A stretch of 41,563 nt of DNA from a virus (IMGVR_UViG_3300042562_003535:1-41563), one strand, 5' to 3'. Positions 1 to 41,563 are shown, numbered from the stretch's first letter. Made by a program: numbers and translations. The notes: generated by a model from the letters alone, not told the origin.

Positions 1-174
1 GGTGGCAACCGTTGGTCTATGAATACTGAAGTGGATCTTGAAGGCCGTAAAAACGGTTTTGATCCAGAAGAAGTGGCTGAATTAGAAAAAGAGAAAAAAG
101 CGCAGGAAACCCCTCCTCCAGGCATTGGGCCTGATTTTATGCCTACAGGAATCAGATATCGCTCACCGGTATAA
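1..174 (+). CDS. C-terminal end of probable phage portal protein (partial)
   Basis: An open frame runs from the window edge to TAA at 172-174 and ends in the residues RYRSPV. The visible 57 residues are charged, then proline-rich (ETPPPGIGPDF), which suits an exposed C-terminal tail. It lies 2 nt before the MuF-type gene. In Bcep781/E217-like myophages the gene in that place encodes the portal (DUF1073 type), the dodecamer at the packaging vertex. The call rests on gene order only, since no portal motif is visible in this fragment. A terminase end is less likely, because terminase normally lies upstream of portal. Confidence 0.4.
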   Translation, partial: GGNRWSMNTEVDLEGRKNGFDPEEVAELEKEKKAQETPPPGIGPDFMPTGIRYRSPV

Positions 175-176
175 CC

Positions 177-1028
177 ATGGTTTCTATTGATCAGCTTGCT
201 AAAATTCAACAGAGGCGCATGGGGAAGCTTCAAACAGCAAAGATGAAAAAACCTCCTAAATGGCATCCACCATCTTCTCAAGAAAGAGAATATATGAGAG
301 TGCTTTTCTCTTTAACAAACGAATTAAAAAACCTCATCAAAGAAATCATTATTCCAGCACTCCCCTCTCTGATTTTAGAAGTGGAACAGCTCTATCCAAC
401 ATCTCCGGCAAGGGGCGATGATTTTTCTGATGCATTAAAAAGATTGATAAATTCTGTAATACACGCTATAAAGGGTAAAGTTGAAGAAACCATAGCGGAA
501 TCAAAAATAATTGGCGTACAAGTCGCCAGATACAATAAAAGGCAGTTCGATAGAATCAATAATTCCGTTTTCGGTATTGATATTTTTATCGACCAGCCTT
601 GGCTTCAAGACCAGTTAAAATTGTTCGGAAGCCAAAATGCTCAATTAATCCGCTCTCTTCCAGCACAAGAACTCGAACAGGTCGCACAGATCATCGAGAG
701 AGGCTTGCAGGAAGGAAGCAGATTTCACTCAATGACTCAATCAATCCAAGAAAGATTCGGAATTACTAGACGGCGCGCGAAATTAATCGCGAGAGATCAG
801 ACATCTAAATTGAATGCGAGCCTAACAAAACTTAGGCAGCAAGAATTGGGTGTCGAGGAATACATCTGGCAAACGGCAGGCGATGAAAGAGTTCGTCCTA
901 CCCACAAAGCCCATGATGGTAAGAAATTTCGTTGGGACAATCCCCCGAAAGATTCTGGGCATCCGGGAACTGACATCAATTGCCGATGTGTCGCTGTTCC
1001 AGTTTTAGAAGGACTCTTAGATATCTAG
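177..1028 (+). CDS. MuF-type phage head morphogenesis protein
   Basis: A protein of 283 aa with the C-terminal signature of the Mu gpF / SPP1 gp7 family. From about residue 232 it reads WQTAGDERVRPTHKAHDGK, then a GHPGTDINCRC block near residues 263-273, the usual Cys/His-containing end of the MuF domain. The N-terminal two thirds are helical and charged. Family members are minor head proteins bound near the portal during capsid assembly. ATG at 177 lies 2 nt after the portal stop, so the two are probably co-translated. The position between portal and protease is the expected one. MuF domains can be fused to toxins in other phages, but no extra domain is present here. Confidence 0.88.
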   Translation: MVSIDQLAKIQQRRMGKLQTAKMKKPPKWHPPSSQEREYMRVLFSLTNELKNLIKEIIIPALPSLILEVEQLYPTSPARGDDFSDALKRLINSVIHAIKGKVEETIAESKIIGVQVARYNKRQFDRINNSVFGIDIFIDQPWLQDQLKLFGSQNAQLIRSLPAQELEQVAQIIERGLQEGSRFHSMTQSIQERFGITRRRAKLIARDQTSKLNASLTKLRQQELGVEEYIWQTAGDERVRPTHKAHDGKKFRWDNPPKDSGHPGTDINCRCVAVPVLEGLLDI

Positions 1029-1030
1029 AC

Positions 1031-1103
1031 TCAACCAATCATCTATCCAACCAATAAGATTTCCAGCTACCCAACCATCCAGCTAGCCAGTTAACCAACT
1101 TAT
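1031..1103 (+). repeat. Short-unit CCA-rich repeat tract between head genes
   Basis: The gap between the MuF and protease genes holds about ten close copies of a 4-6 nt unit ending in CCA (CCAAC, CCATC, CCAGC, CCAAT), for example CCAACCATCCAGCTAGCCAG. Tracts of the same style occur at 22232-22424, 22677-22869, 24129-24395 (inside a gene), 31235-31305 and 33944-34012 (inside a gene). I see no ORF, terminator or promoter in it. The role is unknown. Confidence 0.6.
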
Positions 1104-1152
1104 TCGAATTGAAAAAGTTGTGATTTTAATATTTTGATTTTTGGGTAGAGAA

Positions 1153-2445
1153 ATGAAATTAAATGATGTTGCTCGTTTCGATAGAGGACAAGTCAAAGGC
1201 GATGCCTTCATTACAGATGAAGGGTACATCAAAGCCAATGCCATAGTCACCCGCACGGGTGTTTTTCTCTATAAAAACCCAGATGGAACTATTCGCAAAG
1301 AACTGCGTCATCCCGACGAAGTTTTCAAAACAGACAGCCTGGACAGCATGAAAATGATTCCTGTGACAAATGGGCATCCTCAAGAACGCCTTGTCTCGGC
1401 AGAAAACGCCAAGCGTCTTGCCATTGGCTATACAGGGGAAACAATTACCCAAGACGGTGAGTTCGTTCTTTCAAATTTAGTTATTACAGATCTTGCGAGT
1501 GTTAAAGACGTTACCGACAAGAACCGTAGAGAACTGTCTCTTGGTTACACCGTCGATCTCATCCCGGAAGAAGGAAGCTACAACGGCCAGCCTTATAACT
1601 TCCGTCAATCCAATATCAAATACAACCACTTAAGCATTGTTGACAATGCCAGAGCAGGCAGCGAGGCAAGAATCGCATTAGATAGTTTCGATGCAGAAGA
1701 AATCTTAATAGAGGAGGCCAATATGGCTAAAAGGAAAGTCAAAATTGACGATGACGAGATTTTGATGGAGGACAATGTAGCTAATCAAGTTGAGCAGCTG
1801 CTTGCCCGCATCGCAAATCTCGAAGCAGAAAATAGCAGGATAGCTGAAGAAAAAGACAAGCTGTCCGCTGAACTCAACTCAATAAAAAATGGGGATGTCG
1901 ACCTCGAAGAAGAGGAAGACGAGGGGGAGGAAAAGGAAGAAAAAGAAGTGGGTTACATGTCTAAGGAAAATCCTTATGCAACCCATGAAACTCCTGTGAA
2001 AGCTCCCAATGGTGAACGCGTTCCCATGAAGCCTCAGGACAAGGAGAAAAGAGAGAATGACAAATACAACAACATGGACGCTGCATTTATCAGATCTCTC
2101 GTTAGAGAAAGGGTCAAGCTGCAAAAAGTTGCAGAAAGCGTCCTGGACTCTAAAGCCTTGGCCAGAATTGATGATATGTCCGACTTGGAAATCAAGAAGG
2201 AAGTCATCAGAGCCCGCCAAAAAAACGCAAATTTAGACGGGAAGACTGCTGTTTATATCCAAGCGAGATTCGATGCTCTACTTGAAGATATGACTCCTGT
2301 TTCATCCCAAGTCATTGCAACCCCAGTCGAATACAGAACTAAACTCGATCAGCAGCCTGTCGATTCTTCCATGGCTCGCCAAGCGATGATCGACAAGATG
2401 AAAAATGGTTTCAAGCCCGGAGGTAAAATACCATGCCACAACTAA
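1153..2445 (+). CDS. DUF2213-type capsid maturation protease with C-terminal scaffold region
   Basis: A protein of 430 aa from ATG 1153; a TTG at 1141 is in frame but less convincing. Residues of about 1-185 match the DUF2213 pattern: a NGHP motif, an ELSLGYTVDL stretch, and NHLSIVDNARAGSEARI at the end. The His and Ser there resemble the catalytic pair of herpes/HK97-fold prohead proteases. After about residue 190 the protein becomes a coiled coil (QVEQLLARIANLEAE), then a very acidic stretch (LEEEEDEGEEKEEKE), then a helical tail, as in scaffolding proteins. It would chaperone capsid assembly, cleave head proteins and degrade the scaffold. It overlaps the next gene by 13 nt. Family assignment is from pattern recognition; catalysis is inferred. 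Confidence 0.75.
   Translation: MKLNDVARFDRGQVKGDAFITDEGYIKANAIVTRTGVFLYKNPDGTIRKELRHPDEVFKTDSLDSMKMIPVTNGHPQERLVSAENAKRLAIGYTGETITQDGEFVLSNLVITDLASVKDVTDKNRRELSLGYTVDLIPEEGSYNGQPYNFRQSNIKYNHLSIVDNARAGSEARIALDSFDAEEILIEEANMAKRKVKIDDDEILMEDNVANQVEQLLARIANLEAENSRIAEEKDKLSAELNSIKNGDVDLEEEEDEGEEKEEKEVGYMSKENPYATHETPVKAPNGERVPMKPQDKEKRENDKYNNMDAAFIRSLVRERVKLQKVAESVLDSKALARIDDMSDLEIKKEVIRARQKNANLDGKTAVYIQARFDALLEDMTPVSSQVIATPVEYRTKLDQQPVDSSMARQAMIDKMKNGFKPGGKIPCHN
1723..2445 (+). CDS. Possible nested scaffold protein from internal in-frame start
   Basis: ATG at 1723 is in frame with the protease gene and has a strong Shine-Dalgarno sequence, GAGGAGG at 1711-1717, five bases upstream. The product, beginning MAKRKVKIDDDE, would be 240 aa and contain only the coiled-coil and acidic scaffold part. 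Lambda C/Nu3 and other phages make free scaffold this way from inside the protease gene. The site and frame are seen directly; that it is used is inference. Confidence 0.5.
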   Translation: MAKRKVKIDDDEILMEDNVANQVEQLLARIANLEAENSRIAEEKDKLSAELNSIKNGDVDLEEEEDEGEEKEEKEVGYMSKENPYATHETPVKAPNGERVPMKPQDKEKRENDKYNNMDAAFIRSLVRERVKLQKVAESVLDSKALARIDDMSDLEIKKEVIRARQKNANLDGKTAVYIQARFDALLEDMTPVSSQVIATPVEYRTKLDQQPVDSSMARQAMIDKMKNGFKPGGKIPCHN

Positions 2446-3215
2446 GCTATCCCTTTTTAATGGATGTCGGGAGCGTAGGTCTTTTAGCCGATTCCGGCTT
2501 TAAAAACGTCCTTTCTCCTATAGCATTTGAGAATTTTAACGTGGGTCTCGGACTTGCGAAAGTAATTGGTCAAGATTACATCGTACGCCTTCCTCAGTCC
2601 AACCTATCGACAATTGTCCTAAGTGCAGACTTGGTCACATCCAATGTGATTAACGTAAGTGTAAATGGGATAGCACTAGCACCCATTACATTTGCAACTT
2701 CACACCTGGCAACAATGAACACTATTGCTGCTGCTATTTTAGCTCAACCAAATATTGCTTCAGCGATAGTTGGAGGGGCAAACAATAGAACAATAACTGT
2801 TACGGCAACAGAAAGTAAAATTGCTATTGTTAACTCATTTGTAGTGACTCTTGGTGCATCGCAAGCCACAGCAACCATCACGAATACTACTCAAGATACC
2901 TTCTATGGAGTTGGTGCGAGAACTCAAAATAAACCGAATCCTTTGAATACTCTTGGGTCATTTGGAAATCCGATTTATTTCCAAGGAGATTGCGTATCTC
3001 TGCTTACCAGAGGTCGTGTCTATGTAGCAGCAGAACAGAACCTAACAAGCGATAGCCCAGTTTACTGGAGATTTGCCGCCAATGGTCTTCTGCTTCCTGG
3101 TGGATTCCGTGCGGATTCAGACGGAGGCCGCGCTATTGCGCTTCCAGCTGCAAGGTACACTGTTGGAGCTACAGCTGGTGCTGTTGCAACGTTAGAAATC
3201 AACTTGCCGAACTAA
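2433..3215 (+). CDS. Capsid cement/decoration protein (gp24-like) with an inserted domain
   Basis: A protein of 260 aa with an upstream GGAGG (about 2420). The first 60 residues and the part from about residue 155 on (FYGVGARTQNKPNP, GDCVSLLTRGRVYV, then a hydrophobic beta-rich end) look like the structural cement proteins found between protease and major capsid genes in E217-like phages. Usual members are shorter. The extra length is residues of about 64-153, a copy of a domain also found in the sheath and J-like proteins of this window. It probably binds the capsid surface and would display the insert outward. The gene overlaps the protease gene by 13 nt and lies 12 nt before the capsid gene. 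Confidence 0.7.
   Translation: MPQLSYPFLMDVGSVGLLADSGFKNVLSPIAFENFNVGLGLAKVIGQDYIVRLPQSNLSTIVLSADLVTSNVINVSVNGIALAPITFATSHLATMNTIAAAILAQPNIASAIVGGANNRTITVTATESKIAIVNSFVVTLGASQATATITNTTQDTFYGVGARTQNKPNPLNTLGSFGNPIYFQGDCVSLLTRGRVYVAAEQNLTSDSPVYWRFAANGLLLPGGFRADSDGGRAIALPAARYTVGATAGAVATLEINLPN
2622..2891 (+). repeat. Insert domain copy A1 (in cement protein)
   Basis: Encodes about 90 residues running from LSADLVTSNVINVSVNG through FATSHLATMNTIAAAI to [16 protein letters not shown]. It interrupts the cement protein between VRLPQ and DTFYGVGA. It is most like copy A4: both share the SHLATMN-IAA core and an ANRTIT motif. The DNA copies differ at many third positions, so they are not recent duplicates. 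Confidence 0.75.
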
Positions 3216-3227
3216 GGAGAAGGTAAA

Positions 3228-4157
3228 ATGGATAAAATTGTTACTGTTAATCTCGACTCGGCAGAGACTGCTTTCTTTGCTCGTGAGCTCGAGTACATAA
3301 AATCAAAGTCGTACGACATTGAGTTCCCTCCACTCAAAGCGATCAAGCTAATTCCTGTTAGCACAGAAGCTGGTGCGGGTGCGGAATCGATCACTTACCA
3401 ATCGTTTGAAGAAACCGGTCTCGCTCGAATCATTTCGAGCTATGCCGATGACTTCCCTCGTTGCGATATCCGCGGTAAGGAATTCATCACTCCAGTGAAA
3501 TCTATTGGAGCTAGCTATGGTTATTCGATGCAAGAGATTAGAGCTGCGATGTTTGTAGGGCGAAGCCTCACACAACGTCAAGCCAACGCCACTCGAAGAG
3601 CTAATGATCAAAAGGTGAACAGGCTTGCTTGGTTTGGAGATAATGCCTCCAATATCCTCGGTCTAACTAATAACCCAAATATCCCAGCAGCATCCGTTCC
3701 TGCCGATGGTACCGGAGCTTCTACTCTTTGGGTTAATAAAACACCCGATCAAATTTTGCGCGATATGAACCAATTATCAAACGGTATTGTAGGCCTCACA
3801 AATGGGGTTGAAATGCCTAATACATTGATTCTTCCTATCGACCAATACACTTTGATCTCTTCAACTCCTCGTTCCGCTAACAGCGACACGACGATTTTAG
3901 AGTATTTCATTCAGAACAATCCTTTCATCACAACTGTGGACTGGGTTCCTGAATTGAAGGGTGCTGGTCCTGGCGGCGTTGACATCATGATCGCTTATGA
4001 GAAGAACCCTGATAAGCTCACGATGGAGATTCCAATGCCATTTACTCAATATCCGCCTCAAGAACGCGGTCTTGAGTTCATCATCAACTGCGAATCTCGA
4101 TATGGCGGGATCATCATCTATTACCCGCTTTCATTGTCTATCGGGGAGGGAATCTAA
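3228..4157 (+). CDS. Major capsid protein (DUF2184 family, HK97-like fold)
   Basis: A protein of 309 aa, the usual size for this capsid family. Typical segments are an N-terminal helical arm, YQSFEETGLARIISSYADD, the IGASYGYSMQEIRAA stretch with the following helix RQANATRRANDQKVN, and a C-terminal half with LILPIDQYTLISSTPRS and YEKNPDKLTMEIPMPFTQ. It forms the icosahedral shell. It has a clear ribosome binding site (AAGGAGAAGG) and follows the cement gene directly. Its stop overlaps the start of the next gene (TAATG), so expression is linked. No separate cleavage site is obvious by eye. Confidence 0.85.
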   Translation: MDKIVTVNLDSAETAFFARELEYIKSKSYDIEFPPLKAIKLIPVSTEAGAGAESITYQSFEETGLARIISSYADDFPRCDIRGKEFITPVKSIGASYGYSMQEIRAAMFVGRSLTQRQANATRRANDQKVNRLAWFGDNASNILGLTNNPNIPAASVPADGTGASTLWVNKTPDQILRDMNQLSNGIVGLTNGVEMPNTLILPIDQYTLISSTPRSANSDTTILEYFIQNNPFITTVDWVPELKGAGPGGVDIMIAYEKNPDKLTMEIPMPFTQYPPQERGLEFIINCESRYGGIIIYYPLSLSIGEGI

Positions 4158-4540
4158 TGGCTCTAGTCAAGTACAACGGTAAAAACGTCTACTATTGTAA
4201 CTTCACCAGCCGCCTGATGCCAGGGATCAATGAGATTCCGGAGGGCGAACTCAAAGCCCTCCTCCTTCACCCTTTATTTCAACACAGGGTCGAAGAAGGG
4301 ATCATCGTGATTATTCCCGAATCTTCAGACAAGGAAGCGGATGGCAAGAAGTCGGTTAAGGAGATGATGAAACTCATCCCTCAAATTTATGACCACGCCT
4401 ATCTGACTCGAATTATCGATGAAGATGGTCGTGACAAAGTCGTAGATGCAGCTAAAAAACAGCTTCATAAAATTTCTCATCAAGCGGAGGAAGAGGAAAA
4501 TGAGCATTTCGGATCCAATACCAAGTCAAACGATAATTGA
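4157..4540 (+). CDS. Hypothetical protein after the major capsid gene
   Basis: A protein of 127 aa that I do not recognise. Residues 1-60 form a small beta/alpha unit (YNGKNVYYCNFTSRLMPGINEIP). The rest is helical and highly charged (KSVKEMMKLIPQIYDHAYLTRIIDEDGRDKVVDAAKKQ) with an acidic tail. A small protein in this place is common in related phages and may serve head stabilisation or the neck. Its start overlaps the capsid stop (TAATG), and its last 41 nt overlap the next gene in another frame. Confidence 0.6.
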   Translation: MALVKYNGKNVYYCNFTSRLMPGINEIPEGELKALLLHPLFQHRVEEGIIVIIPESSDKEADGKKSVKEMMKLIPQIYDHAYLTRIIDEDGRDKVVDAAKKQLHKISHQAEEEENEHFGSNTKSNDN

Positions 4541-4913
4541 TACGTTATTCGTTATTGCACCGCAGTTCTATACGACCGATCCAACGAAGTTGGCTAACTA
4601 CAATACCATGATTGGTTTGTTGAGATGCCAAGTCAATGAACAGGTCTTATCTTGCTGCGGCGTGCTAGCCTACGTCTATCTTTTGGCTCATTGGCTTCAA
4701 TTGCAAACCAGTCCTCAAACAGGAGTGGCTACTAATCTCAGCGAAGGAGAACTGTCCATTGGGCTTGCAATCTCGCCCGATTCCTCCATCCTGAATGCCA
4801 CCCAATATGGCAGGTTGTACAAAGATTTGATCAAACGAACCGTCATCGGTTCAACTGTAACGAATTTACCCCCTAATTTTGCGGTGATCAATGCGTGCTG
4901 TTGTCAAGGATAA
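4500..4913 (+). CDS. Head-tail connector protein, DUF4054-like
   Basis: A protein of 137 aa starting MSISDPIPSQ at ATG 4500, chosen because GGAGGAAGAGG lies just upstream; a longer frame from 4446 lacks a site. It shows the DUF4054 pattern: an FVIAPQFY segment, a helix with CQVNEQVLSCC, and a hydrophobic helix ending AYVYLLAHWLQLQ, followed by a mobile region. Members are adaptor-like proteins joining portal and tail. It contains several cysteines (LSCCG and a CCCQG end), unusual for the family as I know it. Gene position supports the call. Confidence 0.6.
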   Translation: MSISDPIPSQTIIDTLFVIAPQFYTTDPTKLANYNTMIGLLRCQVNEQVLSCCGVLAYVYLLAHWLQLQTSPQTGVATNLSEGELSIGLAISPDSSILNATQYGRLYKDLIKRTVIGSTVTNLPPNFAVINACCCQG

Positions 4914-5370
4914 GGATCTAGGATTTGATGAAATCCAACGGCAAATTGCTTTGCTCGATGGCTCCTACGTCAATGTCGGTTTTCAAGAGGGAACCGCCAC
5001 AAAGACACAGGTAAAAGGACAGCGGAAGCAAACTGCTGGACTTTCAATTCCTCAAATAGCAGCTGGGAATGAATTCGGGACGAATATTCCAGCCAGACCC
5101 TTTATGTCTACAAGCTTCGATGAGAACAAGGCATTAATAAACAAGGCGATACAAGGCGAATACACTAAAATTTTGGACGGTAAAAGAACAGCAGAAAAAT
5201 CCTTAGGATTGATAGGACAGCTAATGACAAAACTAATTGTTCAAAAAATCCGTGCAATTGTTTCCCCTCCCAACTCTCCAAGGACTATCGCTATTAAGAA
5301 GAGCTCCAAACCTTTAATTGACTTCGGTCAGATGGTGCAGTCAGTGCGCTATAAGGTGGTACTCAAATGA
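4891..5370 (+). CDS. HK97 gp10-like tail completion / neck protein
   Basis: A protein of 159 aa. The core IAAGNEFGTNIPARPFMSTS is the hallmark of phage HK97 gp10-like and related tail completion proteins. The C-terminus SKPLIDFGQMVQSVRYKV is the typical ending strand pair. It would act at the head-tail joint. A lysine-rich loop (TKTQVKGQRKQTAG) precedes the motif. The start overlaps the end of the connector gene by 23 nt, and its stop overlaps the next ATG (ATGA). Confidence 0.78.
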   Translation: MRAVVKDKDLGFDEIQRQIALLDGSYVNVGFQEGTATKTQVKGQRKQTAGLSIPQIAAGNEFGTNIPARPFMSTSFDENKALINKAIQGEYTKILDGKRTAEKSLGLIGQLMTKLIVQKIRAIVSPPNSPRTIAIKKSSKPLIDFGQMVQSVRYKVVLK

Positions 5371-5723
5371 CATCGCCATTTGAAATCTTTCGCTCTCCAG
5401 TAATACTTCGTCGCTTTCAAAGCGGAGGTTATACGAATGGACGCTGGATTGATGGCGCTTACACAGATACACAAATAACTTCCAGCATCCAGCCTATGAA
5501 GGGTGAAGAAATGCAGGAGCTGCCAGAGGCAAGAAGAGATTCAGAAGGTTATAAGCTTTTTACCTCAACCCTCATTAACACTGTCACGAGTGTAAATCCC
5601 GACCTAGTTCTTTTCTTCGGGAAAACTTTTGAAGTAGTTCAGGTTTTTCCATGGCAAAACGCACCGGCAATGGGGTTGGTAAACCATTATAAATACTTAG
5701 TTTTAAGGCTCGAAGGACAATAA
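5367..5723 (+). CDS. Probable head closure / head-tail joining protein
   Basis: A beta-rich protein of 118 aa: VILRRFQSGGYTNGRWIDGAY, then SSIQPMKGEEMQELPEARR, and a terminal VFPWQNAPAMGLVNHYKYLVLRL. This layout, with a central P-x-x-x-E-x-M-Q-x-L-P-E-x-R-R block, is common in small head-tail joining proteins next to gp10-like genes. I assign it by that pattern and by position. The start codon overlaps the previous stop. Confidence 0.58.
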   Translation: MTSPFEIFRSPVILRRFQSGGYTNGRWIDGAYTDTQITSSIQPMKGEEMQELPEARRDSEGYKLFTSTLINTVTSVNPDLVLFFGKTFEVVQVFPWQNAPAMGLVNHYKYLVLRLEGQ

Positions 5724-5740
5724 AAAGGAATTGAAAAACC

Positions 5741-5912
5741 ATGAAAGCAAAAATTATTTCAGACACTTCTTTTATGACGTTAGAAGAAAGGCTCAATAAC
5801 TTCCTCAATGAAGTGACAGCCAACGCATGGAAGTTATTCGATGTCAAATATGACACCTATTATCAGCAAGGCTTCGAGCTTCATTCTGTTCTCGTTTTGT
5901 ATGGAGTAGAAG

Positions 5913-5923
<11 letters not shown>
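5741..5923 (+). CDS. Small protein, possibly Cse60/DUF2758-like
   Basis: A protein of 60 aa with a plausible site (AAAGGAATTG) upstream. The pattern MKAKIISDTSFMTLEERLN, NFLNEV, then a strand LFDVKYDT and a final LHSVLVLYG resembles the small Cse60-type proteins (a helix followed by two strands), which occur in phage and plasmid regions without known function. The similarity is weak. It overlaps the next gene by 11 nt, supporting translation within the tail operon. Confidence 0.5.
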
Positions 5924-8335
<2,412 letters not shown>

Positions 8336-8352
8336 ATACTTAGGAGATAATT

Positions 8353-8787
8353 ATGTCAGTAAGAACCTATGACCCTAAGCAGGTCATCATTACAGTAGGT
8401 GGGATTCCTATGAGCGGCTTCGCTGATGGAACTTTCTTAACAGTTGATAGAGATGACGATCAATGGACGAAAGTTACAGGGGCAGACGGTACAAGCACAC
8501 GTATTAAAAGCAACAATCGTTCCGGAAGCATGACGATAACCTTAAAACAATCAAGCCCTAGCAATGATGTCCTTTCAGGATTTGCTAATGTTGATGAGTT
8601 AACCAATGCAGGCGTAGTGCCTATCTTGATCAAAGACTTGAGCGGAAATTCTCTTTATTTCAGTGCTACTGGTTGGGTGAAGAAATATCCATCTTCTGAA
8701 TTTGGTAAAGATTTAGCTAATCGCGATTGGGTTCTTGATCTAGTTGATCTGGATGTCTTTGTCGGCAGCAATGGAGTAAACGTCTAA
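8353..8787 (+). CDS. Tail tube protein (DUF3277 type)
   Basis: A protein of 144 aa. DPKQVIITVGGIPMSGFADGTFLTV, followed by an acidic RDDDQW and a GADGTSTRIKSNNRSGSMTITL stretch, is the DUF3277 tube pattern. The end (DLANRDWVLDLVDLDVFVGS) is the usual last strand. Monomers stack as hexameric rings to form the inner tube driven through the host envelope. It follows the sheath gene by 17 nt with a good site (TAGGAG), and its stop overlaps the next ATG (TAATG). Confidence 0.85.
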   Translation: MSVRTYDPKQVIITVGGIPMSGFADGTFLTVDRDDDQWTKVTGADGTSTRIKSNNRSGSMTITLKQSSPSNDVLSGFANVDELTNAGVVPILIKDLSGNSLYFSATGWVKKYPSSEFGKDLANRDWVLDLVDLDVFVGSNGVNV

Positions 8788-9263
8788 TGATTGAAACACG
8801 AGAAAAACACATCAATGGATCAGTTTATAGCTGTACTCAGTTACCAGCCAGAAGAGCTTTGAGGATGAAAGCAAAACTTCTGCGAATATTTGGACCCGCT
8901 TTGGCCCAATTATTCCTTCCGGGAGGCAAAGATCAAAGCATGGCCGGACTTCCTTTTTCAAAAGGAGAAGCCGTCAAAGCTATTGAATCCTTAATGTCTC
9001 AATTGGATGACAAAACATTTGAAAGTTTAGTCCTTGAGCTATGCCAAGGAGTCAGAAAAGAGGGAATGGAATTAACCGATTCTGTAATAGATGTTGAATT
9101 TGCAGGAGATCTACCCACTTTGATGCAGGTTTTGGCTTTCGTCGTGGATTGCAATTTCGGTTCTTTTTTTGGGGAGAGCGGTATTGGAGGCCTATTCAAG
9201 GAAGCAACACCGATGCCGCAGAATCGTCAGCCAGATACGAGAAAAACCTCCATACGGAATTAA
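8787..9263 (+). CDS. Tail assembly chaperone, short (G-like) product
   Basis: A protein of 158 aa located between tube and tape measure, where tail assembly chaperones always lie. The sequence has a helical middle (EAVKAIESLMSQLDDKTFESLVLEL) and a hydrophobic VLAFVVDCNFGSFF just before the slippery run at 9164-9170. Chaperones of this kind coat the tape measure protein during tail assembly. After the slippery site the zero frame gives about 30 more residues that look disordered (KEATPMPQNRQPDTRK), as in lambda gpG. A longer frameshift product is listed separately. Confidence 0.75.
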   Translation: MIETREKHINGSVYSCTQLPARRALRMKAKLLRIFGPALAQLFLPGGKDQSMAGLPFSKGEAVKAIESLMSQLDDKTFESLVLELCQGVRKEGMELTDSVIDVEFAGDLPTLMQVLAFVVDCNFGSFFGESGIGGLFKEATPMPQNRQPDTRKTSIRN

Positions 9264-9424
9264 AAGATGAATTCCTTCTCTGGCGATTAGTATTGGAAGG
9301 AATAGCTTCTTTAGAGGAAATCGAGCGCACATGGAATCTAGATGATCTGTTGAGGGCAAATGCTTTGCTGGATATGCGACTCGACCTGATGGAAGAATCT
9401 AAAAGGAAAAGGTCGAAGAAATGA
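8787..9424 (+). CDS. Tail assembly chaperone, -1 frameshift (G-T-like) fusion product
   Basis: Reading the first 128 codons and then slipping back one base on the T7 run yields a 212-aa fusion. The downstream part begins WGERYWRP and continues with KDEFLLWRLVLEGIASLEEIERTWNLDDLLRANALLDMR, ending SKRKRSKK. That segment has no convincing start codon of its own, but is a well-formed helical domain like the T part of lambda GT. It reaches the tape measure start with an ATGA overlap. The frame arithmetic was checked: the upstream frame starts at 0 modulo 3 and the downstream frame at 2, which is a -1 shift. Confidence 0.75.
9164..9170 (+). other. Slippery heptamer for programmed -1 frameshift
   Basis: Seven T residues lie in the register T TTT TTT relative to the chaperone gene and are followed by GGGGAG. 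This is a valid X-XXY-YYZ heptamer. It is placed before the end of the short frame, exactly where the two chaperone frames overlap. Confidence 0.75.
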
Positions 9425-10527
9425 CAGTCGTTAGAGAATTAGTCACTAGATTAGGTTTTCAAGTCGATCAAAGAGGCGTTGAGCAATTTAATCGCACAAT
9501 CATCGGTTTTAAAACAAAATTTGCCATTGCAGCAACAGCTGCAACTGCATTTGTTGCAAAAACCCTAGACTTTTTCAATGACATTGCAAACGCTACATTA
9601 GATGCCAATGATCTTGCGAAGAGCATAGGCATTTCATTCGAAGAATTTATTAAGCTAAGAAGAGCTGCCGAAGAGTTTAGAATTGATCCAAGTAATTTTG
9701 ATGCTGCCCTTTCAAGTTTGAATAAAATGCTTCAAGATGCTCAATGGGGAATGGGGCAGCTTCAAGAAATCGCTTATTACACAGGGATAGAAATTAGAGA
9801 TAATTTCACTGGTGAATTGAAGAATGCTAATCAATTATTTATCGACATCCTCAAGCATATCAATACTCTTAGCAATGATCGAGATAAATTAAAGGTTGCT
9901 GTCGCTTTCTTCGGTGAAAAAGACGCCCAGAAATATATAGATTTTGCCAAGGCAGCAGGCGATAGCATTGGATTGCTGACAGAAAAACATACCGAATATG
10001 CTAAGGCCTTGAAAGATGGAATCCCAAGTCTAAGCCAATATTCTCGAAATCTAGCGGTTTTTAAAAATCAGCTAACACAACTGACAGAAGTTTTCGTAGT
10101 TAAGCTCTTGCCTGCCATCACTGAGGCTCTTGGAATATTCACCCAAATTTTAAATGGAGATGCTTTTAAAGGCTTTGGAGTGATTGCAGATGTCTTTTCC
10201 ACAGAAGGAATTAAGGGGGGATTTTCATTTATTGCGGATGCGATCAATGAGCAAGTCGCCAAATTATTCGGTGGTGAAACTCTTAACATGGTTAAAAGGA
10301 AAGCAGCTGAAGAAGATGCCTTCTTTTTCAATGCCTTAATAGAGCAGCAAAAACTAGGAAAACTACCTGCTAATTTTAATATCAATACCAAAGTCGATAT
10401 GCAAATTCCACCTGGCACAACTGAACAACAACAAACTGCGATTAAGCAATCTTTTGATGAAGCCTTTGACAATGCCTTCATAGATAAGATTCGAGAAATT
10501 TATAACAACAATCCGCAGGTGGAATAA
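9421..10527 (+). CDS. Tail tape measure protein (short)
   Basis: A protein of 368 aa located directly after the tail chaperone pair. It is almost all helix: an N-terminal amphipathic start (MTVVRELVTRLGFQVDQRGVEQ), a hydrophobic alanine-rich segment at about 35-47 (FAIAATAATAFVAK), then a heptad-rich body and a hydrophobic patch near 225-245 (FVVKLLPAITEALGIFTQIL). Tape measures set tail length and are ejected first. The short length predicts a short contractile tail, of order 50 nm if the usual 0.15 nm per residue holds. Both ends overlap neighbours by 1-4 nt. Confidence 0.78.
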   Translation: MTVVRELVTRLGFQVDQRGVEQFNRTIIGFKTKFAIAATAATAFVAKTLDFFNDIANATLDANDLAKSIGISFEEFIKLRRAAEEFRIDPSNFDAALSSLNKMLQDAQWGMGQLQEIAYYTGIEIRDNFTGELKNANQLFIDILKHINTLSNDRDKLKVAVAFFGEKDAQKYIDFAKAAGDSIGLLTEKHTEYAKALKDGIPSLSQYSRNLAVFKNQLTQLTEVFVVKLLPAITEALGIFTQILNGDAFKGFGVIADVFSTEGIKGGFSFIADAINEQVAKLFGGETLNMVKRKAAEEDAFFFNALIEQQKLGKLPANFNINTKVDMQIPPGTTEQQQTAIKQSFDEAFDNAFIDKIREIYNNNPQVE

Positions 10528-11171
10528 TGGTATTATCTCTACTCTTTGGAAAGAAATATCCAAGCCCCAAAGTTGGATCGATTGATCTTGATGTTACCAT
10601 TCGTGAAGAGCATCGGTTTGCTTCGCGTGTAACGAATTACCCGATTGAAGATGGTACAATCCTATCGGATCACATTATCAACGAACCAGACATATTGGTA
10701 TTGGTTGGGCTTGTTACAGATACCCCCTTAAGTGTTTTCGCTCCTTTCAACCGTTCAATTGATGCGTTTAACCGCCTGATTGCCCTTCATCAATCAAGGC
10801 AACCAGTGACAGTGGTCACAGGATTGAAAGTTTATCAAAACATGGCCATCACAGTTTTAGATGTCCCAAGAGACATGAAAACAGGGCAATCCTTAACGTT
10901 TACCATCGAACTACAAAGGCTTGTCATAGATACCAGCGTTAGATTGCAGCTCGATCAAGGAAACGTATTTGGAGGAGTACAGAATAAGATACCCAGAGAC
11001 ATTGTGGCTTCAAATGCTAATTATCCCCTCATTCAAAACGATCCTATTAACAGCTTAAAAGATCAGGCGTCGAGTGGAATTAATGTTGGAGTCCAGTCCT
11101 TAATTCCTGTTCAACCGACTATTCTTCCCAATGTTTTGGCTAGCAAGAATCTAATTCTAGGGGTGGCATAA
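10527..11171 (+). CDS. Dit-like baseplate/distal tail protein
   Basis: A protein of 214 aa. The N-terminal half has the Dit-like pattern: IGSID-type strand (GSIDLDVTIREEHRFASRVTNY), then PIEDGTILSDHIINEPDIL, LVGLVTD, and a later strand with SLTFTIELQRLVI. In E217-like phages such proteins sit at the tube tip and organise the baseplate hub. The C-terminal 70 residues are low complexity with asparagine and proline. Its neighbours are the tape measure and the plug protein, which fits. Start and stop codons overlap adjacent genes. Confidence 0.65.
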   Translation: MVLSLLFGKKYPSPKVGSIDLDVTIREEHRFASRVTNYPIEDGTILSDHIINEPDILVLVGLVTDTPLSVFAPFNRSIDAFNRLIALHQSRQPVTVVTGLKVYQNMAITVLDVPRDMKTGQSLTFTIELQRLVIDTSVRLQLDQGNVFGGVQNKIPRDIVASNANYPLIQNDPINSLKDQASSGINVGVQSLIPVQPTILPNVLASKNLILGVA

Positions 11172-11491
11172 TGCAGATCATACCTTTTAAAGAACCAGCC
11201 CAATGGCAAGAACAGATCGAATTGGACAGCCAAACCTTTGTTTTATCCTTCAGATGGAACGCCATGAATGAATATTGGGTTATGGACATTTTAACTCGTG
11301 ATTTAGTGCCTATCATTCTAGGGATAAAAGTAGTGTCTAACTACGATTTGACCGCTCAATTTGTCAATGATGGGAAGCCACGGGGGGAAATTGTTTGTCA
11401 AAATATCATTGGAGGAGAAGGAAAAATTCAACGGTTAGACATGGGCGAAGTGACTGAACTCATCTATTACACTCTTGGGGAGTTCGTTTAA
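11171..11491 (+). CDS. Baseplate plug protein (Pam3 gp18-like)
   Basis: A protein of 106 aa and beta-rich. The run MQIIPFKEPAQWQEQIEL, FVLSFRWNAMNEYWVMDIL, then PIILGIKVVSNYDL is the pattern of the small plug proteins named from cyanophage Pam3 gp18, which close the tube tip in the baseplate. It sits between the Dit-like and hub genes as expected. The start overlaps the previous stop and the stop abuts the next ATG. Confidence 0.65.
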   Translation: MQIIPFKEPAQWQEQIELDSQTFVLSFRWNAMNEYWVMDILTRDLVPIILGIKVVSNYDLTAQFVNDGKPRGEIVCQNIIGGEGKIQRLDMGEVTELIYYTLGEFV

Positions 11492-12355
11492 ATGGCAAGA
11501 TTTGATCGAATGGCATCTGTAGAAGTCGGGCTTAGAAATGATACTTTCAATGGTTATATTGGAACGATCAAACTCTCAGCTTTACGTATTTCTTTCTCGA
11601 TACAAAAGAATTTAGCCTGGTCAACCAATACCGCTTCTGTCAAAATTTGGAATCTCAGCCAAGAAAATAGAAACAGGATTAAGGATTATGGAGACCAAGT
11701 TATATTGTCCGCAGGATATAGGCAAGATGCAGGTGAGCAACTCCTTTTCATTGGTAACACCACTCAAGTCAGCCATGCCTACGATCAGCCAGAAATCGTC
11801 ACTACCCTTGATTGTGGAGATGGAGAAAGAGTTCTTAATCAGAAGTCTATTACCGTTAGCTTCAAGGAAAAGGTCCCAGTGCGTCAGGTTGTCCAGACAA
11901 TCGCCGATCAACTTGGGCTATCTATTTCTGAGTTTACTGCTACTGACAACGTTGTTTATGAGCAAGGATTTGAATATGCTGGAATGGGTAAAAATGCCCT
12001 AGACAAAGCAGTTTTAAGACTTGGTTTAAGATGGAGCGTCCAAAATGGAAAGCTTCAAATCATTCCTCAATATGGTACCACCTCAAAGCCTGCGATAGAA
12101 ATTAATGCCGATACGGGCATGATTGGCATTCCTCAACGTTATACAGATAAAAGAGCGGCTGTTTATTTGGATGGCCCTCGCACTGGTTACATTGTTCAAA
12201 CTACCCTTCGACCAGATATTCTCCCAGGCGATAGACTCAATATTAAATCAGAACGCATCGGACTTAATGGCCCTTACGCTGTTTTTTCTATTAAACACGA
12301 AGGTGATCTATTTGGTCCAAATTGGCGATCAATAATGGAAGTGATTTTAGTATGA
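11492..12355 (+). CDS. Baseplate hub protein (gpD/gp27-like)
   Basis: A protein of 287 aa. It begins with a strand-rich domain (VEVGLRNDTFNGYIGTIKLSALRISFSIQK) and ASVKIWNLSQENRNRIKDYGDQVILSAGY, the usual first hub barrel. It continues with VRQVVQTIADQLGL, a second domain typical of hub proteins (GKNALDKAVLRLGLRWSVQNGKLQI), and ends LNGPYAVFSIKHEGDLFGPNW. The hub is a trimer at the end of the tube that carries the spike. Gene order (plug, hub, spike) supports this. Confidence 0.72.
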   Translation: MARFDRMASVEVGLRNDTFNGYIGTIKLSALRISFSIQKNLAWSTNTASVKIWNLSQENRNRIKDYGDQVILSAGYRQDAGEQLLFIGNTTQVSHAYDQPEIVTTLDCGDGERVLNQKSITVSFKEKVPVRQVVQTIADQLGLSISEFTATDNVVYEQGFEYAGMGKNALDKAVLRLGLRWSVQNGKLQIIPQYGTTSKPAIEINADTGMIGIPQRYTDKRAAVYLDGPRTGYIVQTTLRPDILPGDRLNIKSERIGLNGPYAVFSIKHEGDLFGPNWRSIMEVILV

Positions 12356-12573
12356 AGGCAGAACGTTTAGAAGATTTAGGAAGAATAAGAGAAAAACTCG
12401 ACCAGTTACTAAATATTGAATTTTGTGGCTGGGGCGATCAATATAAAAGGGATCAGTTTGTAAATCATTATTTAAATAACGATGATGGCTTAGAAGAATT
12501 AGGTTGGGCTTTATCAAAAGTCCGCGATGGACTCCTTGATTGTTTAACAATAGCACAGGGTGATGAAGAATGA
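12352..12573 (+). CDS. Small hypothetical protein between hub and spike genes
   Basis: A protein of 73 aa starting MKAERLEDLGRIREKLDQLL, from ATG 12352 that overlaps the hub stop as ATGA. An upstream in-frame start at 12322 would overlap the hub gene further and has no better site. The protein is helical and acidic (GDQYKRDQFVNHYLNNDDGLEELGWAL). It overlaps the spike gene by 4 nt. I do not recognise it. A baseplate assembly helper is a guess from its place. Confidence 0.58.
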   Translation: MKAERLEDLGRIREKLDQLLNIEFCGWGDQYKRDQFVNHYLNNDDGLEELGWALSKVRDGLLDCLTIAQGDEE

Positions 12574-13220
12574 CAACGATCACTGATGCTTTAAGACAAG
12601 CAATTCAATTTCAGCTTTATGATGTCCATACCGCTTTGCCTGGCGTCATTGTTTCTTATGACTATACGAAGCAAAAAGCTGAAGTCCAACCGGCATTGAA
12701 AAAGAGTTATTTAGATGGGACTACATTGGATTTGCCTATTTTAAGTAATGTCCCAGTAATTTTTCCAAAAGCAGGCGGTGCTAGTTTGACTTTTCCAGTT
12801 GTTCAAGGTGACACCTGCTTGCTTTTGTTTATTGAAAGGAGTACAGATCTTTGGAAATCAGTAGGAGGCAATGTAGCACCCAACGATCCAAGGAAATTCG
12901 ACCTATCCGATGCTATTGCAATCATGGGGCTTTTTCCTTTTACAGAAAATTCTTTAGCTGAGAACAACTCGGACGTGCTTTTAACTTATAAAAGCTCTAA
13001 TATAAGAATCAAAGAAAGTGGTGACATTCAAATTGAAACTGCTGGTAAAGTAGCGATCGGGAACACCTCTACAGAGGTTCTCGATATTGTCAGTAAAATA
13101 CTAGGAATTTTGACAACCTCGGTGACAACCGCAGTTGGAAACCCAATATTCCAAGGCACAGTGCCGACATACGCCACATTGAAAGCATCTATAGATGCTC
13201 TTAAGGGTACAATCCCTTAA
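12570..13220 (+). CDS. Baseplate spike protein, Gp138 N-terminal OB-fold type
   Basis: A protein of 216 aa. Residues of about 20-110 (LPGVIVSYDYTKQKAEVQPALKK, LPILSNVPVIFPKAGGASLTFPV, QGDTCLLLFIERSTDLW) are the Gp138/gpV-like OB domain that caps the tail tip. Residues of about 120-165 (SDVLLTYKSSNIRIKESGDIQIETAGKVAIGNTS) resemble the repeating beta-helix of spike tips. A short helical C-terminal end follows. It pierces the outer membrane, so a double-membrane host is implied. The gene overlaps the previous one by 4 nt. A 7-bp hairpin (13201-13220) covers its stop codon. Confidence 0.78.
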   Translation: MTTITDALRQAIQFQLYDVHTALPGVIVSYDYTKQKAEVQPALKKSYLDGTTLDLPILSNVPVIFPKAGGASLTFPVVQGDTCLLLFIERSTDLWKSVGGNVAPNDPRKFDLSDAIAIMGLFPFTENSLAENNSDVLLTYKSSNIRIKESGDIQIETAGKVAIGNTSTEVLDIVSKILGILTTSVTTAVGNPIFQGTVPTYATLKASIDALKGTIP

Positions 13221-13248
13221 AAATTACTCAAGTATCCAATAGCCTTAA

Positions 13249-13298
13249 TTAACTCAAATACCCATCTGTAAACGTATTAGGAAACGTTTTTGAGTTAA
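13249..13298. repeat. Inverted repeat in the spike-wedge gap
   Basis: TTAACTCAAA at 13249-13258 pairs perfectly with TTTGAGTTAA at 13289-13298. Inside it, AAACGT near 13270 pairs with ACGTTT near 13283. The gap 13221-13307 is one of the few in the tail operon and has no gene. The structure could be an operator, a processing site or a cruciform. There is no T-tract, so a simple terminator is unlikely. Confidence 0.5.
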
Positions 13299-13307
13299 CG
13301 AGGCTTC

Positions 13308-13670
13308 ATGAAAGATATAGCGCTAGACACAACAACTGGCGATTTACTCTTACAAGATTTTGACTTGCAATTCGTTGAGGATCAAGACCAGATCGCTCAA
13401 AATCTAGCCATTCGCTTGCGCTTTATTTTGGGAGAATGGTTCTTAGATATCACTGCAGGCGTTTCCTATTATCAAGATTTTTTCATCAAATCCCCCAATC
13501 AAATTCGAATGGAAAGTGTTCTCAAACAAGAGATTCTTTCTACTCGAGGCGTAAACCAAATTCTCAGTTTCTCAAGTAATTTTGACGATACACGGCGTAT
13601 TTATTCCGTGACTTTCTCTGTGGACACTGTCCAAGGGCAAATCACGATAACGCAGGAATTACTAACATGA
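13308..13670 (+). CDS. Baseplate wedge protein, gp25/gpW-like
   Basis: A protein of 120 aa with the gp25-like pattern: MKDIALDTTTGDLLLQDFDLQFVEDQDQIAQNL, then RLRFILGEWFLDITAGVSYYQD, with the helix QIRMESVLKQEILSTRGV and a terminal strand. The GEWFLD-x-x-x-GV-x-Y-x-x motif is the family signature. This lysozyme-related but inactive protein links the sheath baseplate ring to the wedges. It overlaps the J-like gene by 4 nt (ATGA). Confidence 0.82.
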   Translation: MKDIALDTTTGDLLLQDFDLQFVEDQDQIAQNLAIRLRFILGEWFLDITAGVSYYQDFFIKSPNQIRMESVLKQEILSTRGVNQILSFSSNFDDTRRIYSVTFSVDTVQGQITITQELLT

Positions 13671-15655
13671 CATTTGGTTTAACCGCTCAGGGATTTAAAG
13701 CTAAACGATTAGTCGATATTCAAACTGATTTAGAAAATCAGCTGCTCGCAGAATTTGGCGATATCAACTTAGATCCGCAATCTATATTTGGCCAGCAAAT
13801 CGGAGTATTTTCAAAGGTTTTAGCCGATCTGTGGGAAAATATGGAAGATGTTTACTTCAGCCAATATCCCAACTCAGCTGAGGGAATTAGCTTAGATAAC
13901 GTCGTTCAATTTAATGGCATTACACGCCTAGCAGCTCAACAAACGAGAGTAACTGGCGTATGTGTTGGATTAGAAGGAACACTGATAAATCAAGGCGCAC
14001 TTGCTAGAATTCCCGATACTGGAGCCGTGTTCTTTGCTAGAGAAAACACAATTATCACTCGAACTCAAGCAGCGGCAGCGACTCTTCAAGTGATTGCACT
14101 GGCAGCTCAACCTTATACCGCATTAATCAATAATCAAGCCTTTAGCTATTCATTACCAGTTATCACTTTCACAGGAAGCTTCGTTGCTTCTAACTCTATC
14201 GTAGTTACTTTGAATGGCGTGGCCTTAGGCGCAGTCCCTTTCACTACAAATAGCGCACTCACAAACGCAGCCATTGCCGCAATGATTGCCACCTCTCCAG
14301 CGGTTTTCTCTGTAGGAACTCCAGCTGGTAATATAATAACTATTATTCCAAATGCTGGATTCAATGTCATAATTAATTCAATTGTGATTACAGGCGGAGT
14401 AAGTCAGCCAACTTATGCCATAACCTATCAGATTCCTGGATCAAACAATTTATTAACGGCAGCTTTGACCTCCGTCATTAATGCAGGCACTCAACCTGTG
14501 ACGGCCATAGATAATATGGACGGAACCATTACCGTAAATGCCGATGATACAGATGTCCCTTTTTCCATTGCTGTTGGAACAAATTTAAATATCACAGCAC
14601 AAGCTACCCCTGTTGTTTTCTTATCTCAGGATTTTGGTCCAATTGTCGCCCCTATTAATACTTTGACCGAAATCCTAACTCCTATTTCTGGTTGGATATC
14701 AATAAATAATCCAAAAGCTGGATTAACAGGCCGTCTTATCGAAACAGACGCAGAATTAAGAATTCGTCGAAATAATTCCTTACGATTATTAGGTGCTGGA
14801 ACCGTCGAATCAATTAGAGCTAGATTGCTTCAGCAAGTTCCCGGAGTCACTTCTGCTTTCGTTTTCGAGAATAGAGATTTGACTCAAGAACCTATTTTGA
14901 TCGTATTAAACCAAGATTTAGTCTCAGGCAACACAATCGTAGTTGTCCTCAATGGAACGACCTTACCAACCGTCACCTTTGCTGTTTCTCATTTAGCCAC
15001 AATGAACGTGATTGCAGCCTTAATTCAAAATCAACCTGAAGTTGTAACGGCAACCGTTGGTGGAACTGCCAATAGAACGATCACGATGAACATGGCTAGC
15101 GCTATCGAAGTGATTATGATTCCTAATGACTTTACCGTTAGTGGAGGGGCTTCACAAGCAACGGCGGTTATTAAAGGGGGAAGATTTCCAAAAAGTTTTG
15201 AAGCTGTCGTACAAGGAGGCACTGATGCTGACGTCGCAAATAAAATCTGGACCACGAAACCAGCAGGTATCCAAACGTTCGGAAATACTGCGTTTACCAT
15301 CACCGACTCACAAGGTGAATTCCAAGTCATCAATTTTAGCCGCCCCACCCCCATCTACATTTGGGTTACGGTTGCCTTAACTCTATATGCGGAAGAAGTG
15401 TTTCCGCCTAATGGCCAGGATTTAGTGGCGGCTGCCATTAATACATATGGATCTAACTTAGGTATAGGCGTAGACGTACTATTGCAACGTGTTCTTGCTC
15501 AGATTTTCAATGTTCCCGGCATTGCCAGCGGAGTGATGCAAATTGCATCCACAAATTTACCAGGTGATAGTCCCCTATTCGGCACGGCAGATATCAGCAT
15601 CGCAGAAAACGAAGTTGCTATCTTTGATCTAACAAGAATAACGGTGACAGTATGA
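13667..15655 (+). CDS. Baseplate wedge J-like protein with three extra domains
   Basis: A protein of 662 aa; usual J-like proteins are about 350-420 aa. The core is clear: N-terminal MTFGLTAQGFKAKRLVDIQTDLENQLLAEFG, GISLDNVVQFNGITRLAAQ, then IETDAELRIRRNNSLRLLGAGTVESIRARLLQ, KSFEAVVQGGTDADVANKIW, and a C-terminal EVFPPNGQDLVAAAINTYG. The excess is a B domain (about 149-314) interrupted by insert copy A3 (about 168-252), plus insert copy A4 (about 414-504) placed between VFENRDLT and GRFPKSFEA. J proteins form the baseplate wedges and bind fibres. The inserts should be surface-exposed. Confidence 0.85.
   Translation: MTFGLTAQGFKAKRLVDIQTDLENQLLAEFGDINLDPQSIFGQQIGVFSKVLADLWENMEDVYFSQYPNSAEGISLDNVVQFNGITRLAAQQTRVTGVCVGLEGTLINQGALARIPDTGAVFFARENTIITRTQAAAATLQVIALAAQPYTALINNQAFSYSLPVITFTGSFVASNSIVVTLNGVALGAVPFTTNSALTNAAIAAMIATSPAVFSVGTPAGNIITIIPNAGFNVIINSIVITGGVSQPTYAITYQIPGSNNLLTAALTSVINAGTQPVTAIDNMDGTITVNADDTDVPFSIAVGTNLNITAQATPVVFLSQDFGPIVAPINTLTEILTPISGWISINNPKAGLTGRLIETDAELRIRRNNSLRLLGAGTVESIRARLLQQVPGVTSAFVFENRDLTQEPILIVLNQDLVSGNTIVVVLNGTTLPTVTFAVSHLATMNVIAALIQNQPEVVTATVGGTANRTITMNMASAIEVIMIPNDFTVSGGASQATAVIKGGRFPKSFEAVVQGGTDADVANKIWTTKPAGIQTFGNTAFTITDSQGEFQVINFSRPTPIYIWVTVALTLYAEEVFPPNGQDLVAAAINTYGSNLGIGVDVLLQRVLAQIFNVPGIASGVMQIASTNLPGDSPLFGTADISIAENEVAIFDLTRITVTV
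14168..14422 (+). repeat. Insert domain copy A3 (in J-like protein, inside domain B)
   Basis: About 85 residues, from FTGSFVASNSIVVTLNGVAL to IINSIVITGGVSQPTYAIT. It shares the FVASNSI and TLNG opening with A2. It interrupts domain B at the same place as A2 does in the sheath, after the first hairpin. Confidence 0.75.
14906..15178 (+). repeat. Insert domain copy A4 (in J-like protein)
   Basis: About 91 residues, from LNQDLVSGNTIVVVLNGTTL to FTVSGGASQATAVIKG. The SHLATMNVIAAL core and ANRTIT motif match A1 of the cement protein. It lies between two parts of the J core that are contiguous in ordinary J proteins. Confidence 0.75.
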
Positions 15656-15658
15656 TAA

Positions 15659-15690
15659 AGACCATTTTGCCGGCATCAACAAAATGGTCT
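15659..15690 (+). repeat. 11-bp perfect inverted repeat after the J-like gene
   Basis: AGACCATTTTG (15659-15669) and CAAAATGGTCT (15680-15690) form a perfect 11-bp stem with a 10-nt loop, four bases after the J-like stop. No run of T follows on either strand, so it may stabilise or process the mRNA rather than end transcription. Confidence 0.6.
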
Positions 15691-15713
15691 ACACGGCCGT
15701 TTGAGAGGTTGAC

Positions 15714-16469
15714 ATGGTTAGAATAACCAATCACGTTCAAAGAGCTATTGCCCTTTTAGCGGGTCAATTTCAACAAAGCCTTGTCGATGGAGAATATAGC
15801 CGTTTTCAAAGGCTTATTCGTGCCTTTGTTACCTCAATGCAAGAAATAGACAACGTCGATCAGGATTTGAAATTCGAACGTTCTTTGGAAACGTCGATTG
15901 GGGATCAGCTTGATGGGATTGGTCAAATTCTTGGACTCGCTCGTTTACCTGATGAATCCGATGAAGATTACAGAGAACGATTGAAATTTCAAATATTTAT
16001 AAACAAGGCAAACGGAACTCCTGAAGAAGTGATTACCGTTCTCCAATTTCTCACTAAAGCGAATCAGATCCGTTATCATGAATATTATCCAGCTGCTTTT
16101 CAAATGTCTACCGATGGATTGGTTTTTCCAGTTCCTCCTGAACAACTCGTCACAGCTATTCAATCTGTCAGTCCAGCGGGCGTTCAATACACTCCAATTA
16201 CTGCAACTTATGGCGTTCCGCTTCCTTTTGTATTTAGCGGTGACCCCATCGTGGATCTACTACTTGTCGCACCTAACGAAGCTGATCCATTTGATTTAGT
16301 AAACTTAGAAATAGACACAGGCGATCTTCTGGCTGTTCAAGCTGGCAGGGTGACTAATCCAGATTTCGGAGGAGGATTTGCCGAATTTGGAACTCCAATT
16401 GACACCACCGGGGCAGGTCAATTAACCGAAGTCATCATGTATAACGGCTCGCAGCCCCCAACACCTTAA
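15714..16469 (+). CDS. DUF2612-type baseplate/tail protein (gpI-like)
   Basis: A protein of 251 aa. The N-terminal helix-rich half (QRAIALLAGQFQQSLVDGEYSRFQRLIRAF, LETSIGDQLDGIGQILGLAR, DESDEDYRERLKFQIFINKANGTPEEVI) is the DUF2612 signature, seen after J in many myophages. It takes the role of gpI, joining wedge and fibre. The C-terminal part is beta-rich and ends with a GxGQLTEVIMYNGSQPPTP-like tail. It starts at ATG 15714 with GAGAGGTT upstream. Confidence 0.75.
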   Translation: MVRITNHVQRAIALLAGQFQQSLVDGEYSRFQRLIRAFVTSMQEIDNVDQDLKFERSLETSIGDQLDGIGQILGLARLPDESDEDYRERLKFQIFINKANGTPEEVITVLQFLTKANQIRYHEYYPAAFQMSTDGLVFPVPPEQLVTAIQSVSPAGVQYTPITATYGVPLPFVFSGDPIVDLLLVAPNEADPFDLVNLEIDTGDLLAVQAGRVTNPDFGGGFAEFGTPIDTTGAGQLTEVIMYNGSQPPTP

Positions 16470-16479
16470 GGAGTTAATA

Positions 16480-16953
16480 ATGGTACTCAAACCTTCAATC
16501 TTACCAGAATGGGCTGAAAACGATGTCGTAGATCCAATATCTGGACAAAACAACGTGCTTGAACCGCCTACTGAAAAGAAATTGGAAGGTTGGGCTCGCT
16601 TAGAATTTCCTCCTCGCAATTGGTTTAACTGGTTATCCAGATACACCTATCGATGGCTTTCTTTCTTAAAACAGCAAGAAGAACAAGCTGTTTTGACAGA
16701 TGGAAATGGGGTAGGTCTTTTCCCTTATGACAACGTTTTAATCACTCTAACTGCCGTCGATATTGCAAATCCCACTCGTTACATCTTTGCCATTGGAGCA
16801 AAAAAAACAGGATTAGCTCCTACTTTGACTGTTATTTCAAATAATACATTGACTCTTGGGGCTGGGACCTTAGCAGGGAACCAAATCGTAAACGGTGGAG
16901 CAGCTACCGATATTCTCGTTTGGGGCCAAACAAAAACCTACCCAACAGCGTAA
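16480..16953 (+). CDS. Tail fibre attachment protein
   Basis: A protein of 157 aa. The start MVLKPSILPEWAENDVVDPISG and the block KKLEGWARLEFPPRNWFNWLSRYTYRWLSFLKQQE are a common N-terminal baseplate-binding motif of phage fibres, here on a short protein. Its second half is beta-rich (VLITLTAVDIANPTRYIFAIG). It is probably an adaptor onto which the following fibre proteins fit. Ribosome binding site AAGGAG at about 16467. Confidence 0.6.
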   Translation: MVLKPSILPEWAENDVVDPISGQNNVLEPPTEKKLEGWARLEFPPRNWFNWLSRYTYRWLSFLKQQEEQAVLTDGNGVGLFPYDNVLITLTAVDIANPTRYIFAIGAKKTGLAPTLTVISNNTLTLGAGTLAGNQIVNGGAATDILVWGQTKTYPTA

Positions 16954-16962
16954 AGGAGACTT

Positions 16963-17592
16963 ATGTCAGTACAAATTCCAGGTTTGCCAGTCGCTTCGAT
17001 TGCCAATGATGGAGATACAACCATCATTAGACAAGGGTTAACCGATAAACAGGTGACCGTTGATAAAGTTCGCTCTATTGACATTTCTCTTTTTCCTACC
17101 TTGCCTACTGGGCAAGCAGTAGCAAGTGATCTCTTTATGGTCAGACGCGCTTCCAATAATTATCAAATTCGATTTGATCAAGTGGGTTTGCCTGCAGGAA
17201 CATTGTGTTGGTTTTATCAAAACGTGGCACCAGACGGATGGTTACCTATCAACTTTTTAGGAGATTGTGTTTTAGCTTTGCGAGGCGGTCTTTATGGCCC
17301 TGCAGGTAATACTGTAGCAGGAACTTGGCAACAGTCAGACGCTACTTTGAATATCAATCAAATCCCTAACCATACTCACAATATCATCTGTGGCAAGGAT
17401 ACTGACAACACAAAAATTACTCACGTGAAAGGAACTCGAAACGATAACCCTTCACCTCGTCCAAGAGCTCCAACGGAAGGAATCGCCGGAGCTGGCACAG
17501 ACGTAAATACCAATCAATGTTTACCACACAATCACGGCGCTTCTTGGAGGCCGTTAGCAGTAGTAGGAATTTTATGCCAAAAACAAGCTTAA
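16963..17592 (+). CDS. Tail collar/fibre protein
   Basis: A protein of 209 aa. Residues of about 85-110 (LPAGTLCWFYQNVAPDGWL) are the typical start of the tail collar domain. It ends with QIPNHTHNI and LPHNHGASWRPLAVVGILCQK. The two HxH-bearing motifs are those used by T4 gp12-like fibres to hold metal ions in a trimeric tip. The N-terminal 80 residues should bind the attachment protein before it. It is likely part of host recognition. Confidence 0.68.
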   Translation: MSVQIPGLPVASIANDGDTTIIRQGLTDKQVTVDKVRSIDISLFPTLPTGQAVASDLFMVRRASNNYQIRFDQVGLPAGTLCWFYQNVAPDGWLPINFLGDCVLALRGGLYGPAGNTVAGTWQQSDATLNINQIPNHTHNIICGKDTDNTKITHVKGTRNDNPSPRPRAPTEGIAGAGTDVNTNQCLPHNHGASWRPLAVVGILCQKQA

Positions 17593-17608
17593 CTAAATAG
17601 GTAACTCA

Positions 17609-17989
17609 ATGGAATGCACTTCATGCGGTGAAAATTGTCCTTTCGTAAAGGCAAAGTTATGTTCTTCGGAAAAGGATTGTCCCAATTATCTGGAGTCCTG
17701 GTGGCAAGAAAATGGGCAGGGTCAACCAAAAATTATCAAAGATTGCGCGCCTAAGCGATTACTTATCCAGCAACAAACTGAAGTGAACCGCATTTTTGCA
17801 CTCCAGCAGTCTATAGAAGAAATGAGAAACAGGTTTCTTATCCTCGAAAGCTCCCTGATACAACTCATTGCTCAAAGTCAAGAATACATCACCCAAGAAA
17901 TCAAACTATTAGAATCCCCAAAGAAGACACCTAACAGACTCAAACCTGAATTAAAGCGTATAACGACGAGTTCTAAAAAAAACGAATAG
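17609..17989 (+). CDS. Cysteine-rich protein with coiled coil
   Basis: A protein of 126 aa. The N-terminus MECTSCGENCPFVKAKLCSS with a further KDCPNYLESWW and KDCAPKR gives seven cysteines in 46 residues, suggesting a zinc-binding or disulfide unit. Residues of about 50-100 are a coiled coil (QQTEVNRIFALQQSIEEMRNRF), then a basic tail (KKTPNRLKPELKR). I do not recognise the family. Its place in the fibre cluster suggests a structural or chaperone role. It has a modest ribosome binding site. Confidence 0.6.
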   Translation: MECTSCGENCPFVKAKLCSSEKDCPNYLESWWQENGQGQPKIIKDCAPKRLLIQQQTEVNRIFALQQSIEEMRNRFLILESSLIQLIAQSQEYITQEIKLLESPKKTPNRLKPELKRITTSSKKNE

Positions 17990-18033
17990 CTTTCATGAAA
18001 TTCGTTTAAAAAAATAACAAGAGGGATAGAAAA

Positions 18034-18702
18034 ATGGCTCACAATTCATCAGTCAACCTAGATATCTCTAACCTATCGGTTGGATTTAGCATTGGTGGTG
18101 GTACCACCAAAAGAACTGTCACACATAATGGTAGTGGAGATTTCACTCTCACCAACCAATTTGCTGGTGCAGGCGTTTATACATTCCCAAATAGAGCAGC
18201 AGATACCTTAATAGGTTTTGCAGATTACACCGCGAAGGGGGTTATCCTTGTCGGCACAGGAGTAGGTACTTTTACCCCTTTGACTGTTGGAACAGATAAT
18301 TTTGTTTTAACAGCCGACTCTTCTCAAACTTCAGGTATTAAATGGGCAGCTTCATCGGGTGGCAGTGGTGGTGTTACCTCCTGGGTAGACGTCACAGGCA
18401 CTTCTCAAGCAATAGCTGTTAATACCGGCTATATCGCTGATAATGCCTCTTTATGCACTCTGACCCTTCCAACAACAGCAGCACAAGGAACAGTTTTCAG
18501 AATAGCTGGAAATGGTGCAGGTGGTTGGTTATTGGCACAAAACGCATCCCAAACAGTTAAATTTGGAAATGTGGCAACAACTGCTGGAGTTGGGGGAAGC
18601 CTAGCTTCGACAGATTCTGGAGATGCTTTAGAGTGCCTTTGCGTAGTTGCCAATACGACATGGAGAGTTCTAAGTTCAGTCGGAAACTTGACCGTCGTAT
18701 AA
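18034..18702 (+). CDS. Tail fibre-like protein
   Basis: A beta-rich protein of 222 aa. The middle ([28 protein letters not shown]) is a repeat unit common in phage and bacterial fibres. The C-terminal 100 residues ([55 protein letters not shown]) recur in the fibre gene at 38609-39313, so the two carry a shared tip domain. It is probably a host-binding fibre. Site: AAGAGGGAT. Confidence 0.65.
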
Positions 18703-18735
18703 ACTCGTGTTTGAAATATTTTAAAGGAGAAATTG

Positions 18736-19035
18736 ATGAGCAGTAGATATGCAGTCATAGATCAAAATAATGTGGTTACCAATGTCATTATGTGGGATGG
18801 AGTGACTCAATGGAAACCGCCAGCAGGTTACGTGGTAAAAGAAACCCAGGAAGCTGCAATGGGAGATATCTGGATGGAAAACTTACAGGATTATGTAAGA
18901 CCTCTTTCTATTATGAAACCTCCTGAGGATGATACCAGCAAAGCTGAGAGAGAAGCCGCCTATAACGAAGCTAAAGCACGGTTAGCAGCAAGTATTTTAT
19001 CTGTAAATTTACAAGGAGCGTTAGAGTCCTTCTAA
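18736..19035 (+). CDS. Fibre-associated small protein
   Basis: A protein of 99 aa from ATG 18736, eight bases after AAAGGAG. The first 60 residues (SSRYAVIDQNNVVTNVIMWDGVTQWKPPAGYVV, then GDIWMENLQDYVRP) match the common small domain of phage tail fibre accessory and assembly proteins. The rest is a charged helix with KAEREAAYNEAKARLAAS. It lies between fibre genes and may help fold them. Confidence 0.6.
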   Translation: MSSRYAVIDQNNVVTNVIMWDGVTQWKPPAGYVVKETQEAAMGDIWMENLQDYVRPLSIMKPPEDDTSKAEREAAYNEAKARLAASILSVNLQGALESF

Positions 19036-19051
19036 CGAATAAGGAGTACTT

Positions 19052-19927
19052 GTGGCCACAAATAATGCTATAAACGGTTCCATTAAGATCACAACTTATA
19101 CTTCTAGTTCTGGAACATGGACAAAGGACTCTCGTACGAAGTGGATAGAAGTATTTTTATGGGGCGGAGGTGGTGGTGGAGCTTCCGGAAGAAAAGGAAC
19201 TAGCGCTTCATCTTCCGGAGGTGGCGGTGGTGGTTCTGGAGGCTCAGGATATTTTGCAGCTCCTTCTTCATTTTTTGGATCCACAGAGTCTTATACAATT
19301 GGAGCTAGCGCTGGTGGAGCAGTAGCCCAAACCGTAGATGCGACAAATGGTAATAATGGAACTACCGGAGGTAATACAACATTTGGAAATATGATAGCTG
19401 TTGGTGGAGGTGCGGGCCAAGGCGGAGGAACTTCATCAGGTATCAATGGTGTCGGTGGAGGATTAAACACTTCGTATGCTATTTCCTCCGTTGTAACTAA
19501 TCCTGGTGGTGCTGGAAGAAATACCGCAGGAGATACAACAGCAGCAGTAATTACTTTTTCACCTACAGGAGGTGGCGGTGGAGGCGGGGGCGATACTGTT
19601 ACTGCAAGATCTGGAGGAGCTGGTGGTGCAATTACTAATTCAAATGGTGTTACTTACGTAGCCGGCGGAACCGCTGGCATAGAAACAGGCACGCTAAATG
19701 GAGGTAATGGAAATCCTTCTGTGACTAGTGGTGGGTTAATTTGTGGTGGTTCTGCTGGCGGAGGCGGGGGTGGGGCAAAAGCTGGAACGACAGGTGGAAC
19801 TGGCGGAAATGGAGGTAATCCTGGAGGTGCTGGTGGTGGCGGAGGCGGTGGAATATCCGCACAAGCCAATTCAGGAGCTGGTGGTGCGGGCTCCGCTGGT
19901 AAAATAATAGTCATCGAGCACTTCTAA
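19052..19927 (+). CDS. Glycine-rich tail fibre/adhesin protein 1
   Basis: A protein of 291 aa that starts at GTG 19052, chosen by AAGGAG six bases upstream. The opening SGTWTKDSRTKWIEVFLWGGG leads into long glycine-rich runs (GGGGGGSGGSG and GGGGGGGGG types) separated by short loops, ending GKIIVIEHF. Such blocks can form packed polyglycine-II helices, as in the gp38 adhesin of phage S16, where loops between glycine stretches bind the receptor. The paralogue that follows shares both ends. Confidence 0.65.
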   Translation: MATNNAINGSIKITTYTSSSGTWTKDSRTKWIEVFLWGGGGGGASGRKGTSASSSGGGGGGSGGSGYFAAPSSFFGSTESYTIGASAGGAVAQTVDATNGNNGTTGGNTTFGNMIAVGGGAGQGGGTSSGINGVGGGLNTSYAISSVVTNPGGAGRNTAGDTTAAVITFSPTGGGGGGGGDTVTARSGGAGGAITNSNGVTYVAGGTAGIETGTLNGGNGNPSVTSGGLICGGSAGGGGGGAKAGTTGGTGGNGGNPGGAGGGGGGGISAQANSGAGGAGSAGKIIVIEHF

Positions 19928-19939
19928 AAAGGGGTAAAT

Positions 19940-20812
19940 ATGGTTTTACGCAATAGTATAAATGGTTCAACTAAAGTCTCTACCTTTACTTCTTCTGGAA
20001 CATGGACCAAGGACTCTCGTACCCAGTGGGTTGAAGTATTTTTATGGGGTGGAGGCGCTGGCGGGGGTTCTGGGAGAAAAGGATCTTCTACAGTATCTTC
20101 AGGTGGGGGAGGAGGAGGTTCTGGAGGAGCAGGATACTATACGATTCCTGCTTCTTTTTTTGGTGATACCGAATCATATTCAGTGGGAGCATCTGCAAAT
20201 GGTGGTGTAGCACAAACCACAGATAACACAAACGGTAATGCTGGAACATCGGGGAATAATACAACATTTGGAAATTTGATAAGTGCTGGTGGAAATCCTG
20301 GAAATGCAGGGACAACTACTAACACTTCCGCTTCTTCTGGTGGTAATTTATTCACTGAATTTGCTCCTTCGATTGCTGCTAGCACGGGTACTGGTGGAAC
20401 TATAGCTTCATCAACTAGCGTACAAGCAGTAGTAGGTAATATATTACCTACTGGAGGGGGCGGTGGTGGTGGCGGAGATACGGGCACTGCAAGATCTGGG
20501 GGATCCGGCGGTAATATTACAAATGCAAATTCTATTGTGAAGATAACCGGTGGGTCCGGAGGAATAGAAACAGGAACCCTAAACGGTGGTAATGGAAGTT
20601 CTGCTCTTACGACCGGAGGTTTAGTTAGTGGTGGTACTGGTGGTGGAGGCGGTGGCGGAGCAAAAGCTGGAACGACAGGAGGAATTGGCGGAAATGGAGG
20701 TTTCCCTGGTGGTGCCGGTAGTGGCGGTGGTGGCGGAATATCAGCTCAAGCCAATTCAGGAGCAGGTGGCATAGGTGCCGCCGGAAAAATAATTATTATT
20801 GAGCATTTTTAA
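19940..20812 (+). CDS. Glycine-rich tail fibre/adhesin protein 2
   Basis: A protein of 290 aa and a tandem paralogue of the previous gene. The N-terminus (SGTWTKDSRTQWVEVFLWGGG), several glycine blocks and the end (GKIIIIEHF) are nearly the same, while the loops between blocks differ (for example FAPSIAASTGTGGTIASS here). The pattern of a constant frame with varied loops suggests alternative receptor-binding tips. Site GGGGT upstream; 12 nt separate the two genes. Confidence 0.65.
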   Translation: MVLRNSINGSTKVSTFTSSGTWTKDSRTQWVEVFLWGGGAGGGSGRKGSSTVSSGGGGGGSGGAGYYTIPASFFGDTESYSVGASANGGVAQTTDNTNGNAGTSGNNTTFGNLISAGGNPGNAGTTTNTSASSGGNLFTEFAPSIAASTGTGGTIASSTSVQAVVGNILPTGGGGGGGGDTGTARSGGSGGNITNANSIVKITGGSGGIETGTLNGGNGSSALTTGGLVSGGTGGGGGGGAKAGTTGGIGGNGGFPGGAGSGGGGGISAQANSGAGGIGAAGKIIIIEHF

Positions 20813-21052
20813 TCACATTGAGGTCTAGATGAAATAATAAATAATTAGACAAAACAAATTTATTGAAAAATTAAAGGTAACCAAATTTTTGGGAAATTAT
20901 GCATTTTATAAAAAATCAGCAATTAAATTTATTTAATAAACTTAATTAAAAAACTGATTACTGAATAGTTGAAAACACCAACAGTCATTCAACTATATTA
21001 TTTACAACTTTGTCTATAAATTAAATCCTAGGCCCTGTGAGGAGAAGAATTC
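20813..21052 (+). promoter_or_regulatory. AT-rich gap with a 9-bp inverted repeat
   Basis: This 240-nt gap is very AT-rich and has no gene. ATAGTTGAA (20965-20973) pairs with TTCAACTAT (20988-20996) over a 14-nt loop. GGAGAAG precedes the next start. It breaks the otherwise dense fibre operon, so it may hold a promoter or mark a join where a fibre cassette was acquired. Confidence 0.4.
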
Positions 21053-21721
21053 ATGGCAACAAACAATTCTGAGAATAATACGCTCTATAAAGCTAAAATT
21101 ATTTCTTCAGCCACCGTCAACCAACCAACAGTGTCTAGTGATGTTTGGTATCAACTCTCTATAGCTACAAGTCGTTCTTACGCAATAGGAGTGGATTTTT
21201 CCGATTCTAATAGACTAAAAATCACCCATGCAGCAAGCGGAACGATTGATCCTTCCTCTGGAAGCACAATTTTAACAGCCGACCCCACAACAGGGAATAT
21301 TTGGTTTTCTGGAATATCGTTTAATTCAGGAACAAACATCCTGTCAAATTTTTCAGAAGGCACATTCACCCCGACTTTGACTGGGGCAACCACAGCGGGC
21401 TCTGGGGTTTATTTTTTTCAATTTGGCTACTACCAACGAATAGGAAATACTTGCCATATTGTTTACAATTCATCCACCCAATCTAATTCTGGAACTGGAC
21501 TAGTCAATATTGGAGGGCTTCCGTTCACAGTAAGGAATGATGGTTTAGGAGTAGGGCAGACAACTGCTGGTTTATATAGGGTGGTAACCAATCAATTGGT
21601 TGAAAGCATCCAAGCTCAAATCGCATCGACAGTATGCCGTGCCTATGCTTACAACGCAACTGCTCAAGATTCTGTAGCCGGCAATGTTGGTTATCAATTT
21701 ATGATGAGTTATTTTATCTAG
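21053..21721 (+). CDS. Tail fibre protein
   Basis: A beta-rich protein of 222 aa. Residues of about 104-160 (FSEGTFTPTLTGATTAGSG, then QFGYYQRIGNTCHIVYN) are the common fibre tip unit EGTFTPTLTG followed by a Y-x-R-IG motif. The first 80 residues (VWYQLSIATSRSYAIGVDFSDSNRLKI, DPTTGNIWFSG) resemble segments placed before self-associating fibre regions. Likely a host-recognition protein. Start ATG 21053 after GAGGAGAAG. Confidence 0.65.
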   Translation: MATNNSENNTLYKAKIISSATVNQPTVSSDVWYQLSIATSRSYAIGVDFSDSNRLKITHAASGTIDPSSGSTILTADPTTGNIWFSGISFNSGTNILSNFSEGTFTPTLTGATTAGSGVYFFQFGYYQRIGNTCHIVYNSSTQSNSGTGLVNIGGLPFTVRNDGLGVGQTTAGLYRVVTNQLVESIQAQIASTVCRAYAYNATAQDSVAGNVGYQFMMSYFI

Positions 21722-21731
21722 GAGAAAAAAA

Positions 21732-22175
21732 ATGAACTACTATGAAGCTCAAGAATTTTTTAAAAGCATTTACCCTGGCAAGCAAATCTCGTTTGATTTC
21801 GATGCGAAATGTTACGGATCGTTAGAAATCGTTCACACTGATGGGTCGCCAAATATTTTACATCACATCGAATCAACTAAAATTTTAGTTTCTGTGGAAG
21901 GGATGGATCCTTTTTATACACCCATTGTTCCCCATCGAACATTAGTCACTTGGCAGGCTGTAAAAGGATTTATCAACTCTCACACAGATGTTGCAATCCC
22001 CCCTGCAAACCTAGAAACACTTGCTACTTTAAAAAATAATGCCGACCCTAATTATCAAGTTTGCTTAAATGAACATGCCTTAATGTCCGGGCTAACACCC
22101 GAACAAATAGACAGCAAAGTCATAAGTTATGATTTAAAAATGAAAGAAAAATTAGCGATAGCTTCAATCCAATAG
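21732..22175 (+). CDS. Hypothetical protein at end of tail cluster
   Basis: A protein of 147 aa not recognised. It has an N-terminal helix (YYEAQEFFKSIYPGKQ), a beta-rich middle (LEIVHTDGSPNILHHIES, PIVPHRTLVTW), and a C-terminal 42 residues (PNYQVCLNEHALMSGLTPEQ and a charged end). These last 42 codons and the stop are repeated downstream in the 445-bp tandem duplication. The site GGAG is directly upstream. A fibre chaperone role is a guess from position. Confidence 0.58.
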   Translation: MNYYEAQEFFKSIYPGKQISFDFDAKCYGSLEIVHTDGSPNILHHIESTKILVSVEGMDPFYTPIVPHRTLVTWQAVKGFINSHTDVAIPPANLETLATLKNNADPNYQVCLNEHALMSGLTPEQIDSKVISYDLKMKEKLAIASIQ

Positions 22176-22231
22176 AATAAAGTATGAAACCGATATCAGG
22201 TCAGAATATATAAGTTAATGAAAATAATATG

Positions 22232-22424
22232 GTTGGGTTTCTGGTTTTCCATTTTAACACATAAATGGTTTACCAGAAAACCAACCATCCATCTGGAAAT
22301 CTTCTAAACCAGCCAACATACCAATAAACCACTGAACTGGACATCCAGAAAACCAAACAACCAAATGACACTCCTCCTATCCATCCAGCTGGATGTCCAG
22401 AAAATAAGCCATCCAGTTTTGGAT
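22232..22424 (+). repeat. CCA/TGG short-unit repeat tract, copy in unit 1
   Basis: Dense short units such as CCAACCATCCATCTGG, AAACCAGCCAACATACCA and CCATCCAGCTGGATGTCCAG. The same type lies in unit 2 (22677-22869) and at four other loci. No gene is supported here; a frame on the other strand gives only a tryptophan-rich product from the repeats. Confidence 0.65.
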
Positions 22425-22460
22425 TATAAATAATTTACTTTTTATAAAGGAATGCAGCAT

Positions 22461-22486
22461 TTCTCTTTCGTTTTAAAGAAAGAGAA
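22461..22486. repeat. Hairpin in unit 1 of the duplication
   Basis: TTCTCTTTC (22461-22469) and GAAAGAGAA (22478-22486) form a perfect 9-bp stem with loop GTTTTAAA. It is repeated at 22906-22931. No T-run follows on either strand, so it may act as a weak terminator or mRNA end. Confidence 0.5.
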
Positions 22487-22491
22487 GTGAG

Positions 22492-22620
22492 CCTAATTAT
22501 CAAATTTGCTTAAACGAACATGCCTTAATGTCTGGGCTAACACCTGAACAAATAGACAGCAAAGTCATAAGTTATGATTTAAAAATAAAAGAAAAATCAG
22601 CGATAGCTTCAGTTCAATAG
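22492..22620 (+). pseudogene. Detached 3' fragment of the hypothetical tail gene
   Basis: Forty-two codons plus TAG repeat the end of the 21732-22175 gene, with a few changes (V to I, M to I, L to S, I to V) and several silent ones. No start codon or ribosome binding site precedes it, and TAA lies in frame just upstream (22474-22476). It came from the tandem duplication. Confidence 0.75.
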
Positions 22621-22676
22621 AATAAAATAAGAAGCCGAAATCAAGGTCGAAATGGCTAAATTAATGAAAATAATAT

Positions 22677-22869
22677 GGTTGGATTCCTGGTTTTCCATTT
22701 AAACAGATAAATGGTATACCAGAAAACCAACCATCCATCTGGAAATCTTCTAAACCAGCCAACATACCAATATACCACTGATCTGGACATCCATAAAACC
22801 AGACAACCACCCGACATTCCTACTATCCATCCGGCTGGGTGTCCAGAAAATAAGCCATCCAGTTTTGGA
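22677..22869 (+). repeat. CCA/TGG short-unit repeat tract, copy in unit 2
   Basis: This is the unit 2 counterpart of 22232-22424, offset by 445 bases. It differs by single-base changes within the repeated units and no net gain or loss of units. Confidence 0.6.
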
Positions 22870-22905
22870 TACAAATAATTTATTTTTTATAACGGGAGGT
22901 AGCAT

Positions 22906-22931
22906 TTCTCTTTCGTTTTAAAGAAAGAGAA
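22906..22931. repeat. Hairpin in unit 2 of the duplication
   Basis: A second copy of the 9-bp stem TTCTCTTTC/GAAAGAGAA, 35 bases from the stop of the leftward small gene at 22966. It lies between convergent transcription units. Confidence 0.5.
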
Positions 22932-22965
22932 GTGAGCCTAATCAGAATGACTAGGCACCGGGCAC

Positions 22966-23136
22966 TTATTTTACATTCATTTTTTCTAGTACAATAGAAA
23001 GAATGAAATCATTCATGCTTTTGTCATTCTGAGCAGCCATAATCCTGATTGCTTTTCTCGTTTCAGGGGAGCATTCCAAAGTAATTCGAGCCCTTTTTGG
23101 CTTCTCAGGCAATTCTTTAACAGGTTTTTTAGCCAT
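22966..23136 (-). CDS. Small ribbon-helix-helix type DNA-binding protein
   Basis: A leftward frame of 56 aa starting MAKKPVKELPEKPKRARITL at 23136, with AAGGTAGG just upstream. After a basic N-terminus it reads RITLECSPETRKAIRIMAAQN, DKSMNDFILSIVLEKMN. This is the strand-helix-helix layout of CopG/Arc/ParG proteins, with the family-type turn before the second helix. It is divergent from parA across 163 nt. It is probably an autorepressor or a partition centre-binding partner of ParA. It is below the usual length cut for gene calling. Confidence 0.7.
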   Translation of the reverse strand: MAKKPVKELPEKPKRARITLECSPETRKAIRIMAAQNDKSMNDFILSIVLEKMNVK

Positions 23137-23299
23137 TACCTACCTTCTTCTTGTATCGATTTGCTATAACCATTATTGAGATGTTCCTCATCTTAGCAGT
23201 ATCATTGATTCCAGTAAATCATCAATTCACTGTTTACTTAAATAGGCGACTGGATTAGATTGGTGGCTTACGGACTCATTTAACCCAAGGACTCAATCA
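23137..23299 (+). promoter_or_regulatory. Divergent promoter/operator region between RHH gene and parA
   Basis: It separates two divergent starts. AGATG (about 23179) and CATCT form a short inverted repeat. A possible rightward promoter is TTTACT (23233-23238), 16 nt, TTAGAT (23255-23260). A reverse TGTTTAC box, the core of the downstream iterons, overlaps the -35. This would fit control by the RHH protein or by the initiator, but promoter calls by eye are uncertain. Confidence 0.4.
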
Positions 23300-24082
23300 A
23301 TGTTCAAAATAGCCATCTCCAATCAAAAAGGAGGATGCGGGAAAACGACCTCTAGCATCAACCTTGCGGCTGGTTTAGCTTATGCTGGCAAGAAAGTCTT
23401 ATTGATAGACTTAGACCCGCAAGGCAACTCCACAATAGGCCTCGGAATCAAAACGGAAAATCGTCAAACGATTGCTGAATTGCTTTGTCAAGAAGAATGC
23501 GAAGTCAAAGATATAGTGCAAGACACCTATATAGAAGGTCTTCATATTCTCCCCTCAGATGTCTCTTTAGCTGTAGCAGATGTTAAACTCGCTCAAATTC
23601 AAGCTAAAGAATTCGCTCTTCGTTCAAAACTAGTCGATCTCACCTACGATTATATAATCATTGATACCTCCCCTACATTTGGTACCCTTCTTACAAATGC
23701 TGTATTAGCAGCTGATTATATTATATTGCCTGTTGGGTTGGACTACTTCAACCTAGCTGGAATGCAGAATTTCATGGATACCATCAACCGAACAAATAAG
23801 AAAGTCGGTCAATTGGTCAATCATCGCGCTGAAATTCTCGGAGTCCTATTCACTTTCTTCAAAATGTCTACCAATCATTCGAAAAGAATCTACGATGCCA
23901 TTAATGATCTCTTCGGAGAGAAAGTATTTAATACACGAATTCCTGAAAACGTTAAATTGAAGGAATCACAAGAAGCAGCTAAAGCTATTTTCGATTTCGA
24001 TCCTAATTGCTCAAGCGCTAAAGCTTACCATGATTTTACAAACGAACTAATGGAAAGGTTGGGTGCATATGTCAGGAATTAG
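23300..24082 (+). CDS. parA: ParA-type partition ATPase
   Basis: A protein of 260 aa. The deviant Walker A KGGCGKTT (residues 10-17), the A' motif IDLDPQGN (36-43) and Walker B DYIIIDTSPTFG (117-128) are all intact. The late NHRAEILGVLFTFFKM block is also typical. It would move the replicon by ATP-dependent cycling on the nucleoid. Length and lack of an N-terminal HTH place it with chromosomal Soj-like and chlamydial plasmid pGP5-D-like ParA. A small partner gene follows with a 14-nt overlap, and a divergent RHH gene precedes it. Confidence 0.9.
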   Translation: MFKIAISNQKGGCGKTTSSINLAAGLAYAGKKVLLIDLDPQGNSTIGLGIKTENRQTIAELLCQEECEVKDIVQDTYIEGLHILPSDVSLAVADVKLAQIQAKEFALRSKLVDLTYDYIIIDTSPTFGTLLTNAVLAADYIILPVGLDYFNLAGMQNFMDTINRTNKKVGQLVNHRAEILGVLFTFFKMSTNHSKRIYDAINDLFGEKVFNTRIPENVKLKESQEAAKAIFDFDPNCSSAKAYHDFTNELMERLGAYVRN

Positions 24083-24569
24083 CGAAATCAAGAAAAAAGC
24101 CAAGTTATCTATTGATGAAATGTATGATAATCAATCGGTTGGGAAGATGGACAACCAGAAAGATGGTAAACCAGAAAGCAAACAAACAATCCAACCAGAA
24201 GTCCAACTAGAAAATAAGCCAGATTCCCAACCAGTTGGAAGCCCATCTTTCCAGGAAATAAGTCAATCGCTTAACAATAAAGCTGGCCACACAACAATCC
24301 AACAAAATGGAAAGCTGGAAACTAATCCGGATGTTAAACAAGAAACTCAAACAACCCGGCCAACAACCATATTTCCAACTACAAAACAGCAAACACAAAA
24401 AATTCCAACCTATAAAATGACCTTTAATTTGACTGAAGACATTTACAAAGCTTTCAATGATCTTTATGCAAATCGGATGTTGCAAGGACGTAAAACAGAA
24501 AAATCTGAAATGATCTGCGAGGCCATTCAGTGGCTCATCAAAATGGAAGATGAACAACAAACAAAATAA
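24069..24569 (+). CDS. Putative ParA partner with repeat-derived linker and C-terminal DNA-binding segment
   Basis: A protein of 166 aa from ATG 24069 (GTG 24063 is also possible), overlapping parA. Residues of about 1-20 are a basic helix that could stimulate ParA. Residues of about 22-110 are a low-complexity Gln/Pro/Lys linker (QPEVQLENKPDSQPVG) encoded by the CCA-type short repeats. The last 50 residues (YKMTFNLTEDIYKAFNDLYANRM, EKSEMICEAIQWLIKM) look like a strand-helix-helix DNA-binding end. The position recalls pGP6-D of chlamydial plasmids, but I cannot show homology. Confidence 0.6.
   Translation: MSGISEIKKKAKLSIDEMYDNQSVGKMDNQKDGKPESKQTIQPEVQLENKPDSQPVGSPSFQEISQSLNNKAGHTTIQQNGKLETNPDVKQETQTTRPTTIFPTTKQQTQKIPTYKMTFNLTEDIYKAFNDLYANRMLQGRKTEKSEMICEAIQWLIKMEDEQQTK
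24129..24395 (+). repeat. CCA/TGG short-unit repeat inside the ParA partner gene
   Basis: The linker-coding DNA is built of units such as ACAACCAGAAAGATGG, AATCCAACCAGAAGTCC, CTAGAAAATAAGCCAG and CCAACCAGTTGG. The element CAGAAAATAAGCCAT also occurs in the noncoding tracts near 22392 and 22844. The reading frame stays open throughout. Confidence 0.6.
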
Positions 24570-24614
24570 CAGAGAAATAGTTGGCTTTGAATAGAAGTCT
24601 GACGGGGACCGAGC

Positions 24615-26960
24615 ATGATTGATAATTTGGTAAAAGAAAAACTAAAGGCCTCTATACGCATTGAGGAGGTAGCTGAACACCTAGACCTCCATCATAAATT
24701 AAACCTTAAGCGCGTTGGCGGTTATTTGGTCGGAAAATGCATCTCAGGGCATGAGTCCAAAACCGGTCAATGCTTCAGGCTTGGTTCTGGATGGAGCCAA
24801 TTTCATTGCTTTAGCTGTAATGAATCCTTTGATGTAATAGAACTCGTCCAAAGGGAAAAAGGCTTAGGCTATGTAGATGCATGCAAATATCTAGCAGAAA
24901 CATTTCGCTATGACTTACTAGATGAACTGCATAAGCATAAGCCAATTGCTCCTGAGACTAAAAAATCTTACGCCCTTGCCAACCTGTATGAATTAGTCTT
25001 CGAATATGGGAAAACCATGCTCGCGAAAAAAGAAGGAAAAGAAGCATTCCAATATCTGACGGAAGTAAGAGGGTATGATGCTACTAAACTCCTGGCGACA
25101 GAATGGATTTATTGGCCCAAGGATGCGCAAATCAGAGAGCACCTAAGGTCCCAGCTTCCTCCTGAAAGACATCACGAAATAAGCGAAATTAAACTCAATG
25201 GCGCGGGGGGAGATCTTTTTAGAGCAGCGCTTCCATATAGAGACAAGTTCGGAAAAATACTGGGCTTTGCAAAAAGAGCAACCATCAAAGAAGGAGTTCT
25301 AGATTCCGATGGAAAGCTTTATAGATGGAGCTATACAGCTGGCCTCAAAAAAGACGATCTCTTCAACATTTATAAATGCAAACGCGAAAGCCAGCTTCTT
25401 CTCGTCGAAGGGCTTCCAGATGCAGCCTATCTCCCTAGCCTTGGCATTCAAAACATCGTTGCAACCGGTCAAGGAGAGTTATCTTCTAAGCACCTCGAAA
25501 GTTTAAAGATTTATGAAATAGAAAGTGTCGTCATTATTTTTGACAATGATTCTAAGGATAGCAAAGGGGAGATTGGATCTATTGAAAAGGCTAAAAAAGC
25601 CTCAGACATTTTGGAAGCAAATGGAATCAAAGCATTTATTCTTCCTCCTCATCTCCTCAGTCCATTTAAGGATCCGGATGAATACGTCAAAGCTAACGGT
25701 CATGACGCATTTAAAAAACTGATCCAAGAAAAAGCTCAATCGCGAGCGAGATGGCTTCCTTCCTATCTTGCTTATAAAGATGATCTGAACACCGATATGG
25801 GTCGTTATTCTGCATTAGGAAGAGCCTCCAAAGAATATGTTAAAATTGAAGATGCTTTAGACAAGAGTATCTTCAAGCAAGAAATGGAAGCAATTTTCAA
25901 TCTTAGCCCTAATGAAATTGATGACATTATGGCTAAATCTCTAAAAGAGCAAAAAAAGAAAGATGAAGAGGAAAATTACAAAAAGGCACTTGCAGAGACT
26001 CAAAAGCTCATTTCGATCGGAGAAATAAAGAAAGCTGAGCAGATTCTTTCTCAACTGAAAAAAGAGCATAAAAAAGATGACTTTCTGCTTAAGCCCTATA
26101 CCGTAGATAACTTAAAGCATGATTTATCAAATATCCAAGAAGGCCTGAAAACTGGATACAAATCGCTTGATGCCACTATCCAAATACCTCAAGAGGCCAT
26201 CACCATTATTGCAGGAAGGCCTTCGCACGGAAAAACAACCGCATTGCTCAATTTTTTCGTTAATATGGTCAAGCTCTACCCAGATAGAGAATTTTACTTT
26301 TTCTCTTACGAAGAACCTAAAAATCAAATTCTTTTAAAAGTTCTGAATATCTTAACAGGAGAATTCATCAACGAAGCCAATAATCTTGGTAACCTAGAGG
26401 GGTATCTGAGAGGGGGTTTTACAAAAAATCCTAAGATCAATGAAGGAGTTGCTCTTCTTCAATCCCTGACTGAAAGCCACAGATTGGTTGTCAGTGATTT
26501 TCCTTATTTTGTGGATGACCTAAGCAAAGTCATCGCCAGTTTAAAAGAGCGGGGAAAAATGGGGGCCATCTTCATTGATTATATTCAAAAAATAAAATTT
26601 AAAGGAAGATCCTCTACAAGACAGCTAGAACTGCAAAAAATCTCTGAAACAATTCTGGAAACAGCAAAATTCAATTCAGTTCCGATCATTCTTGGGGCTC
26701 AGTTTGGCAGGGGCAACACCAAGCAAGAAGTTTTACGACTCGACAACCTGCGTGAAGCTGGCGATATTGAAAACGATGCTAAGCTTGTTTTAGGTATCTG
26801 GAATGAAGCTAAAGAAAAATCAGACAGCAAGGGAGAATCCCTCATGGCTCGAACTGTAGATTTCGACCTTGTTGTTCTTAAAAATCGCAATGGCCCATCC
26901 AATCAAACCATCTCTCTGGTATTTGACAGGCCCTTGTCTACACTAAAAGAGAAAAAATGA
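24615..26960 (+). CDS. Bifunctional primase-helicase (CHC2 zinc finger, Toprim, DnaB-type helicase)
   Basis: A protein of 781 aa. The zinc finger residues are C42, H46, C65 and C68 (FHCFSCN). The Toprim domain runs about 258-365 with EGLPDA (E265) and the acidic FDNDS (D310, D312). A helical linker follows at about 380-490. The RecA-like helicase starts near 500 with Walker A GRPSHGKTT (534-542), Walker B FIDYIQ (D655) and GAQFGRGN. This is the T7 gp4-like layout, making primers and unwinding the fork. It forms an operon with the initiator gene, with an ATGA overlap at 26957. Confidence 0.88.
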   Translation: MIDNLVKEKLKASIRIEEVAEHLDLHHKLNLKRVGGYLVGKCISGHESKTGQCFRLGSGWSQFHCFSCNESFDVIELVQREKGLGYVDACKYLAETFRYDLLDELHKHKPIAPETKKSYALANLYELVFEYGKTMLAKKEGKEAFQYLTEVRGYDATKLLATEWIYWPKDAQIREHLRSQLPPERHHEISEIKLNGAGGDLFRAALPYRDKFGKILGFAKRATIKEGVLDSDGKLYRWSYTAGLKKDDLFNIYKCKRESQLLLVEGLPDAAYLPSLGIQNIVATGQGELSSKHLESLKIYEIESVVIIFDNDSKDSKGEIGSIEKAKKASDILEANGIKAFILPPHLLSPFKDPDEYVKANGHDAFKKLIQEKAQSRARWLPSYLAYKDDLNTDMGRYSALGRASKEYVKIEDALDKSIFKQEMEAIFNLSPNEIDDIMAKSLKEQKKKDEEENYKKALAETQKLISIGEIKKAEQILSQLKKEHKKDDFLLKPYTVDNLKHDLSNIQEGLKTGYKSLDATIQIPQEAITIIAGRPSHGKTTALLNFFVNMVKLYPDREFYFFSYEEPKNQILLKVLNILTGEFINEANNLGNLEGYLRGGFTKNPKINEGVALLQSLTESHRLVVSDFPYFVDDLSKVIASLKERGKMGAIFIDYIQKIKFKGRSSTRQLELQKISETILETAKFNSVPIILGAQFGRGNTKQEVLRLDNLREAGDIENDAKLVLGIWNEAKEKSDSKGESLMARTVDFDLVVLKNRNGPSNQTISLVFDRPLSTLKEKK

Positions 26961-28603
26961 GCGATATGAACAACACCAAAGAAAAACCTAAATCAAAAAA
27001 AACAAAAAAGCCTTCAATTCCACTTGTTGGCGAGCTCATCATCCCTCCAAAGGATGCGGAAACAAGTTACCAACTCCATGTCGTCGATAAAAAAACCGGA
27101 AAAACCGTTGAAATTTTAGATTCCGTTGAAGATATGCAATTGCTTGGCATGTCGCTCAAAATCAAATCATCAGAAAAACAAGAGTGGGAATCTGCCATAT
27201 CACCTATACAAAGCTTTTCTCCCAATCAGCTTGTTTCTTTGAAAAATATTCTAAATGAGATGGGTCCTACCGCGCAACGCTCTCTTATAGAAGAGGCTAT
27301 TCAAAACATTATCGACCAATCGTCAAATAAAGACACGTTTGCACTTCCATCGCATGCTCTCATGTTTACTTTGCTTGCGATGTTTGCTGGCAAACCAGAT
27401 ATGATTCCAAGACGACTCTTAAGCAAGCCTCACTCTGAATGGACTGCGATAGAGCAAAAAGAAGCCGAAGAATTCTTATCTTCAATATTAAAAGTCGAAA
27501 AAAGCACTTCCTATTTGAATGGACGGGAAACAATCGAAGAAAAATATATTGCAGTCGTGAGTGACAATCCAAAAGTAGAAGCACAGGCTGAAATAGACAT
27601 TTCACTTTTCAAATCGGACATTCACTTCAGAGAAGTTAGCTTAGCCCTTTATATCAAGCGTACATTCGGTGCTGAAGGGTTGCGGCATCTTCTAGGTTTC
27701 TTAATTGGCCTAGAAGAAAATTTTAGAAAGGGCCATTTCATTTGGAGTGTAAATGATCATCTAGCAAGACTTGGTCATAGAAAAAAGGCTAATGGCACCT
27801 ATGACCATGAATTAAAGAAGACTGCAAGCGAAATTATCAGAGTTTTTCAGAGCCTTTTTATCACGGCTAGAAAAAAAGAGGGGAAAAAAGAGGTCATCCA
27901 GGGAGAGCGCCTTTTTAGCATAGATGGATTTAGGCAAGAGATATTCGATAAGGTTATCATTGATGAAAAAATCAAGCTGAGAGCCACTGATTTTTGGTAT
28001 AAAAACGCATTTGAACCAAAAGATGGACAATCTGCCAAATATACCAAACTGCTAAAGAAAATTGCCCAGGAGAACCATCGTGAGCACCCTCTTACAATTT
28101 ACCTGACTCCATTATTGGCCATTTTCTGGAGAATGAATCCTCAGCAGAAGATATCCATTCCTAGCTTAATGGACTGGTGTGATTTAGACCCTTCAGGAAG
28201 ATATAAGATGAGGGATCTTAGATCTCTCGAGTCTGAACTAAGTTACATGAAAGAGCATGGATACTTGGGGGATTGGTCTCACACTGGAGAAAAGTTTTTA
28301 CCTTCTGAATGTGCAGACCCTTTTAGCTGCTCTCTTACACTTACTCCACCCGAGTGGTTAGGGCAAGAATTAAGACTTGTCCAAGCAAATAGAGAAATAC
28401 CTGCATTAGAGAAAAAAGAAGATAAAGTTGTGGGCATTGAAGAATTTAAGGAAATATACAAAAAATCCAAACTTAACGTTAGGCAATTTGGCAATCATCT
28501 TGGTATCACTGGACAAATGGTCAGTTTTCTCCTAAATGAAAAGAGGCACATTACAAAAGAAGTCTCTGACAAAGTGAGGGCATTTGCTGATAAATTTTCG
28601 TAA
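26957..28603 (+). CDS. Putative replication initiator with C-terminal Xre-like HTH
   Basis: A protein of 548 aa, family not recognised. A lysine-rich start (KEKPKSKKTKKPSIPL) is followed by a helical region, a middle that looks like paired winged-helix units (HFREVSLALYIKRTFGAEGLRHL; LPILT-like HPLTIYLTPLLAIFWRM), and a C-terminal HTH at about 505-545 (LNVRQFGNHLGITGQMVSFLLNEKRHI). It follows the primase-helicase with ATGA overlap and ends inside the first iteron, whose repeats continue directly downstream. Position and architecture suggest a Rep protein; pGP2-D of chlamydial plasmids is a possible analogue. No enzymatic motif is seen. Confidence 0.55.
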   Translation: MSDMNNTKEKPKSKKTKKPSIPLVGELIIPPKDAETSYQLHVVDKKTGKTVEILDSVEDMQLLGMSLKIKSSEKQEWESAISPIQSFSPNQLVSLKNILNEMGPTAQRSLIEEAIQNIIDQSSNKDTFALPSHALMFTLLAMFAGKPDMIPRRLLSKPHSEWTAIEQKEAEEFLSSILKVEKSTSYLNGRETIEEKYIAVVSDNPKVEAQAEIDISLFKSDIHFREVSLALYIKRTFGAEGLRHLLGFLIGLEENFRKGHFIWSVNDHLARLGHRKKANGTYDHELKKTASEIIRVFQSLFITARKKEGKKEVIQGERLFSIDGFRQEIFDKVIIDEKIKLRATDFWYKNAFEPKDGQSAKYTKLLKKIAQENHREHPLTIYLTPLLAIFWRMNPQQKISIPSLMDWCDLDPSGRYKMRDLRSLESELSYMKEHGYLGDWSHTGEKFLPSECADPFSCSLTLTPPEWLGQELRLVQANREIPALEKKEDKVVGIEEFKEIYKKSKLNVRQFGNHLGITGQMVSFLLNEKRHITKEVSDKVRAFADKFS

Positions 28604-28627
28604 ACAAAATCGACCTATCTGAATCAC
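28600..28627 (+). repeat. Iteron 1 (overlaps rep stop)
   Basis: GTAAACAAAATCGACC then TATCTGAATCACA. It has a single left box. The TAA stop of the putative initiator is inside the repeat at 28601-28603. Confidence 0.75.
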
Positions 28628-28702
28628 AAAGGAATATTCATTTTTATGCGCTTAAACACTAGAAGCTTAGGTGGAAAGTGATATTCAAAAAAATTGTTAA
28701 CT

Positions 28703-28744
28703 CTTGTAAACAGTGTAAACCAAATCGACCCTTCTTATGCACTG
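28703..28744 (+). repeat. Iteron 2
   Basis: Two TGTAAAC boxes at 28705-28711 and 28714-28720 (9 nt apart), then CAAATCGACCC and a variant end TTATGCACT. Confidence 0.7.
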
Positions 28745-28756
28745 AAAACACCTTGT

Positions 28757-28833
28757 TTGTAAACAGGATCGCCCGTCCTCAATCTCAATATCGCCCCCTC
28801 TCGTTCACGAGACCGCCCCTTCTCAATCCCAGT
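28757..28833 (+). repeat. Iteron 3 with three 22-bp half repeats
   Basis: TTGTAAACAG is followed by three units starting at 28768, 28790 and 28812 (ATCGCCCGTCCTCAATCTCA, ATCGCCCCCTCTCGTTCACG, ACCGCCCCTTCTCAATCCCA). The exact period is 22 bp, two helical turns. Each unit is the right half of the iteron. Confidence 0.65.
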
Positions 28834-28910
28834 CTGTTTTGTAAGTCATTGATTTTGTTTGACTTATCCTTAAGTAAACAACCCTAATTATATTCAACTA
28901 GAATATAAAA

Positions 28911-28933
28911 TGTTTACAGCTTCGCAGTAAACA
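28911..28933. repeat. Inverted TGTTTAC/GTAAACA boxes
   Basis: TGTTTACAGC TTC GCAGTAAACA forms an inverted pair with one mismatch. It places two iteron core boxes head to head. Confidence 0.55.
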
Positions 28934-28961
28934 GGCTCTCTCCCGCTTCGCTCCGAGAGCC
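28934..28961. repeat. Hairpin in origin region
   Basis: GGCTCTC (28934-28940) pairs with GAGAGCC (28955-28961) over a 14-nt GC-rich loop. A-rich sequence follows on the + strand, so it is not a standard terminator. It could be a structure used in replication initiation. Confidence 0.5.
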
Positions 28962-29386
28962 AAGAAAAAAACACGTCTGGAAATTATAGAGAACTTGCCT
29001 AAAGCTTCTTTTATCATAGCCGCTCCTCTTTTACCTCTTGCAATGTGTTTTTCCGCGAAACAAGGGAAAAAATCGTGAAAATTGCAGAAACTTTGCAAAA
29101 AAGAACTTAAGAATTTAGAAATAAGTCAAACATATAGTTTTTGAAAAGGTCAGAGATTACCCTTTAGTCTCGAGAAAAACTCAAAGTGAGACTACTCCTT
29201 TCGAATGTGTGACTGACCTATTTCCAGAAAAAACAAAGGATTGGTGCAAACCCCTTTTATGTGCTCGATTAGCAAATTATTGATCGTAAAGACAAAGACC
29301 ACAAATCACTTTGGTATTGCTGGTGTAAGGCTCAGCAAGCTGAATTTAGATGATAGGTCGACGTCCTCTCACATTAAAATGACATC

Positions 29387-29427
29387 TTGTAAACACTGTA
29401 AACAAAATCGACCCTCTTCATTCACAA
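29387..29427 (+). repeat. Iteron 4
   Basis: Full form: TGTAAAC boxes at 29388 and 29397, AAAATCGACCC, then TTCATTCACA. Confidence 0.75.
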
Positions 29428-29569
29428 TATTGAAAACGCAACTCCTTGACAATTTAGGGAAAGGACAATGTTTTTTTTATATCTGAGAAGTGTAAAAAAG
29501 CTCGCTCATTATAGTAAGAATAGATTTTTTAGTCTTATCAACGAAAGGTTTCTGAATCGAGGAAAAAGT

Positions 29570-29610
29570 TTGTAAACCTATGTAAACAAAATCGACCTTC
29601 CTGACTCACA
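29570..29610 (+). repeat. Iteron 5
   Basis: Full form: TGTAAAC boxes at 29571 and 29581 (10 nt apart), AAAATCGACC, then TGACTCACA. Confidence 0.75.
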
Positions 29611-29703
29611 TGAGTTAATTTTATTTTGGATCTGTTTTTTTTCTGTATCTGAAAACAGATCCAGATCACGATGTGGAATCGAAAATAGGATGAAGTCAAG
29701 TTT

Positions 29704-29744
29704 TTGTAAACAGTTGTCAACAAAACCGACCCCCATCACTCACA
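29704..29744 (+). repeat. Iteron 6
   Basis: TGTAAAC at 29705 and variant TGTCAAC at 29715, then AAAACCGACCC and CACTCACAATC. Confidence 0.7.
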
Positions 29745-29767
29745 ATCTCTCCTCTGGTTTCATTTTT

Positions 29768-29823
29768 TTGTAAACAAGATCGACTGATCTGAATCACGAA
29801 AACCGCCCCCTCTTAATCACAAA
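29768..29823 (+). repeat. Iteron 7 plus one half repeat
   Basis: TTGTAAACAAGATCGACT with GAATCACG, followed after 23 bp by the half repeat ACCGCCCCCTCTTAATCACA, the same right-half unit as at 28812. Confidence 0.65.
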
Positions 29824-29901
29824 ATCAGTTTTTTGTAAATTTAACTTGCGAAATGGATAGAAATATTTCGATTGAGGGTTACTTGTTTGGCTTGCTTTTT
29901 C

Positions 29902-29983
29902 TCTAGCTTAGAGCTAGATTACGATAAAGGTTATAAAGATATTTCGTCGGGTCGTTAATTTTTATGCATCCCTCTTTATAACC
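29902..29983 (+). promoter_or_regulatory. Operator-like inverted repeats upstream of the CDF gene
   Basis: TCTAGCTTAGAGCTAGA (29902-29918) is a 7-bp palindrome with a 3-nt centre. GGTTATAAAG (29929-29938) and CTTTATAACC (29974-29983) are perfect 10-bp arms flanking 35 nt. They lie in the 100 nt before the transporter start and could bind a metal-responsive repressor or initiate its transcription. No regulator gene is adjacent. Confidence 0.45.
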
Positions 29984-30008
29984 ACTAGTTTTATAATCGG
30001 GAATAAAA

Positions 30009-30956
30009 ATGCATTCACACGAACACACTCAACACGAACATAAGCATGGAACGATTGACCCGACCATTCTAACAACTAGCCGAGGGATATGGGCTGTTAA
30101 ATGGTCTTTCTTTGGATTGATGGTGACAACTCTCTTTCAAGCTTCGATTGTTTATCTATCAGGAAGCGTTGCCCTATTAGCTGATACAATTCATAATTTT
30201 GGTGATGCTCTCACTGCTATTCCATTAGGTATTGCATTCTTATTTGCTAGAAAAAAGCCTAATAAACGATTCACATATGGTTATGGTCGCATTGAGGACT
30301 TCGCTGGATTTTTTGTCGTCCTAACAATTTTGATTAGTGCCATTGTAGCTGGGTATGAGTCAATTAACCGTTTTTTTCATCCTCAACAGATTGAATATTT
30401 AGGAGCGATTGTTGCAGCTTCGATAATTGGATTCCTTGGTAACGAAGGAGTGGCTATTTTCCGCATTAAGGTAGGAAAAGAAATAGGAAGTGCTGCCCTT
30501 ATTGCTGATGGCTATCATGCAAGAACAGATGGGCTTGTTAGTTTAGGAGTTTTATTCAGTGTTATAGGAATTTGGCTAGGTTATCCTTTAGCGGATCCTA
30601 TTATTGGCCTTCTTATGACTTTGATGATTTTTAAAATCGTTTGGGAATCATCTATTGCTGTCTTTACTCGGATGCTCGATGGGGTAGAGCCTGATTTAGT
30701 AGACAAAATTAAGAGTGAAGCGAGTCATGTTAAAGGAGTGATAGACGTTAATGAGATACGAGTGAGATGGATAGGTCATAGACTTCATGCCGAAGTAAAT
30801 ATCACTGTAGCTCAAACCCTTTCCGTAGAAGAAGGACATAAAATTGCCGATGAAGTGCGGCATGTTCTTCTTCATCACCTTCAGTTTATTTCAAATGCTC
30901 TCATCCATGTCGATCCAGCCAATGCTTCTGGTGAGAAATTCCATGAAACTGATTAA
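30009..30956 (+). CDS. Cation diffusion facilitator (zinc-type) transporter
   Basis: A protein of 315 aa, normal length. A histidine-rich start (MHSHEHTQHEHKHG) precedes six membrane segments between about residues 30 and 220. The metal site is HD-HD: H62/D66 in ADTIHNFGD (helix 2) and H170/D174 in ADGYHARTD (helix 5). That set usually moves Zn or Cd by proton exchange. A cytoplasmic domain of about 90 residues follows (GVIDVNEIRVRWIGHRLHAEVNI) with a late LIHVDP. It would expel metal from the cytoplasm. The gene sits alone inside the iteron field, as accessory cargo. Two iterons follow its stop at once. Confidence 0.88.
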   Translation: MHSHEHTQHEHKHGTIDPTILTTSRGIWAVKWSFFGLMVTTLFQASIVYLSGSVALLADTIHNFGDALTAIPLGIAFLFARKKPNKRFTYGYGRIEDFAGFFVVLTILISAIVAGYESINRFFHPQQIEYLGAIVAASIIGFLGNEGVAIFRIKVGKEIGSAALIADGYHARTDGLVSLGVLFSVIGIWLGYPLADPIIGLLMTLMIFKIVWESSIAVFTRMLDGVEPDLVDKIKSEASHVKGVIDVNEIRVRWIGHRLHAEVNITVAQTLSVEEGHKIADEVRHVLLHHLQFISNALIHVDPANASGEKFHETD

Positions 30957-30968
30957 GTGCATGTATCT

Positions 30969-31009
30969 CTTGTAAACATGTAAACAAAATCGACCTTTCT
31001 GGTTCACAG
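30969..31009 (+). repeat. Iteron 8
   Basis: Full form: TGTAAAC boxes at 30971 and 30979 (8 nt apart), AAAATCGACC, then a variant TGGTTCACAG. It starts just after the transporter stop. Confidence 0.75.
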
Positions 31010-31170
31010 ATTTTGAGACAGAGATTTGTTTCTGTTTTAAAGGTATTACCATTTTAGGCATGTTGTAGAAGCACATGAAAGCTTTTTTTAACAATGATTT
31101 ACACAATAAACCAACACATTTTTCATTTTTGGTAAGATGCCAATTTTTGTTTACGTAACCTAGGTTTGCA

Positions 31171-31213
31171 CTTGTAAACACATGTAAACAAAATCGACCT
31201 TTCTCATGCACAC
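31171..31213 (+). repeat. Iteron 9
   Basis: Full form: TGTAAAC boxes at 31173 and 31183, AAAATCGACC, then CATGCACACC. An inverted TGTTTAC lies at about 31148. Confidence 0.75.
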
Positions 31214-31234
31214 CACTAAAAATTTCCAGGAATA

Positions 31235-31305
31235 TGGACTAACAAACAATTGGGAAGTTGGTCATCCAGAAAGCTGGGTATATGGAAAATAAACTTTCTG
31301 GTTTT
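31235..31305. repeat. CCA/TGG short-unit repeat after the iterons
   Basis: Units in both orientations (GGGAAGTTGG, TCATCCAGAAAGCTGGG, TATGGAAAATAAAC, TTTCTGG) of the family described at 22232. The gap 31214-31769 holds this tract, two hairpins and otherwise no convincing gene. Confidence 0.5.
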
Positions 31306-31309
31306 AGAA

Positions 31310-31346
31310 GGGGAGTGGAGTTTCCCTCTATGAAGAAACACTCCCC
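31310..31346 (+). terminator. Hairpin after CDF/iteron region, possible terminator
   Basis: GGGGAGTG (31310-31317) and TTT (31321-31323) pair with AAACACTCCCC (31336-31346), leaving a 3-nt bulge. The sequence after it (CTCCTTAATTT) has only a weak T-tract. Confidence 0.4.
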
Positions 31347-31381
31347 CTCCTTAATTTCCTAGGTAGCTCAAATTCATTAAT

Positions 31382-31402
31382 CCCTGAATCAGGGTTCTTT
31401 TT
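31382..31402 (+). terminator. Rho-independent terminator candidate
   Basis: CCCTGAATCAGGG forms a 5-bp GC-rich stem on a 3-nt loop, followed by TTCTTTTT. This is the best terminator-like element in the window and would end rightward transcription from the origin/CDF region. Confidence 0.5.
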
Positions 31403-31769
31403 GGTGATTTAGATATTGCGAGAAAAAATTCAATATTTTTAAAACCAATCATAAATATTTGACTTCTGGGACATAATACTGTAAAAGAGTACTGAGACTA
31501 ACATAAGAAAGTATAGAAAATGGTTGCTTTGAAGTCCTGTATAGGCTGGACGAGTGATTTCATCCACCAAAAAGTGGTTAGGCTTTAATGAACCGTTTCT
31601 CAGAAGAAATTTATCGTTAGTCACTGGTTTATAAGCATTTATGCAACATAAGTTATCTTATCAGACGTTAAATTAAAGACTCATTAACTCACTTCTTTAA
31701 GTTCTCAAATCCCCCATTATCCAATAAATCCACTCAATCTTAAGGCGATTTTTTAACATGGGGGGTTCT

Positions 31770-32015
31770 ATGCTTCGCTCTTTTCTATTTGTCTCTTTAG
31801 TTTTCCTTTTGACTGGCTGTGCGGCGATGATGCCCGAATTATTTAAAGCCGTCGACGATATCGCAACTGATACAGCAGTTAAAGTTGAAATCGATAAGGA
31901 GGCTTTTCAAAAAGACACTGACGTAACAGTTTCCATAGAAGTGAAAAATAAAGACAAAGATCCGATTGTTCAAGTTCAACAGGTTCCTGCAGTTCAACAG
32001 ACTCCTGCGAAATGA
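31770..32015 (+). CDS. Small lipoprotein
   Basis: A protein of 81 aa from ATG 31770, chosen because GGGGGG ends 4 bases upstream; ATG 31758 has no site. MLRSFLFVSLVFLLTGCAA is a lipoprotein signal with lipobox LTGC. The mature part is acidic, then Gln/Pro-rich (VQVQQVPAVQQTPAK), suggesting a tail in the periplasm. Such a small lipoprotein could be an Rz1-like spanin, an entry-exclusion protein or a plasmid lipoprotein. The next frame starts nearby. Confidence 0.62.
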   Translation: MLRSFLFVSLVFLLTGCAAMMPELFKAVDDIATDTAVKVEIDKEAFQKDTDVTVSIEVKNKDKDPIVQVQQVPAVQQTPAK

Positions 32016-32060
32016 TGCTTACTAAGAAAAAGCATGCTTTCATAAGCCTACATTGCTTAT

Positions 32061-32231
32061 GTGAATTCCTATCAATTTATTGGGCTGGTTGTTATGATCA
32101 GTTTGATCATTGGATACGTCAGCGTGCTTTTTCTGGGGAGTAATAACCCTATAGAAATCGCTGTTGAAGGAGTGATTAAGGAAGAGACAGGGATAAGCCT
32201 CGAACTTACCCCTGATTTCAAGCCTAAATAA
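32061..32231 (+). CDS. Small single-pass membrane protein
   Basis: A frame of 56 aa from GTG 32061 (an upstream ATT is possible). One membrane segment (FIGLVVMISLIIGYVSVLFL) is followed by NNPIEIAVEGVIKEETGISLELTPDF. The pattern NP-IE..AE..I...TG...DLTP occurs in short proteins of phages and plasmids whose role is unclear. It has no good ribosome binding site. Its last 8 bases overlap the end of the convergent RecT-like gene. It and the lipoprotein lie in the usual place for lysis or surface genes. Confidence 0.45.
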   Translation: MNSYQFIGLVVMISLIIGYVSVLFLGSNNPIEIAVEGVIKEETGISLELTPDFKPK

Positions 32232-33147
32232 GCTCGTCCATTGATCCTGGGACTTCGTTTGAATGAGGCGCTGACGATGCGATGACAATCGCATCATTGG
32301 TTGCCTTATTCTTTCCCTTTCTCTCTGATTTTTTTTGCTCAGCTTTCCATTTTTCAAAGGCTGTTAAGAATCCTGATTCATTGGCAACGGCTGAATTGAT
32401 AATTTGAGTTTCTGTTTTGTTGGTAGCTTGAGCGATTTTACGGACATAAGCCACCTTATCGTCCTCGCTGAGGTGTTTTTCGCAAAACATTTCATATCCT
32501 TCAACTTTGACATGTTCGATTTGTTTAGGCTCTTCAGGTTGTTGAAAAGGTTCAATTTTATGACTACCTAATTGCTGAGAAGTTGCTTGGATAATCTCTG
32601 GATGTTCCTGAACTTCTTGAGGAACGATTGGCATCGTCTCATCGCCCAGCTCACCATGGATATAAACATTTCCAATGACATCGGGCATAAATTTGCGCGC
32701 TCCTCCGGAAAGACAGCGGCAAAATAACATGTCTCTCAAATGTGTCTGCCAATTCTTTTTACTGAGGTATCCAGCCTTTTGTGCTTCTTCTATAGTGTAA
32801 GCGTAATCGATATGTTCCTTATCTTCACGACGCTTAAATCGGATGACGCATCTTTGCTGGGTAAGTTCGATCAGTTTCGCAGAGTGGCCCGATCTAATAA
32901 TCATGGCATTCATCATTTGAGCGCTGATCGAGACTTTACCCTCGATATTATGCAGCCCTCCATTCAAACACGCCATTGGAGGTAGTCCTAATTCTCTAGC
33001 TGTTAGGACAACAGCGATTACCCCGCCTGGTCCGAGTTTTTGATAAAATGGGCATTTACCCAATTCATGTCCCCATTTAAAAATTTCCTCTGCTTCCAAA
33101 TTTTTTGGCAGCACCTGAGTATCTGATAATGTCATTGCGTAATTCAT
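32224..33147 (-). CDS. RecT-like single-strand annealing protein
   Basis: A protein of 307 aa on the minus strand starting at 33147 after GAGGTAAATT. Residues of about 45-170 follow the RecT pattern: VVLTARELGLPPMACLNGGLH, EGKVSISAQMMNAMIIRSGH, YTIEEAQKAGYLSKKNW, and MLFCRCLSGGARKFMPDVIGNVYIHGEL. It would anneal strands during phage replication and recombination. The C-terminal 130 residues are a charged extension. It is the last gene of the leftward operon with the PD-(D/E)XK nuclease, a usual partner. Confidence 0.7.
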   Translation of the reverse strand: MNYAMTLSDTQVLPKNLEAEEIFKWGHELGKCPFYQKLGPGGVIAVVLTARELGLPPMACLNGGLHNIEGKVSISAQMMNAMIIRSGHSAKLIELTQQRCVIRFKRREDKEHIDYAYTIEEAQKAGYLSKKNWQTHLRDMLFCRCLSGGARKFMPDVIGNVYIHGELGDETMPIVPQEVQEHPEIIQATSQQLGSHKIEPFQQPEEPKQIEHVKVEGYEMFCEKHLSEDDKVAYVRKIAQATNKTETQIINSAVANESGFLTAFEKWKAEQKKSERKGKNKATNDAIVIASSAPHSNEVPGSMDELI

Positions 33148-33157
33148 AATTTACCTC

Positions 33158-33766
33158 TTAGTTTTTCACACGCATGGTGATTTCTTCTTTTTCATAAACT
33201 TTTATGCCTGGAATATTTCGAATACCTTGTTTGAGAGCTTCATCGACCTTTTTCTCATCAAGAGTAAGATATTCGCGAGGAATTGAATGTTCATCCTCAA
33301 TTTCCCAAACCCATTTTTTCACTTTGGTAAGTTTTCCATCTTCCACCAGCATTTCTCGCGATTTGCTGATAAAGGAAGAATTATTAGTGGAAGAGGCTTG
33401 CTTGAGGTACTCGTCCAGCTTGCTTTTAAGATTGTTTTCAATTTGTTCTAATTTCGATTCGTACTCTTTGACGATTTTGTTTACAGCTCTTTGGAAGTCA
33501 AGATGAGGGCGAACAATAGACAGTCTTGTTTCATCCAGTTGCTTGCGAATTTTTCGTGCTTGCAAGCTCATAGAAAGCGCTTGGCTGGCGCTCTCTTCAT
33601 TCACAACTTCATGTTCCGATGCCCGTGCAATGAGAGGTGTAAGATCAAGCTTTTTGCTTAACAATTGTTGAGCTTGTCCTACTGTCATGCCCCCGGCTTC
33701 GATTTTCATTACTTCGTTTTTTTTAATAGCCTCATTGGCCTCTTCAAAATCAAACATGTTTTTCAC
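33158..33766 (-). CDS. Conserved protein accompanying the RecT-like gene
   Basis: A protein of 202 aa starting at 33766 with AAGGAGTG upstream. It has a helical middle with a conserved-looking ARKIRKQLDETRLSIVRPHLDFQRAVNKIVKEYESKLEQIE and a C-terminal KWVWEIEDEHSIPREYLTLDE, GIRNIPGIKVYEKEE. This arrangement is known from recombination modules next to RecT or related annealing proteins, where its task is not settled. It lies 10 nt before the RecT-like gene. Confidence 0.6.
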   Translation of the reverse strand: MKNMFDFEEANEAIKKNEVMKIEAGGMTVGQAQQLLSKKLDLTPLIARASEHEVVNEESASQALSMSLQARKIRKQLDETRLSIVRPHLDFQRAVNKIVKEYESKLEQIENNLKSKLDEYLKQASSTNNSSFISKSREMLVEDGKLTKVKKWVWEIEDEHSIPREYLTLDEKKVDEALKQGIRNIPGIKVYEKEEITMRVKN

Positions 33767-33933
33767 TCCTTAATCGAAAAATAATATGAACAAGAGGGCT
33801 AGAAAGCTTCCCGCTCCAGCCTTTCTTTGCCTTCCGCTTTTAGTTAATGGGATTTTAATTGCTCGGGAGATGCAACTCTTGGCTCTGCTTAGGCCAATAA
33901 ATTTCTTCCAGCTAAAACCGCCTTTATTCATAA

Positions 33934-34233
33934 TCAACCTGCTTTTTTAATTGTTGGATGGATTGTTGTACAGGAAACTGGGTAAATGGAAACCTGGTTT
34001 TCCAGATTCTCATCCTCCTCTTCATAATCGTGAGCATTTTCTTCCTCCCATTGATCAACACAATCATCGGAACAAAAGCACAACTTCGATTCATATTTGG
34101 TTTCAAAAGCATCATCAGAATTGAAATAGTCCTCGCACATTGCACATTCGATTGTTCTTGGTGCATACATCTCGTCAATCATTCGATCTGTTTGTGCTTC
34201 GTAAGCCATTTCCATTCTGTCAATCCAATCCAT
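33934..34233 (-). CDS. Small zinc-binding protein with repeat-derived tail
   Basis: A protein of 99 aa from ATG 34233 (MDWIDRMEMAYE), chosen because AAAGAGA lies upstream; the in-frame ATG at 34260 has no site. Cysteines are spaced ECAMCEDYF and LCFCSDDCVDQW, a zinc ribbon or TRASH-like pair. An acidic stretch follows (EEENAHDYEEEDENLENQ). The last 20 residues (VSIYPVSCTTIHPTIKK) are encoded by a CCA/TGG repeat tract, suggesting the original stop was replaced. Function unknown. Confidence 0.6.
   Translation of the reverse strand: MDWIDRMEMAYEAQTDRMIDEMYAPRTIECAMCEDYFNSDDAFETKYESKLCFCSDDCVDQWEEENAHDYEEEDENLENQVSIYPVSCTTIHPTIKKAG
33944..34012. repeat. CCA/TGG short-unit repeat covering a gene 3' end
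   Basis: On the + strand: TTGTTGGATGGATTGTTG, CAGGAAACTGGG, AATGGAAACCTGGTTTTCCAG. The tract encodes the C-terminal tail of the zinc-binding protein on the other strand. Confidence 0.55.
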
Positions 34234-34374
34234 CTTGTTCTCTTTTTTAGACTCTACCATTTGTTATACACAACACGATATGTAATTATCGATATTTTTC
34301 CTAGAGAAAAAGAACAATTAAAACCAAAAAAATTAACCTTTGGAGGCTTGTGCGTACATTATTTTTACTTATTG

Positions 34375-34932
34375 CTATTTAAAAAAATGAAAGAGCTCGA
34401 CAGCGCCTAAGAATATGCGCTCATCTGCTTCGTGATTGGTGTATTCTATGATCTTCGGCATCTTTCCTTCCCTGTCAAGGATCAGGCAAATACGCCTTGG
34501 AATATCAATGCCCTGGCTGGCACGCATCAGATATCGGTAAGCCGCTGTTTGCAATTGCCACGATAGGCTTGCCTGCTGAGGTGTTTTTAAATCTATGAGA
34601 GTCTCCGTTTTATCTCCTTTGATGGTTGCTACCATATCGAGCTTGCCAGTGATGAGATACTTGCTGCAAGAAAGCCTCATTTCGCTTACCCATACTTCCT
34701 CAACCATCGTATCAAACCATTGAACGAAGCTCTCAACGTAAGGCAGGCAATCCTTTTCTACTTTTTCAATGAGCAGATTTTGTGTGTAGAGTTCGCAGTA
34801 TTTGTGAACCCGAGTTCCTCTGTCTGCAGCCTTTGCAAGGACTGCAGGATCAATTCCATCAAACGAGGTGTATGGTTGAAGAATTTCTGTAACCCGGGCA
34901 TATCCTGGGGGAATGTCATCTGAATTATTCAT
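34375..34932 (-). CDS. PD-(D/E)XK nuclease (RecB/Cas4-like phage exonuclease)
   Basis: A protein of 185 aa from ATG 34932, with AGAAGGA upstream; an earlier in-frame start lacks a site. Motifs in order: RGTRVHKYCEL (38-48), a catalytic GKLDM (96-100), TLIDLKTP (111-118) giving the D-x-K pair, and QLQTAAYRYL (126-135), the QxxxY motif. It should degrade one strand from DNA ends and supply 3' tails to the RecT-like protein in the same operon. Upstream of RecT in the same direction, as in lambda-like recombination modules. Confidence 0.8.
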   Translation of the reverse strand: MNNSDDIPPGYARVTEILQPYTSFDGIDPAVLAKAADRGTRVHKYCELYTQNLLIEKVEKDCLPYVESFVQWFDTMVEEVWVSEMRLSCSKYLITGKLDMVATIKGDKTETLIDLKTPQQASLSWQLQTAAYRYLMRASQGIDIPRRICLILDREGKMPKIIEYTNHEADERIFLGAVELFHFFK

Positions 34933-34987
34933 TTTTTCCTTCTCTTTATTGAGTAAAATCATAAAAAGAGGACGGACTGTCCCCTTT

Positions 34988-35251
34988 TCATTTGGTTTTC
35001 TTTTTCTTTTCTAAATCCTTTTCATAAGCAATTGACAGCTTGCGAAATTGCGATCCTAATTTTTCTAGGTCAATTAGAAGCTGCCGGACTCGAAAGAGAC
35101 AGGAAACTGTATATTTTCCAGATTTTTCACTATCCCTTTTGGCTTTAATGAGGTCGTACTTGAACGTCTCCGTTAATTCAAGAATCTCGCTCATAGAGCT
35201 CTCTAGGGTTAGTGAATCTAAAAATGCTTTATCTATTTTTTTCCTGTCCAT
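34988..35251 (-). CDS. Histone H1-like (Hc1-type) small basic protein
   Basis: A protein of 87 aa starting at 35251 with AAAGGAC upstream. Residues of about 25-80 read TETFKYDLIKAKRDSEKSG, then CLFRVRQLLIDLEKLG, and FRKLSIAYEKDLEKKKK. The positions of D33, RVR (54-56), LEK (62-64), R70, SI (73-74) and EK (77-78) match the pattern of the N-terminal helix pair of chlamydial Hc1 and related bacterial H1-like proteins. It would bind DNA. Similarity is by eye and not confirmed. It is in the early leftward operon. Confidence 0.5.
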   Translation of the reverse strand: MDRKKIDKAFLDSLTLESSMSEILELTETFKYDLIKAKRDSEKSGKYTVSCLFRVRQLLIDLEKLGSQFRKLSIAYEKDLEKKKKTK

Positions 35252-35281
35252 AATTGAGTCCTTTTTTGCTTGAGGAATTGG

Positions 35282-35509
35282 TTAATTTAAGGCTAGCATA
35301 ATGCCAATCCCTGTAAAAATTCCTGAGAGGAATAACAGCGGCATAGGAAGAAGCATTTTGCAGAATTCCACCTTTAGGGGGGCTGGTCGCCAAACTTGAC
35401 CCCCTAATTTTACTCTGCAACTTCTATGCTTGAGAGATAAATCCACTCTACCTTCGGCGTTTACGCGTTGTAGATCCATATTGTTTCTTTGTATTATTTC
35501 CTTTATCAT
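35282..35509 (-). CDS. Small protein with C-terminal membrane segment
   Basis: A protein of 75 aa from ATG 35509 (MIKEIIQRNN), after GAGAGTTGAAG. The first 50 residues are basic. The last 24 (MLLPMPLLFLSGIFTGIGIMLALN) form one membrane segment. It overlaps the 75-aa gene before it by 62 nt in another frame. It could be a small inner-membrane protein, but the overlap and mild start signal keep the call uncertain. Confidence 0.35.
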   Translation of the reverse strand: MIKEIIQRNNMDLQRVNAEGRVDLSLKHRSCRVKLGGQVWRPAPLKVEFCKMLLPMPLLFLSGIFTGIGIMLALN

Positions 35510-35675
35510 CTTCAACTCTCGTTACTGATTCAATTTCAAACCTTATAGCTACCAAGGGGAACGAATCCAATTGATCGCAATAGAAATTGCACAGATGAAG
35601 TGCATGTTTGAATGAATCGGCTTCGATACCAATTTCGTGTATCATAACCTTTTTCATTCTTATCTTGAAATCCAT
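35448..35675 (-). CDS. Hypothetical protein, first gene of leftward operon
   Basis: A protein of 75 aa starting at 35675 with AAAGG eight bases upstream. A beta-alpha-beta core (KKVMIHEIGIEADSFKHALHLCNFYCDQL, FPLVAIRFEIESVTRVED) is followed by a basic tail (STTRKRRR). I do not recognise it. As the first gene after a divergent promoter it should be expressed early. Confidence 0.5.
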   Translation of the reverse strand: MDFKIRMKKVMIHEIGIEADSFKHALHLCNFYCDQLDSFPLVAIRFEIESVTRVEDDKGNNTKKQYGSTTRKRRR

Positions 35676-35802
35676 TTTTTTTGCCTTTGGAGACTTGTAG
35701 ACAGAAATTTATACGGAATGTCCTTTTAAGCAAATGAAAAGATTAACATAAACAATTTACCTTTCGATATACTGCATAAAATTAAGGGGAGGCTGAATAG
35801 AT
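35676..35802. promoter_or_regulatory. Divergent early promoter region
   Basis: It separates the leftward operon from the Cro/CI-like gene. Leftward, a -10 (TATAAA, complement of 35708-35713) is visible. Rightward, TATACT (35768-35773) with TTAACA (35743-35748) is a possible pair with a long 19-nt spacer. The regulator at 35803 would be expected to bind here. Confidence 0.4.
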
Positions 35803-36036
35803 ATGGAGCAATGTATGGAACTCGAGCGCTGGTTGAGAAAAAATAACATGGAGACCAATGAACTCGCCAGGCTGTCCGGATGCACTCGTCAAGTGATTTG
35901 GAAGGCAAAAAAGAATGAAACGATAGATGATGAGACAGCTCAAAAAATCTATTTTATTACAGGCGGTCAAGTGAAACCGCTTTCCAGGTCAAAGGGCCGA
36001 CCAAAAAAAATACACAAACAAACTTTACTCAAATAA
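35803..36036 (+). CDS. Cro/CI-like HTH regulator
   Basis: A protein of 77 aa. Residues of about 5-55 form an HTH (LERWLRKNNMETNELARLSGCTRQVIWKAKKNETIDDETAQKIYFITGG), and a basic tail follows (RSKGRPKKIHKQ). It is the length of Cro or YdaS-like switch proteins. GGGGAGG is ten bases upstream. It is divergent from the early operon and should control the switch between lytic and maintenance expression. It has no cleavable domain, so it is not a LexA-like repressor. Confidence 0.72.
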   Translation: MEQCMELERWLRKNNMETNELARLSGCTRQVIWKAKKNETIDDETAQKIYFITGGQVKPLSRSKGRPKKIHKQTLLK

Positions 36037-36068
36037 TACAAGAAATTTAAAAGGCCAAGCATCAATCC

Positions 36069-36695
36069 ATGCCTCTACCGCAAAAATATAAAGTCAATGA
36101 TGACGAATTCATAGAATTTAAGAGAAAAGCCATAGCGCGCAGAGATGTGGCCAAGGCTTTGAAAGAAGGGCGGATACAAAGGCCTGCCTGCTGCGACCTT
36201 TGTACTTTGGAACATAGCACGCTTGAGGCTCATCATGTTGATTACGGAAAGTCTTTATCAATTTATTGGCTTTGCAGCACATGCCACGGGGTAGTTCATA
36301 AAAAAAATCATCCTTTGAATCCTAATAATAATGTTCAGACATCAGCGCTTACCCATTGGAGGAGGGATGAAAATCAAATCGTTTCATTTTCTCTTCCGTT
36401 TGAAAACTTCATTGTAATCAAAAAACTTGCGGATGAGCAGAAGGTTTCCATTCCAAAGTTTTTAAGGGGGCTGATACTGAGAGAATTCCCAGTGGATGAT
36501 AATCAGATAAATTTTGACTTCAAGGTAAGAGGAATACATGACGACCCACAAAATGACCAAATCCAAGGAACACAAAACTTGGATAAGAATCAAGATGCTT
36601 TGCTACAACAAAAACGCGAAAAGTTACAAGAGCTACGGAGGACGAGGCATTGTAATGTGCCCAGAGTGGAAAAGCTCATTCATCAAGTTCTTTGA
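36069..36695 (+). CDS. HNH-like zinc protein with RHH-type segment
   Basis: A protein of 208 aa. Residues of about 39-82 show CCDLC, LEAHHVDYGKS and WLCSTCHGVVHKK, the zinc and HH layout of HNH-like endonucleases. A middle segment reads IVSFSLPFENFIVIKKLADEQKVSIPKFLRGLILREF, a strand-helix-helix like RHH proteins. The last 55 residues overlap the next gene in another frame by 158 nt and look composed of its DNA, so the original stop may have been lost. A TGA in another frame at 36539 would give a normal ATGA join. Function is inferred. Confidence 0.6.
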   Translation: MPLPQKYKVNDDEFIEFKRKAIARRDVAKALKEGRIQRPACCDLCTLEHSTLEAHHVDYGKSLSIYWLCSTCHGVVHKKNHPLNPNNNVQTSALTHWRRDENQIVSFSLPFENFIVIKKLADEQKVSIPKFLRGLILREFPVDDNQINFDFKVRGIHDDPQNDQIQGTQNLDKNQDALLQQKREKLQELRRTRHCNVPRVEKLIHQVL

Positions 36696-37014
36696 GGACA
36701 TGGGGCCTAAGCCAGAAGATTGTGATGGAATAGAGCTCATCAGCCTCGATAATGATTTTTGCAAAGCAAACTGCAGATGGGTGGGCCCGCATAACCGTAG
36801 ACCCTTGTCTGAAATGCCAGGCAATAGGAAGAAAGAAGGGAAAAGAACGTTTAAAGAATCAACTATGGTATGCATCAGAGTAGAGAAAGAGTATCATAAG
36901 TTTTTGAAGCGTCTTGCGATCGAAAAATCAAGAGAAACTGGCGAGATTTATTCTGTATCGCAGCTGATTCGTGAAATAGTAGAAGAACATGCTCCAATGC
37001 CCTCGACGCAATAA
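36538..37014 (+). CDS. HNH/AP2-like domain protein with C-terminal RHH
   Basis: A protein of 158 aa. The first 80 residues (TWIRIKMLCYNKNAKSYKSYGGRGIVMCPEWKSSFIKFFEDMGP, then SLDNDFCKANCRWVGPHNR) are the known phage domain with YGGRGI and CRW motifs found in homing-type nucleases and DNA-binding phage proteins. The C-terminal 45 residues (VCIRVEKEYHKFLKRLAIEKSRE, YSVSQLIREIVEEHAP) form an RHH-like pair. AAGAGGAAT precedes the start. The same two-part design is in the preceding gene. Confidence 0.68.
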   Translation: MTTHKMTKSKEHKTWIRIKMLCYNKNAKSYKSYGGRGIVMCPEWKSSFIKFFEDMGPKPEDCDGIELISLDNDFCKANCRWVGPHNRRPLSEMPGNRKKEGKRTFKESTMVCIRVEKEYHKFLKRLAIEKSRETGEIYSVSQLIREIVEEHAPMPSTQ

Positions 37015-37083
37015 CAAGATGTTTTTAATATAGAAAATATTTAAAATGAATATGCAACGTAAATATTGAATTGGAGTTTTATT

Positions 37084-37350
37084 ATGGCTAAGCCACCTTT
37101 AGATGTATATTCGTTGAAACAATGGGAAGGCACGGACAATAACTTTGCCGTTCTTCTTAAAATCAGTTCAAAATGGCAAGTCAGAATCGGAACAGCCGAC
37201 AACAGCTTTTCAACGGATGAAAATGCGACAAGAATTGCAGAGACTGGAAGGCCGATTTTTTATTCAAATGCAGCTAGATATTTTCCTGATTTTCTTGTTA
37301 AAGGCGCTGATTATTTAGAGCCTTTAAGCGGGCAAAATCCTTACCCATGA
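37084..37350 (+). CDS. Hypothetical protein in second fibre region
   Basis: A protein of 88 aa from ATG 37084 (MAKPPLDVYSLKQWEGTDN), with GGAG nine bases upstream; an earlier TTG at 37066 is weaker. It is beta-rich: NFAVLLKISSKWQVRIGTADN, then IFYSNAARYFPDFLVKGADYL. I do not recognise the family. It may be a fibre-related or regulatory protein. It has no overlap with neighbours. Confidence 0.5.
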   Translation: MAKPPLDVYSLKQWEGTDNNFAVLLKISSKWQVRIGTADNSFSTDENATRIAETGRPIFYSNAARYFPDFLVKGADYLEPLSGQNPYP

Positions 37351-37594
37351 TGTTATTGCCGAGGCAATGCCTAGAGAAACTTATTCTTTCCTCCCCTTCC
37401 CTTTCTCCTCAAAAAATATTCCTTCAAAAAATGAAAATTAGCTTTGTATTATTAGGGTAAAGTCTTTATTGTGAAAAAGTATCTATACAACAGGTTTCTG
37501 CTGTGTAGTACTCGGTCATGGTGGCGGCGTTCCGTTATGCGGGGGTCAACCAAATCCGAAAGAGACTAAAGATTAACAAGAGGAAATCAAGAAT
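37351..37594 (+). other. Intergenic region with a GC-rich island
   Basis: The segment of about 37497-37570 (for example GGTGGCGGCGTTCCG and GCGGGGGTCAACC) is clearly richer in G and C than its surroundings and has no supported gene. It could be a structured RNA or a remnant of foreign DNA. AAGAGGAAA just before 37595 is the ribosome binding site of the next gene. Confidence 0.35.
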
Positions 37595-37993
37595 ATGGAC
37601 GACTCCCAACTCGAATTCTTAGCTTTCGATGAGACTCCTGCAGAAAAATATTTAGGGGTTGCAAGCATCAGGTTTTTTGGTCAGATCATTTTGAGATACA
37701 AAGTGCAAAGAACCAAGGACGGAAATGGCATATTTATTGCTGCTCCGAGCTTTAAAAAGGTTGATCAATCAGGCGAGCATTGGTGTCAGTGGTTTATGCT
37801 AGACTCAATGAGTCAAAATGAGACGGTCACTAATTTAATTAAAACAAAAGTCAAAGCGCATTATAATTCCAGATCCGGCGGTTCTTCCTGTGATCAAAAT
37901 GGTTTTGGCGGGTATAGTCCGTCTTGCGCTCAAAAAGCAGCTCCTGCGCCTAATGGATGGGGTTCTCAATCACTATCCCCTAGGACTGCATAA
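37595..37993 (+). CDS. Hypothetical protein with SpoVG-like pattern
   Basis: A protein of 132 aa. Residues of about 18-90 (KYLGVASIRFFGQIILRYKVQRTKDGNGIFIAAPSFKK, then WFMLDSMSQNETVTNLIKTKVKAHY) form a beta-rich unit with the PS-x-K motif seen in small SpoVG-like or accessory single-strand DNA-binding proteins. The C-terminal 40 residues are low complexity. The assignment is tentative. Translation signal AAGAGGAAA lies upstream. Confidence 0.5.
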   Translation: MDDSQLEFLAFDETPAEKYLGVASIRFFGQIILRYKVQRTKDGNGIFIAAPSFKKVDQSGEHWCQWFMLDSMSQNETVTNLIKTKVKAHYNSRSGGSSCDQNGFGGYSPSCAQKAAPAPNGWGSQSLSPRTA

Positions 37994-38099
37994 ACCTTAT
38001 AAGACTCATAAGAACTCATTTACTCCCCTCCTCAATTACTCCTCTAAAATCAAGCTAACATCAGATTTTAAAAAATCAACCATTGCATAAGGCCGTCCC

Positions 38100-38258
38100 A
38101 TGCCGAATGTTAGACATGAGGAATCACTCGAAGGGTTTGCGATACCTGAGTTTATTCAGATCGTTTCGCCGCCTCCGGTTTGTCAAGAAACCGAAGAGGA
38201 CGCTGCCCAAAAAACCGAGAACTGTTCTTACAGTTCGCAATATCGAGAAGACCAATAA
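38100..38258 (+). CDS. Small acidic hypothetical protein
   Basis: A frame of 52 aa from ATG 38100 after AAGG, ending TAA at 38256. It starts MPNVRHEESLEGFAIPEF and is acidic (ETEEDAAQKTENC). The overlapping frame from 38083 is very basic with no site, so this one is preferred. The function is unknown. Confidence 0.4.
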   Translation: MPNVRHEESLEGFAIPEFIQIVSPPPVCQETEEDAAQKTENCSYSSQYREDQ

Positions 38259-38324
38259 ACGGTCAAGGATCCTCTTTGTTGACATGCGTCAAGCCGCCTT
38301 AGACTTTGGTCAAAGGAGCGATTC

Positions 38325-38600
38325 ATGCCTATTCCAACCAATGTTTTTGATCAGATCAATAACCTAGCTTCCACTCTAGGGACAAATGATTTCTATGAGC
38401 AAAGGCTTGATAATGACAGTGCGGGAAGGCCGCTGTATGTGGGGTTTTCTGCCATTCCGAATGAAAGCGTAGATAATACGACGTGGTTTATCCGCAAGCT
38501 TAGCTATGACAATAATGGCTTTATTAATCGAGTCCAGATACCCGATGCAGGAGCTGGCTTTACCTATAGTTGGACCAATCGAGCGACTTATTTTTCATAG
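38325..38600 (+). CDS. Fibre-related virion protein
   Basis: A protein of 91 aa with AAGGAG before ATG 38325. The stretch GRPLYVGFSAIPNESVDNTTWFIRKLSYDNNGFINRVQIPDAG, then FTYSWTNRATYFS, resembles the common module W-x-I-x-x-x-x-YD-x-x-G...W-x-x-R-x-x-Y found in phage virion proteins. It likely serves as a fibre connector. The next fibre gene follows after 8 nt. Confidence 0.58.
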   Translation: MPIPTNVFDQINNLASTLGTNDFYEQRLDNDSAGRPLYVGFSAIPNESVDNTTWFIRKLSYDNNGFINRVQIPDAGAGFTYSWTNRATYFS

Positions 38601-38608
38601 GGAAGATT

Positions 38609-39313
38609 ATGACAATTTACGGATATAACCCATTCACAAATAATCTTGACAAGTCAGGAACTGGGGGTGGCAGTACTGGAAATGTCATCGGACCTAATTC
38701 ATCCGTTCAAGATGACATAGCCACCTATGCCGATAATACGGGAAAAGTCATCAAAGATTCCGGAACGAAAATTACTGATTTGCTCGCGGTGGCAAATAAT
38801 CTTTCAGATGTTGCCGATCCTTCTATTGCATTTAACAACATATCTCCGCTTACAACCAAGGGAGATTTATTAGTCAGGACAGCTTCAAATAATGTAAGGC
38901 TTCCAGCAGGCCCAGATAATCAGGTTCTGACGACAGATTCTTCCGCTCCTGAAGGTGTTAAATGGGCTCCTCAGGCCTTTGTATTCCCTTTTATTGAAGT
39001 TACAAGCACTTCTCAAACGATGGCAGTCAATACCGGCTATATTACAAATAATTCTGCGCTTGTAACCACAATTCTCCCTTCTACATCAGTTGTGGGGGAT
39101 CTTGTCTGGATAGTAGGAAAGGGTGCTGGCGGATGGAAGATTGCTCAAAATGCCGGGCAAACGATTCATTTCGGTAATCAAGACACTACAACTGGAGTGG
39201 GAGGGCATTTAGACTCTTCTAATCAATATGATGCCATTCAGCTTCTCTGTACAGCAGCAAATACAGATTGGACGTGTACCGGTATTTCTCAAGGCAATAT
39301 TAGCGTAACTTGA
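38609..39313 (+). CDS. Second tail fibre protein
   Basis: A protein of 234 aa from ATG 38609, with AGGGAAG upstream. It opens YGYNPFTNNLDKSGTGGGSTGN, has a self-associating-type middle (LSDVADPSIAFNNISPLTTKGDLLV, NQVLTTDSSAPEGVKWAP), and a C-terminus (NTGYITNNSALVTTILPS, GAGGWKIAQNAGQTIHFGN) clearly paralogous to the 18034 fibre. The start also resembles the decayed gene at 40077. It may provide an alternative host-binding fibre. Confidence 0.65.
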   Translation: MTIYGYNPFTNNLDKSGTGGGSTGNVIGPNSSVQDDIATYADNTGKVIKDSGTKITDLLAVANNLSDVADPSIAFNNISPLTTKGDLLVRTASNNVRLPAGPDNQVLTTDSSAPEGVKWAPQAFVFPFIEVTSTSQTMAVNTGYITNNSALVTTILPSTSVVGDLVWIVGKGAGGWKIAQNAGQTIHFGNQDTTTGVGGHLDSSNQYDAIQLLCTAANTDWTCTGISQGNISVT

Positions 39314-39351
39314 TGCTTAGAAAGGAAAAGTAAAAATGGTTAGGTTGATTC

Positions 39352-39597
39352 ATGGCTAAAAAATTTCCAAAATGGCGTGTAGGATTATCATTCACGCAAT
39401 ATTTTATGGTAGAAGTTGAAGCCCCTACAGAAGAAATGGCTATAGAAAGAGCTTGGAGAGGCGCTTGTTGTGAAAGTGATAAAGTGGAGACGGGAAGCGC
39501 TTCAGCAGTAACTTCTGTGTTTATATGCGATAGAGATACTAAAGACTTTGCCCATTATATTCCTGAAGTCTATCCGAATGAGGATAGCAATAAATAA
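39352..39597 (+). CDS. Small hypothetical protein
   Basis: A protein of 81 aa. The N-terminal KWRVGLSFTQYFMVEVEAPTEEMAIERAWRGA has the strand-helix pattern of small phage and plasmid proteins (V-E-V-x-A-x-x-x-x-x-A-x-x-x-A). The rest is acidic (PEVYPNEDSNK). Function unknown. Confidence 0.45.
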   Translation: MAKKFPKWRVGLSFTQYFMVEVEAPTEEMAIERAWRGACCESDKVETGSASAVTSVFICDRDTKDFAHYIPEVYPNEDSNK

Positions 39598-39606
39598 GAC
39601 TAGAAA

Positions 39607-39825
39607 TCATAAATATGGAAACTGCTGAGTTTCTTTCAGTGGAGCACTCATGCAGGAGGTTTTGTAACTATATGGCTTGCTCAGCTCCTGGTCTTTTTTG
39701 CTTTTTGCTTTTTCTGCTTTACTGTAAGCAATGGCGACCGCCTGCTTTCTCTTATACCCTTCCCCTATGAGCTTCTTTATATTTTCATGAATGTTTTTTT
39801 CGCTGCTTCCTTGAATCAGAGGCAT
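39607..39825 (-). CDS. Small phage-type protein of the MPLIxGxS family
   Basis: A protein of 72 aa from ATG 39825, with GGAG six bases upstream; five residues longer if started at 39840. MPLIQGSSEKNIHENIKKLIGEGYKRKQAVAIAYSKAEKA follows the pattern of short widespread phage and bacterial proteins with MPL-(I/V)-x-G-x-S and a late KQAVAIA. Their role is unknown. It is the only leftward gene in this part. Confidence 0.6.
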   Translation of the reverse strand: MPLIQGSSEKNIHENIKKLIGEGYKRKQAVAIAYSKAEKAKSKKDQELSKPYSYKTSCMSAPLKETQQFPYL

Positions 39826-40076
39826 ATCAATCTCCGGCATGTTTAAAGATTAATTTTATCATGTCCCAATCTGAATCACAAGACGAAATAGTTCATTGAT
39901 TTGAGAATTCGTTTATGTGATAAAAATTGTTGTACAAAAGAAAGGAAATTCTGGCAAAATTAGGCCGCACGAATGCAAGAACTCATTCTAATTATACTCA
40001 TTTTCTCACTTACCCATCTTTAAAATTCAAATATTTATCTTTATAAAGGTGTCATGCTTTTCATTAGGATAGCGAG

Positions 40077-40263
40077 ATGGGCGTTTCGTTTTCATACAAT
40101 CCTTTCATGAACAATGTTGATAAATCAGGGTCTGCCAGTTTGTATTGGAACTGTAAATAATATCATTGTAGGTGGAAACGATTTTAAAATTAATGTGACT
40201 TCTCCCAATTCGGGAGCCACAACCAATACACAACGAATTGACATTTTGGGATATTATTTATAG
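40077..40263 (+). pseudogene. Decayed fibre gene
   Basis: ATG 40077 gives VSFSYNPFMNNVDKSGSA, like the opening of the 38609 fibre (YNPFTNNLDKSG). The frame then ends, while another frame continues GTVNNIIVGGNDFKINVTSP and RIDILGYYL to TAG at 40261. A frameshift near 40135-40145 joins the two. The remains are too short for a working fibre. Confidence 0.6.
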
Positions 40264-40456
40264 TGAAAATAATAGTAATTTTTTAGATATTACTTAAAGT
40301 TCTCGCCAGGTAGGTGTAATCGATTTCAAAGACTTCAAAAACACCTTGAAAACCTCCCTTGTCTAACTTATAGATAATCCTTGTAAAGATACATAAATTG
40401 TGAAATCTTGGAGTGTCCGGCAAGCATAGTCAGCCCTAGAGGATAAAAAATTAAGT

Positions 40457-41563
40457 ATGTTTTTTGATAAATCAAGAAGAAGGAATGTGTGGTTAATCCT
40501 TGGAGCTTGCTTTCTCATCTTCCTAGGTTTTTTTTCATGGAATCGGTGGCAAGATGAAGGGCCGATAAAAATCATAGAGAAACATTTAGAAGCATTGCGC
40601 AATAATAAGACTCCTGAAGCCTATGCTTTCACTGCGCGCAAGTTTCAATCAACAGTGCCACTTTCTGATTTTCGCGAACTCCTAAAAGCTAATAGTGTGC
40701 TCACATCCTATATTGATAGGCAAATTTCCCTAGTAGATTTCAATGAGAATGAAGCCTTTCTATTAACAATTCTCACTCGTTCAGATAAAGACTTAACTGG
40801 CGTGAAATATACTGTAGTTAAAGAAGATGGTGTATGGAAGATATTAAAAATATGGATAGATAATACTGCCTCTAATAACTTTGCTTCATCGGTTGACTCC
40901 ACAGAATGGCTGCACTCAATCGATATGCAATTGATGGCGTTACGTTCTAAAGATATTGAAAATGCCTACAACAAGGCAACATCTAAAGGATTTAGGGATT
41001 TCTCTTCCTTAGATGGTTTCAGGCAATTCGTTGATTTCAACTCCATTTTATCTTCACATAAAAATTACGTGTTAGGAAAACAAGCAATTCGCACTGATAA
41101 CATTATAGTTGATATTATACTAAATCCAGATAATGAAGCCATTCCAATACAATATACTATGGGGAAAGAAGACGGCCAATGGAAGATCTTGCACCTAGAT
41201 ATGACGATAGCAAACCTTTCAAAATTTCAGGAATTATTAAAAGATACCAATACGCATGCACCGATAAAAAAGCAGCTTGCTGCATTGAAGGATCGTGATA
41301 TCTTACAAGCTTACAGCGATCCTACATCTCCAGCATTTCGCAAAGATGTCTCATTCGAAGTTTTTCAAGAACTCATACATCAATATCCTATTCTTATGGA
41401 TTATCAAAGTATAGAATTTAAAAACCCTAGACTAGACAATGGGACCTGTTTCTTGATTGTTGAACTGAAAGGTAAAGATGACAGCATATACACTCTCGAA
41501 TACACCTTAGCTCTTGAAGATAATCAATGGAAGATCTGGACGTTCCGAGGATGGTCATCATGA
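40457..41563 (+). CDS. Membrane-anchored protein with three repeats
   Basis: A protein of 368 aa ending with TGA at the window edge. Residues of about 10-28 (NVWLILGACFLIFLGFFSW) are a membrane anchor, N-terminus inside. Then three units of about 105 residues follow, each with I-x-x-Q-L-x-A-L-(R/K), AY-x-x-x-(T)-S-x-x-F, a helix ending in a F-x-x-F or F-x-x-L, and an end like EDGQWKILHL, EDNQWKIWTF. This recalls DUF4864 / NTF2-like folds placed outside the membrane. It has no phage-gene neighbour, so it may belong to the accessory or host-like set. Function unknown. Confidence 0.6.
   Translation: MFFDKSRRRNVWLILGACFLIFLGFFSWNRWQDEGPIKIIEKHLEALRNNKTPEAYAFTARKFQSTVPLSDFRELLKANSVLTSYIDRQISLVDFNENEAFLLTILTRSDKDLTGVKYTVVKEDGVWKILKIWIDNTASNNFASSVDSTEWLHSIDMQLMALRSKDIENAYNKATSKGFRDFSSLDGFRQFVDFNSILSSHKNYVLGKQAIRTDNIIVDIILNPDNEAIPIQYTMGKEDGQWKILHLDMTIANLSKFQELLKDTNTHAPIKKQLAALKDRDILQAYSDPTSPAFRKDVSFEVFQELIHQYPILMDYQSIEFKNPRLDNGTCFLIVELKGKDDSIYTLEYTLALEDNQWKIWTFRGWSS

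What the first reader, a model, noticed from the sequence alone, without database searches (positions are those of the whole stretch)
2622..15178. One domain of about 88 residues inserted four times in three virion proteins
Copies lie in the cement protein (about 64-153), the sheath (about 123-211) and the J-like protein (about 168-252 and 414-504). Each opens with a strand and V-x-LNG-type turn, has a central A-x-x-A-A-I helix, and closes with a GASQ-type motif such as [11 protein letters not shown]. In each case the host protein core resumes exactly where ordinary family members continue. The domain thus spreads as an add-on to surface sites of head, tail and baseplate. DNA copies are well diverged, so it is not a recent duplication. 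It may be a decoration or glycan-binding domain.
Basis: partly seen in the sequence, partly recalled or inferred. Interest (0 to 1): 0.85.

Follow-up and report, generated by a model that had tools for sequence, protein, structure and literature searches.

The report
Add-on domain across phage outer shell
A previously undescribed protein module of about 90 residues has been inserted many separate times into the outward-facing head, neck, tail and baseplate proteins of contractile-tailed phages (here a phage or phage-plasmid of amoeba-dwelling chlamydiae), probably as a surface decoration whose binding partner is unknown.

Summary
Four copies of one ~90-residue domain sit in the cement protein, the tail sheath and (twice) the J-like wedge; pairwise z-scores are 12-25 against shuffles. 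No Pfam, PHROG, NCBIfam or PDB sequence model covers it. It folds alone with very high confidence (pLDDT 97.5) around one central helix. In the sheath model it is nested between strand 2 and the helix of another small domain of similar topology. About 220 copies in ~143 contigs lie in cement, head-completion/collar, neck terminator, DUF4054, DUF3383 sheath, T4-type sheath and J-wedge proteins, with at least 4 sites in the DUF3383 sheath core and about 6 in cement, and domain-less homologues for several families. No copy was found in capsid, tube, tape-measure, hub or spike homologues. Copies mostly group by host protein but show many more host changes than one insertion each would need. Best reading: a promiscuous add-on domain for outer-virion loops, analogous to phage Ig-like domains but a different fold. 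Its function is inferred: polyvalent weak surface display, with subunit stabilisation the main rival. Glycan binding is not supported.

The parts
2433..3215 (+). cement/decoration protein (PF22758 Phage_cement) carrying one copy
   Evidence: Pfam E=3.6e-18; core profile matches Pam3 cement 8hdt E=5e-7 and a decoration protein 9kmg
2607..2885 (+). copy 1 of the add-on domain, cement residues 59-151
   Evidence: modelled alone at pLDDT 97.5
5367..5723 (+). head-completion/collar protein (E217 gp28-like), empty allele: homologues L007, L009, L036 carry the domain between GRW-x-EG and the ITSSIQP strand
   Evidence: 18 of 73 homologues carry it
5913..6440 (+). neck/tail terminator (PF23961), empty allele: homologues L129, L154, L175 carry the domain after the N-terminal helix
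   Evidence: 5 of 70 homologues carry it
6449..8335 (+). DUF3383-type tail sheath (PF11863, phrog_205) carrying one copy
   Evidence: AF2 pLDDT 88.2, pTM 0.80; Foldseek E=1e-30 to Sf14 sheath 9c3b
6719..6799 (+). first half (strands 97-102, 105-110) of A-type domain A1, interrupted by the insert
6800..7081 (+). copy 2 of the add-on domain, sheath residues 118-211
7082..7243 (+). second half (helix 216-230, strands 234-263) of A-type domain A1
7256..7492 (+). uninterrupted second A-type domain A2 (residues 270-348), the one present in the short solved sheath 9zdk
13667..15655 (+). baseplate J-like wedge protein (PF04865, phrog_6) carrying two copies
   Evidence: solved homologues 9ndy and 9zd7 align on either side of both inserts
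14156..14437 (+). copy 3, J-like residues 164-257, again inside an A-type stretch
   Evidence: 9ndy alignment jumps 162 to 172 while the query jumps 162 to 263
14891..15178 (+). copy 4, J-like residues 409-504
   Evidence: 9ndy alignment jumps 315 to 323 while the query jumps 402 to 504

Best explanation
This is an autonomous, insertable domain (strands around one central helix, first and last strands at the two ends of the unit) that phages have repeatedly placed, in frame, into loops of the proteins forming the outside of the virion: capsid cement, neck collar and terminator, tail sheath, baseplate wedge. SHOWN: the copies are homologous; the domain folds alone in prediction; insertion sites differ between relatives; domain-less homologues exist; relatives of internal proteins do not carry it; copies have changed host protein more often than one insertion per protein would need. 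INFERRED: (i) insertion happens by rare illegitimate or homology-assisted recombination between phage genes and is tolerated because the termini lie together, so a loop can accept the domain without disturbing the core; (ii) the domain projects from the virion surface; (iii) it is kept because many copies per virion give low-affinity, polyvalent contact with the cell surface, other virions or the environment, or space and shield the virion, as proposed for phage Ig-like domains. The partner is unknown. It may descend from the A-type domain native to sheath, wedge and nozzle proteins, which would explain nesting in a look-alike, but that homology is only weakly supported.
For: Homology of copies. 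Autonomous fold; nested but intact in the sheath model. Distribution: 222 copies in 209 non-redundant host ORFs, ~143 contigs, in PF22758, PF11863, PF04865, PF23961, DUF4054, collar/HCP and T4-type sheath families; Rhizobium 192-kb phages carry it in a T4-type sheath of another family. Independent sites: cement 78 of 90 junctions at one site plus about 5 other sites; DUF3383 sheath nested in A (32), in place of A (8), after the WYAL strand (6), and an N-terminal site in L129 and L211. Empty alleles: cement in L154, L175, collar and terminator in the window itself, solved sheath and wedge homologues. Outer-shell restriction: cement 44/52, sheath 53/75, J 23/24, collar 18/73, terminator 5/70 versus MCP 0/99, tube 0/51, tape measure 0/31, hub 0/21, spike 0/21. 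Movement between hosts: 38 label changes versus a minimum of 8 and 93 when shuffled; a few within-genome moves, e.g. 61% identity between cement and sheath copies of one phage. Exposure precedent: T4 gp18 domain I is an insertion that protrudes and makes no subunit contacts (PMC3004832); E217 cement gp24 forms a surface protrusion (PMC10329688).
Against: No binding partner, phenotype or complex structure. Exposure is inferred. Some insertion sites correspond approximately to loops that in E217 contact neighbours (gp24 omega loop 58-75, gp28 extension 28-38), which could mean a structural rather than a free decorating role. Loci were fetched because they carry the domain, so the per-protein percentages are biased (this cannot by itself create the zeros for internal proteins next to carriers). 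The domain is nearly absent from isolated phages (only 5 Rhizobium records), so it is not generally required.
Confidence: 0.6

Rival explanations
1. The domain is a structural reinforcement: inserted in loops that touch neighbouring subunits, it adds lateral contacts (cement lattice, neck rings, sheath rings, wedge) and stabilises the virion or tunes contraction; surface exposure is incidental.
For: The main cement site lies near the loop that in E217 gp24 packs against the neighbour's arm, and the collar site near residue 31 falls in the E217 gp28 lateral extension 28-38 (PMC10329688; correspondence approximate). Conserved residues are structural and no ligand-site signature is seen.
Against: At least 4 sheath sites and about 6 cement sites are used, not what one conserved interface would give; tandem copies in sheaths look like beads on the outside; T4 domain I, a comparable nested insertion, makes no subunit contacts (PMC3004832).
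Confidence: 0.25
2. The domain is a near-neutral passenger: outer-shell loops tolerate insertions, internal proteins do not, so copies accumulate where they do no harm.
For: It explains the outer-only distribution and scattered sites without any function.
Against: The fold signature is conserved across copies as low as 30% identity, with T36 invariant and N13, N20, G83, Q86 at 95-97%, so purifying selection acts on it; copies are vertically kept within host families.
Confidence: 0.15
3. It is specifically a glycan-binding domain.
For: Polyvalent virion-surface display is typical of glycan-binding add-ons (general knowledge).
Against: Almost no Trp/Tyr, no conserved polar/charged cluster; no lectin or CBM family match; the best PDB fold matches are sheath, nozzle and baseplate domains, not lectins.
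Confidence: 0.1
4. The four segments are unrelated look-alikes of a common strand-helix-strand fold of virion proteins, not one inserted domain.
For: The native A-type domain has similar topology and weak profile similarity (hhalign probability 51%, E=1.5e-4).
Against: Sequence similarity among copies is far above chance, while the A-type stretch of the same sheath scores only 2.1 bits with the profile.
Confidence: 0.02

Closest known systems
Ig-like add-on domains of tailed-phage virion proteins (Fraser et al. 2006, cited in PMC10684548; T4 Hoc, T5 pb10, Sf14 gp20 in PMC11821841)
   Same: Small autonomous domains rich in strands, spread across different virion surface proteins and phages, variable copy number, presence/absence among homologues.
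   Different: Different topology (central helix, no Ig Pfam match above cut-off); inserted inside core loops in frame rather than appended; on cement, neck, sheath and wedge proteins of one phage; up to 6-8 detected copies per contig.
T4 sheath gp18 domain I (PMC3004832)
   Same: A ~90-residue domain of strands plus one helix, inserted into another inserted domain of a sheath protein; protrudes outward.
   Different: Described there only for gp18; here sequence-related copies occur in at least seven protein families. Homology to domain I was not tested.
A-type small domain native to DUF3383 sheaths (9zdk gp76, Bitten sheath), J wedge, and the nozzle of cyanophage P-SCSP1u (8i4m)
   Same: Similar strand/helix order; weak profile similarity; both the A-type profile and the insert model hit nozzle 8i4m.
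   Different: The insert has its own signature (N-x-I, VNG/LNG turn, T at helix start, G-G-A-S-Q) not seen in A-type domains; common origin unproven.
Sheath of cyanophage A-1(L) (8kee)
   Same: Best solved fold match of the isolated domain, probability 1.00, TM 0.61, 22% identity.
   Different: E=0.022 only; no sequence-profile hit.
Sheath of Rhizobium phages RHph_N46/I42/N28_1/N42 and RHEph12
   Same: True members: 32-39% identity, profile E=8e-25.
   Different: Host protein is a T4-type sheath (PF04984/PF17482), not DUF3383; two copies, the first degenerate.

Membership tests
This add-on domain family (as defined here) | Significant match to the profile and the N13/N20-G21/T36/G83/Q86 signature | tested here: met
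   All four window copies
Phage Ig-like add-on domains | Immunoglobulin beta-sandwich fold without a central helix | tested here: not met
   Model has helix 33-45; no Ig/Big family match; one copy hits PKD at only 11.7 bits, below cut-off; best Foldseek PDB hits are sheath/nozzle/baseplate
Phage Ig-like add-on domains | Occurs as a presence/absence module in several classes of virion surface protein | tested here: met
A-type domain of DUF3383 sheath / J wedge | Sequence homology to the A-type profile | tested here: inconclusive
   hhalign probability 51%, E=1.5e-4 over 58 columns; 9zdk A-type hit at E=0.025
T4 gp18 domain I | Homologous fold at the homologous place of the sheath | not tested
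   Only the analogy of nested insertion is taken from PMC3004832
Carbohydrate-binding module / lectin | Recognisable CBM or lectin family, or an aromatic sugar-binding site | tested here: not met
   No Pfam match, Trp 0.0%, Tyr 0.7%; binding itself not testable
Phage_cement PF22758 | Core matches the family above its cut-off | tested here: met
   66.5 bits against cut-off 27 for the host protein
DUF3383 tail sheath PF11863 | Core matches the family above its cut-off | tested here: met
   96.9 bits against 34.9
Baseplate_J PF04865 | Core matches the family above its cut-off | tested here: met
   34.3 bits against 21.1

The most novel reading that the evidence does not exclude
The domain is a virion-wide docking tag: the same module is planted on cement, neck, sheath and wedge so that one common partner (a fibre, a decoration protein or a host component) can bind along the whole particle, and phages add or remove tags by moving the domain between genes.
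Probability: 0.1. Interest if true: 0.85.

Novelty: new variant of a known kind. Interest (0 to 1): 0.62.

Why it matters
Add-on domains on phage surfaces are known mainly as Ig-like domains. This is a domain family absent from the family libraries searched here that enters the interior of conserved structural proteins at many different loops, spans the virion from capsid to baseplate in one phage, and is even nested inside a look-alike domain. It gives a natural map of insertion-tolerant loops in cement, collar, terminator, sheath and wedge proteins, and a set of with/without homologue pairs on which its function can be tested. It also explains long unannotated stretches in head and tail proteins of phages from chlamydiae and other environmental hosts.

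Tried and rejected
Recent duplication: rejected (DNA 49-55% identical, longest shared word 9 nt). More copies in the window: none. Known family: no Pfam, PHROG or NCBIfam model covers the segment; hits such as Rhabdo_matrix and Adeno_PX are below cut-off. Solved relative by sequence: none significant. Recent spread within the genome as the main process: only 7 of 96 copies have their best other-protein relative in the same genome (shuffled mean 1.1, max 6), so most insertions are old. A phylum-wide genome search could not be centred on a locus and was dropped. Literature searches for a sheath/cement insertion or decoration domain found nothing that describes this one. Label caveat: three host ORFs filed under the wedge label (L129, L211, L236) are really DUF3383 sheaths with unusual insertion sites, so the count of host changes is approximate.

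Full report
WHAT IS THERE. The window is a 41,563-base virus record whose first 17 kb is a head-neck-tail-baseplate module of a contractile-tailed phage. The cement protein (2433-3215, PF22758), sheath (6449-8335, PF11863/phrog_205) and J-like wedge (13667-15655, PF04865/phrog_6) each contain one or two segments of 92-96 residues that no family model names. The four segments align with roughly 30-55% identity and local scores 12-25 standard deviations above shuffled sequence; a profile finds exactly these four places in the whole window. DNA identity is 49-55% with no shared word over 9 nt.

FOLD. With 66 diverse copies as alignment, AlphaFold2 predicts the isolated cement copy at mean pLDDT 97.5, pTM 0.89: E2-5, E14-19, helix 33-45, E50-56, E62-67, E75-81, E89-92. 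Nearly invariant positions are N13, I15, N20, F29, T36, T81, G83, Q86: structural Gly/Asn/Thr/Gln and core residues. Trp 0.0%, Tyr 0.7%, Lys 0.5%, Arg 1.0%, which speaks against a classical glycan site. No Pfam, NCBIfam or PDB sequence relative. Foldseek's best PDB matches are domains of phage sheaths (8kee A-1(L), 9cba PhiTE), T7-like nozzles and a Bas63 baseplate protein, all weak; among predicted viral structures the one strong match is a 773-aa protein, E=5e-7, TM 0.86, the length of the Rhizobium phage N46 sheath.

NESTING. The full sheath model (pLDDT 88.2, pTM 0.80) shows strands 97-102 and 105-110, then the complete inserted domain 117-208, then helix 216-230 and strands 234-263, then a second uninterrupted small domain 270-348, then the sheath core. 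Copy 2 is therefore inserted between strand 2 and the helix of a small 'A-type' domain, and the solved homologue 9zdk gp76 has just one A-type domain at that place. At J copy 1 the 9ndy alignment breaks at residue 162 of both proteins, again inside an A-type stretch. A-type and inserted domain share strand order and weak profile similarity (hhalign probability 51%, E=1.5e-4), so common origin is possible but unproven.

RELATIVES. Scans of IMG/VR with four sub-alignments and of bacterial genomes, plus the phage records fetched, gave 261 loci. Iterated profile search finds 222 good copies in 209 non-redundant host ORFs. Host proteins by Pfam/PHROG: cement, DUF3383 sheath, J wedge, head-completion/collar (phrog_939, E217_gp28-like), neck terminator (PF23961), DUF4054 (L054), and T4-type sheath. 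Some contigs carry 6-8 copies. In the isolated-phage collection only five Rhizobium ~192-kb phages match, in a T4-type sheath.

INDEPENDENT INSERTIONS. After removing the domain and aligning cores, 78 of 90 cement junctions fall at one site, the rest at about five others. DUF3383 sheaths use four: nested in A (1-3 tandem copies), in place of A, after the WYAL strand, and near residue 37. Wedges use two main sites. Empty alleles: cement in L154 and L175; collar and terminator in the window itself, aligned with filled ones from relatives; solved sheath and wedge proteins. A tree of 181 copies needs 38 changes of host protein (least possible 8, shuffled 93): copies are mostly inherited within a host protein but have moved repeatedly. 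Within-genome moves exist (cement and sheath copies of L211 61% identical; three L054 copies cluster together) but are a minority. With ~90 columns many forks are unresolved.

WHERE IT IS NEVER FOUND. Among homologues of the window's structural genes in the same loci: MCP 0/99, tube 0/51, tape measure 0/31, chaperone 0/31, DUF2213 0/86, hub 0/21, spike 0/21, W-like 0/19, against cement 44/52, sheath 53/75, wedge 23/24, collar 18/73, terminator 5/70. Loci were chosen for carrying a copy, so the positive rates are inflated, but the zeros sit next door to carriers. This is the strongest evidence that the domain belongs to the outer shell.

HOW IT PROBABLY WORKS. T4 gp18 domain I, a strand-plus-helix insertion within an insertion, protrudes from the tail and makes no subunit contacts (PMC3004832); E217 cement trimers form surface protrusions (PMC10329688). 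By analogy the domain is most likely displayed in high copy on the particle. What it touches is unknown; weak polyvalent adhesion or shielding is my leading inference, subunit reinforcement the main rival (some sites correspond approximately to E217 loops that contact neighbours), passenger status the third.

HOST CONTEXT. Window 1-24000 is 91% identical over 91% of its length to plasmid 1 of Criblamydia sequanensis CRIB-18, which has the same four copies; close loci occur in Rhabdochlamydiaceae and Parachlamydiales MAGs. Phage genes on that plasmid were noted before (PMC7846284).

VERDICT. Observation confirmed; interpretation right about insertion and add-on behaviour, unproven for exposure, unsupported for glycan binding. 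A domain family new to the libraries searched, which works like, but is not a member of, the phage Ig-like add-on domains.

Noticed in passing
window 1-41563; NZ_LK031773.1: The window looks like a relative of the phage part of the 89.5-kb Criblamydia sequanensis plasmid (91% nucleotide identity): a tailed-phage structural module joined to ParA (23300-24082), primase-helicase (24615-26960) and a 548-aa unassigned protein next to it (26957-28603), i.e. probably a phage-plasmid of chlamydiae.
   Followed up: partly
window 28588-31212: At least eight copies of a ~41-nt repeat (TTGTAAACA..TGTAAACAAAATCGACC...CACA) downstream of the replication genes; candidate iterons or regulatory sites.
   Followed up: no
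window 30009-30956 versus NZ_LK031773.1 51239-54004: Different cargo between the replication block and the recombination genes: a CDF cation-efflux transporter here, an arsenic-resistance operon on the Criblamydia plasmid.
   Followed up: no
window 19052-20812: Two adjacent paralogous glycine-rich proteins (291 and 290 aa; Gly_rich_2 matched for the first, DNA repeats 75-76% identical at 885-nt spacing), presumably tail-tip or fibre proteins.
   Followed up: no
window 18034-18702 and 38570-39313: Two distant ORFs share a similar stretch (57-nt repeat, 79%), possibly fibre-type paralogues 20 kb apart.
   Followed up: no
window 22044-22942: A ~445-nt tandem duplication (about 90% identical) just upstream of the ParA gene.
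   Followed up: no
L129:2290-3126 and L129:3099-4559; L211:7582-8271: DUF3383 sheaths with the domain near the N-terminus; in L129 the adjacent terminator and sheath genes both carry it.
   Followed up: partly
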